Assembly (NCBI GenBank): GCA_009599575.1
Contig: VWND01000002.1
Span: forward strand, 868,001 to 932,000
Length of the DNA: 64,000 nucleotides
DNA from: Blumeriella jaapii
Taxonomy: Eukaryota > Ascomycota > Leotiomycetes > Helotiales > Drepanopezizaceae
Reading direction: 5' to 3'
Below are positions 1 to 64,000 of the stretch, piece after piece. Each line of letters opens with the position of its first letter. The stretch's first letter is position 1. Under the pieces are notes generated by a model. It made no database searches and was not told the DNA's origin. It saw nothing but the letters and a program-made list of their open reading frames with translations. Made by a program: the position numbers and the translations under genes.

Positions 1-3000
1 TTCAAAGTCCCTCCAATGCCGTTTTTGGAGATTCAAGTTCCCCTTCCTCGTGGTCTATAGACAATAGACATTACAAGCACCCTTCTAGGAGTCTCAAGCA
101 CCCTGTGCTGTCTACGACTGTCAGATGTCTGATTGAGAAAATCATGTCCGAGCACGGCCGCTTACGATTTAACGGATTCGCAGTTTGGGACTCAAAAACA
201 AAAACACAACCTGCCTGCTCATCACCCTGGCATTATCCGCTCATATCAGCCAGTATTCTGTCACTGTCGCCTCAACATTTAATGTCAACATCCTCAGAAT
301 GCTCAGTAGGTAGACCATGATACAAGTCCCCCTTCACGCTTTTCAAGATCTGCCTTGCTCCCACCACTGCTGTTCGTCGCTATGCTCAAGAACAAGTACA
401 TAGGTAAGTGTTGGTGTCGTTATATAAGAGGGTTGTGTGCGCACTGTGGGTTGGGACGTGCAATATTTTTCTATTGCTGGTGTTTGTAAAGCAAATATCT
501 GGTGATGGTGCTGTACAGTAGATCATCACCTTACTGCCTAGTGTGTATAGTCACGTGACTATTATCAGTGACTTTCACGTGACTAGACCACTTCTCCATC
601 CGTTTATTCCCACATTAAGACGACCAAGGCTGTTCACTCGACATCTATAAGGAAGAGCAAGATCAATCGCTATTGCTACCAACGCAAGTATCTTTCGGTG
701 AATTGGACCTCGCTCTTGCGCAAGTGCTCTACATACGTACCGACAGTACAGTACCAGAAGAAACCCACGATTTAGCGACGCTAGGTAGCTGGTCCCAAGC
801 AGATAGATAACTCGGGTATGAGTCTATGTTGCTATTCTTGAGATATGATTTTGGATTAGATCTGGGTCGTGAATGAAGATGTCAAAAGTAATAACGATAG
901 CACTTGGATTTTTGACAACAGAAGACCGAGGAGATAGCAATACTTCCCGCGTGCTAATTCCGTCTCCTTGAGCTTTTGGCTTGTTGCTTGCTCTTATCCC
1001 TCTGCAGGTCGGGCGACGGCTCAGGCTAGAGAGCGAGGAGAATTCCGGGGTAAGAGCAGCCATGCTTAGCCTACAAAGTTACCGGCAGCAGCTGAGTACT
1101 GACCAGACTCTTCTGTACTGAATGATCGTTCTTTTTTTGTCCAGCAATCTTGACATATATATATGTACTAAACACAGCCGCTATAAGCGAAATGGAAGCC
1201 AACGAATTTCCCTGGCCCGTCACAATTTTATTGTGACTCTTCACTCGGAGTCAGGTCCTCTGACACCAAAGAGCGGAACCAGTCACGACATAAAATACAG
1301 TTCAAAAATACGAGGCCCTACGTCCATCGACAGATAACCAGTCAGAAGGAATCATGGCACACCCGTCATATTCTGGCTTATGCCATTGGTGGGAATCCTA
1401 TTGGTGAATCTCACTAAGCGGGATATATTTCAGTGAATGTTCAACGCCGAAAAATCGTGCAATGTCTAGATAAATTGATTTTGCACTCAGGCTCTACATG
1501 ACTTTGTGTAAATAAGCCGATTCTACTTCCTTTTCCAACACAAAGACTTCTTTCCACTTGCAGCATACCAACACGGAGTTGCGAGGAATGTTGGTTGAAA
1601 CTTGGGGCAGTGGAAAGATCAAACCCCAACTCAATTTGAACTGTGTGCGAGTAAAAAGACAAAAGCAAGGGTCATGTTGGGAGTGCTCTTGGAGGTATTG
1701 TCACGATGTGAAGCAGTTGATCTTGACGCCAACATTGGAATTGACAGTGTTTAGAATCCGCTGTAAAAAATACAGGAACAGCGAGATAGCCGAGCAAATG
1801 AAGAAGGATAATATCTCAGCAATAAGCCCTGATATTCTTGGAAACTTGCCCATAAGAGACACGCAATCCGTCTAGTTCTACCACGTTTTTTGCTGCTGTC
1901 CTGTTCTATCATATCTCTGCTCAGAGCTCACCCACACTCTCACGACTTATATTTAAACTTAATTAAGCCCTTCAGGGATCTCAAAGAGGGGGCGAGTGGG
2001 TAGTTGCTCAGATCGCACATCGCCATTGCCCAAAAACAGCTACTCCATAAGCGGTTCGTTTAAACCCTGACCCGGAGCGATACGGAATCTTTGTTGGAGA
2101 ACTAGTATTTAAGCATCGAGCTGACAGACTGAACATGGTAAGTCCAACAACAGATTAGGGTACAAGATGATCTGGCTAGGTAAACAAGCCAGAGGGAAAG
2201 GTTAGAAGTTTTCGTAGGCTCGCAGTTTCGATATGCTTGTAGTCGCTTTAGAATCCGAGGGCTACGTACTGGTAAGATGCACCCTACACATATGAATTGT
2301 CAGTGACGATCTGAGATGCGAGAAGGATTTTTGAGAGTAAGAAAGGCATTGACAACGTATAGCATATTTGTGATAGCCCATTTGGCCTTTCGACATTCTA
2401 GACCGCAGGAATTGGATTGCATACCTCGTCTATCACAGCGCGGATGATGATGATGATGATGATATTATTTAACGTCTGGAGGGGGCAGTGAAACTGCGCA
2501 ACCTCAAGCCTCCCGCAGGGCATTGGAGACGTGCTAAGCTGGGGATTTTTACATACAAGAGACCCTCGAGAAAGCAGTTACATAAAAGAAATGTTTTGAA
2601 AAAAGGTCCGCTATTTGAGCCCTTCCCCTACAGGCGGGATGGTTCTCCATTGTGTTCGTGAAGTCAGCCTTCTATCACAGCGCGGAGAGAGCATGGAAAA
2701 GATATCACCAAGAATTGAGAACGGTGGAAATTGGACATCGAAGAAGTGATTTGCTCTTCGAGACTCTGTCCAAGCTTCTTCCACCGAAAATTATCAGTTT
2801 TTCTCTACCAAATGAAAAGTATCGAGATCTCTTGGAACATGAATGTCAAGATGAGTGTCACAAATTCCCTACGGTTGACAAGTGAGGTAACACCACCTGA
2901 CAGAGTTCCGAACCAGGTAAATCCGTTCTGTGCAGATTGCGCGATATTTTGTACCCCTCTGACTATTGATATGAGAAAGCCCGAAAACGGGATTGGGAAA

Positions 3001-3932
3001 CAGTACCGATAGAAGTCATATCGATCATCTTCAATCCAGCCGAGAGTGGGGTCGGGTTTCACGAACGAAAAAACACGAAGATCCCAGTGACAACAACAAG
3101 TGAGAGCAGTGTTTGCAGCCTATCGGTAAGGTTAAAGCTAGCATGACAAATATGTGGAATCTTGACAGCTGCATTTCTCGGACGTCTTAGTGGAGTCATT
3201 GCTAATCTTTGATGCTACCGCCAACGCCTTTACACAGCGAAGAGACTTGGTAGCTCAGCAGAGATGTCTGAACAATTACCTCGACGCTTGCACCTCAAGC
3301 TCTAAAACAGCCCGCCTTCTCGACGCACTAATATCGTAACTGATTGATAGGCTGTAGCGTTCGTTCTCGAATATCTCCCAAGTTCCGATAGTTCATGACT
3401 ATCTCGCCGAGCGTGAGAGAAAGGCTCGACCGAAAATACCTTAAGCGCAACTGTTATCGATCCCTGTCGTGGATCTAACATCCAGAGGTTAAACGGATCA
3501 AAGCCGCATACCGCGCGCATCACCGTACGACCAGACTTCTGATGATAGAGGAGAATGTGTCAGCAGATACGCAAGTCACATCTGCCTCTCTTCCTCTTCC
3601 ATTCCTTACGTGTCAAAACTACGTTGGTGATGAGAACTCCAAACACACAAGGACCGAAATTTTCAGGTAGGTCACATCTGTAGCGCAAATAGCTACACAA
3701 GAAGTTTCTGCTTGACAGCACCGGAGGTAATGATAGAAAACCAAAAATAATAGCACTTGGCTCAAACCACCATGTTCCAGCTTTGAAATGTACTTATATT
3801 AAGCATTTCGTACATCGGGCATAAATGCTCATTTGTCCATTGCCTGGATTTTGAATGACCGCCCGATCCTTTTAGACTCCAAGTATGCACTCGTTCAAAT
3901 CGTCAAATCACCAGCCAAAGCCCGAAGCTTTT
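1..3932. other. gene-free leading region
   Basis: No convincing coding exon was found. The open frames are short, lack familiar motifs and do not join through plausible introns. Recognisable contents are a pair of TCACGTGA palindromes near 551-582, a GAT trinucleotide tract at about 2443-2463, and a 16-bp exact direct repeat at 2429-2444 and 2671-2686. The right end holds the 3' flank of the Naa10 gene. Confidence 0.6.
551..582. promoter_or_regulatory. paired TCACGTGA (E-box/CDE-type) palindromes
   Basis: Two identical 8-bp palindromes TCACGTGA lie at 551-558 and 575-582. The first sits in a longer perfect palindrome TAGTCACGTGACTA. CACGTG cores are bound by bHLH factors such as Cbf1 and Pho4 in fungi. 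No gene start was identified nearby, so the regulated gene, if any, is unknown and function is inferred from the motif alone. Confidence 0.3.
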
Positions 3933-4793
3933 CTACTTGTGACTCTCATCCCTCTCCACCAATGCCCCAACCCCGAGCGCTCTCCCAACTCTAACCTTCC
4001 TCTTCTTGTCCCTCCCGGCCTCCCCTCCCTCAATACCGCTGGCGTCCCCATCCTTGCCCATCTCGCCCACCGGCTCGCCCTCGTCCCGCTCCTCCTCGAG
4101 CTCCTCTAGCACCTTCTCGCGGATATCGCCCAGATCGAGCCTCATGCTGTACGCGTCCTCGCCGTCGGCGTAATACTTGGCCTCGACCTTCTCGTTCTCG
4201 AAGCCGAGGGTGTCGCGGTAGAGACGGAGCGCGGCGTTGTTGGAGACGCGGACGTGGAGGGACACGTACTGGGCCTGGAAGGTTTCGACCATGGCTTTTT
4301 CTGTTACATTCATCAGCCCTGTACTTCAGTCCTCCTGCCCCCCATCCGCGCCAACCTTGCAGGCTGGTAGAGAGTGACGAGGGCCAGCAAGAGACATACG
4401 AGATTGACGCATGAGCTTCTCAGCAATTCCCAGCCGTCTATGTGTCCGCATTACACTCAGACTGGTGATGTGCCCGTGCTGCACTCCATCGGGCGGATCC
4501 TCCTCCATCTTCGCCAGCACGTATCCTACGATCCTAGGGGCATCGTAAGGTGACTTCTTGGGCCGTGATACGTCGACGGCCACGTAAGAGAGCTGGGGCC
4601 AGGAGAGGGCATGGTAGAGGTAGTATTTCATGAAATAGCTATTGGCATGTTGTCAGCTTTTCCTTCTTGCGCACTTCTTTCTGGGTGTGTAGTTGGGAAG
4701 AAGTAGTAGAAAAGCGGACTTCTCGGGTAGATTCGTGATGTTTGCATGTTGCACATGCGGTATATCTGAAGAGCGCAGCAAACGGATGTCCAT
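3933..4793 (-). CDS. NAA10: N-terminal acetyltransferase A catalytic subunit (Naa10/Ard1)
   Basis: Catalytic GNAT subunit of NatA, which acetylates nascent N-termini after Met removal, working on the ribosome with Naa15. Exons are 4793-4720, 4638-4400 and 4300-3933, giving 226 residues with all joins in frame. The protein opens with [15 protein letters not shown] and carries [14 protein letters not shown] across the first splice, the family's substrate-binding signature. The acetyl-CoA loop RRLGIA follows before the second splice, and [12 protein letters not shown] lies in the third exon. The C-terminal tail is acidic then Lys/Arg-rich, as usual for fungal Ard1. It is transcribed divergently from the SDR gene with 271 bp between starts. 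Family identity is very secure. Confidence 0.95.
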
Positions 4794-5064
4794 GATTGCT
4801 GTGGTGTTTGGTGAGCTTCGAGCTTGGTGATCGAGACCTCCGTCCGAGGAGTTTCAGCAGTGACGAAGATTGGTGCGTTAGTATTTTAAAGTGGAGCTCG
4901 GCTAGGCCAGACTAGTAAGACCCAACGGTGGGGTTGTTGACTTTCTGGACCTCCGCATTCTGTATCTCTCCACTTCACTGGTTCTGGATTTCAAACAGTT
5001 AAGATCGATTCAATTCATATCTCAGGCTTTGGTGGCGTTCAACTATTTCTCGGAGACTCCTACA

Positions 5065-6113
5065 ATGGCAGCTGAACGTCCACCTCACTCAAGAACACTG
5101 TCGACTAACCTTGGCGGGGCAAATTCCCGGATCCTGGAGGGAAAGCTTGCCATCATTACAGGAGCATCAAGAGGCATGATCCTCAATTTAAGTTCAAGAG
5201 ATATTGCTAATGTACAACAGGAATTGGAGAAGCCATTGCTCATAATCTAGCTTCTAAAGGAGCCAACTTAGTTCTGAACTACACCTCCGACTCCTCTCAG
5301 AAGATCACCGAAGAGCTCTCATCCAGCCTCACCGAGGAGTACGGGGTCACTTGTTTAGTCGTCCGTAAGAACCGACTCTCTCATTATGAAGCCACTACCC
5401 TTCCACGGGACCACAAATTTCCCATCCTCCCTAAACCACAACACTAACTCCCTTCAGAAGCAGACATGTCCCACCCTACCGGCCCCTCACACATAGTAGC
5501 AACCGCAAAGAACCACTTCTCGCACCCCAAAACAGCTTCTTTCCAAATCGACATCGTCATCAACAACGCCGGCGTGTCAAAAAACCTGACCATAGAGCAC
5601 TGCACCATCCCAGATTTCAACTGGCAGTACGCCGTCAACGTCCTCGGACCGCTCCTCCTCCTGCAAGCCGCGCTTCCCTACCTGCCGCACGACCGCTCAG
5701 GACGCATCGTCAACGTGAGCTCGGTGTCGAGTTCAGAGGGTTTCGTGGGACAGAGTGTGTACGGAGGCACGAAGGCGGCGCTGGAAGCCATGACGAGGAC
5801 GTGGGCGCGCGAGTTGGCGGAGCGGGCGACGGTCAACGCGATCAATCCCGGGCCGGTGAAGACGGCTATGTGGTTTGCCACATCAGCGGAATTTAAGAAA
5901 GGACTAAAGCCGTTTATTGAGCACGCGCCCGGAAGTGCGATTAGACCCGAGATCGACGACGCGGATCTGGTGGCTGATGCTGAGAGTGCGGGGGGGAGGC
6001 CGGCGTACACGAGCGAGATTGCAGGCGTGGTTGGGATGTTGTGTACGCCAGATAGCTTGTGGTGTACGGGGCAAGTGGTGTGTGCCAATGGAGGCATGAG
6101 GATGGCTATGTAA
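5065..6113 (+). CDS. short-chain dehydrogenase/reductase
   Basis: Classical SDR, an NAD(P)-dependent oxidoreductase of 302 residues. Exons are 5065-5173, 5221-5364 and 5458-6113. The Rossmann motif TGASRGIG is at residues 32-39 and is completed across intron 1. NNAG is at 120-123 and the catalytic YGGTK (Tyr186, Lys190) follows a Ser-rich strand. The substrate is not predictable; closest in style are 3-oxoacyl-[ACP] reductase-like and polyketide-reductase-like SDRs. Intron 1 (5174-5220) must use a GC donor, because no GT gives the conserved GIG motif with a viable intron length. No biosynthetic cluster surrounds it. The start is the first ATG in frame; an upstream TTG was ignored. Confidence 0.88.
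5174..5220 (+). other. probable GC-AG intron
   Basis: A 47-nt intron in the SDR gene with donor GCATGA and acceptor ACAG. A branch-like GCTAAT lies about 14 nt before the acceptor. The only nearby GT would leave a 27-nt intron and insert residues into the Gly-rich cofactor loop. GC-AG introns are a known minority class, but this donor departs from the usual GCAAGT. Confidence 0.6.
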
Positions 6114-6312
6114 GAGACGTGAAGCTGAGCCGGGTATGAAATAGAAACGAAGATATAAAGTAGATGGAAAGACGAAAGAAGCGTACGACGACGTCTAACA
6201 CGGGTCTATAGACCCATGAACTCCTGTTATGTTGAAATGAGGTTTTACTGCAATTGTCTCCTATCACGCTCCTGTTTAACGCCAGCCAGCCATTATTCTC
6301 ACGATTCTTCGC

Positions 6313-8438
6313 TCAGGGAGCAGCGGATGGTGGTGGCGCCTGCTCTTCGGCAGTTTTGCCCTCCAACGGTAACTCGGCCTCACCCTCCTTCGAAATTTGA
6401 GTCCCCATCAACGCCTCAATGTTTTTCTTGATGGCCGAGTCCAGATCCAACTTAGGTTCCGGATCCTTCTTCTCATCGGTAGCCTTGGCGGTAGCAACGG
6501 GTTTTGAAGCGTTCGCGCTCGATCCCCCTGTCTTGGCAGCTTCCTTCTACAAAATTGTGAGCATTGTGGATAGACAAGTGAGAATATGAGAGTCTCGTTG
6601 ATTGATCCCGAGATTGTGAAAAGAGGATGAGTTTCTCAACTTACTCTAGCTTTTTTACGCTCCTTGTCTCTCGCCTTGTCTGCTGCCTTCTTGGCCTTGG
6701 CCTCTTCCTCGGCTTGTCGAGAAGCTTGCGTTCCACCATACTTATTACGCCACTCCTCCTCCTTCTTATCGTCAATGCGTGTGAACAGATATGCAGCCTT
6801 ACCGATCTTGTGGCCGCTTGGGAGAGCACCTGGAGACCACTTGTCGGGGATCGAAAGCAGAGGAGCGTTGAGCTGCTCAGTGATGGATATCGCGGTTGAC
6901 GGCATGAAGGGAGATGAGATAGAGGCGAGGAGGTATGCAAGGTTTAGAGCAAATCCAATAATTGCGTGAGTTCGTGCTGGGCTGTTGGTCAGGTTCGCGT
7001 TATCGAGACGGCCGGCAAGAATGAGGTTGCCCTTTCCGGAAATCTCCATGAACTTCTTCAAACCAGCGCGCAGGCGTACAGCTTCCATGTCGGCGATGTA
7101 TTCGGCAAGAAGAGCATTAACCTCAGCGATGAAAGCAGGGAAGTCGAAGGAGTCGTCCTTGTAGGTTGGAGAAAATTCGGGAATAGTCCCATCAAGCTTC
7201 GCGTTGACGAACTTGACCACTCGGTTGACAAAATTACCAACATTTGCAAGTAGTTCGCTATTGTTACCGGCAATAAATGCATTCCACTCGAATTGAGTAT
7301 CCCCAGTTTCAGGTCGATTCGCAATCAGATAATATCTCCAGACAGAAGGTGGGATGCCAGTCTCCTTCGCACCATCACCAAATACACCAATACCTCTGGA
7401 CTTGGAGAACTTTCCTTGCTCGTAATTCAGGTACTCAGTGACAGAAATAGTGTGCAGCTTAGTCCACTTGTCCTTGGTTCCAAGTTGGGAACCTGGGAAG
7501 ATGACCGTATGGAAGGGAACGTTGTCTTTGCCCATGAACTGGAAGAGCTTAACTTGCTCCGGGTTGCGCCACCAAAGCTCCCAGTCCTTCGTGTAGTTGG
7601 CAGTGATCGAAGGGTAACCTATGCAGGCATCGAACCAGACGTACAAAACCTTCTTTTCGTATCCAGGCAATGGTACCGGTGTACCCCAGCTCAAATCGCG
7701 TGTGATACTCCGACCTTCCAGTCCCTTATCCAACCATGACTTTGTAATCGCAATGCCGTTGGATGACCATCCACCTGCCACGCTTGATTGTGCAAAGAAC
7801 CCCTCGATATCTGCTTGTACTTTATCCAGGCGCAAGAAGATGTGGGTTGTATCCTTGGCCACAGGAGTCGTACCATCCACCTTGCACCGAGGGTTTATGA
7901 GCTCGAGCGCATCCAGCAGACTGCCGCAGGCATCGCACTGATCACCGCGCGCGTCGTTGTACTGGCATTTGGGACAGGTGCCCTCGACGAATCGGTCAGC
8001 AAGGAAAGATTGGTGGTGTTCGCAATATGGTTGTAGGGTTGTTCGTTCCTCCAAGTAGCCGTTCTTGTGTAGCTTCAAGAAGATGTCTTGCGCAATGGCC
8101 GTCTGCTGCTCAGTCGTGGTTCTACCAAAGTAATCGAATCCGATATCGAACCAGTCATAGATCTCCTTGTGCTTCGTGTGGAATTCGTCGCAAAGTTCTT
8201 TGGGGGTTTGTCCGGTCTCACGAGCTCTTGCTTCGGTCGCTGTTCCGTACTCGTCTGTTCCACAGATGAAGAGCGTAGGCCTGTCGCGCAATTTGCTGTA
8301 TCTCGAAAAAACGTCGGCGGAAAGAACGCTGCCAATGACATTTCCAAGGTGAGGGATGTTGTTGACGTAAGGAAGCGCGCTGGTGATCAGAATATTGTTC
8401 TTGCCCTCCTGGGGCAAGATGATATTCGTGGTCGCCAT
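6313..8438 (-). CDS. MES1: methionyl-tRNA synthetase, cytosolic
   Basis: Class I aminoacyl-tRNA synthetase charging tRNA-Met for initiation and elongation. Two exons, 8438-6645 and 6546-6313, encode 675 residues. The HIGH-type motif is HLGN at residues 30-33 and the KMSKS loop is KFSKS at 343-347. A zinc-binding knob holds CPKC (155-158) and CDAC (168-171). The anticodon-binding domain follows, then a Lys/Ala-rich C-terminal extension that runs into the short last exon. The frame stays open upstream, but MATTNIILPQ is taken as the start because it begins just before the catalytic fold and no targeting sequence is apparent. No organellar presequence is visible, which fits the cytosolic form. 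Confidence 0.95.
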
Positions 8439-9427
8439 TTGTAGTTTGTAGAGTTTGGGGGGAGAAGTGAGTTGAGGGTTGAGGGGCACTGGACGATTTA
8501 TCTGGTGGGGTTGAAGTTTTGACTCATACACGCATCGAATTTCAGCCTCACAGGCGAGGCTGAGAAGCGGGAAGCCAATCATCTGCAAAGATGACCTTTC
8601 GATACATTGTCAACAAGTCTATAGCAGTTTTGAAAATACCAGAAATAACAAGACACAGATTCCTGGCTTTTAGTATATACTAAGAGGTCCACAGCTTTGT
8701 GTTGCCAAATCCCAAATTCGATCCTGCCACACATGGATGCCAAGCTCGCTTGCAATCAATTGCTACAGCACAGTATCTGTAGGTATGCACTGTAGCTTCA
8801 CAACTCGTAGCTCCAATATCTAGACTTCAGCATCGATATTCCTGTCAAATCGTTGCAGACACACATCTTGATAGCGTCAATAGGGGACAGAAATTCAGCT
8901 GCCAAGTGAAAGCAATTTATCACTTTTTTATGGAAGTAAACAGCTCTTTATAAAAAGTCTTTCATTCACTTCGCATCGCATAAAAAACACGAGCGGATTG
9001 TGAGCCTACGGAGCATATCGATCGTAGCCTTTTCGGGAGTCAAGATAAGATGCATCATTGAAAGGATTAACGGACAGTGCTTCTCTAATTTGGCAAGACT
9101 TTCAACTCCGCGACCGAGAAATTTTGACATTCGAAAGCTCTATGTAACTGGTGCTAGAGTAAATCGAACGAGCATTCTTGCAGGTAAAATCGAGACTCTT
9201 GCCTATGGTAAGTATCAATCCACACGCTGTTCTCCTAACTTCTCTCAACAATCAACTCACTTACGCCGGATGCCAGGAGTCCAGCAGTTCTTGTTCACGT
9301 GATCCTCGCTTCTAAAAATCGCAAGTCGCCCTGTCGACCTCACCTCACCTCACCTCACCACACCTCACTACGCCTCACCACATCACACTCCCAATCCCGC
9401 CATCGAATACTGCCCCTCGCTTTGGAA
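8439..9427. other. intergenic region between divergent MES1 and LTO1 genes
   Basis: About 1 kb between divergent starts. No gene was recognised. The LTO1-proximal part (about 9339-9380) is a CCTCA-rich pyrimidine tract, a typical fungal leader or promoter feature. A GTAAGT-like donor near 9210 could belong to a 5' UTR intron of LTO1, but I could not fix its acceptor. Confidence 0.5.
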
Positions 9428-9925
9428 ATGGCTTCTTACAATTTCGACGAAGTCCTCGGATTGGAAGAGCAATTCTACAGCGACGGCTTCCAACAAGGCC
9501 TCTCGGACGGACTGGCGGCCGGTCGGATCGAGGGCCGCACGTTCGGCCTCGAGAAGGGCTTCGAGAAGTACATCGAGAGCGGCAAGCTCTACGGCAAATC
9601 CGTCGTCTGGGCCAACCGCATCCCTCACCTGCAGAAAGCAAACCGCATCACGGAACCCGAGCCCGTTCAAGGGCAGGCCGCCACGTCCTTGCCCCAGGAT
9701 GGTGGCGGGCATGCGACAAGCCTTTGCCCACTGCCCGAGAACCACCGGCTGGCGAAACACGTCCAGGTGTTGCACGCCTTGGCGGAATCGGCGAGCCTGT
9801 CGACGGAAAATACAGAGGATGCCGTGTCGGATTTCGATGATAGGTTGAAGCGAGCCCAGGGGAAAGCCAAAATCATCGAGAAAATCGCTGGGGAATGCCA
9901 TTCTGGCGCCCTGGGTAACGCTTGA
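9428..9925 (+). CDS. LTO1: Lto1/ORAOV1-type deca-GX3 protein
   Basis: Adaptor that, with Yae1, recruits the ABC protein Rli1/ABCE1 to the cytosolic Fe-S assembly machinery; Rli1 acts in ribosome recycling. Single exon, 165 residues. The diagnostic run has Gly every fourth residue at 20, 24, 28, 32, 36, 40, 44, 52 and 56, with Tyr at 48 breaking the series. The C-terminal half is charged and helical. In yeast Lto1 a C-terminal Trp is reported to bind the CIA targeting complex. This model ends GALGNA with no Trp. A GTAACG donor at 9915 and TTTTTCAG acceptor ending at 10028 could give an alternative tail, also without Trp. The family call is secure and the 3' end is less so. Confidence 0.85.
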   Translation: MASYNFDEVLGLEEQFYSDGFQQGLSDGLAAGRIEGRTFGLEKGFEKYIESGKLYGKSVVWANRIPHLQKANRITEPEPVQGQAATSLPQDGGGHATSLCPLPENHRLAKHVQVLHALAESASLSTENTEDAVSDFDDRLKRAQGKAKIIEKIAGECHSGALGNA

Positions 9926-10789
9926 ACAGGCACGGGCTGTGCAAAGACCGAAACTCAAGACCATACTCTTGAGATGGGCCGGCTAGGTAGACTTGTGCTT
10001 GACAGGTACCTCTGTAACTCTTTTTCAGCGGTGGAGAGAATTGATGAGGCGCATCTAAGGTTTGTGAGAAATCTCCGTTATTGATTTCACCCTGGAAGAC
10101 TCAGGCACTCATTTGTTCCAAGTTCCTTTTAGGACGCATAAACCTGGCTCCGAATCAGTGAACCCTAAAATAACTTTGGTTTGGTGGTCGCTTAAGCGTG
10201 CGGAGTACACAGAAAGCTAGGGAAGTGTGTTTAGTTCCCATTACTGTAAAGTAGCATCCATTCCTTTAGGTTCTAACTGCTTCCTGCCATCCCTAGATTT
10301 TGCTTTCTGTAACTTACACCCTACAGATATACAATTTCCTGCCTTCATCCAGATGTTCTTGTTCTCTGCATCAAGCCAAGGGTGGCGATTAATTACAGCT
10401 TTATTTGAGTGACAGTAAAAATTTTTGTAAAAGAAGGATCGTGCATTAAAGAAGGGCCTTGCATATCCTACATACTTCAGCAGAGCTGCGTCTCACTGTC
10501 GAAGGTAAATGGTGCTAGTCATTACGAGAAAGGGATAACGATTCTCCAATTTGAAACATCTACCAGCTTACAGTCCCTTGTATCACCAACCAAGGGAACC
10601 CCCTATGTATACGCTGCGAACGACATGAACGACATGAACGACATAACCGACATAACACATATCTCGTAACAAAACATAGAAGAGAAGAGAAACGCAACGC
10701 CGGAATCTGGTGCAGCCGGCTTGAATCAGATCCAATGCGCCCCAATCCCCCCTACCGCCCCCCCTTGCCCCCCATACATGATCACATTC
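9926..10789. other. intergenic region between convergent LTO1 and giant gene
   Basis: No gene recognised. It contains 3' flanks from both sides and a short GACATGAAC-type minisatellite at about 10620-10660. The poly-C/CCCC-rich stretch near 10741-10775 abuts the giant gene's 3' end. Confidence 0.5.
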
Positions 10790-13700
10790 TTAATTAAACA
10801 CCTTCCTGACACTCGAGAAGAGAGAGCTGATGGCCCCTTTGGACTTCTCCTTCTCACGCTCCATCTCCCTCTCCTTCTCACGTCTGTGTCGGTGTCGGTG
10901 CACTCTCTCCTTGCTTCTCGTTGCCTCGCCATCTCGAACATCCTCGACACCCTGCTCCTCTATCCTCACCTTTCTCGGCTTTCTATGTCTTTCAGAACCG
11001 CTGCCCTGAGAAGACTTCCCCTCGCTTGGCTCCAGGATCTTCTCTGCAGCTGCAGCTTCTTCCTCTCTTCTCCGTCTGCGCTCCCGACGTCGCGCTCTCC
11101 TTTCCTCATCCTCTTTTTCCTGCAGTCTCTGTACCTCCAAATCCCGCTGTCTTAGCGCCTCTTCCGCGGCCTCAGCCCTAGCAAGCAGAATGGCTTTTTC
11201 CGACTCCTTCCGCACTCGCCGAGCTTCCTTCTCTTCTTCAATTTTACGCTTCTCCCTACTAGCTTCGCTCTCCTCTTTTCCCCTGCGATGGGAGCGGGAG
11301 TGGTGGCTCGTGCTATCTCGTCCCGATGGCTTCGATCTCTCATGATCCAGTGAGAAACGAGGACGATCGATGATGGGCGCCTGGAGTTTTTCCTCTTTGT
11401 AATGCGGCTTCTCAGACGCAAAGAATGTTGGCTTGACAACGCTGATCCCTTTCAGGTCTATCAATTTGCGGCTTTCGCTGTCGGCTGCGCTGCTACCTTT
11501 ACTGCTGCTGTACCTTCTCGACGTGGAAATGCGTCTTGGGACTGCTGGAATAGATTTATCTGCTGCGGAGCTACTGGGTGCAGTGGTTTCAGAGGGAACC
11601 GACTTCGTTAATTCAGCCTCAGCTTCTCTAGCTTTGGCGCGCTTTTCTTCTTTCCGCTTCTCGTGGGCAGCCTGCTCTTCGGGAGTCCGCTCGCTGCGGT
11701 GCTTATGCGAGCTCATACTTCCAGCACTTACCCCACTATCACGGCGGCTTGGCTTGGCTGATCTGGAGGACGTCTTGGGCGATGACTCACTTTCTCGGCG
11801 CCTATGGCGAGTGCGTTCTTCGCGAGGAGCATCTTACTGGTACTGCTGTGATGTCCCGAGCGCGAGTGTCGTGAAGACCGGTGTTTGCGCTTCTCTTTAT
11901 CCAGTGTAGCGGCATCGCCAGGACTTGGTTCTTCGGCAACTTCTGGAAGCTGTTCAGGCTCCTTCACGATCATGTTTTCTGTCCCAGGCTTGTCGTCAGA
12001 GAGAACTTTGGCTGCGACCGCTCCAGCGGCAATGGCGGCAGCTGCCCCAGCAGCAACTGGAAGTGCGTCTTTCACGACATCACTCGGTTCCTCAGCGATT
12101 TCATTTGCAGGGGCAGATTCATCCACCGAAGGCTTTGAGTCTTTTGACTCTTCGACAGTAGGCTCTGGTTCAGGCTGGGAGTCCTTGGTTTCTGCAATAA
12201 TTCCTAAGGGAGCTTCATTTTCGTGTTCGGCCTACAAAATAATTTAGTAAATCAAGCAAACAGTGATTGGTTTCAATTGAATTTTACCTCCTTGGGCTCC
12301 TCAACGACTTCAGCAGGGCTCTTAGTCTCTGGTTCCGTCTAAAGAAATTTAGTCAGTGAAGATTTTTAGAGGTTGAGTTGCGAATCGTACATCCTTGACC
12401 TCTTCGGCAGCGGCAAGAGGACTCACAGCCTCTGGGTTGGCCTTACAGACGATTAGCTACGGCTCGATGGAGTAAATCAGGATCGATAAAGCTTACGTCT
12501 TTGATTTCATCGACAGCTGATGAGGTTTCGTCCGCTGGAGGAGCCGCTTCTTTTTTAGCTTCTTCGACAGCTGGTGGAGCTTCGTCCGCTGCAGGAGCCG
12601 CTTCTTTTTCAGCTTCTTCGACAGCTGGTGGAGCTTCGTCCGCTGGAGGAGCCGCTTCTTCTTTGGCTTCTTCGACAGCTGGTGGAGCTTCGTCCGCTGC
12701 AGGAGCCGCGTCTTCTTTGGCTTCCTCGACATCTGATGAGGTCCCGTCCGCGGCAGGAGCCGTTTCTTCTTTAGCTTCTTCGACAGCTTCTTCGACAGCT
12801 TCCTCGACAGCTTCCTCGACAGCTTCTTCGACAGCTAATGAGGAATCGTCCGCTACAGGAGCCGCTTCTTCTTTGACTTCCTCGATAGCTGATGGATTTT
12901 CATCCGCTGCAGGAGCCACGTCTTCTTTGGCTTCCTCGACAGCTGATGAGGTCCCGTCCGCGGCAGGAGCCGCTTCTTCTTTAGCTTCTTCTTTAGCTTC
13001 TTCGACAGCTTCCTCGACAGCTTCCTCGACAGCTTCCTCGACAGCTTCCTCGACAGCTTCCTCGACAGCTTCTTCGACAGCTTCTTCGACAGCTAATGAG
13101 GAATCGTCCGCTACAGGAGCCGCGTCTTCTTTGGCTTCCTCGATAGCTGGTGGAGCTTCATCCGCTGCAGGAGCCGCTTCTTCTTTAGCTTCTTCGACAG
13201 CTGATGGGGTTTCGTCCGCTGCGGAAGCCTCTTCCTCTTTGACTTCCTCGCTTGGTGGGGAAACATCGTCGGAAGCTGGACTTTCTTCGCTAACCACATC
13301 AACCGGGGCAATTTCAGCCTCGGGACTCCGAGAATCCTCGGCTTCCGCGGTAACTTCGACCGTGGCAGGCTCACTATCGGCTGCTGGTACTCGCTCAGGA
13401 GCAGCCGCGGCTTCCTCGCTCGCGCCGGCTTCCACAGGGGCATCGCCCGATGCGGATGATTCGGGCTCTTCCGATGGACTCTCAGCTGGTACTGGCTCGC
13501 TTGTAGCTTCAACTGCATCATCTAAACTTGGACTGGTCTCGGTTTCTGGGGTGGCAGCCGCATCGCCGGCATCATCGGTGGACTCTACCTTAACCTCATC
13601 ATCAGCAGAGCTACCCTTCGCCTCGGTTGATTCCAGACCAGCTGCGCTATCGGAGGCCGGATCCGAGGCTTCCTGGACAGGTTCGGGTGCCTCGCTGACA

Positions 13701-16700
13701 ACTGGGTCATCACTGGTCTCGGCTTCGGCGACAGGGGTTTCCTCAACCACTTCGCTGGGAGCGACCGTTTCAGCACCGCCTGATGCTGGTTCTGGGCTAG
13801 TATCAACTACAGTCGAGTCCTCGGCTGGACTTGAATCTACTTCGGCCTATGGTCTGTCAAAACCCGTACATCTAGCGAAATTGAATTCCGGAGGGTAAAT
13901 TTTTCACTTACAACAACATCTGGCTCAGCGTCCGGTGCCTCCGTAATGGGTGATGGCTCATCGTCTTTCTTCTCATCCTCTGGAGGGCTAGCTCGCTCCA
14001 CAACCGATTCTTCTGGTTTGGTCTCGTCGGCCTGGGCAATGTTAGCGTTGATTCTTAGGAACACAACACCGTCGGATTCGTACTGGAGTTTCTGTTTCAT
14101 CGGCACTCGACTGCTGATTCTTCTCAGAGGCAGCGGCTTCGACCTCCTCTCTGCCGTCTTTTGAAACAGGCCCCGTGTCGGTGGATTCGGCAGTTGTCTC
14201 ATCAACCTTGATCATTTTAGGCTTAATTTTTCTCACAAATAGATAGGATGGGTAACAAAGGAGAAAGGGTACAGTAGTTAGACTACATGTGAAAGTGCAC
14301 AGCGTTGGGTACGATATGTATGGTAGTGCTGTAAAGTACAATTGACCTGGGAAATCATCACTTACCACCTCAACCGGAGCGGGCTCTGCTTTCTCCTCGA
14401 CGATCTGGGCCTCTTCTTCCTCTTGGGGCTGTTCAAAGGGCGCTAGTTGCTCCTCCTCGGGCTTGGTTTCATTGATCTGAAAAATGTCAATCATTCGCAT
14501 CATGTGAGGACTACGTTGTTTATCGCACCATTTGAGCAGGAGCAGACGTTTCTTCCTTGTCGGCGACCTGGGCCTCTTCTTCCTCTTTAGGGTCTTCTGA
14601 AGAACCTGACTGGTCTTCAATTGGTACAGACTTCTCAACCTAATTTGGTCAGCCATGTCCCTCTACAAATTGCTTTCGAATCCCACCTCGTCAACAGTGG
14701 AGGACTTTTCCTCTTCCTCGACAACTGGAATTTCAGCCTCCTCTTCCTTCGTACCTTCAGAGGCTGCTGGTTGTTCATCTTTGGAGTTGTCAACCTAAAC
14801 AAGTTAATTTTTTCCATCACCTCTCCTTCAGACTATATGCTTACCTCTTCTGCAGGTACTGCAGCGGCTTCATTCTCGACAACAGGGGCAACTTCCTCTG
14901 ACTTATCCTCAGCTACGACGGGCTGTTCCTCTCCGGGCTTCGAGTCCTTGGCCTAATGGAATTAGTCAAACTTCCCCTGTTGTAAAGGGTGTAATGTAAG
15001 CTTACAGGCTCCGCAGGCGAGGTTTCACTCTCGGTCATGGTCGTTTCCTCTGCTTCAGAAGCGGGCGCTGTTCCCTCACTGACATCATGTGCCGCTTCTG
15101 GTTCACTGGCTGGCTCAAGGGCTGTTTTATCTCCACCTTCTTCCTCGCCCTCGCCCTTATCCTCGATTTCGGGGGCAGATACAGCTTCCTCCACGGATGC
15201 GTCCTCGGTAGAAGGAGGTGGGACAACTTCATCGACAGCTTCTGGAGATTCTTCCTCAGTGCTCTCTTGTACTGGTTCGGAATCCTGTGATTCTTCCAAA
15301 TTTGCAGGTGTTGGAGTGTCGCGTTCTGTTGAAGTGGCTTCTAACTCGGCGAGTGCGGAATCTTCCTTCTCCATTTCTTCCTCGGTCTTGTAAGAATGTT
15401 AGCTTGCATGTATTTCGACATGGTAAAGATGTTGTAGATTCGGGGGCCAAGTGGGTCTCAAAGCAAAAGTTTGGCACTTTCCACATCTCGGTGTTTGTAT
15501 TGGGTGCCAAAGATTGGAATTAGTACTTACAGCTGGAACAGCTATCTCGTCGGCCTCGGGCTCAGCCCCAGTTTCAGTTGACTGTGGTGTCTCCTCGGTC
15601 TACCGAAGTCAATATTACGCTCCATACGAGATTTGGCTGCTTTGACCAATCTAAATACCAAATCGTAAGAAAGTTATGACGGAAGACATACCTTGGCAGC
15701 AGTCTCTTCTTCAATCGGTTTAGGATCGTCTTCTGCCTGCGATTAAGTCAGCTGCATTCATACGAACAAGCCAACCATGGTGGTGAAGGCTGACGTCAAG
15801 ACTATGAAATTTGACAAGTTCGATCCGACAGTGGACACTCACAACCTCAGCAGTGGCCTCAGGGGTTTCTTCAACCTGTGGCTTGTTAGGATCGAATACT
15901 TTCATATTGGTTGGATCGATGTATGTGCGAGGTGCAGGTGATTGCCGTAAATAGAATTGCACCCCGGGCGACCCCTCTGACTTGTAGTACAGCTGCAATG
16001 GAATCCTGCACTTACAGCTGTAGCAGTCTCCTCAACCGACTCAGTTTCAGGATTCTCAACAGCCTGCTCCTTCGTTACTCATCAAAGCTCCTTCGGCTGC
16101 GCTTCAATTCGTCTTGAACCGAGACGAGCGGAAAAATGACTTACTGGTTTTTCATCTGGAACGACCTCTACCACAGGATCAGAGGCGGGCTCAGCAGCTT
16201 GCTCGCTAGTGCCAGAATTTTCGGCAATCTGGAAGCCATCGGTCAGCTCAACACGCATTCAACCTGTCGATGAGCACGAAGCCTTGGACGACTTACTGGG
16301 GCTGCGGTTGCCTCTTCAGCAGCGAGCTCAGAAGCAGACTCAGCAACTGGATCCTCGCTAGCGGCCTCTGGTGTCGTAGGATCCTAAAATTACGTTAGCC
16401 GTTACGATCAATGGTCTATCCTCGAAAGCCGAAATCTTCATATCTTACTGGTTCTGGTTCTGACTTTTCCTTTCCAGCAACGGGCTCAGGAGCAGGCTCA
16501 GCGACTGGTTCAGTCACCGGCTCACTAGCAACTTCTGGAGTATCAACAGCCTATGATCTACGTTAGCTCGCCCAAGGCAATGCACCAGGTCAACGAGAGC
16601 ATAATGATGTGTAGCTTACTGGCTCTGGTTCTGAACTGGCTTCTTCAATGGCTTTTTCATCAGCTGACTCTTGGCTAGCTGGCTCGTTGACTGTGTCTGG

Positions 16701-19700
16701 AGTCTCGACCACCTTAAAGAATTTATTAGCTTCGTGGTCACTCAACCTTGTCTTAATGCTCGAGAAAAATACGGTGACTTACCTGCTCTGTCTCGGGATC
16801 TTTAGCAGTTGTCTCCTCTGGAGTATCACCGGCTGCGGTCTCTTCTTCTGTCTGTCTCTGGTCAGACAACTGCCCAAGTTTTGTCATCGAGCCACGAAAT
16901 GGCAAGGCTGGATACTTACGGCAGACGCTGGTTCTGGAGCTGGAGCTGCTGGCTCTTCCGGTGCAGGGGCGGAAGATTCTTCTTCCTTCTGAGAAAGTTG
17001 TCAGTAATCATGCAGCACGTATGTTTATGGACCGAATTCATGCTCCAGAGAAATTGGATATGACTTACAGCTGGTTCTGTACCCGAGGCTTCTGTATCTT
17101 CAACCACAGGAGTGGGAGCCTCCTCTTGTTTCGGCTCCTCTACTTTCGATTCCTCTGCTTTCGATTCCTCTGCTTTCGATTCCTCTGCTTTCGATTCCTC
17201 TGCTTTCGATTCCTCTGCTTTCGATTCCTCTGCTTTCGATTCCTCTGCTTTCGATTCCTCTGCTTTCTGCTCCATTTTAGCGTTGTCGCAAATAAAACTT
17301 CATATCCACATACCACTGGCTCAGGGTCCGAAGCAGGTGCTTCTTCGGCGACAACGGGAGTTTTTTCCTCGTTCTGCTTGAAGTCAACCTCGATTTTCAA
17401 ATTCAGAGAGCATGAGATTTTCTCTCTACTTACAGCCACCTCAGGTGCAGATTCTAGCGTAGAAGCCTCCTCCTGTGTGGCAGGAGTGGAGGGTTCTTCG
17501 GTCTGTATAATATCAGTGCTGTAGCCAAAATTTATTGAGCGCAAGATAAGCGACAAGAACGTTGTCACGACATCACCCAAAGTGTGTGTATCTCAGCATT
17601 GTTTATAAGCGAGAACTTACCACCGAGGTTTCTTCAGTAGGTGCGGGTGTCTCATCGACCTGTACGAATCAGCCGTCAAAGACTCCCCAAGAAAGATAAT
17701 TCATCCAGCACAAGAGACATTCAAAACAAGACATACGGCTGGCTCCGGACTCGCCTCTTTGGCAGTAGGTGCTGAAGCCTCTGGTTCCTAATGCAAGAGT
17801 TAGCAAGAGTGCGATACATGCATCAAACGCCAGTAGAGCTGTCATGTTCTAACAGCAAACCAAATTGATATTCAAAAAATTTCAGGCTACAATCTTGCTT
17901 TGCAGAGACGATACTGAATCTGGAGGACTTACAGCTGGTGCGAGAGTGGTTTCTTCCACTGGAGCCGGCGTGTCTTCCGCCTGCAAGAAATATGTGGTTA
18001 GCTCGTGCTGGGATAGTTGAATATGCTGAATAGTCATATATTGGGGATAAGTTACTCCGACTTCTGAGACAGCTTCTGCGGCTGCTGGTGCCTCTTCTAC
18101 CTATTCGAGAGTAAGCATAAATTCCATCATTTGCAAGCATATCCATGCTCTGATTGAATCTGACATCGTCAAGATGTGAGGAACTTACTACTGGCACGGG
18201 CTCGGAACTATTGTCCTCGGCCACTGAAGTATCTTCTGTCTATTTATTATCAGTCAGAAATTGTTATACTCATAGTAAGTCTGATGCTCTGCATGCATCA
18301 CACCAAAGGACAGGACTTGCTCGGCACTGCAAAATTGGCACAATCTGAACGGAGCAGAAGATGGGAGGCATACCGTCGGCTCCGCAACTTTTTCCTCCAC
18401 AGCTGTAGCGGGTGCATCTTCGACCTAGTCATACATGATCAGCCAAAGTCACGTGGTAAATCATTTATTTATAGTGTGATTTGTCCTTAAATAAAGACAA
18501 GATGATAGATGGATTCATCTGAAAACTTTCACCTCGTCGAATTGAAATAATTCGGCACGCATATAAATACATACCGCTGACTCGAGGCTTTTCTCCTCCA
18601 CGGCTGGAGTTGGGCTTTCTGGTTCTGCTGCCTGGAAGAAATTAATTATGTGGATCCGTAGAAATATTGTGTACTCACTAAAGGCTCAGGACTCGTTTCC
18701 TCGAGAGCAGCTGGACTTTCTTCCTTTACGGAGTTAGGTGTAGTTGATTTGCGGAGCCTCAAGACTTACTACAGGAGCTGACACCTCCTCGCTAGAGGAC
18801 GGCTCGTCCGATTTTGGTGCTAATTCAGCTTCGGGCACTGCTTCGCTTTCCACGGGAGCCTCTTCTTTTGACTCGACAACAGGCTCTGATGCAGACTCTG
18901 GTGTTTTATCCGATTCTGGGGATCCCTCTGCAGATGATTCGTTCTCAGGTGGGGGCTCGACAGCTACTTCCGGGTCCGGTACTGGGTCTGAAGATAGTTG
19001 ACTGTTGGCGGGAGGACCAGACTCGCTCTCTCCGGGGTTATCAGATGGCGATGAGTCGTCCGTTGGTGGCGGTGTAGGTTCTCCGGCAGGAGAATCTGCC
19101 ACCACAGGCACAACTAATACGCCCTTCCCTCCTTTACTCTTGCCCTTTCCTGCCTTCTGATTCTTCTTATCCTTCTTGTTCTTACCACCCTTCTCCTGCT
19201 TCTCGAAAACTTCCTCCTCGGCCTCCTTTTCTGCCACAGGCTCAGGATCCCAATGGGTGTTTTGCTTCTTTGCTTTCTTTCCCTTCTTACCAGACTTGGA
19301 AGCTTTTTCCTCCAACTTCTCAACTTCATTGGTCTCCTCTTGCTTCTCGGGTGCTCCCTCATCGACTTCCTTTCGTACCACAGGCTCAGGATCCAAGATC
19401 GGGTCTTGCTTCTTTCCCTTCTTTCCCTTTTTGCCAGACTTGGAAGCTTTTTCCTCGACCTTCCCGGCTTGAATTGTCTCCTCCAGTTCTTTTTCTGCTT
19501 GTTTTGCTTTCTTTTCTTGCTTCTTGTCCTTCTTTGCGTCCTTCTTCGACTGTTTGCTGTTCTTCCCTTTCACTTTAAACTCGGCAGCCGGTGGAGCGAC
19601 GTCGTCAATAGACTCAACATCACCATCTAAATTCTGTTCTTGACATTCGTCATGGGTTGGAGGATCAGGCGCAGTTGGCGGCACACTAGAGGAATCTTCG

Positions 19701-20254
19701 AGTGCTTCCGAAGGGATGCTGGCTTGCTCCTCAATGGAAGGTCCAGCGCCACCATTATCTTCCTTCAATCCCCCACAATCCATTGTATCCTGTGCCTCGT
19801 GGTCGAGATGTGAGGCAAAGCTATCGTCGTAATGGTCGCCCTCTCTCACCGAACCATTATCTACGTCGGCTGGAAAAGTAGATCAGTATTTTCCCAAGCT
19901 CACATGTTAAGATAACCGAGCCAGTTCAAAGATAATTATCCTTGATGAAAGAAAAGTCCGAAAAATAACTTTACGAAAGCCCTAATACAGGGATCACCCG
20001 AGTCACTACAAGGCAACACAACCCAACATTTACTTACCGTCTAATTGATCCTCGAATACACTCCCTTCCTCGTCCGAGCCCGAAAATGTCGTCGGGTGGC
20101 CGTACCTCATATGTTGCGGCGGGTCAAATCTCGAGGTCTGTAACTCGAATCTCTGGGTTTGGACTTCGTATTGATCCGTCTGGGTAGAAAATGGATCATA
20201 AGTAAACTGGCTCCGGTAGGGACAAAAAGAAATGGGTTCTGGATCGTCCTCCAT
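10790..20254 (-). CDS. giant acidic repeat protein with a 31-exon symmetric micro-exon array
   Basis: I read one gene of 34 exons encoding about 2,228 residues; function unknown. Exon 1 is 20254-20038, exon 2 is 19869-18770, exons 3-33 form the array described separately, and exon 34 is 12231-10790. The N-terminus is Asp/Gln/Phe-rich. Exon 2 is acidic, then Lys-rich with two copies of a KASKSGKKGKK module. The centre is a Glu/Ala/Pro/Ser/Val-rich region. The tail has an Ala-rich hydrophobic stretch (PVAAGAAAAIAAGAVAAK), Arg/Ser-rich segments, a long charged coiled coil, and ends SSLFSSVRKVFN. In exon 34 the frame breaks once near 11832; one added base restores it. Very large repeat-rich fungal proteins include the Woronin-body tether leashin (involucrin-repeat type), but I see no motif that proves homology. 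Confidence 0.75.
12497..13220 (-). repeat. nested coding repeats in exon 31
   Basis: The 3' half of the 1,350-nt exon 31 is built from a unit of about 60 nt (20 residues) of the form EEAKEEAAPAADEAPPAV. It is interrupted by two blocks of a 12-nt unit encoding EEAV, at about 12775-12835 and 12990-13095. Copies differ by a few substitutions, for example DAPPA versus DGTSS, so both unit duplication and drift are visible. The composition is near-zero hydrophobic and strongly acidic, predicting a disordered extended chain. Its low-complexity codon pattern also creates a long spurious antisense open frame. Confidence 0.85.
17147..17266 (-). repeat. 15-bp coding minisatellite (KAEES x8)
   Basis: Exon 13 of the giant gene starts with eight almost identical 15-nt units encoding KAEES, followed by diverged KVEEP and KQEEA units. 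Near-identity at the nucleotide level indicates recent slippage or unequal exchange. Copy number is likely to vary between strains. Confidence 0.9.
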
Positions 20255-21918
20255 GCTGGAGATTGTTGATCACGTTCAGCGATCGTTGCGGAGCTTCAAT
20301 CAGAGCATATGGGGGGTATGCTTCTTATTCCCTTCTCCCGCGTCAACAGCTTCTCGGCAATATGCGGGTACCTAGTCGCAGGGATTTTGCCGACAAGTTT
20401 CGTCCTCTACACCGTGCCCAACGCAACGTGATAAGGCTGTGGTACTGGTGGAACTGGGTTTTTGGGCTGATGGGAAAGCATGAATCGAGAAGTGATCATA
20501 GAGTACAAGATTGACAGAGAAAAGAGCAATGATTTGCTTATCACGTAGACTGGAAAGCCAAGGATAGCGAAAGGCTTCCATCGGCAAGAAGTGAGGATGA
20601 AGCGAATACAGGACTCGAGATAGCTTACCCCACGTCCACGACAGGAGCACTCGATGAGCCAAATGATCAAAGTCGTGCTCGCAGTCGATTGGAGCAGAGA
20701 AGGGACTGGCGCCACGTCGCAGGTTGAGTGTTCTTTTCTGTGATCACCACCGCGACATCACGATACATCGGATGCGGCCCAACGCTGCATACCGGCGGAA
20801 CTGGGGCTAACTTCGTAACCGGGCCTGCGAGAAACTCGCTCGAATTGCGGGCCGGCACGCAAAGTCTCGAGGACGAGGTGTCTCTATGCATCGTGCTAGG
20901 AAGCCGTTGGGCGGACATATAAAGTATTGTCTGCTTCCTGTTGGTTCCGACGCACCGAGAGGGGCGTCCTGGTGGGCTTGTTTGCAAACGGTAAAGTGCA
21001 GGCAGGCTGCAGTGCAGCGTGCTACGTGTCCGCCTTTTATGCCTCGCCGGGGGATGCCAGGCTGTCGGTGGTGGCCAATCGGTTCACGCGCGAGCAGATC
21101 GCGGGATAGAGAGGAGAGCGTGGGTTGTGTGTGCATGATATCGACACTCGGGTGAAGATGCTCTCGGATGCTGAGGTTGTCGTGGAGCGACTGAACGTGT
21201 GATCGAGCCCAACTTCAAAGGCTTGGGCCCGGCTCGTGATCCGCGATCCCGTGATGAGAACGCATGAACGACATACTGTAGAAGACGAGGCATAGCAAGT
21301 AGAGAAGTGGTATGTAGGATTGGGTCTTGTCAGATGTGTCAATCAATGTCTTTGTGTAAATGTAAATATGACTCGGTAAGTATGCCGTGGCCTGTCACAA
21401 TCGGATCATGTGACTACCCGAGTTACAGTACTGTACTGTACTGGAAATGATTTCCATCCTAGGTCTCTTTGCCTTATCAACGTGCCTTATCTGCTGCTCG
21501 TGTCCGGTTCCTATAGACTAGACAGTGCCTTTGTCGGGCAGGGTAGAACGCGGCGGTGTCGAATAGTATATCTACTCGAGGCCCTGAGAGCCGATTCCCA
21601 AGAAATCGGCGGTGTACCGTACTGAAGCAAAGCAGTACAGCATACAGTACACCGCCTACGCGATACAGAGTTCCATTTCAAAGAGAGAGGGCAGACATTC
21701 TGGGACATTTGCATTTGTCGGCGAGAAAGAGTTTCCCGTATTTAAAAATGTACAAGCAGATCCTGAACGCCGGCTCAAAACGTGGATCAGCAGCAGTCTC
21801 AACAAGGCAAAGATGGAATCTCATCGCAGCCAGCCCAGAACCCCTCGGCAACATGCAGGTCCCGAACTTAGAATTAACACACGTTTCGTTGTAAATGGAA
21901 AGAACGCGGTAACCATGA
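20255..21918. other. intergenic region upstream of the giant gene
   Basis: About 1.7 kb holding the giant gene's promoter and the 3' flank of snf7. No gene recognised: open frames here are short and lack motifs. It contains short CAGTACTGTACTGTACT palindromic runs near 21426-21442 and further GTAC-rich runs near 21620-21650. Confidence 0.5.
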
Positions 21919-22822
21919 TTACATGGCCATCTCGGCTTGGAGCTTCCGAAGCTCTTCCTCCTCGTCGTCCTCCTCTGCATGCACCGGTGCTTTGCCTTTG
22001 ACTGCAAAAATATGTTAGTGGCGGTGTAGGAGGACGAAAAGCCGGCAACTTACGTTCGCTGTTCCCTGCTGCCGGCAATCTGTGCACCTCATCCGACACA
22101 GGAACCGTGCCGGTCTTCAGCATCTTGTTATCGAGTTGTTCTTGCTCCAGCTCAGCCAACTCATCATCCAACTCGGTCTCGTCGATAGGTTCACCAATAG
22201 GAGCACTTGTGATAGCTTGAGCAATCTCCTCTCCCAACGCATGCTGTTCTCTCAATTTCTCCCTGGTACCAAAGTGTCAGCGTGCCCGTTCTGGATATGT
22301 AAAATTTCGATACAACGTACATCGTCTCGTCCACTTTGTCGATATTGAGCTTGCCGTGGATCTGTTGCATAGCTTCACCAGCACGTTCCATCGCCGCCAG
22401 AGTCTCTCTGTTGATGTTTGCCGCCTCTATCGAGTATATTTGCTGCTCTAAGGTGGCTACTTGTGCTGTCGTCTGCTCGAGGGTGTGTTCATGTTGCTTC
22501 TTCGTCGTAGAGCGGCCTTCGCAGCTGCAAGAGGTGTCAGACAGAGATTGATACAAGGCGATCCATCTGTACGAGCAGTTTCTCATTGCAACTATGCCCT
22601 CTCCTTAAGGACCCAGGGGAAAATTCTCGTGCACATACCATTTTTGTTGGTGCTTACATTCTTCCTAGCAATAGCGTCTTGCTCGTCCATCTGATTTTGC
22701 AGATGTCTCTCCCGCTTCTGCAGCATCTCCAGCTGCGATCTCAAACCAAGGATCGCATTCTTGGGCGTGTCCTTTCTCTTCTGTGCGCTCTGCCCGCCAA
22801 ACCAACCCCATACTCCCGACAT
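21919..22822 (-). CDS. SNF7: ESCRT-III subunit Snf7/Vps32 (one apparent frameshift)
   Basis: Core ESCRT-III polymerising subunit acting in multivesicular-body sorting and membrane scission. Exons are 22822-22639, 22524-22321, 22262-22054 and 22001-21919. The protein starts MSGVWGWFGG, and the basic helix-1/2 hairpin, the LDKxxEE-like C-terminal acidic region and EELRKLQAEMAM end are typical. In exon 2, AAKAALRR continues into KKQHEHTLEQ only if one base is added near 22500, in an A-rich GAAGAAG context (minus strand). Adding it gives 681 nt (226 residues), the normal family length, and all other joins are in frame. An assembly deletion is more likely than a true null in this essential-type gene. 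It is divergent from TEN1. Confidence 0.92.
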
Positions 22823-23333
22823 GTTGTGTTATCTGGTCGTTGAATCTTTGATTTCGATATTGACGGACCGCCAAGTTCCGTGAGAAGTTCGAGATGTCTC
22901 GGACGCCGTTCGACACTGCAAGGGAAGTATCTGGCTGTTCTTCCCACCGGCTGAGATTCGCTATCGGAAGGACTGGCGGCGGTAGTGGGGCAATGTTGTC
23001 GTGGACAAAGAGGTTTCGCAGAGTATGGGCGGACAAGAAGAGGTATCTCGAGGGCTCGAACTTGAAAGAGGTAGAGAGAGGACTGGTGAACCACCGTAGA
23101 TCTATTGTGTCGCGGTCTTGTAAGGATGTTGTCTCGTTCTTGCTGCCTGTGTCTGTGAATGACCAGAGTTCCTGATGACGAAGTACGGGCAGGTCCGACT
23201 ATCCCTGGTATGGTTTAGCTTGGAATTCTTGGCACGTGCACAATGTCATATCAATCTGGAACAGATGAATACCTATTTTTGCCAATCTATCCACGGTGGA
23301 AAACATCTCTGGTTTGACATTCGAGTCTACATC
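22823..23333. promoter_or_regulatory. shared divergent promoter region SNF7/TEN1
   Basis: The 511 bp between the SNF7 start (minus) and the TEN1 start (plus) must contain both promoters. No specific operator was recognised and there is no convincing additional coding sequence. Confidence 0.5.
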
Positions 23334-23939
23334 ATGGCAGGAGTGTCAAATGGACCTGTTCCAACCAGGCTGGCTTTGCTATCAGACCTTCCAAGTCTGT
23401 CTCCAGGCTCAAAGGTCCGGTTCCTGGGATGGTAAGCGCAGGTCGTCAGGCGAAGTATCACAACACCACACCTTTTATGTTTAAAAATCTGCTTCAAGTT
23501 GAGAGTAGTCCTCTTGATCGGGACGTCTAGTTGTATCAGCCTTTCGGTATCTTCATTTCCCATGTATTGAACGGAAATGTAACTCCTTTTTTCCTACGGA
23601 TCAAGCTAAGCGTTGTTTAGTGTGACTGCATACGCCATGAAAACAGCTGTCCTGACTCTGGAGCACGACCATCCTCCGGGAAACTTGCTCAGAGTCCTGG
23701 TCGATGTCAGACTTCTCGTCAGTACCTTGAAGTCGAACGAGACTCAAATTGGCGAATGGGTCCATGTGATGGGATATATCACCAGCGACCAGAAGCACAA
23801 TCGAACCCCCGATGCCCGTCTGGAAATTGGCGTTCAGGCGGTGGTGCTGTGGTCGGCGGGGCCTTTCAGTCTCACGGGCTACGAAAAGAGTCTCGACCAA
23901 AGGGCGATAGACGAAAAAGTGAAGACCAAAGCTCCATGA
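23334..23939 (+). CDS. TEN1: CST complex subunit Ten1 (telomere capping)
   Basis: Small OB-fold protein of the Cdc13/CTC1-Stn1-Ten1 complex that caps telomeres and assists lagging-strand fill-in. Exons 23334-23431 and 23621-23939 encode 138 residues; the 189-nt intron has a GCTAAG branch. Visible family features are an N-terminal SPGSKVRFLGCV strand pair across the splice, IGEWVHVMGYI in the central barrel, and VQAVVLWSAGPF with the following YEKSL helix. The call rests on these motifs and on OB-protein size; Ten1 diverges fast and is often missed by annotation. It converges on the secreted-protein gene with 141 bp between stops. Confidence 0.8.
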
Positions 23940-24080
23940 ACCGCTTGTTGCCGCACGCCACAGTTACCTACAAAGTTCAACGAGCCTCCGCAACATATTG
24001 CAAAGCCCCTGTACCTGACACGAATCACTCGCAAAGTATCACATTGCCCTTTGGTATCGTTTCCACTACCTTCCTGGCCA

Positions 24081-24675
24081 TCAAGCCTCATTTTCGATTT
24101 GCCCCGGGCATATCAGATCTTCGGCAATGTTGATCGGCGCGCTACAGTTGACTCCATGTGCCTTGCCTCCGCCTTCCCACCAGATCTGATAGAATCTATG
24201 CTTGGCCCAGTCCTTCGTCTGACACACCACAAATTTATTCCTACCGCCAAACTGCAAGATGCCATTCGTATCGAAATTAAACCCTTGAGTACTTGCGCCA
24301 GGCGGGACATAGTGTGAATGAGCACCGGTTAACATGACTGGGCCCGTTTGGTTATTGAAGATGTACGGATTCTGCCATCCGGTTGGGGTTTGATGCCATG
24401 ACGTGAAGCTCATTCCGCCCGGGAAGACGGTAGGAGAATAGGGCTCTGAGTAGCGTTCATACTGCACATAGCCGGCCCACAGTGTTTCTAGTGAGTCAGC
24501 CTACGTTTGAGTTTCTCGCGGGCGGGCAGGAAAGCTGACCGTTTGCAAATGAGATCTTGAATTCAAGTAATTGGACGTTGGGAGGAAAAGGTGGACGCAC
24601 GACAAGTTGGGAGAAAAGTGCACTCGCAGTTCCCATTGCTGCCAATCCAAGGCTGTTAAAGAGCAGCATGTTCAT
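24081..24675 (-). CDS. small secreted protein, unknown function
   Basis: Exons 24675-24540 and 24487-24081 encode 180 residues. The start MNMLLFNSLGLAAMGTASA reads as a signal peptide with a likely cleavage after the Ala-Ser-Ala region. The mature chain is rich in aromatic residues and Gly/Asn/Pro (LWAGYVQYERYSEP, SFTSWHQTPTGW) and has only two Cys, in VVCQTKDW and VNCSAP, plus a third near the C-terminus in LICPGQ. The pattern of beta strands and aromatic residues recalls fungal cell-wall proteins, but no named family was recognised. The intron has a GCTGACTCACTAG branch-acceptor. An upstream ATG exists in frame but would bury the signal peptide. Confidence 0.7.
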
Positions 24676-25765
24676 CGGGATGAGTGAGATGGATGCACAA
24701 CGAACAACGTCAGCAAAAGAATCGAAGTCGTGGCTTACATGCTTATCGAGAGGCATCCCTTCTTATAGCCGTGAATAGGTACGTGTGAGAAGCCGTGTCT
24801 CATCGAAGAAGCGACTATCCGGTGTTACCGTTTTGATGGAGTACTCGTTCAACATCAACACGAGTCTCAGGGCTGCATCGAAAGCTGCAACGAGGGATCC
24901 GACTTAAGTTCCCCCGATCTAAGCAAGTCAGGCAAGGAACAGGCCATAATTCTGTCAAATTCGAAATCCTTCGACCTCCAGGAGCCAGGTCTTGTAACGT
25001 TGTACCTCTCGGGTTCAAGACTTCTGAATCCTCGAGCCATCGTTAGTCCATTTAAACACCTCTTAATCAGAGCTGATCATCCAAATACCCCGCCATCACC
25101 TCTCACGAAACCCGTACCTAAGCATAACAAGCAACTTTCCCGAACACGCACACGTTTGCTATATCGGTCACACTACTACACACGCGCATCCCCTTAGGAT
25201 GTGGCGTCCGGTAGCCGAGGCCTTCGTTTCCATTGCTAGAAGTATCTTAGCGCTTTTCGTGCACATATATCGTGAGTTTTTTCGCAGCCCGGGAATTGAC
25301 CCTCTTCAACGGCAAAGCTAATGGCAGCCCTGCAGTATCTCGCAATTTTAGCCGCGAATAAAAAGATTAATAACGACGAGGCGTAGTCTTCGTCCTTTCT
25401 CGCCGGAAGCAAGGACGCTCCAGACCGAACCAACTCGAACTCGGTGTTCACCGTGAAGGGGAAAATGACAGAGAGAATGCTCACTTTACACAAAAGCATC
25501 ACACGGGGGGCTCTCGCATCTCAACGAACGAGGAAACATCAGGTGTGAAATTCAACGCTTCGTTTCAAACCCGTGCTATGCATTTTCAAGGAAACAGACG
25601 AGTCCCTTGTCAACCGGTTCCTTCCTTTCTCTATCCCAATCTGTGTCACAGCATTTAGATAGTACGAAGAAAACTCTCAATCCGACGCTCCAACTTCACG
25701 AGCCAATCATGTCCAGCTTTCAAGGATATCAGGGTCGTAGAAGCGCAGCTTCTTTCCGCTCATCA
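24676..25765. other. intergenic region
   Basis: About 1.1 kb between two minus-strand genes. It holds the upstream region of the secreted-protein gene and the 3' flank of the orphan gene. No further gene was recognised. Confidence 0.5.
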
Positions 25766-26288
25766 TCACCACATGTCAACACGATCGTACCCGTCATACC
25801 TGCGTTCGTCAGAGTGGCGCCGAGATCCACGTTCTGTTTCCCCGGAATAACGGCGACTTCGTATGGAGGCACTGCTTCGTGGTTGTCCCTTTGAGATCAA
25901 TATGGGCTGGTGCAAAGGACGCTTGAGGTCCGTGTCAAGCCCATTCTCCAACCGGGTGGCTGCTTGCTTCTCCCAAGCTGCCTTCGACTTGCAACATATA
26001 TCATCGATCTGGGCCTAGCATCTGGTTAATGCCGATATGTACGACTGCGAACACCTCCGATTCTTACATCCGTTAAGCATTTGCCCGGCGTTGTTATCAG
26101 AAAACCTTCTTCGCCCTGCATACAATGTTAGCGTTTACGCGTGGAACAAGAAGTGTAAGAAGCACCTCGTAAGTGTATGACCGGACCGTGGCCTCGGGTC
26201 CCAGGAAGAACTGGATTTCTTGCGTAATCACCTTCTTGTTGATGTCCAAGTTACGGATCCAATATCTGTTTTTCTCGAAAGAAGACAT
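25766..26288 (-). CDS. uncharacterised 139-residue protein
   Basis: Exons 26288-26166, 26115-26068 and 26014-25766 join in phase 0 and give 139 residues. The N-terminal 90 residues look folded (NRYWIRNLDINKK, FFLGPEATVRSYTYE, EGFLITTPGKCLTD, IDDICCKSKAAWEK). The tail is Arg/Ser-rich and probably disordered (RSRRYSGETERG). No signal peptide or membrane segment is seen. It looks like a small lineage-specific protein of fungi, but I recognise no named domain. The middle exon is only 48 nt. Splice sites (GTGCTT, GTAAGA donors; CAG, TAG acceptors with GCTAAC-type branch) support the model. Confidence 0.65.
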
Positions 26289-29200
26289 TGTATGTGATCA
26301 GATGTAAGGAGGTATATACTTTGCCATAGACAGTATGACAAAATGACAGTATTAAAGGAACCTCGCGTGACCAAGAACAATGCAACTTTGACGATGTGGC
26401 TCTCTATCGCAACGGCAATGCAGAAATGCTACTCTCAGGTCTCTTATACAAAGAGACGTCGCTGCACATGAGTGGCGAGACGTGCTAATCGCGGCATCAT
26501 GGATCCCTTTCAAGATACATTGTCGGGGTATTTCAGGTAGGTTGGAGACGGCACCCGGCACGATCCATGTATCTCATTTTACATTTACCTGCATGGATAC
26601 GGACGGGTCTTGGTAGAGGAAGAGGGATTGGGAAACGGTCAGCCCTAACGAGGCTGTTCAGCGATTGGCAGTTGATATCAATATCTGCACGATATAATAC
26701 GACCTACCTCACCTTAGGTACTTTACCTGCTCCTTCAAGCCGGCTGATTCGATAATTAGCGAAGTGCAGTCAAAGCATTCAGGGAGAGCGGTTAAACGTG
26801 GTCATTGCATAGCGACAAAAGTACGGTCAAGTTCAACGCAAGCAGGTGGAAAATGATACACCGATGCACCACTGTAACTAGCTCCATTTCCAGCGCGACA
26901 GATCACCAAGTTGCCCATCCATAGCACAATGGACTACACAATCTTCATGTCAAATCTTTTTGGAGCGCGAAACGTCGAGATTGGACAGGACGGCCGATCG
27001 TTCCTTTTTCTTCCGCCTTGTCCAGGCTTGGTCCTCTCACTTCATCGCCGAGCTACTGTACATACCTGCCTGCGAACTTGCTCCTGATCTTGTACACATG
27101 ATATCGAGATGCCTAAGTCTTTCCCCAAGCTTCAAGTGAGGATAGACATGCTCCCAGCACCCCCAGTTTTCGTGATGAGATCAGCAGCGGAAACAACGCG
27201 AGACTTTCTAGCAGCCTCCCGCAAGAACTCAGCATCGCGGTCTATGGCCACCCACCACCCATTCTCTCAGCCCTGTTTCGGAAGCGAGGAGTTCTACCCG
27301 AGCGGTCGCCTACGCTCGAGAGATGATCAAGATGTTTGCAATCAAAAGTCCTAGGGCACCATGGACAAGGCGGCAGGCACACGGGCAGCTACCACGAAGG
27401 ACGTTCCTACTGTAGGATGCCCGCCCACTCATCGTTAAGCTCATATCTGACTTCCTGGATGCCGTGGGCCCGAAGGCGATTGATGATATCTCGGTCAGCA
27501 TTCTTTGCGGGTCTTCATAGGCAGACACACGTCTGGCAGGCTCTCGAAGAAGGGAATACAACTTATTTCCTTCCTGGGTGAGATAAATATACGCAGGCCA
27601 TCCACAAGTGAGTGAGTGCACTTTAGTCAAAGAATCAGACCCAGTCTCTCAACAACACCCACTCCCGCAACGGAAGTTTCCTCGAGCCGGAGAGCATCGA
27701 TCACTTAGGGAAATCTCCTCGCGAGGAAATCAACCCCGAGTCACTTGCCGAGCCACCCACGAGACCCGGTCCGGCAAGGACCAGGAGCCGTGGTACTGCA
27801 ACCTAGGTACTCTAGCACATGAGTTAACCAATTGCCAAGCTGCGCTCCAGACGAAAGAGACGGAGTTTGCGGGTTCCTGGGGCTAAAGAGAATACCATAC
27901 AAGGGAGTGTCAATACCGAATTGCGCACACCTTCGAACAGTCTTCTTACCTACAGTACAGTACCAAAAGGGTTCAGTCACCTGGAATTGAAAATCCCCGA
28001 TAGTCTGATATCCGACTTCTGTTTGTTTACGTACACATACTCACCAAACCTGTAACACCTGTCTGTCTGTCTATCTGTCTATCTGTCATGTACAGTACCT
28101 ACCTACCTAGGTAGGTAAGTACCTCAACCGCAGCCCAAGCAAGTCACCCAAGGTAAGCCAAACGAAAAAGAAGAAAACAACTCCAAACCCCCCTTCCCCT
28201 TTCCCTCCCTCCTGCTTCCCTCCTGCTCCTCCCTAAGATATCTCCCAACACCTCGCATCCCCTCAACGTTCCAATTCCCGCCATGGGACACCCCGCCGTG
28301 GGACACAAAAAAAAAAAAAAAAAAAAAAAAAAACCAGAGCGAAACCCACATCTCAGCACCCCGAGCCCAGCGGCCGAAAACACCTCCATGAAAGCTCGCT
28401 CGCTCGCTCCGTCGCCGACGCGCTACGCAAGCAGCAAGCCGGCCCGCGCCCCCGCGCAGGCCCAGCCCAGCCCGGTCCGTCTCGGGCCTGGTAGAGAATG
28501 CCAGCCAGCCAGCTAGGCCGTGCAGGCGCTGGCGCACGCGTGGGCGAGGGCGTAGGCGTGGGCGTGGGCGAGAAAATGAAGTACGGAGGTATGTACTGTA
28601 CCTACCTACCTAGGTATGTAGTACTGTAGTACTGTAGGAGGATGCGGACCTACCTACATACCTACCTATACCTACCTACCTACCTACCTTCTTATTTTTG
28701 TGACAAGCTTCCAAGTAAGTAGGTAAGTAAACAAAGTGACAAGCAACCAAGTAGGTAAGTAAGTAAACAAAGTGACAAGCAATCAAGTAGGTAAGCAAAG
28801 CAAAGTGGAGAGAGAGTGAAGTGAAAGGCCAGCCAGCTCTTGATTGCCCAACCTGGATTTCCGCGTTTTGCCGTCCAGTACCTGCCTGACCTAGGTAGGC
28901 AAGGTAGATACCTAGAGGTAGGTGAGGATGAGTGGCAGTTGGGGTAGGAGGTATGTACTGTACAAACCAGACTGGACAAGCAAGAACAGAACGAGATGAA
29001 GGGGAAAATCACATCGTGGCAAAACCCAGTGAACGTTCGTGCTGGTGCATCCAGCCGATTCATTTCTCGCTAGACCTAGACAGTAATGCGCTTAGGTATG
29101 TGTAGCACCTAGTAAACATGACGCGAATGCAAAATGCATGACCCGTACCCGAGAGCTAACCAGCCCACTCATCCCTTCAATCCTATCCGGGCCCTTTCAA

Positions 29201-29328
29201 CGCCGTCCAGCCTTTCCTGTAAGTACAATTCCTCCCCAAAACCCAACCCAAACTCCTGATGTGATGCTCCTCGACTTTGTGTCATGCGTTCCAAGCCCAG
29301 CGTCCCCTCACATTCTCTCCTCTGCTGT
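26289..29328. other. 3-kb intergenic region with palindromes and homopolymer
   Basis: No gene recognised. It contains an 18-bp perfect palindrome TACCTACCTAGGTAGGTA at 28100-28117, a CTGT(C/A)T-type repeat just before it, a run of 27 A at 28307-28333, and clustered TACCTACC/GTAGGTA tracts at about 28585-28770 and 28880-28930. GTAC-rich short palindromes recur (27950s, 28590s, 28950s). Confidence 0.55.
28100..28117. repeat. 18-bp perfect palindrome centred on CCTAGG
   Basis: TACCTACCTAGGTAGGTA equals its own reverse complement. Shorter CCTAGG-centred versions occur near 28606, 28890, 35165 and 54715. It could form a hairpin or be a binding site for a dimeric factor; no function can be assigned. 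Confidence 0.7.
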
Positions 29329-32300
29329 TTATGTACTGACCGGTCGGGGGTTGGTCACCGTCTCCTGCTTGATTTGCTGTGCCTCTTCCGTAGTAACCGC
29401 CGCTGGCCTTTGCGAAGTCGGGCTCTGACGCTCGACGTGCGCGGTTTCGCTTGGCTTCGACGCGCTGGCTCCATTCGAGAGGCTCGCACTGTTGTTAGGT
29501 GGTGCAGGCGAGCCGGAAGGAGGTGGTAGCACGGAGCTGTTTGAATCAGACCTCGCAAGACCGTTCATCGGATTCATAGAAGGTCTGGGAATCGAAGGAC
29601 AACCCGGTCGGTTTGGATTGTGTGCATGGAACGTTGGCCTCGTGATGGCGGGAGTGGATCTCTCTGTACCAGTCGATTTGGGAAGCGATGGAGCCGATGC
29701 GTTTGCCTGTGTTCCGCCGTGATTCGTCGGGGTTTGGTGAGCTGACTTTGCTTGTGAGCGCTGTTCGTTCTGCCCAGGAGGTCCCACTGGTGGAAGAAGG
29801 CCGATTTTGTTGAGCATGTTTCTCAGGACTTCCACGATGGCAACCTCGTCCTGATGACCGGGTGTATCGTTTGGAACTTGGCCCAGAACTTTCCGCACTG
29901 AATTGTCAAGAATCTCTTGTCCATTGGGCTTCGTGGATAATTGAGTGGACAAAATCTTCTTGAAAGATTCAATAGCCTTCAATACCCGTTCGTCGACAGG
30001 ATCCGGGGTAGGAGGTGCAGCAGGAGGGGCAGGAGTGCTGATAGTTGGCTGGCTATGTGCAGCTTGTGTCTGATTCTGCGGATGGGCTGGCTGTTGGGCT
30101 GTCTGATAAGGACTAGAGTGCTGTGTTGGTTGCTGGTAGAAGTGCTGTGGCTGCGGCGCGTACGCTTGAGGCTGGGGAGGGTATGGCGCCTGAGCTTGGT
30201 ATTGCGCATGAGGCTGGTATTGCGCATGAGGCTGGTAGTGCGCGTGGGATTGGTATGGATTCGGATGAGCATTGTGCGGGGGAGCAGCTAGTGGAGGTGA
30301 CATCTGCGTGGTAGGTCTCTGTTCGGATGATGATGGGCCTTGAGCGTTGGCTGGAGGCTCATTGGGATCTGTAGGTTTCGGTCCATAGGGAGAACTATAA
30401 GACGTGTTTACTGGAGGTGCCAAGGCCGGAGGAATTGAGGTTGGAATATGGCCCATGTGAGCTTGCGATACTGGAACGTAATGTCCACCCATATACGGCT
30501 GCTGGCCAGGTCGAAAGTTGCGGCTGAGGGGGCATTGGATAGCCTTGCGGGTGTACCATCATGCCCTGAGGAGGATAACCAGGCATCGGAGGTCCGTAAT
30601 ATTGGTTCGGGTAGATCGGTTGCATGCCAGGATGATACTGAGGTTGAGGTGAACCACCCTTCTTCCTTCTCTCTCGTTCGAATTTCTCCAGAGTTGCGCC
30701 CTCTTTAATCGCCCACTTCCACCCCTTCCCCTCACGCTCAACCTTCTCAAACAATTCGTTTTGACCGAGGTTGTGCCGAACACTACTCTGCCACCCCTGA
30801 GTCGCGACTCCTACCACGAAGTAAGGCCATCTCCGTTGGATAGCCCTGTAAAGTTGCGGCAGAGACAAATGCCTGTGCCGATGTGCGGCAAGCACCTCAA
30901 AGATGATTGTGACATAGTTGCAGGTGGGTTTTGCTTTCTGTTCCTCTGTGAGTTCGTCCACGTTGTACTGTGGGGAGGGGGAGCGAGGGGATCTCGGAGG
31001 TTTTGGATCCTTGACTTCCTTGCTCGCACTATCATCGCTGGCCGCCCCTTCGGCCTTTGGTTTTCCGTCTTTGGGTTCCTTGGGCTTTCTCCTGGTGTAT
31101 TTACGCTTCTCTCTGGGCTCCGGCGGGGTGTCTGGGCGTGGATGCTTGCGTGGACGACCAACTTTTCGCTTGATCTCACCTCCATCAGACACACTCTTAC
31201 CAGCAATGCTCGCGGTCTGCGGAGTTGCGGTCTCCGTGTTCACGCACTTCTTGGCCGCTTTGGATTCCTTGGGTTCCTTGAGTTCCTTGGGTTCCTTGGT
31301 TTCTTTGGCACCCTTCTCATCCTTCTTGACCGTCTTTTTGCCAACCTGCGGAGCTTGCTGCGCTGCCTTCTCTTTCTCGGCTGCTTGGGCTGCCAGCCTC
31401 TCTTCCCTCATCTGCCGCTTAGATTTTTCGCCCTTGGGTGGTCGACCTGCTCCACGTCTCTTGACTTGGGGGCTCTTCTTTGGTGGCGTCTGAACATCCT
31501 CCACCTTGACATCATCTTCTTCCACCTCGACGCTGTGCCGGACATCCTCTTCGTAAGCCTCGTATCCTAGCTCTTCCTCGCCATGGCTATCGAATAGGCC
31601 ATCGCGATTGGAGCCTGCCATTTCGTCGTCCTGTTCGTACATCTTGCTCGCTTCATCGCGTCGTGTTGCCCCTTCGTTCTGAACATCTACCTCCTCATTT
31701 TGCTCGTAGTCGTCATCATCTTCGCTATCACTGTTGAGACCGAGGGCAGCTCTCCGCTCATTTGAAAACTCCAAGCTCATCTCTTTTCCGTGCATCGTGT
31801 GAGTCGAGAGACGTGAATAGCCTTCGACACCGGAGCCATCGTCAGAAAGACCGCCTTGTTCGGCTCCTGTTTCGCCAACAGGGATTTCTTCCGGCAGTCT
31901 CCACAGCATTAGAACTGCACCAATCTGTACACGAGCGCCATTCTTGAGGGCAATGACATTGCCTCTGGGATAATGTTCTCCGTCCACGAAGCAACCATTG
32001 ACCCCTTTCACGTGCGCTTCCCAAAGAGATTTATCGAAATTGAATGCAATCAGCAGATGCTCTCGTGAAATGGCCTTCCACGAGCTCAAGTTGTCCTTGT
32101 CGAGGGGGTGGATTAGCAGCGTGGCCAACCGGTGAGGATGTGGCATGAGCCTCTCTACTTCCACCTTTGCAGGTTCCTGGACGTCCAGCAGGTAGTACGA
32201 GTGGGCCATATCGTTGGGTGGGCCGGTGGAATGTCTCCTTAACTGATGCTGCGATGATGAGTCGGACGATCGTGACTTCTTCAGACGCTTTTCTGCTCCG

Positions 32301-33493
32301 CTCGAACATCGCTCTCTCTTTCGCTTCCTCCGTTCGCGGTCAAGCTCGTAAACCTCCTGTTGGTCAAATTCCCTGACGAAGCCCGCGGTATCGCTGACCA
32401 TAGACTTCTTCTGCCTATGTTGCCCCTCGTCGTGAGGGTCAGGCTTCCCCATTGACCGCATGTGAAGTTTTTGTGCAGTGATGTCTCTGCCGATCTTGAG
32501 CGAGTAGGAGTTGAGGTAAAAGTCACCATCCTCGAATTCGATCTTCGCAAAGCCCGTCACCTGTTGATGTTCTTGCTCGACAGCCGGCGGTTCGAATGAT
32601 GAATCGTAGTATTCCCCGTTTGGCACGCCTTGCAATAACATCCCAGATTGAACCGTAGTCATCAGACCCATGTTGCCTAGCCAGTTGGTCTCCGGCACAC
32701 CACCCAGAGGATCTTCTATCATGGGAATGTTCGAATTCTGGGTGGGCATCGCATTCATCAACCCGATTGTCTGGGATGATAGCGCCTGGTGACCATGACT
32801 GCCCGGTCCTCCGACCATGGATCCGGATCCAACAGGAGAACCAATTGGTGCTCCCATCTCAAAGGAGGCTTGCGCTTGGTCTTTGTCCGGCCTGGAGAAA
32901 TCCCGCCCGTCCGTGGTAGCTTGGCCGGTCTGAAGCTGCTGATTCCCTTCCACGTTGTTGCTGAGATCCATGGTGAAATTGTCATAGATGTCGAAATCTA
33001 CCACGGCAGAGGGACGGGCTCTGTTTGCCATCTTAACATCCACCTGGTCCATCCAACCAGTGGTCGACCCCGCGCTTTGCGATTGTCTGTGTCCAAACTC
33101 GACTCCTTTTCCCTTCTCAGTACGTGACAGGCTCGACGCCTGCACTTCCATGACATTCGGCGACGACGCAGTTCTCTCTCCCATGGTGATTTGTTGCGCG
33201 TCGCCAGGTCCATCCTCCATAGAGTCGACAGCGGTGAGGTCGTCATCGGGTCGAGGACAGTCGGTTGCAGGAATCGCGAACGCGGCCGCAGGTGCGACGG
33301 AGGAAGAGGCCGCGTTTGAATTTGAAGTCATCGTTGTCGTTTTCGAAGGTGACAACTCGTTCAAAAGCGGTTCGCGCAGTCCGGGGGAGAAATCGTCGTC
33401 CGTCAGAAGGAAATCGTCGAAGTCCAGAGCGCACTGCTCCCCAGCAGCTCCCCAGGGCCGTTGCGGCCGCTCGGCCCAAAAGGCCTGCTCCAT
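29329..33493 (-). CDS. FHA plus forkhead transcription factor, Fhl1-like
   Basis: Nuclear regulator resembling Fhl1, which controls ribosomal-protein genes in yeast; target genes here are inferred only. The N-terminus is acidic. A divided FHA domain covers about residues 315-535: SLKIGRD and ISREHLLI with VNGCFVDG carry the phosphothreonine-binding Gly-Arg, Ser-Arg and Asn, separated by a roughly 110-residue insert containing an RKRKRER-type nuclear signal. An acidic/Lys-rich linker with AT-hook-like KRKVGRPRKHPR precedes the forkhead domain at about 855-940 (WQSSVRHNLGQ recognition helix). The tail is Pro/Gln-rich. One frame break lies near 30515-30530: either one extra base (1,387 residues) or a 55-nt intron starting GTACAC (1,369 residues). 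Start is MEQAFWAERP. Confidence 0.85.
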
Positions 33494-36056
33494 TTCGATG
33501 TCACGTGGTTCGTGTCGGGGGAAGGGGGGGGGGGGGGTCTGGCAAATCCTTGCAGAATCGGCTTTCTTTGGAACGTCAATTGAGAAATGTGCTCAGGTTG
33601 GGGGTTTGCTCGCACAATGAATTTCAGTGTGAGCGTGTGGGTTTATAAGTCCATGGACTGCTACGGTTATCATACAATGGATCCTCTAACGGTGCTGATG
33701 CGTCAGGTTACTCTCTTTGATGATGGATGCAGTAATAACCCTTCCAGCAGATGTTGACGCTTGCTACAGCCCACCCCAGACCCACAACAATAGCTTCTGG
33801 AGCCGTCAAAGGAGTGGCTATCCGGGCTGCGGCAAATACCCGTGACCCCAGATCTGGTAACTCGCGGCTCAGGTTGTTTACAAAGAGCCATAGCCGAGAC
33901 CAATCATGGAGATGGCTTGGCCTGAAAAGTCAAGAACTAGCAAATGCACTGTCGGCTCATGATTAGTAGAGTGACTCCCAGCTCTGCAAAAATCCGAGAT
34001 CATACTTGATAAGCTTCTCCAGTGGAGCTGGACGCTGTGCTGAATCTGTGACAAGCGCGCCGCGATCCATTTAGCTTATCAGCTTGAAGACCGGCTAGTC
34101 TTGCCCCGAGGGCTTCGAGAGAAATGTCATACGTCACGCCAAACATCAGAGCTGTTTGATAACTAGAGGCCCCCCCGGCTAACCTCATTCCAACCTTCTT
34201 GACATCTTGATACCTCTCTGCGTCCGGTACAGCAAACATGTCAGGGCTTCCAATCCCGTGCATCTGCTTCCAGTGCGGGACAGATCAAAATCCATGCCAG
34301 TACGTCCAGTGAACACTCCATCTATTAGACTCATTCCGTCATTCCCATAGTCGCATACCTTGACCATTTGCTCACTCTGGTCTCCTAGTTGCAAAGTGGT
34401 GGGCCCAACCGTCGGATTCTTCACTACGGTGGTGCTGGCAGTACGTTCCGACCGCGTCACTCACTATTCGATTGCTATCGTGCTAAGTCGGACTAGGTGG
34501 TCTGTTGGCCCGCTGCTCTGTTTTGCGGTTGTTGCCTCAGTGAGCGCGGAAAGAAGTAGGTGTGCTTGCTGGTAGCCTCGACTTCTTCCACGAGACCCAG
34601 CTTCTTGACTGATGCGTACATACCTACTGAACGTACCTTACTGACCTCGACCCAGAACGCTTGGAGCGCCCGTCGAACTTAGCGGGAAAGTGAACAACGC
34701 GATACCCATCTGATGGGGCACCTGCTGGGCCTGGAGACTGCATGCACAGCTTTGGCCGGCAGCTTCACACCAGGTGAACGCGGAGAACGGAAGAGAGCAA
34801 TGACGCCTCGATATGTTCGAAGATCTTTAGGCCAGAACGAGCAGACGAAGATGCCGAGGATAGGGTGCATCGACGGCTATGGTGTAGTGCTTTCCGTACT
34901 GTACCATTCAGGATCTGGATGTCCAACCCCACAGGGAGAACTTGAAAAATGAACCAGACTTTGAACTACTATCTTGGGATCCACGCAAGCAAACGGCAGG
35001 GCCCGAATCGGTCTCTCGGATCATGTCCCGGTAGACGATGAGACCCGACGAAGTAGGGCCGCTTATGGGTAGCCAGCCTGTCGGCCATTGGCGGGTACGG
35101 AATGGGTGCACGACGGTTTCTTGGGTGGGTTCGAGTCGGAGTCGACCTCAAGAGTGTACGATACCTAGGTATGAAGTCCAAAGCTAGACAGACAGACCAA
35201 CGGCAGCGTCTCTTCCGTCTCGGCTACCTCCGCTGTAGTCCTTTCTTACGTCTCACTCCCCTACCCAAGCTCGCTCGGCCTCCAGTCCGCGGTATCTGCC
35301 TTCCGTCTGCCTTTCCTCGCGACGACGACTTTTTTTTCCTTCTCGTTGATCGACTTAGTTACGCCTCGCATTAACCCGGCTTAGCCAGCCAACCAGCTCT
35401 CGTCGCTCACCTCGATATGTTGCAGTACCCCCGTTCCTCCAACGACACTCGCAGATGTGTCGGTCATCACACACTCCTTCAGCAAGGAAACTCTACACGG
35501 CAACCCACTCGCTTTCCAATCATGAAGCATGCGATTGGTACACATCTTCTCCGGTCTTCAAACAAGATATCTTTCCGGTAGAAGAGTGACTATCTGCTCA
35601 GCTCTCTTGGCACGAGTCAAAAGCGAAAAACAGTAGACAAGAGACAGGATTTTCAGTGGCAATGATTGGACTGTAAGGATAGCACAGCACAGCACAGCAA
35701 ATGTCCTCTTGATCTCACTTTCTACATTATATCAGGTATTTCCCGCGGGGGGGTTCGGAATGTTACATTTCTTACTAGGCAGGTAGGTAGGTAGGTAGGA
35801 AGCAAGGTGGGAAGGAAGGTAGGAAGGAAGGGAGGAAGGTAGGCCGGTAGATGAAAAGCAATGAGTGAGTGGCCCAGAGGACCTGGGATGCAAGCGACCG
35901 ATCACGTTATGTGCATAACATCCCTGAGCGAGTGTCCGATGAAGGCTGGCTCTCGTCAATAGGCATACATCCGTACCATTCATCTCCAGCACCATAAACG
36001 TCAGATAATGATCGAGTCATCTACCTAGCTAACTGACTGGCTCGCTGGCTAACGGG
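33494..36056. other. 2.6-kb intergenic region upstream of the fhl1-like gene
   Basis: Contains the fhl1-like promoter or leader and the 3' flank of the transporter gene. No gene recognised. A run of 14 G lies at 33524-33537 just upstream of the start, and a GGTAGGTAGG/AGGAAGG-type purine-rich tract lies at about 35780-35850. Short open frames near 34000-34460 and 35100-35370 lack motifs and intron support. Confidence 0.5.
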
Positions 36057-37767
36057 CTACTGACACTGTGCCGCGCCACCTTCGTTCCGAATGATCTTCG
36101 CCACAGCCTGCACCAGACTGATGCCCATCACCACGCATCCAAACGCCACGCACGCGATGGCCGGCCCTGTCTTCCAGCTGCGCGTGCTCAGCTTGAGGTA
36201 GCACAGCGGCGGCAGGATGTAGGCCAGGGCACAGGCGCTCGTGGCACCGATCAGCTCGAAGACGGCGCCCAGGTCGCAGGTGACGAGGCTCAGCGTCATG
36301 GCGCTGACGACGAGCGCGCTCGAGAAGATGATGTGCAGGTTCATGTTGAACGGATCGCCGGGGAACCAGTAGTTGAACATGACCTCGCGGCAGACGAAGG
36401 CCTCGAGGGGCAGGGTGGTGAGCATGTTGAGACCGAAGCAGAGCCGGGCAATGTTCACCATGATGTTGTCACGCGGGAAGTTGTTGAGGACGTTACCTTC
36501 GGTGAGAGAGCCGAAGGTGAGGAAGCCGGCGAGGGCCATGGCGAGGCAGGCTACCATGGAGACGGCGGTGCTGAAGTGTGTCACCCGGGCGAAACGGTCC
36601 ATGGTCGGGGTCTTTAGAGAGCCATAGATAAGGAGGGAGTTGTGATGGCAGACGAAAGCTAGTACGCATGAACGAGATTGTCAAGGGACAACAACAAGGT
36701 GTACGAACCAAAAGAGATGACCCCAATCGCTTGGAAAAACCCAGTGTTGATGGTCAAGAGAGGCGTAGTAAATGTGCCCCTTGATTCTTTCGGAACCCTG
36801 AAGCTCTGCGTGATGACCGTGAGTAGGATCACAATCATGCTGATCAACGCCAACGTGCTCGCTTTGGCCAACTGTTCTCGTCAGTCTCTTTCTCGCCGTC
36901 GGAGGAGGTGATGTCTACCTTGGCGATATCCCGATACAAGCTCAAGGGATAGCTTATGCCCAGGACAAAAATGACAATAGCCGCCCTGCGATTGGTAAGA
37001 AGCCCCAACACTGGTATATCGCCCAACCCTGGAAACACCGCCGCCAGCATGTGCGGAATCGAGTCTCCCACAATGATGCCAAACGCGACCATGCCCCCAA
37101 ACGCGAACGCCCACTGCGCCACGGAAATCGCTATCAACCCGGGCCTGCCAAAGCAATGCTCCACCGTGCCCTGAAAGCTGGCGCTCCCACTCAGCTTGGT
37201 ATTGACGACGATCAAGCCGATGGTCCAGTCGACCGTGATTGTAAGCCCAATGAGCAGTAGGACCCCCGTCAGCAGCCCGGCCTGCCGGAACGCGTATGGC
37301 TGCCCGATGATGCCTGCGCCGATGATCGAGTTCGCCATGTTCATGAACGCAGACCTGAGGCCTGACTTCGGCCGCGCCCGCTCCCTCTCTGCCCATTCGT
37401 GAACATCATCGCTACCCCAAGGGTTTGCTGTCCGCGTCGTCGAGGGCGCCTCGACATCCGTAAGCAGAGGGACGGATCCTTGAGGGCGTGGCCTGCGGAG
37501 CCCGGATAGCGAAGGAGATTCGTGGTCTGGAGAGAGAGCGCCATTCTCATGGAGTTCTGTATCTGGAACTGGTGGCAGGTCGAAGCGCACACGATTTGGG
37601 GTTCGCGGAGTTTGAGGCTCAACTGGAGAGCTTTTGCGACCGGGGTGCACGACTAGGTCTTCGTCCTCAGAGGAATTGCCGGACAGGAGGCCGCGATCTT
37701 CCTCGTTGTTCGGGTCTGCCCGGTTCTCGCTATCCTTGCGGACGACATTGGTTTTGGCCTTGGCCAT
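36057..37767 (-). CDS. Avt-family vacuolar amino-acid transporter
   Basis: Member of the amino acid/auxin permease (SLC38-like) family; yeast Avt proteins move neutral or basic amino acids across the vacuolar membrane by proton coupling. Exons 37767-36919, 36871-36709 and 36658-36057 encode 537 residues. A hydrophilic N-terminal tail of about 135 residues, acidic and Ser/Pro-rich, precedes the first helix. The signature NSIIGAGIIGQPYAF lies in helix 1, followed by about ten more hydrophobic helices. IPVLGLLTNRRAAIV and VCHHNSLLIYGSL (across intron 2) match the Avt2-like branch most closely. Substrate and direction cannot be read from sequence. Confidence 0.9.
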
Positions 37768-38350
37768 ACTTTATCGTGGACGCATCGTGGTGAGGTGTTT
37801 CGCTGACAATTTATTTCTTTGAGGATCCACGCCTGACACGCATGCCGTACTGTACCTTTTCGCTTAAAGCTTGTTGCTCTGTTTTCGGACATGGCGTTTA
37901 GGGGTCTTCTGGCCTTGCATGTCTACATAGTAATCACTTGGCGCAAATCTCTCTGGGAACAATGATTGTTCGAAGGTTTTATCGTGTAGTCACTCATTAT
38001 TGCATTATGGTCTATCATTAATATGTTGTTGCCTTCTGCCTTTTTGGCGAGGTCTTTCTCTATCACTCCCTAGGAAAGCTCGCTAAACCAATGCTACGAG
38101 AGAGAATACAAACATAGGCAGGAATGCCGAGGGAGAATCCTGCCCTCGTTCATGCATCTGATCAATCCAAACAAGAATCTCCAATCGAGCATGATTTACT
38201 TTACACCCTTATTCGGGTGGGACTGACGGGAGCCTCATCTTTTGAGTCCCCTACCGAAGCGTGAAAACATAAACTAGTCGGGGTATCGTAGATGCATGCT
38301 GTTAGCTTTGTCAGGTGCACACCGCACGGCCATTCCATATCCAATCATGG
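37768..38350. other. intergenic region
   Basis: 583 bp upstream of the transporter and downstream of the protease gene. No gene or clear repeat recognised. Confidence 0.5.
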
Positions 38351-40091
38351 TCAAATGACAAACGAGAGTAGAACGACGAGTATCGCGGGAAGGAGATTAG
38401 AGATTAACTTTCTCGCGTCGGATTTGTTCGACGGAGTGGCAGTTGCACTGTCTGCTGGTGCGGTAGGAGATGGAGAAGAAGGCGTCTCGTGGCCGTCAAT
38501 TCCAGTCAGGGGAGGTGACGCGGGGATAGTAGGAGTTATGGTCCCAGTTGCCGAAGAAGTCCCTGTTGATTTTGCGTCAGTATTTGTTGTCACGCTGGCT
38601 CTTGTAGTTGTAGATCCAGAGGATAAAGCGGCCATACCAGAAGATGACGATGCAGAAGTAGGAGAGGCTGTAGACCCGGCGGTGTTCTTTTTAGCAAAGC
38701 CTGAATGGTGGTTAGCTAGCAACTATGAAGCTCGGACTTGCCCCGCTCACCGATCCTATTCTTATCTATATCAAACACACTATACACATTCTTCAAAAAA
38801 GTGTCTCCCAAAAGCCAGTTTCCAGGCGTGACAGCTTGACCAAATACATTGCTCGTACAGACCCCATCGACCGCTGGGGACACCCAATCTTTCGGATCAA
38901 CATTGTAGGTAGTGTCGCCAAACGTAAAGGTCAAAAAGTCCGTGGTGGTGCAGGGGATCGTGTATGTAATGTTGTTTGTCGACGAAGCCCCAGGAATCAA
39001 GGCATGAAAAGTCTCTGCATCCTCTGGGGGACAGAAGACGAACGAGGTTCCAGTATCAATGTAAGCCAGCCTTCCCTTGATGTTCGACTGCGTGATCCCA
39101 ACACCAACGTTCCCCATTGGTATAGCCCAATCTCCATGACCTTCGGCCGAGACATCGTTGTAGCTGAAGCTACCCTCGTATTTTGATTTGTTTGGTGCAC
39201 CAAAGTTGATCTCTCCGTCGTTGGGTCCATCCGAGGCTCGATTGATGCTAACGCCAAACACGTTCGATTCCAGGGTCTTGGCAGCAACAAGAGTCTCGGT
39301 AAAGATAGGAAAGGACCCTTTAGCCTGCGACAATCCGAGAATTCCGTCGATAGGGAAGGAGTTGAAGTCGTCTGACACTGTGTCTGCAATGCCTAAGGTC
39401 AGAGCGATTGACATGCCAGCAAAAGAGATAGTATCGTTCCCCAGAATTCCTCCGGCTTGTCCAGAGCCATAGGATATGTTGAAAGTCGTACCACTAGCTT
39501 GAAATGATCTCGAGGACGACGGATCGAAAGTGTTGTGCACTTCGCAGGGTGCCGAGGTACAACTCTTCCCCATAACCCAAGTCGTTGCTGCTCCAGTATC
39601 CAAAAGGAGGTACAGCAACGTCTCGGCCGAGCCCAGGTTTATCTCCATGAAGTAGGAATAATCAGTTCCATCCTGGTCAACGCCAGCACTCATAGTCTGG
39701 GTAGGTGTGACAGCTTTCATAATAGGGTTTGCATTGGCTCGTTCTGCAATTCCATTTCGCTCAGCTTCAATTGGTTGGGCAGGAGTACGCTGATATTTCC
39801 TCGTTAACTGTTGTGCCAACCGCTCTATTTGCACATGGCGGGGCACGTCGTCCTGGCAAAATAGGTTAGCCAGCTTGCAATACGTTCTTGAGATGCCATT
39901 ACTTTTTTCGGTATCCGCTGAACGAGCTTCAAAGTCCTCCCTTCATCCTCGTTAAGCAAATTGGCATCCGTAGAACGCTCCGTTGCACAAGCACCCCCCT
40001 CAACACAACGATAACTCGGGAACCAGGGATAGAATGCTGTCGCCGTCGAAGCCAAAGCGGCAGCTGAGGCCAAACCCTTGTGAATCAACAT
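38351..40091 (-). CDS. GPI-anchored pepsin-like aspartyl protease
   Basis: Secreted and probably wall- or membrane-anchored A1-family protease, CtsD/yapsin-like. Exons 40091-39903, 39852-38751 and 38700-38351 give 546 residues. An N-terminal signal peptide (about residues 1-20, LASAAALASTATA) precedes a propeptide. The catalytic pair is DTGA at 148-151 and DTGT at 329-332, with a flap Tyr in ISYGSG near 191. The last exon supplies a Ser/Thr/Pro-rich stalk and a hydrophobic C-terminal tail (LLPAILVVLLSFVI) typical of GPI signals; Asn or Ser just upstream could be the omega site. All splice joins are in frame; intron 1 has a perfect GGCTAACC branch. Confidence 0.92.
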
Positions 40092-43073
40092 GGCACACAA
40101 GTAAACCGAGTCCCAAAGCTACAGTGACGAAGAATGCGGCTGCAGCACAACTGGCAGAGTTGCTGACTCGGTATGTATTCGATGGAGACGAGTAACCACG
40201 CAGCGTGAATCGACGTAGTAAATGGAGAGCCGAGTCGTTCGGTGTATGCAAAAATTAGGTAGTAAAATTATACGCCAGAGGCGTTCCAGGTATGGAACAG
40301 ACACTGAGACGAGTACCAGACTCCCAGTTGCGATGGAATTACGATTAAAATTGATGGAACATGGAGATGACGCAGAGCATTAACGCAAGTCGAAGACAGC
40401 TAAGTCGTCGGCTTGCTTGGAAAGAGGGGCGGGCAAGTATTCTGGTGCAGTTCAGCAGGTGATTCAAGAGCACTGCTGAAGGAGCACATACAAAGAAAGG
40501 CAGAGCTTTGTTCCAAAGCCACGTCCAAACAATGCAGTTGCGCCGAGGGTCGAGGAAAGCAGAGGTCGTGGCTGGCAAGGAAGAAAGAGAGAGGGGGGGG
40601 GGGGGGGAAGAGGTTGGATGGGAAACATCGCAAGATGGCAAGTCTCCAAGGAAGCAAGCTCGAGCAAGCTCGAAGCAAGCCCAGGGATGCAGGGGCGCCT
40701 CCACTTTTTTGCGTTGCGTCCAAGCCCAGCGCCAAGAGGTCGAAGGCTTGGATGCTAACCTGCAAACGGGCTGGACCAGGATGAAGATCACTGTAAACTT
40801 TACAGTACATATGTATGTTCAGTCCATATGTATGTTCGGTCCATATGTATGTTCAGTCCATATATGTATGTTCAGTCCATATATGTATGTATGTATGTAC
40901 TGTACCTTTAGATACCCATGTACGGAGCAAATCAGTAGTTCTATGGTCAAGTACTGTACGCACGAACGTACTGTACATACAGAGAGATTAGTACAGAATA
41001 TATGATGTACTTCGTCGACCGGCCAAGTGGTAAACTCGCCCAGGCCCACTATCTATACCCTTGTGGCGGTGACGCTCGCAGGAAGTTGCTGCTCCTCGGG
41101 CTTCTGCCGACTGCAATCAATCGTTCAGAAAGAGCGTCGTTGCTTGCACCTGGACAGAGTCTGGAAAGCCAAAGTTGAGCAATCGACATCCGGCGGCTTC
41201 GAAAATATCTTTCGCACCGGCGATTCCGAGCCTTCCTCTCTCGTCCGAAGATGTGCTGTACAAATGACTGCGATTTGCCTCAATGGCACGATGCGATGAC
41301 AAGGAAAAAGTGGAAATTGCGAAGTAAGACACGATAGCTTCACGAATCGAAAACACGCTTGTCTGGAAGTGAAACGACGAAGGAAGGTGTTAGTGTTGTT
41401 TGTGTAAACGGCAGCCCACTATGAACGGCATACCGCTGCAAAAGAACACTTGCGATTTGGCTCTCATACAAAGTTCTCACGATGTTTTCCAGAAAGGTGC
41501 GATACCGCCCACTTCGAAACCTGGAATAGAATTTTAAGAAACCTTTTTCTAAATCTTAGTTGTACTTTCTTGGTACGTATAAACTTTGCATTCAAATCTG
41601 TTATTTAACACGTCTCCGTCCTCTTGGGGAAATCATCGGGCTGCAGCGGTCCATCGGCTAGACGTTAATTGATATCATAATCGTCGTCATCATCATCATC
41701 ATCATCATCTCGAAGGAAGTTGAATCTCCCGCTGATCGACGACCTACGGTGCAGCAAGAAACATCGCCAAAGCATCCTCCCCCCACTTCCAGAGCCCCGT
41801 AACTCTGTGTTCTCGAGATGACTCCAGTCTGAGAAAGCTTTTCCTCCACAGTGTACGGAGTATGCCACGGAACTTCCATTCCCTTATTTACGTGACTTGT
41901 TACAGTTCGATAATTTTCCCATCGCCAACTCTACTGTACTGTAGCTTCCGTCTTTAGTTGGCCGTGCAACCAACGAGCATCATCGGCACGGCCAGGCTCG
42001 ATATTGCCGGGTAGATCAATAATCAATGCCGGACAGTTGTTGACATTCATCTTTCAAGCAAGCATGCAGGCAGGAACTTCCTGTTTCAACACCACTCCGC
42101 ATTGTCAGCGAATCGACCTTCTGGACTGGTCACAGCTCTGTGAGCAACTTGCATCCTTTCGCCCTTCCACAGGCCGAGAAAGCATGTTGATCAGGGATGT
42201 AGATACCCTTCTCGCAGTTGTTTGCTTGTTTTCCGGGATAGCTGCATAGGTATCGGGTCTGCGCATAAAGCCTCGGCATGGGTGCACGTCTTGGACTCGC
42301 CTTCGCCTGCATGAGATCCTTTATTTTGGGTACAGCGCCTGCCAATCAATCACCCACTCACGGGCAACTGCTAAAGGAGGCTCCCTTCCTTCCATAATTC
42401 TCAGAACCTGGACTGCCTCATCAGACTGCTCGGCGCCTTCGTTTGCTGGCAGCGTCATTGTTGATGATACTGGCTCGGGCAAGCGTGTGGTCTGTCATGG
42501 CTGGCTGGCTAGGTGATGACCGCGTAACAGGCAAGGGGTCGGGGAATGTCCCAACGTGGTGTGACCGTCACGACTACGCGGTAATCTCGTCTGGTGCTGC
42601 CGCGGCTCGACTCAGTTGTGCTTCGTAATTTTTCCAATGCTCAGCTTTAACCTGACGTTGAGAGAGGGTTTTCCTTACCTAGCGAAAAAATCAACCGGAG
42701 CAAAAATTGCGCGATCTCGAAGAAGAAAATGGCACGACTGCCAAAGCGACTAAACACAAAAAGACAGGAAAGATAACAGATACCATCTGCTGTTCATACT
42801 TACCAGATCAGTGAGGCCCTGCTTGTCAAAAACAAGGATGGGTCTTGGGAAGGGAAAGGGAAAAAGGATTCAGCATGCTTGCTTTCCACAGAAAATGGCA
42901 CTTCTGAGGGCAAAAGCGAATCACCTTGGGAAAATCGATGTGAGAAACGCAGAGCAGATGACCAAAGGTTACGGAAACACGTACGGTGTTTCGTTAGAAG
43001 ATGACTTTATTTTGTGCTTTGACATCACACATACATAACCGTGATTTGATTCATCGTTCAGAGTTGCCACTCA
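40092..43073. other. 3-kb intergenic region with minisatellite and microsatellites
   Basis: No gene recognised. It contains a 15-G run at 40593-40607, a 17-bp minisatellite at about 40809-40897, GTACTGTAC palindromes at about 40890-40980, and a CAT/GAT trinucleotide tract at about 41690-41710. It holds the protease promoter at its left side and the glycosylase 3' flank at its right. Confidence 0.55.
40809..40897. repeat. 17-bp minisatellite
   Basis: About five consecutive copies of ATATGTATGTTCAGTCC, later copies gaining an extra AT, grading into a TATG microsatellite. Copy-number variation between strains is expected. Confidence 0.85.
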
Positions 43074-44287
43074 TTAGGTCGACTCCGACTCAGCTGTCAG
43101 GGGAGCTGTGTCGACATCTGCAACTCTCCAAGAATAATACATAAGCAAGCTTCTACAAAATCGTTAGTACTGGCCCCGTCCGGTCTGGAGCGAAATACCT
43201 GTATGGCCTGAATTTCTCTGCCATCTCCGTCATCTCCTTTTCAGTCATGTACTTCCACTTGCCACCTTTGCTGCCTTTCAGCTTGTTCACATTCTTACCA
43301 GCTAAGACAGCCAGACCTCTCTGGACCCCTAAATCCCCAGTGGAGAACACATCCATTCGTTTCAACCCGAAGCATGCGAACATCTCAACACTCCACCTCC
43401 CCAAGCCGCGGACTTTGATGAGCTTCTCTAGAACTTCCTCGTACGTGGCAGTGAAGAGCATAGAAGTCGTGATCTCGCCACTGTGGAACTTTTCGGCTAA
43501 GCCATAGACGTACTCAGCTTTGCGTTGCGAAAGCCCCGCTGTTCGCAGCACCTCAATCTTGCTAGAGCATACTTGAGACGGAGTTGGGAATCTGTGAAGA
43601 GAGACGTCTGGTTGGTCAAGATTGAACAGTGCGACAAACTTGGCTTTGATACTTTTAGCCGCCGCCCCAGAGACCTATACTGGGTCAGTGGTGGAGTTCT
43701 TAGGAATTGTTTCGACGTACCTGCTGAGAAATGATACCACTTGTTAAGCTCACAAACGGATCTATCTCCTCTGCTAGACCTTCTGGCGAGAACATGTGAC
43801 AATGGTGCTTCTCAATGACCGGCTTCAGCTTCGGCTCGATCTTGATCAAATGAGCTACAGCCTCGTCGAGCATATGGCCGTTAGTGTTTTTGATGTTAGC
43901 TGCCCCCGATGGGGCGGCTTGGTCCATGGGGTGGTTGGTCATCACTCGGTGGGTCTCTGGAGTCACCAACTTCACGTTGGTTCCGTTCGGGACAGCCAGT
44001 AGGTTGACGGGTGGCGGAGCCATTGTGCCAGTTGCAACCGGGGCAGTCATGAGTCCTATTGCAGATGGAGTTGGTGTGATAGGCGGTACAGTATGTGCCG
44101 CACGCTTTCTCTTGGGCGTGGATGAACCTGGTCTCTGTCCATTTGAAGAAACTACAGCGTCCGTAACGTAATTCTTACGCTTCTTAGACGTGTTGGCCAC
44201 CTTGGGAGAGATCTCCCTATCTGCATTCGAGTCTTCTTTCGTGGCCAGGGAGGCTGCACTCAGACGCAATGACCTTCTCGTCGACAT
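43074..44287 (-). CDS. MAG1: DNA-3-methyladenine glycosylase II (HhH-GPD family)
   Basis: Base-excision repair enzyme removing alkylated purines. Exons 44287-43721, 43674-43199 and 43152-43074 encode 373 residues. The helix-hairpin-helix is at about 274-288 (RGLGRWSVEMF), with the catalytic Asp at 303 in FSTGDLG. The last exon completes FRPYRSLLMYYSWRV, as in Mag1/AlkA-type enzymes. The first 150 residues are basic, Ser/Thr/Pro-rich and probably disordered with nuclear-localisation-like KKRK and KRKR. The frame remains open upstream, but MSTRRSLRLS is the natural start. The last intron carries an ACTAAC branch. Substrate range within methylated purines is not predictable. Confidence 0.93.
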
Positions 44288-45867
44288 TTCGAACGTTCTG
44301 TGGGAAAACAAAAGACAGTAAGTGATCGCAGAGCTCCGTGATGGCCAGGACGCTCGCAGCCGGACGGTTGACCAGAGTAAAGGTGCCGTTGTCGTCTTAT
44401 TTGGGACGTAGCCTGGTTGTAATTCCAGCAGCACAGCTAGATTATCAGATCAAGCTGCAGAGAGAACATGATTCCAAGTATGGTTATGTCAAGTTGAAAG
44501 ATCAAGGGTCCAAAGCGTGGAAGAGTCGGGGTCGTCCTTCGATGCCCCGCGATTTTCTAGCTCCCGCACAGTAACCAACCTAGCTAGCTCACGTACTGTA
44601 GAGTGTACACAGCAAGTACCTATCGCCTCTTGACCCTTATGCGATCACATGTGTAGCTTGTTGATATTCACCAATGCCGTGCTCGTAGAGTGGTATTGGT
44701 AATAACATTACACTCTACTCAAGGTCTTCGCCAATCACTATTCTTCAGCATTGATGACTAAATCAACGGATCTTTATTACAGTCCTTGAGATATCTCTGG
44801 CTAATGAGTTTACTGCTCTGGTATCTCTGATCACACGGCCGGGTAGAATTCCTGTAAAAAGCTTCGTCGGCGTGTAATTCCTGGCTATTCTGAAGGTGCT
44901 GGCACATTAGTTCCAATGCGAGTTGAATAGGTAGGTATCTGTGGGTTGGGCAGTTTATCTTCTTCTCCAGCGTCAACTTACTTGATCAGAAGAAGATCAT
45001 ACTTTTTGAAACTCAAGTCTTTTCAAACTCACTTTTGCTGATTGGGATAAATAGTCCAGAATTACCTCTCAAAGATGGGTTGATTTTATCGCAACCCCAC
45101 ATTTGGCAGTTTCCGAATGCCCTTTCTACCATTGGACCCAAAACGGCTGTGTTACCAAAGGCCTTTCCAACAGTCAAACCAACCAGGATCCTTGGACTGT
45201 CTTTTATCGCTGTCCTTGATAATGCGAAAAAGCTTATCTGATCATATACCTTAAGGAACAGTCAGCTGTTGTTCAAGACTCATAGTGAATTGGACGATGG
45301 AGAAATCACAAAGCAGAAACAAGCCTGCTCCTAAGGCTTGTAGTAAACAATAGAAAGACTCTTTATACAAGAGTATTATCGATATTAGTGCGTTATGCCA
45401 TTGGAATCGATAATGCACCACCTGCAAAAAGCTTAAAACCATTTGGAAGACAAGGTTCTCACGTGACTTGGCACATTTTCTAAGTCGAACGGTCGCGAAT
45501 CCCTCTGAAGCAACTTTAAATATAATCTGAGTCAAGCTTGAATCCAGATTGTATTGTGATAAGTTGTGCAACGGATGACTTTTGAAGGAAGTTGTTCAAG
45601 AACAGACGTCAAGCAATTTGGTTGCGGATAAATCTTCGTAACGCTTGCTTATTATCTGCAGGGAACGAGGCTAACCATCGTCTCGACTCCCTGTGCCGCT
45701 CTGGCTCGAGACCATCGAACTTCCCTACTTCCTTGACCTCCACCATCGCCCTGCCCAGAATTCACACGCTCTTTCAACCACACTCCGCAGCGGCGCATCC
45801 AAGTCCACGGTCGAATTGATTGCACTCTTACAGTTCGTGGTGCCACGGCCACGGGGGATCCGTCAGC
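44288..45867. other. intergenic region between divergent MAG1 and ANP1 genes
   Basis: 1.6 kb between divergent starts, AT-richer than its neighbours around 44700-45600. No gene, tRNA or transposon motif recognised. Confidence 0.5.
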
Positions 45868-47307
45868 ATGCTTCTTCCTAAAGGCGGCGTTACGTGGAAG
45901 TCTGTGAAGGCTCAGATGCCTCCCGCTCGGGCGATATGGGTTTTTCTCACACGAACGAGATTCATACTATGTGTTGCGCTGGCGGGAATCTGCTTACTGC
46001 TGTGGAGAGGAGTGAGCACATCAGCGTCGGAAATGCAAAGGTCAGGGCTTCCTTTCTTTTGCTGTTTGCTGTTGATAATCTCGACCGCGACAATTTGTTG
46101 ACTGCGTCGCAGATTCTACTGCTGGGGCCCCTCAAAGCCTCCGATGCAGATGACACAGAATGAAGCCGTCGATTGGAACGCGCATTTACAGACACCGGTC
46201 ATATTCAACCATCACGAACCCCTGGTGGTGAACGCTTCCACGATCAAACGTGTCGACCTCAATTCTATCAAATCTACCCCGAAGGCCGCCGCAAACGAGG
46301 AGCGGGTGTTGATACTGACTCCCTTGAGAGATGCCGCCTCCTACCTACCTAAATATTTCGATCTCCTGTCCGACTTGTCCTATCCTCACCACCTCATAGA
46401 TCTTGGATTCCTAGTTGGCGACTCCTCCGATGACACCCTTGCAGTCCTGGCTGCTGAACTCGCTCGGATACAAAAGACGACAGACACGTTGAGCGAGCCT
46501 TTCAATAGCGTCCTGATCGTGGAGAAAAACTTTGGTGTTGTCACAGCCCAGAGTGTGGAGGAGCGACATGGATTCAAAGCCCAGGGCCCGAGGAGGAAGA
46601 ATATGGCGAGAGCACGTAACTACCTCCTCACTGCGGCTTTAAAGCCAGAGCATTCTTGGGTGTACTGGAGGGATGTCGATATTGTGGATAGCCCACAGAA
46701 GATTATTGAGGACTTCACAGCACACAACAGGGATATCCTGGTTCCCAGTTTGTCACCCTCAACTCAGGGACAATAAACATGCTAAAATGGGCAGATATTT
46801 GGTTCCATCGCTACGAGAATGGCAAAGATATCGAGGGCAGATGTAAGTTGAGATTCCTCTCTGGGCAGGACAGTCGCTGAAAGAATATAGTTGACTACAA
46901 CTCCTGGATTGAGTCGGACAAGGCACTAAAACTGGCATCCACACTGGACAAGGATGTCATTCTAGCTGAAGGCTACAAGGAATACGATACCGGCCGGACC
47001 TATTTGGCAAAAATGGGAGACTGGCGCAATAACAAAGATGAGGAGGTCAAGCTAGACGGTATCGGAGGAGTCAACATTCTCGTAAAGGCCGATGTGCACA
47101 GATCAGGTATGCTCCAAACACGAAAACTATAGTCGGTCATCAGCTGACAATGTGACAGGCATCAACTTTCCCTGCTATGCATTTGAGAACCAAGCAGAGA
47201 CAGAAGGATTCGCCAAGATGGCAAAACGAGCAGGGTACGAAGTCGTGGGTCTACCAAACTACGTCGTTTGGCATATAGATACGGACGAGAAGCCCGGTAA
47301 CGCGTAA
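45868..47307 (+). CDS. ANP1: GT62 mannan polymerase II subunit Anp1
   Basis: Golgi alpha-mannosyltransferase subunit extending N-glycan mannan (M-Pol II type). Exons 45868-46040, 46113-46747, 46795-46842, 46891-47106 and 47159-47307 encode 406 residues; the third exon is only 48 nt. A type II membrane anchor is at about 32-47 after a short basic tail. The catalytic metal-binding DVD is at 245-247 within WRDVDIVDS. NIWFHRYENGKDIEGRFDYNSW spans three exons and is a GT62 signature. The C-terminal NFPCYAFENQAETEGFAKMAK block is conserved in Anp1, Mnn9 and Van1. The Anp1 assignment over Mnn9 or Van1 is by pattern similarity and is moderately confident. Confidence 0.88.
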
Positions 47308-48314
47308 TGAAGCTTTCATTTGCTCCCACACGTTGGTGTCACCTAGATCGGACCAGACCGGATCGGATACCGCGACACGTTATTTGACGCATGTACGGAA
47401 TGGAGTTTAAGCGAATTTTTCGATAACAAGAGAGAAAAACTCTCACCTCACGCGATGGAAAGAGCGAATATGCATCGCCCCGAGAAAGGAAGGACGGAGT
47501 AAATGTAGTCTGGACTCGATTCTCTGCGCCAGTACCTCTTCTTTACTTTCCTTTTGAGCTGCTTTAGCTTGTGTGTGTGTGTGTGCGTTAGGGAGGAGTT
47601 TTCGACGGAATGGGCCTTTTGATAGGAAAGGCTAGCGGCATATGGCGAGGGCTGGGTGCATTCGGTACCTAGCACCTCTGTGTGATAGAATGATTCCTTT
47701 GAAGCCTCTGTTCAAATAAGGGGCGATTGCAATGGCGGCGTGCTAGAGATAGTGCTGAGGATGTGAGACGAGGTTTCTGTATGGATAGGGAGGGGTTGGG
47801 AAGTAATATACACCGCGTGGTCTGACATGAAGTGATTCAGAAATCACAGTCCCTGAAGGGTCTCCTATCTTTGAATCTGAACGAAGTATGCCCAGTCACA
47901 CTTTCTGGTATGTGGTCGCTCTGTCTGCGGATCCAAAGTTGTATCTACAAAGCCAGACAGAGCAAATTGTTGTTCTGTAGATGATTTGGAAAAGAAGCCC
48001 GTCGAGCTTGTTCCAAGTCCTGATAGCATATGAGCTTTTAGGCATGACCCATTGTTCCACAATAACTATGGAAGTAGAAAGCATCGAATTTGGTCCAATA
48101 TCAAGGGACATCCATATCCACGATAGCATGAACTGCATCCGGAAACGATCCATTCCCAAATCTCGAACTTTCCTTTCTGATAACACTTCTTGATTTCCAC
48201 TGATATACAGATCAAGCCCAATCTAGGCCTCCCTTTCTTTCTCCCTCCCTCTCCCTGCCTCTAACTCTAGCATCCCCCAATTCATTGTACACACCCAACC
48301 TTGCCCTTCTAACT
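47308..48314. other. intergenic region between convergent ANP1 and QCR7
   Basis: About 1 kb between convergent stops. Contains a short GT microsatellite near 47572-47585 and a CTCCCTCC-type pyrimidine tract near 48240-48260. No gene recognised. Confidence 0.5.
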
Positions 48315-48885
48315 CTACTTCTTGTTGATTGACAGCGTTTCCAGATCCGCACGCTCTTTTAGCTCGGCTTCAATCTCCTTGATGATGGGCGACAGGTATT
48401 GGACATCCTAAAAATAGCCATGTGAGTTTCTGGCTACTCGAAGAAGCTGGGTTTGAATCGTACCTCCTCAGGCTTGGTGTGTTGGGAAGCGGGGAGAAGT
48501 TGGTGGGCGAGTGAGGCTTGGAATGCACGACGCAGACGGAAGACGCGGTCGTAGGCCTCCTTTTGCGGGAGACGCTTGAGGGCGAGGAGGACCGTCTCGG
48601 ACTCTTCGGGGATCAAATCATCGGCCCTGTTGGAGTTCCGCACATCAGCACAGAGTCTCACAGAACCTCAACCGTAGCGTTTGGACGAAACGCTTCTCAC
48701 ATCCATTGGGCATGAGGTGGCTTCTCGTTCTAACTGACTCTGTAGCGCTGGAGAAGGGGACATTCATACTTCAGGCCGAGCTTCCTGTATCCGGCAGCGT
48801 TGCAGTACCAATTGGACAGCGGCATCATCATGCGCTTGAGCCATGGCCGCTTGACGATGAAGTTTGCGAGAGATGGTTGAGACAT
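48315..48885 (-). CDS. QCR7: cytochrome bc1 complex subunit 7 (Qcr7)
   Basis: Small matrix-side subunit of mitochondrial respiratory complex III, needed for assembly around cytochrome b. Exons 48885-48770, 48626-48464 and 48407-48315 encode 123 residues, the family's normal length. MSQPSLANFIVKR, WYCNAAGYRKLGL, DDLIPEE and AYDRVFRLRRAF are visible family blocks. No cleavable presequence is seen, as for other Qcr7 proteins. The first intron is 143 nt. It is divergent from the NAD-type carrier gene. Confidence 0.95.
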
Positions 48886-49662
48886 GATGTCGGCGGTGTG
48901 AACGTTCGAGCTGTCTAGACGTCGTTGGAGCCGATCGAGGTTCGAGTCTGTCCGTGATAATTTCGTTTATGTAAGCCAGTTGAGCCGCATGCCATTGGCT
49001 CGTGCTGGGCGCTGATGCCGTCATGTGACCGACAGGGAAGATGCACCCCACGCTCTTGCTTTGAAGCTCTTCCTCGTGCTCGCATCTCACGCATTATCAG
49101 AACAGAGTCGACATTTGGCCATAGGCACTCGAAAGTATATCCTCACTCGGCGTGCCCTCGACCTGAATGTCACAGTCACCCCAAACCAAACCCAGCTTTT
49201 CCGGCTGACCGCCTCACCCTGAATCCAACAACAACGTCCTTCACTTTCACAAGCGAATCTCAAGCTTTCTTTTGAGATAAGTACCAACGGTAGCTCCGGC
49301 CCCCGATTACCCACTACAGTACTATCTACAGTACCTATCGAATCCTACCCGCCGACCCCGAAACTCACCTCAGTCAACACTGCAGAATTCTCACGACCCC
49401 CTCCACTCTCCGACCCCCCCCTTCCACCTCCACCTCCTCCGCCATCGAACACTCAGGTCAGTTGTCAATGGCCTTGGACAATCGCTAGTTGTGTCTTTGG
49501 CGTGCTGCGTGGGATCTTTCCCCGCACACCGGGACACAAGATTGGAAAACCAATACCGCGAACAGCAACAACCAAAACAACAGCGCTTGCTACTCCGCGC
49601 CCGGCAGGCGAGACAGGCAGGCAAGCACGGCTTCGCCCTTCGCGCGCCAGAAGATCTTTACA
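48886..49662. promoter_or_regulatory. divergent promoter region QCR7/NAD carrier
   Basis: 777 bp between divergent starts of two mitochondrial genes. A strongly pyrimidine-rich stretch (CCCCCTCC, CACCTCC) at about 49395-49445 precedes the carrier leader. No further coding sequence recognised. Confidence 0.5.
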
Positions 49663-50868
49663 ATGTCGCATGCACGCAGCACGCCATCATCTCCTGGAAC
49701 CGCGGAGTTCGCTACGATTGAACCACCGCATCGCATAACGCCGTTAGAGAACTGGGCAAGAGGGAGGTCGGATGATAGTCTCAAAGCGTTGGCGGGCGCT
49801 GCCGGAGGGTTCACGTCGGGTATGGTCACTTGTCCGTTGGATGTGATCAAGACGAAGTTACAAGCTCAAGGAGGTTTCAGGCCGCAGTCGGCTGAAGGAG
49901 CTCCAGCCGCGAGGTACTCGGGACTGATAGGGACGGGAAAGACGATATGGAAGGAAGAGGGGCTCCGGGGCATGTATCGAGGATTGGGGCCGATTATCAT
50001 GGGCTACCTGCCGACCTGGGCGGTGTACTTCGTCGTCTATGGAAGGTCAAAGGAAATCTTTGGTCAACACATCGGTAGGTGTTTCTTGGCCAGCCTTTTC
50101 TCGGAAAATTGATACTTATGTTCTGCAGAGAATACTTCTGGCATCAATTTCTGCTCCTCGCTTGTGGCAGGAGGCTGTTCGACAATGGTCACCAACCCAA
50201 TCTGGGTGATCAAAACCCGATTGATGTCCCAGGTGAGCGGAAAATCGACGACCAATGGCGCAAAGCCACCCTGGCACTACAAATCCACCTGGGATGCAGC
50301 TAGGAAGATGTACGCAACTGAAGGTTTACTGTCGTTTTACTCTGGTCTTACCCCGGCACTTCTCGGCCTGGCCCATGTTGCTGTACAGTTCCCAGCGTAC
50401 GAGTATCTCAGGAAGGAATTCACAGGCCAAGGTATGGGCGAATCAGCCGAAGGGAACGACAGATCTCAGTTCGCTGGAACGTTCTTCGCGGGTGTGTTGA
50501 GCAAAATGCTGGCCAGCTCCGCCACTTATCCCCACGAGGTCATCCGGACGAGGTTACAAACCCAACAAAGAACGATGCCTTCTACCACGCCCGAATATGC
50601 AGCCTTCCGAGGTGGGCTCGAAGGGACTGAACTGCACGGGACAGCTACGAATCAAACATCAAAAGCATTGAGGAGATATAATGGGATTGTTCTTACCTTC
50701 AAGACAATATTGAGAGAGGAGGGCTGGCGCGCGTTCTATGCTGGCATGGGGACTAATATGATGCGGGCTGTCCCGGCTGCAACCATCACCTTGCTCACGT
50801 ACGAGTGGGCCATGAAACATCTCAATCACGCCAGAGCCGAAGGGAGACAAAAGTCAGATGCTTGGTGA
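49663..50868 (+). CDS. mitochondrial carrier, NAD+ transporter-like (Yia6/Ndt type)
   Basis: Inner-membrane solute carrier, 383 residues, exons 49663-50074 and 50129-50868. Three tandem carrier repeats each carry the PX(D/E)XX(K/R) signature, as PLDVIKTK, PIWVIKTR and PHEVIRTR. The replacement of the acidic residue by Trp in the second repeat and IIMGYLPTWAVYF point to the NAD+/pyrimidine/folate branch (yeast Yia6, Yea6, Rim2). Transport of NAD+ is inferred, not proven. The N-terminal 40 residues are hydrophilic. Two paddings in the loop of repeat 3 (about residues 300-320) lengthen it relative to typical 300-residue carriers. Confidence 0.88.
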
Positions 50869-51438
50869 GGCGCGCGTACAGCGTAGGGGAACGAAGGACA
50901 CATACTACAGCCTATCCAGGAGGCAGATTCGCTGGCTACGTTCGGGTCCCGACGTCGTCCCTGTTTAGGTGGAACACTCTTTTCAAATTTGTTGGCGTTC
51001 ATTCCAGGCTCTGCATTGAAATGACCCTACCTATCCTTGAGAGTTTCGGCCGTTGAGATGCTTGCTTTTTTTTTATTGCGTTGGAGGAACGCAACGTACA
51101 CCTCTTGCGAATGATACCAGATCACCGCCGCCTGTGTAAGGGGGGGTGTTGTAGTTATAATTGGGAAAGTGCCTTTGGGGCGTCAGTCTTCCGGGTCTCC
51201 CTCTTGTGGTGTGTGTGTGTGCTCTGTGAGCACTGCAAGCCTACATGGCGCCCATGGAATATGCTCTGGGCTTCCCGTATCCCCAGCGCACACAGCGTGC
51301 CTCGTCTCGTGTGTTTATTTCAACCTGAAGCCAAAACGACCGACCAACGCAACCCCCTCCCTGGCGACAGAATTTTGCGCGTAGCCTGTACCTCGTACCC
51401 AACTCGTCCTCTCAGACCAAGCCCGGTATCCGCAATTC
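50869..51438. other. intergenic region between convergent genes
   Basis: 570 bp of 3' flanks. Only a short GT microsatellite near 51208-51222 and T/G runs are seen. Confidence 0.5.
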
Positions 51439-51958
51439 TCATTCCCTCACTCCAAGCCCCCTCTTCCTCTCTCTGACCCTCCTCTCCTCCACCGTCTCCC
51501 CTCCCCCTCCCCCCTCGACGGCCTTCCCCCCACCCTCACCAGTACCGCCCTTCAACGTGCCAATCAGCTCGCCCACGGTGCTCCCCTCCCCTGGCGTTTC
51601 GATCCTGCCATGCCGGCGCAGGTTCTCGTTGTGCCAGTTGATCTGGCCGCCGTCGGCGTCGCGGTGGCGCTGCGCGTTGCGCTTCGCGGCTTGGATCGAG
51701 GTGCGCGTGTAGACGAAGAGGAGCGTCGCCATGGTGAAGGCTGCGAGGGGCATGGTGAGCGTCTGTGGGCGTTTTGTGTTAGCACGTCAAACGAGGAAAG
51801 ATAGCTCGTAGAAGGGTGTGTAGGTAAGAGGGTACACTGTAGCTCGAGCTCTAGCACGTAAAGTAGGTCGGGGGTGTTTGTGAGTTGTGAAGGGAACATC
51901 GCGACGGGGACGGGGCGGATCGTACTCTGACGTTGAACTTGGACTTTAACAGCGGCAT
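51439..51958 (-). CDS. 118-residue single-pass membrane protein
   Basis: Exons 51958-51926 (33 nt) and 51762-51439 give 118 residues; the intron is 163 nt. The first exon encodes only MPLLKSKFNVR. A hydrophobic segment follows (MPLAAFTMATLLFVYTRTSI), then a basic amphipathic stretch (AAKRNAQRHRDADGG) and a Gly/Glu-rich tail. Short basic N-terminus plus one helix suits a mitochondrial inner-membrane microprotein, and its neighbours are mitochondrial, but I do not recognise the family. It is transcribed divergently from the ABC1 kinase gene with 279 bp between starts. The alternative start at the second exon's Met would drop the basic N-terminus. Confidence 0.65.
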
Positions 51959-52237
51959 TTTGGCGGTGGTTCGGCTTGAGACGTGAAGATTGTTTACTTA
52001 CCTCATGAGGGGGATTTGGGGAGGCGATCGATTTTCTGCAGGGATGTCGAGCACGATCCCGGTCCATGCGCTTCATCGGCCGAGGCCAAACACTTTTTTT
52101 TTCCTACTCATGATCCATTTTCTTCTCGCCTTTGCGGACAACCACGACGACGAGTTTCGAGGCGGCCAGTCGCGACACGGATGGCCACTAATCGTCCTCA
52201 CTAACTGACACGACCGAACGCATCGGCCGGGCACAGG

Positions 52238-54076
52238 ATGAACGGCTTCGGGCTTGCTTCCTGGACGTGTAGGAGGTGTCTGCTGCAGACGAGGCCGGGG
52301 CTAGGGAGGCAAGTGAGGGGATACGCAGCGACGGGTTCGGCGGGCGGAAATGCGTATGGGAATGGCGCGCGACCGAAGAGGAGGGCTCGAATCCTGACGG
52401 CTTCGGCGGTGGGCGGCGTAGGGGCTTCGGTGCTGGCGCTGGGAGACGGCGCGCAGCATGCGTATGAGGCGGTGGAGAGATCGGGACGGGTTGCCAGCAC
52501 GCTCGCGGTGTGTATCAATGAGTGAGTTGTGTTCCTGCGAGAGCGAGACGACTTGCGACGGGGGCTCGGGACGCTGACGAGCGTAGTTACCGGGTCACGC
52601 TGAATCGAAACGAGAAGATAGCGGACGAGGGGGAGAAGAACATTGCGCTGAAGGCGTGCCATCAGCGGTGTGCGGATCGGACCCTGAGGGTTCTGGAGAA
52701 GAATGGGAGTATCTTCATCAAGTTGGGACAGCATCTGGTATGTGGATCTGGCTTTGCTTTGTGGTTGAAGGGCGCTCGCTGATGAGAGGCAGAGTGCTAT
52801 GAACTATCTCTTGCCTATCGAATGGACAGCGACTTTTATACCCCTGCAGGACAAATGTCCAATCTCGTCGATCGAGTCGATAGAAGCCATGTTTGAGAAA
52901 GACACAGGGGAGAGACTGTCCGACTATTTCTCGGAGTTCAACCCGACGCCTATAGGAGCTGCCTCTCTGGCGCAGGTGCATCTGGCGACTGTCAAGGAAA
53001 CAGGACAGAAAGTAGCAGTCAAAGTCCAGCATCCGGCACTGGCCGAGTGGGCGAATCTTGACTTGGCCCTCACACGATTCACCTTCTCGACCCTGAAGCG
53101 ATTTTTCCCTGAATATGATCTTGAATGGCTATCTTCAGAGATGGAGTACTCTCTTCCCCAGGAATTGGATTTCCACCTCGAAGGCCAAAACGCCTTGCGG
53201 ACGAAAGAGTATTTCTCCCACAGGCCTGAGCTCCCACTCGTCATCCCCGACGTCCTTTGGGGCAAGAAACGCATCTTGGTAATGGAGAACGTCTCAGGCC
53301 ATCGCCCGGACGACCTCGACTATCTCGACGCGAACAACATCGACAGGGACGAGGTCTCGGCCGCCCTCGCCCGCATCTTCAACGAGATGATCTTCGGCAC
53401 CAACGCGCCCCTGCACTGCGATCCCCACGGCGGCAACATTGCCATCCGCAAGAACTCCTCCCACCGCGGAGCGAACTTCGACGTCATCCTGTACGATCAC
53501 GGTCTCTACCGTGACATCCCCATGGATCTCCGACGCTCTTACGCCAAATTATGGCTGGCTGTTATTGACGCGGACGAGACGCGCATGCGCAAATACTCGA
53601 AGGAAGTAGCCGGCGTCACCGACGAGCAGTTCCCCCTCTTCGCGTCCGCCATCACGGGACGAGACTACCGCGTGCTAACGCAGGACGTATCGATGGCACG
53701 CTCGGACGAGGAGAAGAAGAGCATCAACGAGGCCCTGGGTGAGGGGATGCTACAGCAGCTCGTAGAGATGCTCGGACAGGTGCCTCGCATCATCCTCCTC
53801 ATCCTCAAAACGAACGACCTGACGAGAAGCCTGGACGAGAACCTGCACACGCGACAGGGACCCGTGCGGAACTTCTTGATCCTGGCACGGTACTGCTCGC
53901 GCACGGTCTTCGAGGAGCAGGTCGAGATGTTGAAGGGGAGGGGAGGTCTGTTCTGGCCTGCGAACTTGTGGGGACTGCTTAGGGCGTGGGCGGATTACTT
54001 TCGGGTCGAGGTGAAGCTGGAGGCATTCGAGGCGTGGTTGGCTGTCAAGAGGGGATGGGGTGTGCTCGCTGGGTAA
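52238..54076 (+). CDS. ABC1/UbiB-family atypical kinase, Mcp2/Cqd2-like, mitochondrial
   Basis: Atypical protein-kinase-like ATPase linked to coenzyme Q and lipid distribution. Exons 52238-52521, 52587-52737 and 52793-54076 encode 572 residues. An Arg-rich N-terminus with RCLLQTRPGLGRQVRGYA reads as a mitochondrial presequence, followed by a probable helix (ILTASAVGGVGASVLAL). Family motifs are IKLGQHL at 139-145, the Ala-rich loop IGAASLAQVH at about 199-208, VAVKVQHP with Lys222, QELDF, CDPHGGN at 354-360 and DHGLYRD near 380. Similarity is best with the Mcp2/YPL109C branch rather than Coq8. The small upstream gene shares its promoter region. Confidence 0.9.
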
Positions 54077-56293
54077 ATGGATCGATGATGTCCTTGAGAG
54101 AGCGGAATTTGTACATGGCTGATGACTTGCTTGCTTGGAGAGGGCGGTATAGACAGGTCGATAGACGCAGGGCGACCTAGCTTTCTCTGGGAGCTAGCTA
54201 GCTCGCTCGGTGGATGAGTTTGAGGAGCATGCATGATGAATACTTGCTACCTGAATAGAGGGTCGCGTCAGAACATCCACATCGAACTTCTTCTCGTGTA
54301 GCCAGCCGCACACTCATCCTGATATCAGCCGGGCTTTCAGGCAAGTCTATTTACACCTACCTCTCTACCTTACTTTCGTCACTCAAGCCCCCAACCCCCC
54401 TCTTTCCCAAAAAAAAATACAAGAAAATGGGGGGAGAGGCAACGAGCAATGCCAGAACAAAGGGACAAATAGCCAAAGGGCCTATCAAGAAAATTCGATC
54501 AAGAACGGGGTGGGTTGAACAGGGAAGAAGGGGGCAGCATCCTCAGCCGGCAGACCAGTTCACTCGTTCGAGCAGGCCTTCTTCGGGCGACTGTTGGTCA
54601 CTCCACCCCGACACCGTCGCACTCTCAGAGAGTTGCGATATCAGGCTCTGGCCGGGCTCGTCGCGCGGGCTTTGGAGCGTTCGGTTGGATTGTGCATGGA
54701 GACGATAGCTCAGTACCTAGGTAGGGAAACAGGTCAGTGGGGAAAGAAAGGGCTCTGGTTTGATTCGGGTGAGCGGTGTTCGGTTCCGAGACATGGAGAG
54801 AAAAGAGAATAGAGTGAACACCCCGAGGTGAAAAATGGCCAGTCTGCCAGTCCACTTGGAGTGTTGAGAAGGGGCGGGGAAGAGGCAGGAAAACACCAGA
54901 ACGAAGAAAGGGAGGAAATATACGGAAAATGGTTGGGGACAGATCCGCAAGCCCGCATTTGGGCCCTCTGGTGAGCCTTGGACGGCACACCAATTCCCTC
55001 ATGTGAGCCTCCCTTCTCGAGGTTGACCAATTAATACACGCTTGGGCATGGTACGTCATCGGAGCACCGATGCTGATCGGTCAATCGGGTATGGGTCTTT
55101 TGTTTGATAGAGGGGGAGTGGAATGAATGTGCGATTTGTTGTGTTTTTCTCTTCTTCGCTTGGGTGGGGGAAGGGGGGTTCGGTTCGGGAAGGAACGCGG
55201 TTGCGCGTTACAAACCGTGACGGGGGGAGGAATTCGAATCCACGAACGAGAGACAGAGTGAGAGAGAGATGGGAATGGGCTGGTGTCGCATGATCATTTA
55301 GCTGCCTTCCTTGGTACAGTAGATCATGAGATTCGTCGGCGTCGTTTAAGTGTAGCCGACATGTATGTAGGTATGTATGCACAGTACAGTATGTATGTAC
55401 AGTGCAACATCTTACTTGGGTAGGGAGACTGATGTGATGATGTCAAGACTACTCCACGGCGAGGAAGCGAGAGTGAGGAATGACCTGCGGCTGCTGCACT
55501 TTGCGGAGAAAAATTCCAGCTTCGACATTGCAAGGGAGAGTTGGAAGGCGAGAGTACACGTGAAGTGATCACGTACAGTACAGTACAGTACCCGGAGACG
55601 ACCGGTTTGCCTAAACGAGCAACCCTATCTCATACAAACCTCCTGTCACACCTGCTATGCACATACACTACTGTAGATGGATGCAGCAGCAGCAGCAGCA
55701 GCAGCAAAGCAGCGCGCTCAGAACAAGCCAACAACCAACCCACCCCCGCCGCGATGAATGCCGCGCCGGCAAGACCGCTCCCATGCCGGATGGGAGTCGG
55801 CCCACGACCCCCGTCGTGCCGAGCTCCGGTCTGCCAAAGGCCGCCAAAAGCCTCTCCCAATATCACATTCGATGGAAAAGAAAGGGAAAAGAAAGGAAAC
55901 AGATGAACGCAAACCCAAAAAACCGGGCTCGCTTGTGTTCGGACCGACCGACGACATCCATCCTCGTGCAGTATGTAAGTAAGGACATACACAGTATGTA
56001 CCATTGCACTGTACGGTTCTGTACATAGTACTGTACATACAGTACAGTGCTAACCAATGGTGCTGTACTGTAAGTGAGGAAGTAAGCACACACACATCCT
56101 TAGGTGGGCAAGCGAGCCCGAAGGTTGAGGGTTTCCGGGTCGCGGGGTTCCTGGTTTGGTGGATCTCGGAATGCATGCGTGCATGAATGAATGGATGGAT
56201 GTTGGTTGTTTGTTGCTTGCATCGTCTTGACCGAGTGAGTCGGGGAAGGAACTTGGTGCTGTGATTGCTCTCTCATGTGCAGTACCTCCTCCG

Positions 56294-56365
56294 TATGTGA
56301 GTATGTATGTAGGTATGTATGTAGGTATGTATGTAGATATGTATGTAGATATGTATGTAGATATG
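56294..56365. repeat. 12-bp TATGTATGTAGA minisatellite
   Basis: About six consecutive TATGTATGTAGG/TATGTATGTAGA units. The change from GG to GA in successive copies shows directional spread of variants. Confidence 0.8.
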
Positions 56366-58204
56366 CTACCTATCACAGTACGCAATCAGACAATCCCTAT
56401 TGGGGTTTCGCTAGAGCGGACGGTGGTGTCAACAAACCATGGACGACGTTGTATGTACGGTGCTTGACTTGACTTGACCTCGATCAGGAAGTCTCACGCA
56501 TTCTTGTTTTTTTGGAAGCGGGGAACACCAAGATGTCAGAAATGGAAATGGAAAAGTAAGGGTAGGCTCTGCTCCTGCCGACTGATACAAGCATTTGTAA
56601 ACCGTACCGTTCCGTACCGTACCGTGTGAATGTACTATTCTGTGCTGTGCCGCAGGATGCGACAAAAAGAGAGAGAGCACAACCCAGTTTTTCAACCGAT
56701 CGTTAATTTTGGGAACCCCTTCCTCACAGCCGGGGGCGTATAAAAGTTCCGTACGATGTAGATCGTCAACTAACAGCAGGTGGTGCTGTAGCCGAGAACG
56801 GGACATAACTCATGCTAGCCTCCTCCTCCTCCTCCTCCCAGCCGCTATCTCACCTCAACATCAAGGAGAGAGAGAGAGTTTGCAAGATGCGAAACGTGAA
56901 TCGCGCATCTAAATTACATACCTTTCCCCCCATGGTGAAGAAAGATGGGACTGCTGGCTTTGGCTGGCGTGCTGTTGGTGGAGACGTGCTGGCTGTATGT
57001 ACTCCGCGGGTATGCACCGTACAGGCAGAAAGGTTCTTCCTTCGCTCATTCGTTCAAGATGATTTGCATAGACAGTAAATCTCCGATTGTCTAGCGGAAG
57101 ATGAGGAGGGGATGTAAATGCACGGTGTAGCAAAACACATACGGCCTTGTGGTTTTTCTTCTTCTTTTTCTTCTTGTTTTTTATCGGCTGGGCCCGTCCT
57201 TCGATTCCGTACAGTACGTGTATAGGAGTCGAAACGCACATAGCAGGGGAAGGGGGAGCCTTGAATTAAGACGAGTCGAGGAAAAAGCATGTGCTTGAAA
57301 TCATGACTTGGTAAAGGTTCTGTATAAGTCAGGATGCCGGATGCAGTTCCTGTACTCCGAGTGAGTGCTTTCTCTTGTCGTACAGTATACACACAGTACA
57401 AGGCCATGTTAGATTTCCATGTCACGATGTAGGCAGTCGCAAGGGTCACGTGCAGCATCCAACTGGCGATCGGATGTGTACAGTACTTACAGTAGAAACA
57501 GCTTTGCCGGTACAACACTGCACAGTACATACAGACATACAGACATACACCACGTATATTACATATAACACATACAGTAAGTACATGTTTCACCACCAAA
57601 ACAAAACTGCATCAGTCTCTCTGACTCGCCACACAAGGACTGACTGCGACGTTCCCGTGCCCGGGACCAAGAACGACTTCTCCCACGGCCCCCTCCAAAC
57701 ACGAGGCAGCTCGGTCCTGCGCATCTAAGTTTTCACTCGACAGTCACACACATGCCAGACGCGCAGAAGTGCATCTTCGCGTGTCCGCATTTCACGAGCA
57801 AGAGACGTTTGACGGTGACGGGCGAGCAAGCTTATCCCCAAACAACCAAACCCCAAACCCTCTTGGCCGCGCCGGATCTCACGACACATCCATCCAACCC
57901 GTGCGCGAGGACCCGGTCGAGTCAGTGGTGTGCAGGCTGGCTGGCAGGCTGGCTGGCAGGCTTGCTTGTGCTGCTTTGCTGCACATCCCTGGGCCGAAGC
58001 GCTTGGCGATACTTACAGCATCTGGCAACAGGCGCAGCGGGGGGCCAGAATCGGTACAGGAGGGACCGAAGTTTTGCAAGAGTTCGCCCGTAGAAGGAGC
58101 ACGGTACTGTGTGACGACGGTACGCTACAGAAACTGTACACGACAGTGGACTGGATGCTTTTCGGTGCCTTCTGGTGCCACTTTGACTTCACTTACGGAG
58201 GCGA

Positions 58205-58455
58205 GGTATGTACTGTACAGTACTGTACGGTGTGTATGTACTGTAGAAGCACATACACTACATACATACATGTATGTCGCTAAAGTACCGTACAGTACTG
58301 TACTGTACAGCTGCTCAATTGACATTTCCACAGCTGACTACTACTACGAAGTAGTTGCAACTCGGACCGGGTTCAGCCCTACAGTACATACAGCACTGTG
58401 CTGTACGTACAGTACGACTTAGTACACCTACAGTACAGTACAGTACCGTACCAAA
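58205..58455. repeat. cluster of GTACAGTAC/GTACTGTAC palindromes
   Basis: Three runs of overlapping GTAC palindromes lie at 58210-58228, 58285-58308 and 58429-58452, able to form alternating hairpins. Shorter versions occur in most intergenic regions of the window. Confidence 0.7.
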
Positions 58456-60259
58456 CATGCCCCAGCTTGACACACGAATCTGCTTCCCGCGTTCCATCCT
58501 TTCGTCGGTGCTTCTAACGAGATCGCCAAACCCCTGTGGCCGTGGCCGTGCAGGGGCGGGCGCGACTCGGAGAAAATGGCTGCAGAAGCAGCAGCAGCAG
58601 CAGCACATCCGATTTGAAGGGATTTTTCCTTTTCTTAGCTTTTCGGATTTCGAAAAGCTTGGGGGACATGACGCAGCTCAGCGGATGTGAGGGGTGCAGT
58701 GCAGTGCAGTAGTAGAAGTAAGTAAGTAAGTAAGGATGTACTGTACTGCATGTAGTATGTACCGTATGTGTGCACGTACTGTACTGTGTACTGTGTACAT
58801 ACTGTACATGCCATGTACACAATACTTCTAGAATTCAACGAATTTAGCGAGAGTAAACAAACACAGTGAGTCCTGTACGGTACATAGACGGAGTCGAACT
58901 TTCGGGGATCGGGGCCGAGATGAGTAAAGCATCGTCAGGCCACCTTGATCTTTATTTAGCTTTTGGCCTTTGGCTTTGGCTTTGGCTTTTGGCCTTCGGC
59001 TTTTGGCTTTGGGCCTTTGGTCTTTGGCCTTTGAAGCTCGTGTCGTCGTCGGCATCCTTTCCAAGATCGGCATTGCCATCGTACACGTAGAAGTTTGTAG
59101 CAGCAGGCATAGAGTACCCACTCCGAATCTCCCCCAGCATTGTATAGTACAGTGCTGTACCCCATCTCGCCGAGCCTTTGGCAACCGGACCGACCAGCAG
59201 CTGTGGACCCCGTTTCCACTTCCCCTTCCCCTTCCTCTTCCCCTTCCCCCTTCCCTGCGTCAGCTCACTTCTCCGGAACCCACTCACTATCCACTCGACG
59301 TCGCCCGGGACCAGATACTTACGGTACTGTACACTGTACGTACTGTGCGTACTGCACTGGACTGGACTGTACCTCGACAGATCGTGTGAGATCGCCTGCT
59401 CCTTCGATCGTTTGATCCAGACGCCCGCTATTCCCGTCGATACCGGGATCCAGCCCGCCACATTCCCGGACCAGGGGGGAGAGCGCGAGGAACCATCAGT
59501 CAGTCAGTTACCGTCCTGTACACACGGTACAGACACACAGTAAGACGAGCGGTTGTGGCTCCGATTCGGCCGGATCGAGTGAGTGGCTTCAGTCCATCCA
59601 TCCATCCATCAGTCAGTCACGTCTCTCTCTTGCTGTTCGTTCCATCTCTCGTTCGTGTGTGCGTGCGTTCGTTGCCTGATTCCTTCATTCGCTCTGCTTG
59701 TCCTCCTTCCTTCCTCGTGGGCCCGGCTGGCTGGCTGGCTCGCTGGCTTGTTTTGGTCCGACCCGATGCTCGGCAGGAGAAACAAATCAAGAGGCGTTGC
59801 GTTGCGTCCCGGTGTCAGTTGCACTGGGCTACCCAGTCACATCTCCTGCAAGCCTTCTTGGACCCGTTACACAAGAAGTCAGCCTGTGAGGGAGCAGCAA
59901 CGTCTCTCGCCATATAAACGTACCAATCTTGCCCATCTTGCCCATCCAACCGATCGTCTTGCCTCGCTTGCTATCTTTGCTATCTGTGCTATCTGTGCTA
60001 TCTGTGCTCTCCGTGCTCTCTGCTATCTTTGCCGTCTTTGCCATCTTCCGTCTGCTTATATCTTCGGGGGCCGCTCAACGTCCCTGCCGGCCTCGATCGA
60101 GATCCTCCTCCTACTAGCACTTTCCGGCCCTTCTATCAATCTATCACTCTATCATTCTATTCTTTTACCCTTTTGCCCTTTTACCCTTTTACCCTTTTAC
60201 CCCTTCCACCCTTTACCCTTCAACCCGCCTACATCACCTTCCTGCCTTCCGCTCCCGCC

Positions 60260-60676
60260 ATGCATTTCAATCACAGCGCAGACCTCTCTCCCTCCTTTCC
60301 TTGCAACACCCTCCTCGTCGACAGAGTTCTGGCCCTCGAGCCCGCTCTGATGTTCCTGTCCATGAGCAACGGAGACGGTAACAGCAATGAGGCCACCCGG
60401 CCACAATCCGCCCCAGCCATCGCCACCGTTGCACAAGCTCTCGAGCTGGCGAGGGACTCGCCCGACGGAGCTCAAGACTCCACCGTCGTGGCCATTCTCG
60501 AGGCGGCGCTGACGGGGATTTGGAGAAAGGTGGTGGCCCAGCCGGCGTCCTACGTGATGACCAGGGACGAATTCGCCGTCTTCAACTACTTCCAAGATCG
60601 TTTCGTCGGCCAGGAACTTGCTATCGCGGCGAGAAAAAGATACTGGGATCACTTGCAACTGACCAACGGAGCATAA
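60260..60676 (+). CDS. uncharacterised 138-residue protein
   Basis: Single exon. The first 30 residues are variable-looking; a second Met at 60350 is an alternative start. The C-terminal half appears folded and helical (TVVAILEAALTGIWRKV, SYVMTRDEFAVFNYFQ, AARKRYWDHL). No signal peptide, membrane segment or named domain. The next gene starts 106 bp downstream on the same strand. It probably is a small conserved fungal protein but I cannot assign a function. Confidence 0.55.
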   Translation: MHFNHSADLSPSFPCNTLLVDRVLALEPALMFLSMSNGDGNSNEATRPQSAPAIATVAQALELARDSPDGAQDSTVVAILEAALTGIWRKVVAQPASYVMTRDEFAVFNYFQDRFVGQELAIAARKRYWDHLQLTNGA

Positions 60677-60782
60677 GGGCCAGCTACGCGTCCAACAAAG
60701 CGAGAATCCAGTCGCCCCGGTCCCTTCCAACCACGCGTCGTCGTCTTTCGCTCTTCTCGCTTGATCGTAAGCGAACTTCGCG

Positions 60783-63151
60783 ATGCCGTCAATCAAAACA
60801 TGCAACGGCGTCTCCCACGTCGCTACCGAAACCAAATCCGAGGTTCAAGAGGCCGACCTCTGCTTCGACAAGTTGGCCGCGGACAAGGTCGACCTGCCCA
60901 CGAGGCTACCTGTCAACACGTCCCGTGGAGTCCTGTGCCCGATTCGTTCTTGCAAAGCTTTCACGATGGCCTTCTTGGCCGCCATCGTTGCCCTATTCTG
61001 GCTCTTCACCAGTTGCCTACCGGCCCATTTCGAGCAAGCCCCGGAGATCCGGTCTCCAGCCGCCACCCTCGTGGAAAAAGATTCGATACCTCCCAAGGTG
61101 CCATCTGGGCTCCAGGAGGTATTTCAGGTCTACCAACCCGTACTTACCCCGGATGGACTGACGGACGAAACGACCTCGGGAGATGGAGCAGGAGATACGA
61201 CCACAATTGCTCCGTCGGCAGTCACTGGCAGCTGCCAGACCCTTCTGATGGAGCATTCATTTGTCAATAGCTATGGCGCACCGTTCGTCGGTAAGTGCAG
61301 TCTCGCTCCACGGATCTGGCCCAGGCTCATGTAACCGTGTAGGCCAATACACTCCTCCCAAATGTGAGTTCAACAGGGTCAGCATGAACTTCACCGTCAC
61401 GGCACGGGGCCGCCAGTTTGATAGGATCGCACTCATGTATTTTGGGGATACTGAGGTGTGGAGAACTTCCACCGCGGAGCCAACTAGGAATGGCATCCGA
61501 TGGGAGTATATCAAGGACATGTCCGAATACATGTACTTCTGGAACTCGCCCCAGACCCTGATCTTCGACTTGGGCAACTTGGTCAACGTTAACCTTACCG
61601 CGCCCTTCAATACAACACTCACTGCGACATTCTTCACGGATCAGGCTACTGTTAAGCCAGCCTCTATGATCATCCCCATTTCGGCAAGGAATGGGAGCAA
61701 TAATGCTCCGAGTGTGTTTACTCTACCCGTCGACACCGCAACCAACACTATTAATCTTCCGCGAAACGCAAATCGAGCTGTTTTCTCGGTATCTGCATGT
61801 GGGCAAGCAAGCGAAGAATTCTGGTGGGGTAATGTACTGCAAACAGATATCGATACTTTCGGGCCAGATATCGGAACCCTGAATGGTTTTTCTCCGTTCC
61901 GCGAAGTGTATGTACAATGTTCCATGCTAGAAGTCTCTTTCACGCAGAACGTCTCCGCCAAGCCGTGTCTGGAATCATTTCCCTTTTGCCCGTACCAGAG
62001 AAATAGACTGATCATCCTACAGCCAGGTTCTCATCGACGGGCAACTAGCTGGTGTCCACTGGCCGTTCCCAATCATCTTCACTGGCGGCCTAGCTCCAAG
62101 CCTCTGGCGGCCTATTGTGGGCATCGACGCCTTTGATCTGCGGGAACACGAGATCGACATCACACCGTGGCTACCTCTGCTCTCCGACGGAGCTAAACAC
62201 AAGTTTGAAATCCGAGTCGTAGGAATCGACGATGACGGGCAGCACACCGGGAAACTCACGGAAACGGTCGGTAACAACTGGCTAGTGACTGGAAAGATTT
62301 TCTTATGGCTGGATGAAGACTCGAACTCCGTAACCACCGGAGAGGCACCAACAATGCTTCTTCCCGAGCCGACCATCGATCTCTCCCGAACGCTGACGCA
62401 AAACTCTACGGGTTCCAACGAGACTTTGACTTACAATGTGGATGTCAAGCGATCGCTATCTGTATCCTCTCTCGTGACCACCCAGAACGGAAGCTTTATG
62501 TCCACTTGGACACAAACACTCTCCGTCACCAACTATGGCCAACTCACTGCCTTTGGGGCCGTACAGCAAAACAACCAAACAACAACGGGGTTAGACACGT
62601 CGCTCGGAGCGGTCTCTTACAAGTCCTCCTACACCTATCCGTTGTACGTCCTCACCGCTGTCAAAGAAGAAGCCAGCGGCAACTTCACAATCGATGCCAC
62701 TATCCTGCGCGGCCTGGACCTCACGGTCCAAGGGCCATCCGTCTTTCCCACCGGCCTTCAGTCCTTCGCTCACACCCCCGGCGTGGAAACCCTCGTATCG
62801 GGGCTCTCAGGGACCTCCTTGACCACGACACAGAGTGGCGCCGCGCACCTCTTCGGCTCCCCGTCCACGGGAGTGAGCAATGCGTCTGGCAGCACAAGCC
62901 AGGAATTCAGCTTCCAGGGCGTGTCTGAGAGCGGAGACAAAACCGGCGAGGAGCTCTACCATCGCAGCGTCGCGGCCGTGGATGGCGCTGTCGTGCGGGA
63001 CCAAGAGATCCTGGCTGGGAGCGCCTTCGGCGGTTTCGAGGGACCTGCGAGTGACGTCGAGACGTCTCTGGTGGTGGTTGGGGGCGTCAAGAGTCCCAAA
63101 TCGGCGCTGGGGAGGGGATCGGGCTCTCCGAACGAGCTGCTTGTGCTGTAG
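60783..63151 (+). CDS. peptide-N4-(N-acetyl-beta-glucosaminyl)asparagine amidase A family protein
   Basis: Similar to plant/fungal PNGase A, which releases N-glycans from glycopeptides. Exons 60783-61290, 61343-61907 and 62023-63151 encode 733 residues. Recognisable blocks are QVLIDGQLAGVHWPFP (across intron 2), FTGGLAPSLWRPIVGIDA and LREHEIDITPWLPLL. Many Asn-X-Ser/Thr sites fit a secretory protein. With the first Met the hydrophobic MAFLAAIVALFWLF lies at about 62-76, making a type II anchor; starting at the Met at 60966 turns the same segment into a signal peptide. Which start is used decides whether it is anchored or secreted. The C-terminal quarter is Ser/Gly-rich. Confidence 0.85.
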
Positions 63152-64000
63152 GGCGGAAAATGATATGATCAGGTTGGGTGGCTGACTGGCCGAGGGGAGA
63201 GGGGAGGACTTTGGTGAGACGTGTAGTAGGGGACGGGAATATTTCTTTTTTGCGGGGGGGGGGGGGGGGGAGATGGCTTTCATTCTTTTTCTTGACGCTC
63301 TTTACGCGCATGGTTATTATCACCATACCGTTCTTACACTCTTTAAGGTACGCATACCTGTTACATACAAACCCTAGGTCGCTTGGCTTGGAGACCTTTA
63401 CGAACATGTACATACATGTCTATATCATACCGTTCTTTACACTCTTTACGCATACCTGTTACACACAAAACCTAGGTCGCTTGACTTGGAGACCTTTACG
63501 TACATGTACATACATGTCTACATACATACAATACAGTACATCAATCGCAGCACAAACCACTTCTCGCTTTTCGCATCCACACAACGCAACGCATTGTACA
63601 TGCGTACAGTGCAGTAAGTAGAGACATGATCTTTCGAGGCGGCGGAGTGGGAGCAGGGAGCGGGATCTTGCAACGCGAACGGTTCCGACGATGGATGGGG
63701 AATTTCGTCGGTTCTCAGGCACGGATAATAATGCAATTTAGTATCGTCGTACATTACAACTTGTCGTTTGGGAGAGAGAAGAGAAGAGGGAAATGGGTTC
63801 GGTTGGCGAGATACGCTATGGGGCTTTGAGGTGTGCTGTGCTGTGCTGTGCTAGACTGTGCTAGACTGTGCTGTGCTAGACTGGCTGGTTGTGTTTTTTT
63901 TTTTTTTTGGCTCTTCTTCTTCTCTGAATGAATGGGTGGGTGGGTGAGTAGGTGGGTGAGGCTAGCAAGCGGAGAATTGGAGAATTGGAGAATTGGAGAA
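63152..64000. other. repeat-rich trailing region
   Basis: No gene recognised. Holds a 17-G run at 63254-63270, a 102-bp tandem duplication (63327-63529), CTGTGCTAGA repeats at about 63835-63880, a 15-T run at 63894-63908 and short GGAGAATT repeats at the window end. Confidence 0.6.
63327..63529. repeat. tandem duplication, unit about 102 bp
   Basis: Two imperfect copies start at 63327 and 63429. Shared landmarks are ACCGTTCT, ACACTCTTTA, CGCATACCTGTTACA, CCTAGGTCGCTTG and GGAGACCTTTACG. Copies differ by about a dozen changes and small indels, including a GGT-containing insertion in copy one. Confidence 0.85.

Follow-up and report, generated by a model that had tools for sequence, protein, structure and literature searches.

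A predicted gene of Blumeriella jaapii with 31 consecutive symmetric exons that fit serial exon duplication

Results

The window, a 64,000-nucleotide stretch of Blumeriella jaapii DNA, contains a predicted large gene on the minus strand (20254-10790) with 33 introns in the gene model. Thirty-two consecutive introns are phase 0 and delimit an array of 31 symmetric, mostly short internal exons (12288-18723, minus strand; Table 1). The array appears to be better explained by an old series of tandem duplications of a symmetric exon than by intron gain. The preliminary description had noticed the exons without giving their strand. The splicing, conservation and function discussed below are predictions from sequence. 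If the pieces form one gene, the total product would be about 2,200 aa.

The exon set is that of the frame-aware model with X31 added by direct reading of the sequence. The same model split the second exon, placing in it a 60-nt intron and an exon of 20 nt. We rejected this split, as the 60-nt intron scores poorly, keeps the frame and contains no stop; because that stretch is open and in frame, the second exon is taken as single. Parsing without regard to frame likewise gave it as one exon, at threshold 9 as well as 10.

Table 1. Exons of the predicted gene; array exons are from the frame-aware model, the length and phase table and the start-motif test unless a basis is given
Feature	Position	Strand	Length and content	Basis
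First exon	20038..20254	-	start codon, N-terminal segment MEDDPEPISFCPY...	frame-blind and frame-aware models
Second exon	18770..19869	-	1100 nt; 154-residue Lys-rich block inside otherwise acidic segment	
X1	18679..18723	-	45 nt, EESPAALEETSPEPL	
X2	18575..18631	-	57 nt	
X3	18374..18424	-	51 nt, VEDAPATAVEEKVAEPT	
X4	18189..18239	-	51 nt	
X5	18056..18100	-	45 nt	
X6	17933..17980	-	48 nt, AEDTPAPVEETTLAPA	
X7	17737..17787	-	51 nt	
X8	17621..17659	-	39 nt, VDETPAPTEETSV	
X9	17434..17502	-	69 nt	
X10	17314..17373	-	60 nt	
X11	17069..17266	-	198 nt, 15-bp tandem repeat inside (KAEES)	
X12	16920..16988	-	69 nt	
X13	16783..16851	-	69 nt	
X14	16620..16712	-	93 nt, resembles X15	
X15	16449..16550	-	102 nt	
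X16	16297..16383	-	87 nt	
X17	16145..16228	-	84 nt	
X18	16016..16063	-	48 nt	
X19	15843..15875	-	33 nt, VEETPEATAEV; sole array exon of 36 nt or less	
X20	15692..15736	-	45 nt, resembles X6	
X21	15531..15599	-	69 nt	
X22	15006..15386	-	381 nt	
X23	14845..14952	-	108 nt	
X24	14687..14794	-	108 nt	
X25	14529..14639	-	111 nt; X25/X26 is the top-scoring peptide pair	
X26	14366..14476	-	111 nt	
X27	14084..14206	-	123 nt	
X28	13912..14031	-	120 nt	
X29	12497..13846	-	1350 nt, intronless, tandem repeats of 54 bp (VEEAKEEAAPAADEAPPA) and 12 bp (VEEA)	
X30	12391..12441	-	51 nt	
X31	12288..12338	-	51 nt, TEPETKSPAEVVEEPKE; weak donor GTAAAA; skipped by frame-aware model	direct reading
Post-array exon	11838..12231	-	acidic at first, then a hydrophobic Ala/Val segment (DALPVAAGAAAAIAAGAVAAKVL), basic (His/Arg/Ser) towards the end	
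C-terminal open frame	10790..11833	-	predicted 84-residue helix, C-terminal helix, amphipathic tail; stop 10790-10792	

As first described, all 31 array exons are multiples of three with phase-0 flanks (introns, 32/32), and most (27/31) measure 33-120 nt; the full range is 33-1350 nt, with a median of 69. Phase-0 introns have a reported frequency of about 0.40 in Fusarium core genes (215/534 in F. verticillioides; PMC5677156), at which 32 of 32 has P = 1.8e-13 when introns are taken as independent. A frame-blind parse using splice signals alone (score 10) gave 17 of 25 internal exons divisible by three, which at an expectation of 1/3 is, taken alone, a modest signal (P = 4e-4). One of the eight misses is the real non-symmetric 1100-nt exon outside the array; in the others the blind parse chose another splice site or merged exons. 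In a leave-one-out codon test, frame 0 was best in 31/31 array exons.

Splice signals over the array are dense. Seventeen strong introns (score >12) lie on the coding strand and one on the opposite strand, and retention would break the frame for 29 of the 32. CTRAY is present in 21/32 introns (0.16 in shuffles); the remaining 11 carry the secondary forms TTRAY (8) or CTHAH (3), the shuffle comparison covering CTRAY alone. The strand contrast, the frame breaks on retention and CTRAY together suggest that the predicted array introns are real. Intron length, from 46 to 159 nt, is unconstrained (7, 10 and 15 introns with remainders 0, 1 and 2).

Every array exon could be skipped without a frameshift (31/31), and some donors are weak, including GTAACT, GTGGGA, GTGCGA and GTAAAA. 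The array might then be a regulated cassette series, from which cells pick symmetric exons to make many isoforms, this choice being what preserves the symmetry, and a glucose-regulated microexon is known in Trichoderma virens Xlr2 (PMC11121469). We think this improbable: alternative splicing is reported for about 6% of fungal genes (PMC11121469), the strong GTAAGT is the commonest donor (14/32), and duplication alone already yields symmetry. A cassette series concerns the use of the exons, not their origin, and is compatible with duplication.

The exon starts share a recurring peptide motif, approximately [AVTI]-[DE]-[DE]-[TSA]-P, and none of 1294 shifted cut sets gave one as good. The preliminary description had nearly all exons begin with a hydrophobic or small residue and two acidic ones. 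This was too strong, as the strict form, A/V/T/I followed by two D/E residues, occurs in 13/31; still, A/V/I/T opens 25/31, and D/E/N fills 47 of the 62 cells at positions 2-3 (null mean 20.6). The EP(A/V/P) ending ascribed to many exons was likewise overstated, with 3/31 in strict form and 8/31 ending in EP or EPx. Proline is next to last in 8/31 exons (null mean 3.6, maximum 11, so that some shifted cut sets exceed it), and the end columns are weakly informative.

Could composition create the pattern? Codons rich in Glu might give splice-like sites in one phase, leaving symmetry uninformative about descent, and the composition is indeed extreme (D/E/P/A/S/T/V make up 0.88 of the array exons). 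The fungal acceptor consensus YAG/R (exon after the bar) specifies one exon base (PMC5677156), so it does not account for a motif that reaches exon positions 2-5. At 21/32 introns the preceding exon ends in A, T or C, and signals are almost absent from the opposite strand. A composition artefact is thus disfavoured, and we regard it as very improbable.

Peptide alignments were made for 28 of the 31 exons, the three longest being left out. The peptides are alike beyond composition, with z 9.4 against shuffles and z 5.0 against rotations; without the first five residues, z against shuffles is 8.3. Rotation is the weaker result, and the rotated range of 46-75 takes in the best pair score of 74. 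Similarity is greatest between near neighbours (p < 1e-4; p 1e-4 inside length classes), peaking at distances 1-3 and becoming irregular further out, and neighbouring exons also correlate in length (p 0.001). The peptide of X23-X26 has four matches in its own genome, all of them X23-X26 themselves. Exon length against flanking-intron length gave rho -0.36 (p 0.06, 28 exons) and the standard deviation of unit length p 0.048; this is suggestive, not significant, and we claim no length compensation between exon and flanking intron.

Serial duplication, as originally proposed, is therefore supported by a start motif at the cuts and by similarity beyond composition that is closest between neighbours. 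The array shows what tandem exon duplication should leave behind: same-phase exons in multiples of three, with related peptides (28/31 aligned).

Common ancestry was also to be sought by aligning exons and introns, and here the exons proved related but the introns share no common sequence. Among the 32 introns the best pair scored 22, against a mean shuffle maximum of 23.2, and 36 of 40 shuffles did at least as well. Homologous flanking introns, expected of recent copies only, were not found among the 32. As the introns keep no common sequence, the ancestry of whole exon-intron units is read from the exons alone; duplication of whole units is not directly visible, and would have to be old.

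Unlike introns would also be expected from independent gains. Introns may have entered a repetitive intronless coding region one by one, by introner-like or other insertion, always at the same repeat position. In X29, related repeats follow one another over a long stretch free of introns, their unit borders being of the PPA/VEE type (split after PPA), and repeat expansion inside exons is active in the array gene; that the same kind of repeat expands also without introns, as in X29, counts against exon duplication. Introner-like elements are highly similar intron copies. Recent copies of one element would stay alike, and since no intron pair exceeds shuffles an introner-like origin is not supported and was set aside. 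Gain moreover demands 32 insertions, all in phase 0, at sites mostly lacking a final G; with G as the last exon base in merely 11/32, repeated creation at AG/G sites is unlikely. Gain by itself does not predict the like lengths and peptides of neighbours, unless serial growth of the repeats came first. We therefore consider intron gain a doubtful alternative to duplication.

The array product has 1309 residues and a net charge of -357. It contains 32% D/E, 12% P and 19% A, with one aromatic residue and no Cys, and is probably an acidic, Pro/Ala-rich, disordered stretch of about 1300 residues. The Lys-rich block has a charge of +15 over 154 residues; taken whole, however, the N-terminal part is acidic rather than basic, with a charge of -46 over its 439 aa. 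The C-terminal piece carries +26 over 345 aa. Its 84-residue helix was predicted with a pLDDT of about 96 in a single-sequence model of mean pLDDT 66.7 and pTM 0.28, from which we draw helix content alone, and its tail is amphipathic (muH 0.47, shuffle p 0.04).

Pfam gave no family at E <= 0.001 in seven gene pieces, three of them array exons (the first exon, the second exon from 19789, X11, X22, X29, the post-array exon and the C-terminal frame). The N- and C-terminal parts each have one match in their own genome, themselves, and viral contigs held no relative of the C-terminal frame. The window held no tRNA in a bacterial-code scan and no Rfam family at gathering score. HET-domain matches in the genome number at least 16, a family whose presence points to Pezizomycotina.

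The join of the array to the C-terminal part is putative. Between the post-array exon and the C-terminal frame lies a frame break (11838-11833) with no good phase-compatible intron, and the locus may be two or more transcripts, one of them, for example, a C-terminal gene of its own between about 11830 and 10790. Neurospora leashin, which is divided into lah-1 and lah-2, offers a precedent (PMC2690989). However, basic Ser/Arg-rich character continues on both sides of the break, and the pieces would equally be joined by an intron at 11731-11574 or if the assembly is wrong by one base. We hold a split locus to be unlikely, and it would leave the 31-exon array untouched.

Discussion

It seems fairly probable that this gene is a duplicated-exon array encoding a disordered tether or scaffold, and that exon number sets how far it reaches. 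The array would have grown as a phase-0 exon and its introns were duplicated in tandem, one copy after another. With all units symmetric, a protein whose exons are lost, skipped or unequally exchanged would change in length and still stay in frame. The product may be a long, probably disordered, self-repelling spacer that keeps apart an N-terminal part with the Lys-rich block and a helical C-terminal anchoring part, the number of exons fixing its reach. The tether role, suggested by composition and the single-sequence helix prediction, is the least certain step.

Among known systems the titin PEVK exon array comes closest. The analogy with it drawn in the preliminary description is apt in form, as the P/E/V/K(+A) ratio of 0.54 used in PEVK_Finder is passed by 29/31 exons (PMC6469411). 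Both genes devote a long run of short exons to a P/E/V/K/A-rich disordered peptide, and exon duplication has been proposed as one route by which PEVK grew (PMC6469411). The human region, however, has 113 annotated exons (PMC6469411) against 31 here, and the fungal array is, judging from composition, poorer in Lys and more acidic. Its host is a fungus, and its predicted introns are 46-159 nt long. Titin has Ig/Fn3 domains beside PEVK, whereas the seven scanned fungal gene pieces contain no Pfam domain. On a bolder reading, which we think unlikely, fungi would have evolved their own version of the titin spring independently of animals, as a disordered tether with its reach tuned by exon gain and loss in evolution and by skipping in the cell.

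The comparison with trematode micro-exon genes is weaker. These genes have serial small symmetric exons, of about 36 nt or less, that encode secreted proteins. The serial, symmetric arrangement is shared and the size is not, and with a single exon of 31 at 36 nt or less the label 'micro-exon' is too strong. Microexons are 'usually <=36' nt (PMC11121469). In Trichoderma virens, Xlr2 shows that a filamentous fungus can have a very small functional exon; it is a single, unrepeated exon whose length of 20 nt is not divisible by three, and it switches a DNA-binding domain (PMC11121469).

Leashin (LAH), the Woronin-body tether of Pezizomycotina, is predicted at 5,936-7,480 aa (PMC2690989). Like the present product it is large and highly acidic, with distinct N- and C-terminal sequences around a poorly conserved repetitive middle, and the paper's reference list includes the titin PEVK exon paper (PMC2690989). 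The available sections of that paper number the introns of the Neurospora locus to at least 10 and describe no exon array (PMC2690989), and the repeat consensus is another one. A search of the genome with the leashin R1 consensus gave no match, a result uninformative by itself as the search had no positive control. We rejected leashin identity on size: joined in a single gene, the pieces would give about 2,200 aa, a poor match for about 6,000-7,500 aa. The preliminary description knew of no fungal equivalent of the array, and our searches of open-licence papers brought up none.

Two Fusarium species have been put at 1.8-1.9 introns per gene, Fusarium core genes at 2.53 and other fungi at 1.5 (PMC5677156). 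Introns are thus few in fungal genes, against 33 in the model here. Protein growth by serial exon duplication is usually discussed for animals. If our reading is true, serial exon duplication also lengthens proteins in a compact fungal genome, and the gene would offer a small, genetically workable system in which to tell arrays tuned by splicing from a mere by-product of duplication.

Gene model and exon symmetry

The minus-strand gene model starts with an ATG at 20254 and ends with a stop at 10790; the assembly comprises 91 contigs and 47.4 Mb. It was built from two splice-signal parses, one frame-blind and one frame-aware, which had most introns in common. The last array exon, X31 (12338-12288, donor GTAAAA), was put in by direct sequence reading because the frame-aware model left it out. 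Between 18723 and 12288 the model has 31 internal exons, each a multiple of three nucleotides long, with 32 introns, all in phase 0, between them and at either end. This bears out the run of consecutive symmetric exons reported in the preliminary description.

A codon model trained on the remaining exons favoured frame 0 in all 31. Even the frame-blind parse gave lengths divisible by three in 17 of 25 internal exons (threshold 10, P 4e-4). Intron lengths are unconstrained, the three mod-3 classes holding 7, 10 and 15 of the 32. In Fusarium core genes the phase-0 frequency is about 0.40, according to PMC5677156. At that frequency the probability of 32/32 is 1.8e-13 assuming independent introns, and those of the array are probably not independent of one another.

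Sequence evidence for the predicted introns

The case for real introns rests on sequence evidence. Strong donor-branch-acceptor combinations in the array number 17 on the coding strand against 1 on the opposite strand at threshold 12 (21 against 2 at threshold 11, 25 against 4 at threshold 10), and at threshold 12 their density is 2.60 per kb compared with 0.25 per kb per strand elsewhere in the window. All 32 introns carry a branch-like motif (CTRAY 21, TTRAY 8, CTHAH 3); CTRAY occurs in 16% of shuffled introns, a chance rate measured for that motif and not for TTRAY or CTHAH. Mean G+C is 0.556 in exons and 0.410 in introns. Retention would break the frame for 29/32 introns, and the three that keep it translate with an ordinary composition (D/E/P/A/S/T/V 0.32-0.42, against 0.88 in the exons). 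Shorter array exons tended to have longer flanking introns (12232-18769), but not significantly (rho -0.36, p 0.06).

Relatedness and probable origin of the exons

Start columns at the true exon borders scored 4.51 against 1.91 (sd 0.27), and none of 1294 shifted cut sets was as informative. End columns were weaker (2.77 against 1.91), with 2/1294 shifted sets equally high. The openings had been described as a hydrophobic or small residue plus two acidic ones; this is a strong tendency, with D/E/N in 47 of 62 cells at positions 2-3 (20.6 expected), but the strict form, A/V/T/I plus two acidic residues, occurs in just 13/31. That many exons end in EP(A/V/P) was overstated: 3/31 do so strictly, and 8/31 end in EP or EPx. 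As exons of 36 nt or less number 1/31, the "micro-exon" label goes too far and "short-exon array" is the better name.

Exon-peptide alignments took in the 28 of 31 exons of up to 45 residues. Their scores exceeded both residue shuffles (z 9.4) and rotations (z 5.0), and still exceeded shuffles without the first five residues (z 8.3). Counting against relatedness, the best single pair scored 74, inside the rotated-maximum range of 46-75. Exons 1-3 apart in the order of the 28 were more similar (1.35 against a permuted 0.65, sd 0.14, p < 1e-4), which held within length classes (p 1e-4). Adjacent exons are alike in length across all 31 (p 0.001), and blocks can be picked out by eye: X2-X8 (39-57 nt), X14-X17 (84-102 nt), X23-X28 (108-123 nt) and X30-X31 (51 nt each). 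Among the 32 introns no similarity rose above shuffles, the best pair being matched by 36/40 and the pair mean by 4/40.

The most economical account of the array is that one symmetric phase-0 exon, along with its introns, was copied in tandem again and again. These duplications would have been old enough for intron likeness to have vanished, with later local repeat expansion within some exons (X11, X29). In X29, 54-bp and 12-bp tandem repeats (window 12506-13250) encode VEEAKEEAAPAADEAPPA and VEEA runs, and their unit borders, of the kind PPA followed by VEE, resemble those of spliced exons. Such repeats could stem from the fusion of exons, or from a parallel expansion without introns. Antisense to X29 lies a 465-aa open frame (12501-13898, + strand), probably a by-product of X29 codon usage.

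No fungal exon-duplication array was found among the matches listed in the open-access literature. The literature drawn on covers leashin (PMC2690989, PMC5345055), Fusarium introns (PMC5677156), a Trichoderma microexon (PMC11121469), titin PEVK evolution (PMC6469411) and repeat proteins of mycorrhizal fungi (PMC8786786).

Surroundings of the array

The minus-strand frame breaks at 11838-11833, between the post-array exon and the C-terminal open frame, and we found no convincing phase-compatible intron joining 12231-11838 to 11833-10790. The break may reflect an error in the assembly or a true frameshift; an intron at 11731-11574 could also account for it, as could the presence of two genes. 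Elsewhere, a 98-bp tandem duplication lies at 63349-63529 (92% matches). The genome has at least 16 matches to HET-domain genes, which we take to point to Pezizomycotina.

Additional intron of the gene model and Pfam-matched genes in the window
Feature	Coordinates	Strand	Remark
Additional intron	20037-19870	minus	near gene start, outside array
Methionyl-tRNA synthetase	6636-8588		Pfam match
Forkhead/FHA protein	30395-33493		Pfam match
Amino-acid transporter	36844-37767		Pfam match
Aspartyl protease	38716-39846		Pfam match
ABC1 kinase-like protein	52799-54076		Pfam match
PNGase A	61261-62136		Pfam match

Predicted protein

The array encodes 1309 aa with a net charge of -357 (D/E 32%, P 12%, A 19%), a single aromatic residue and no Cys; from its charge and composition it is therefore very probably disordered and extended. 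Ahead of it stand 439 residues (charge -46 overall) that include a Lys-rich block of 154 residues (+15). A 144-bp direct repeat in the second exon (19213-19483, 1.9 copies, 82% matches) doubles the Lys-rich KASKSGKKGKK block. Directly after the array comes a 131-residue piece bearing a hydrophobic Ala/Val segment. The C-terminal frame is basic (+26 over 345 aa); an 84-residue helix is predicted in it, as is a C-terminal helix that ends in an amphipathic tail. We infer that the gene product would act as a tether or scaffold, its reach set by the number of exons.
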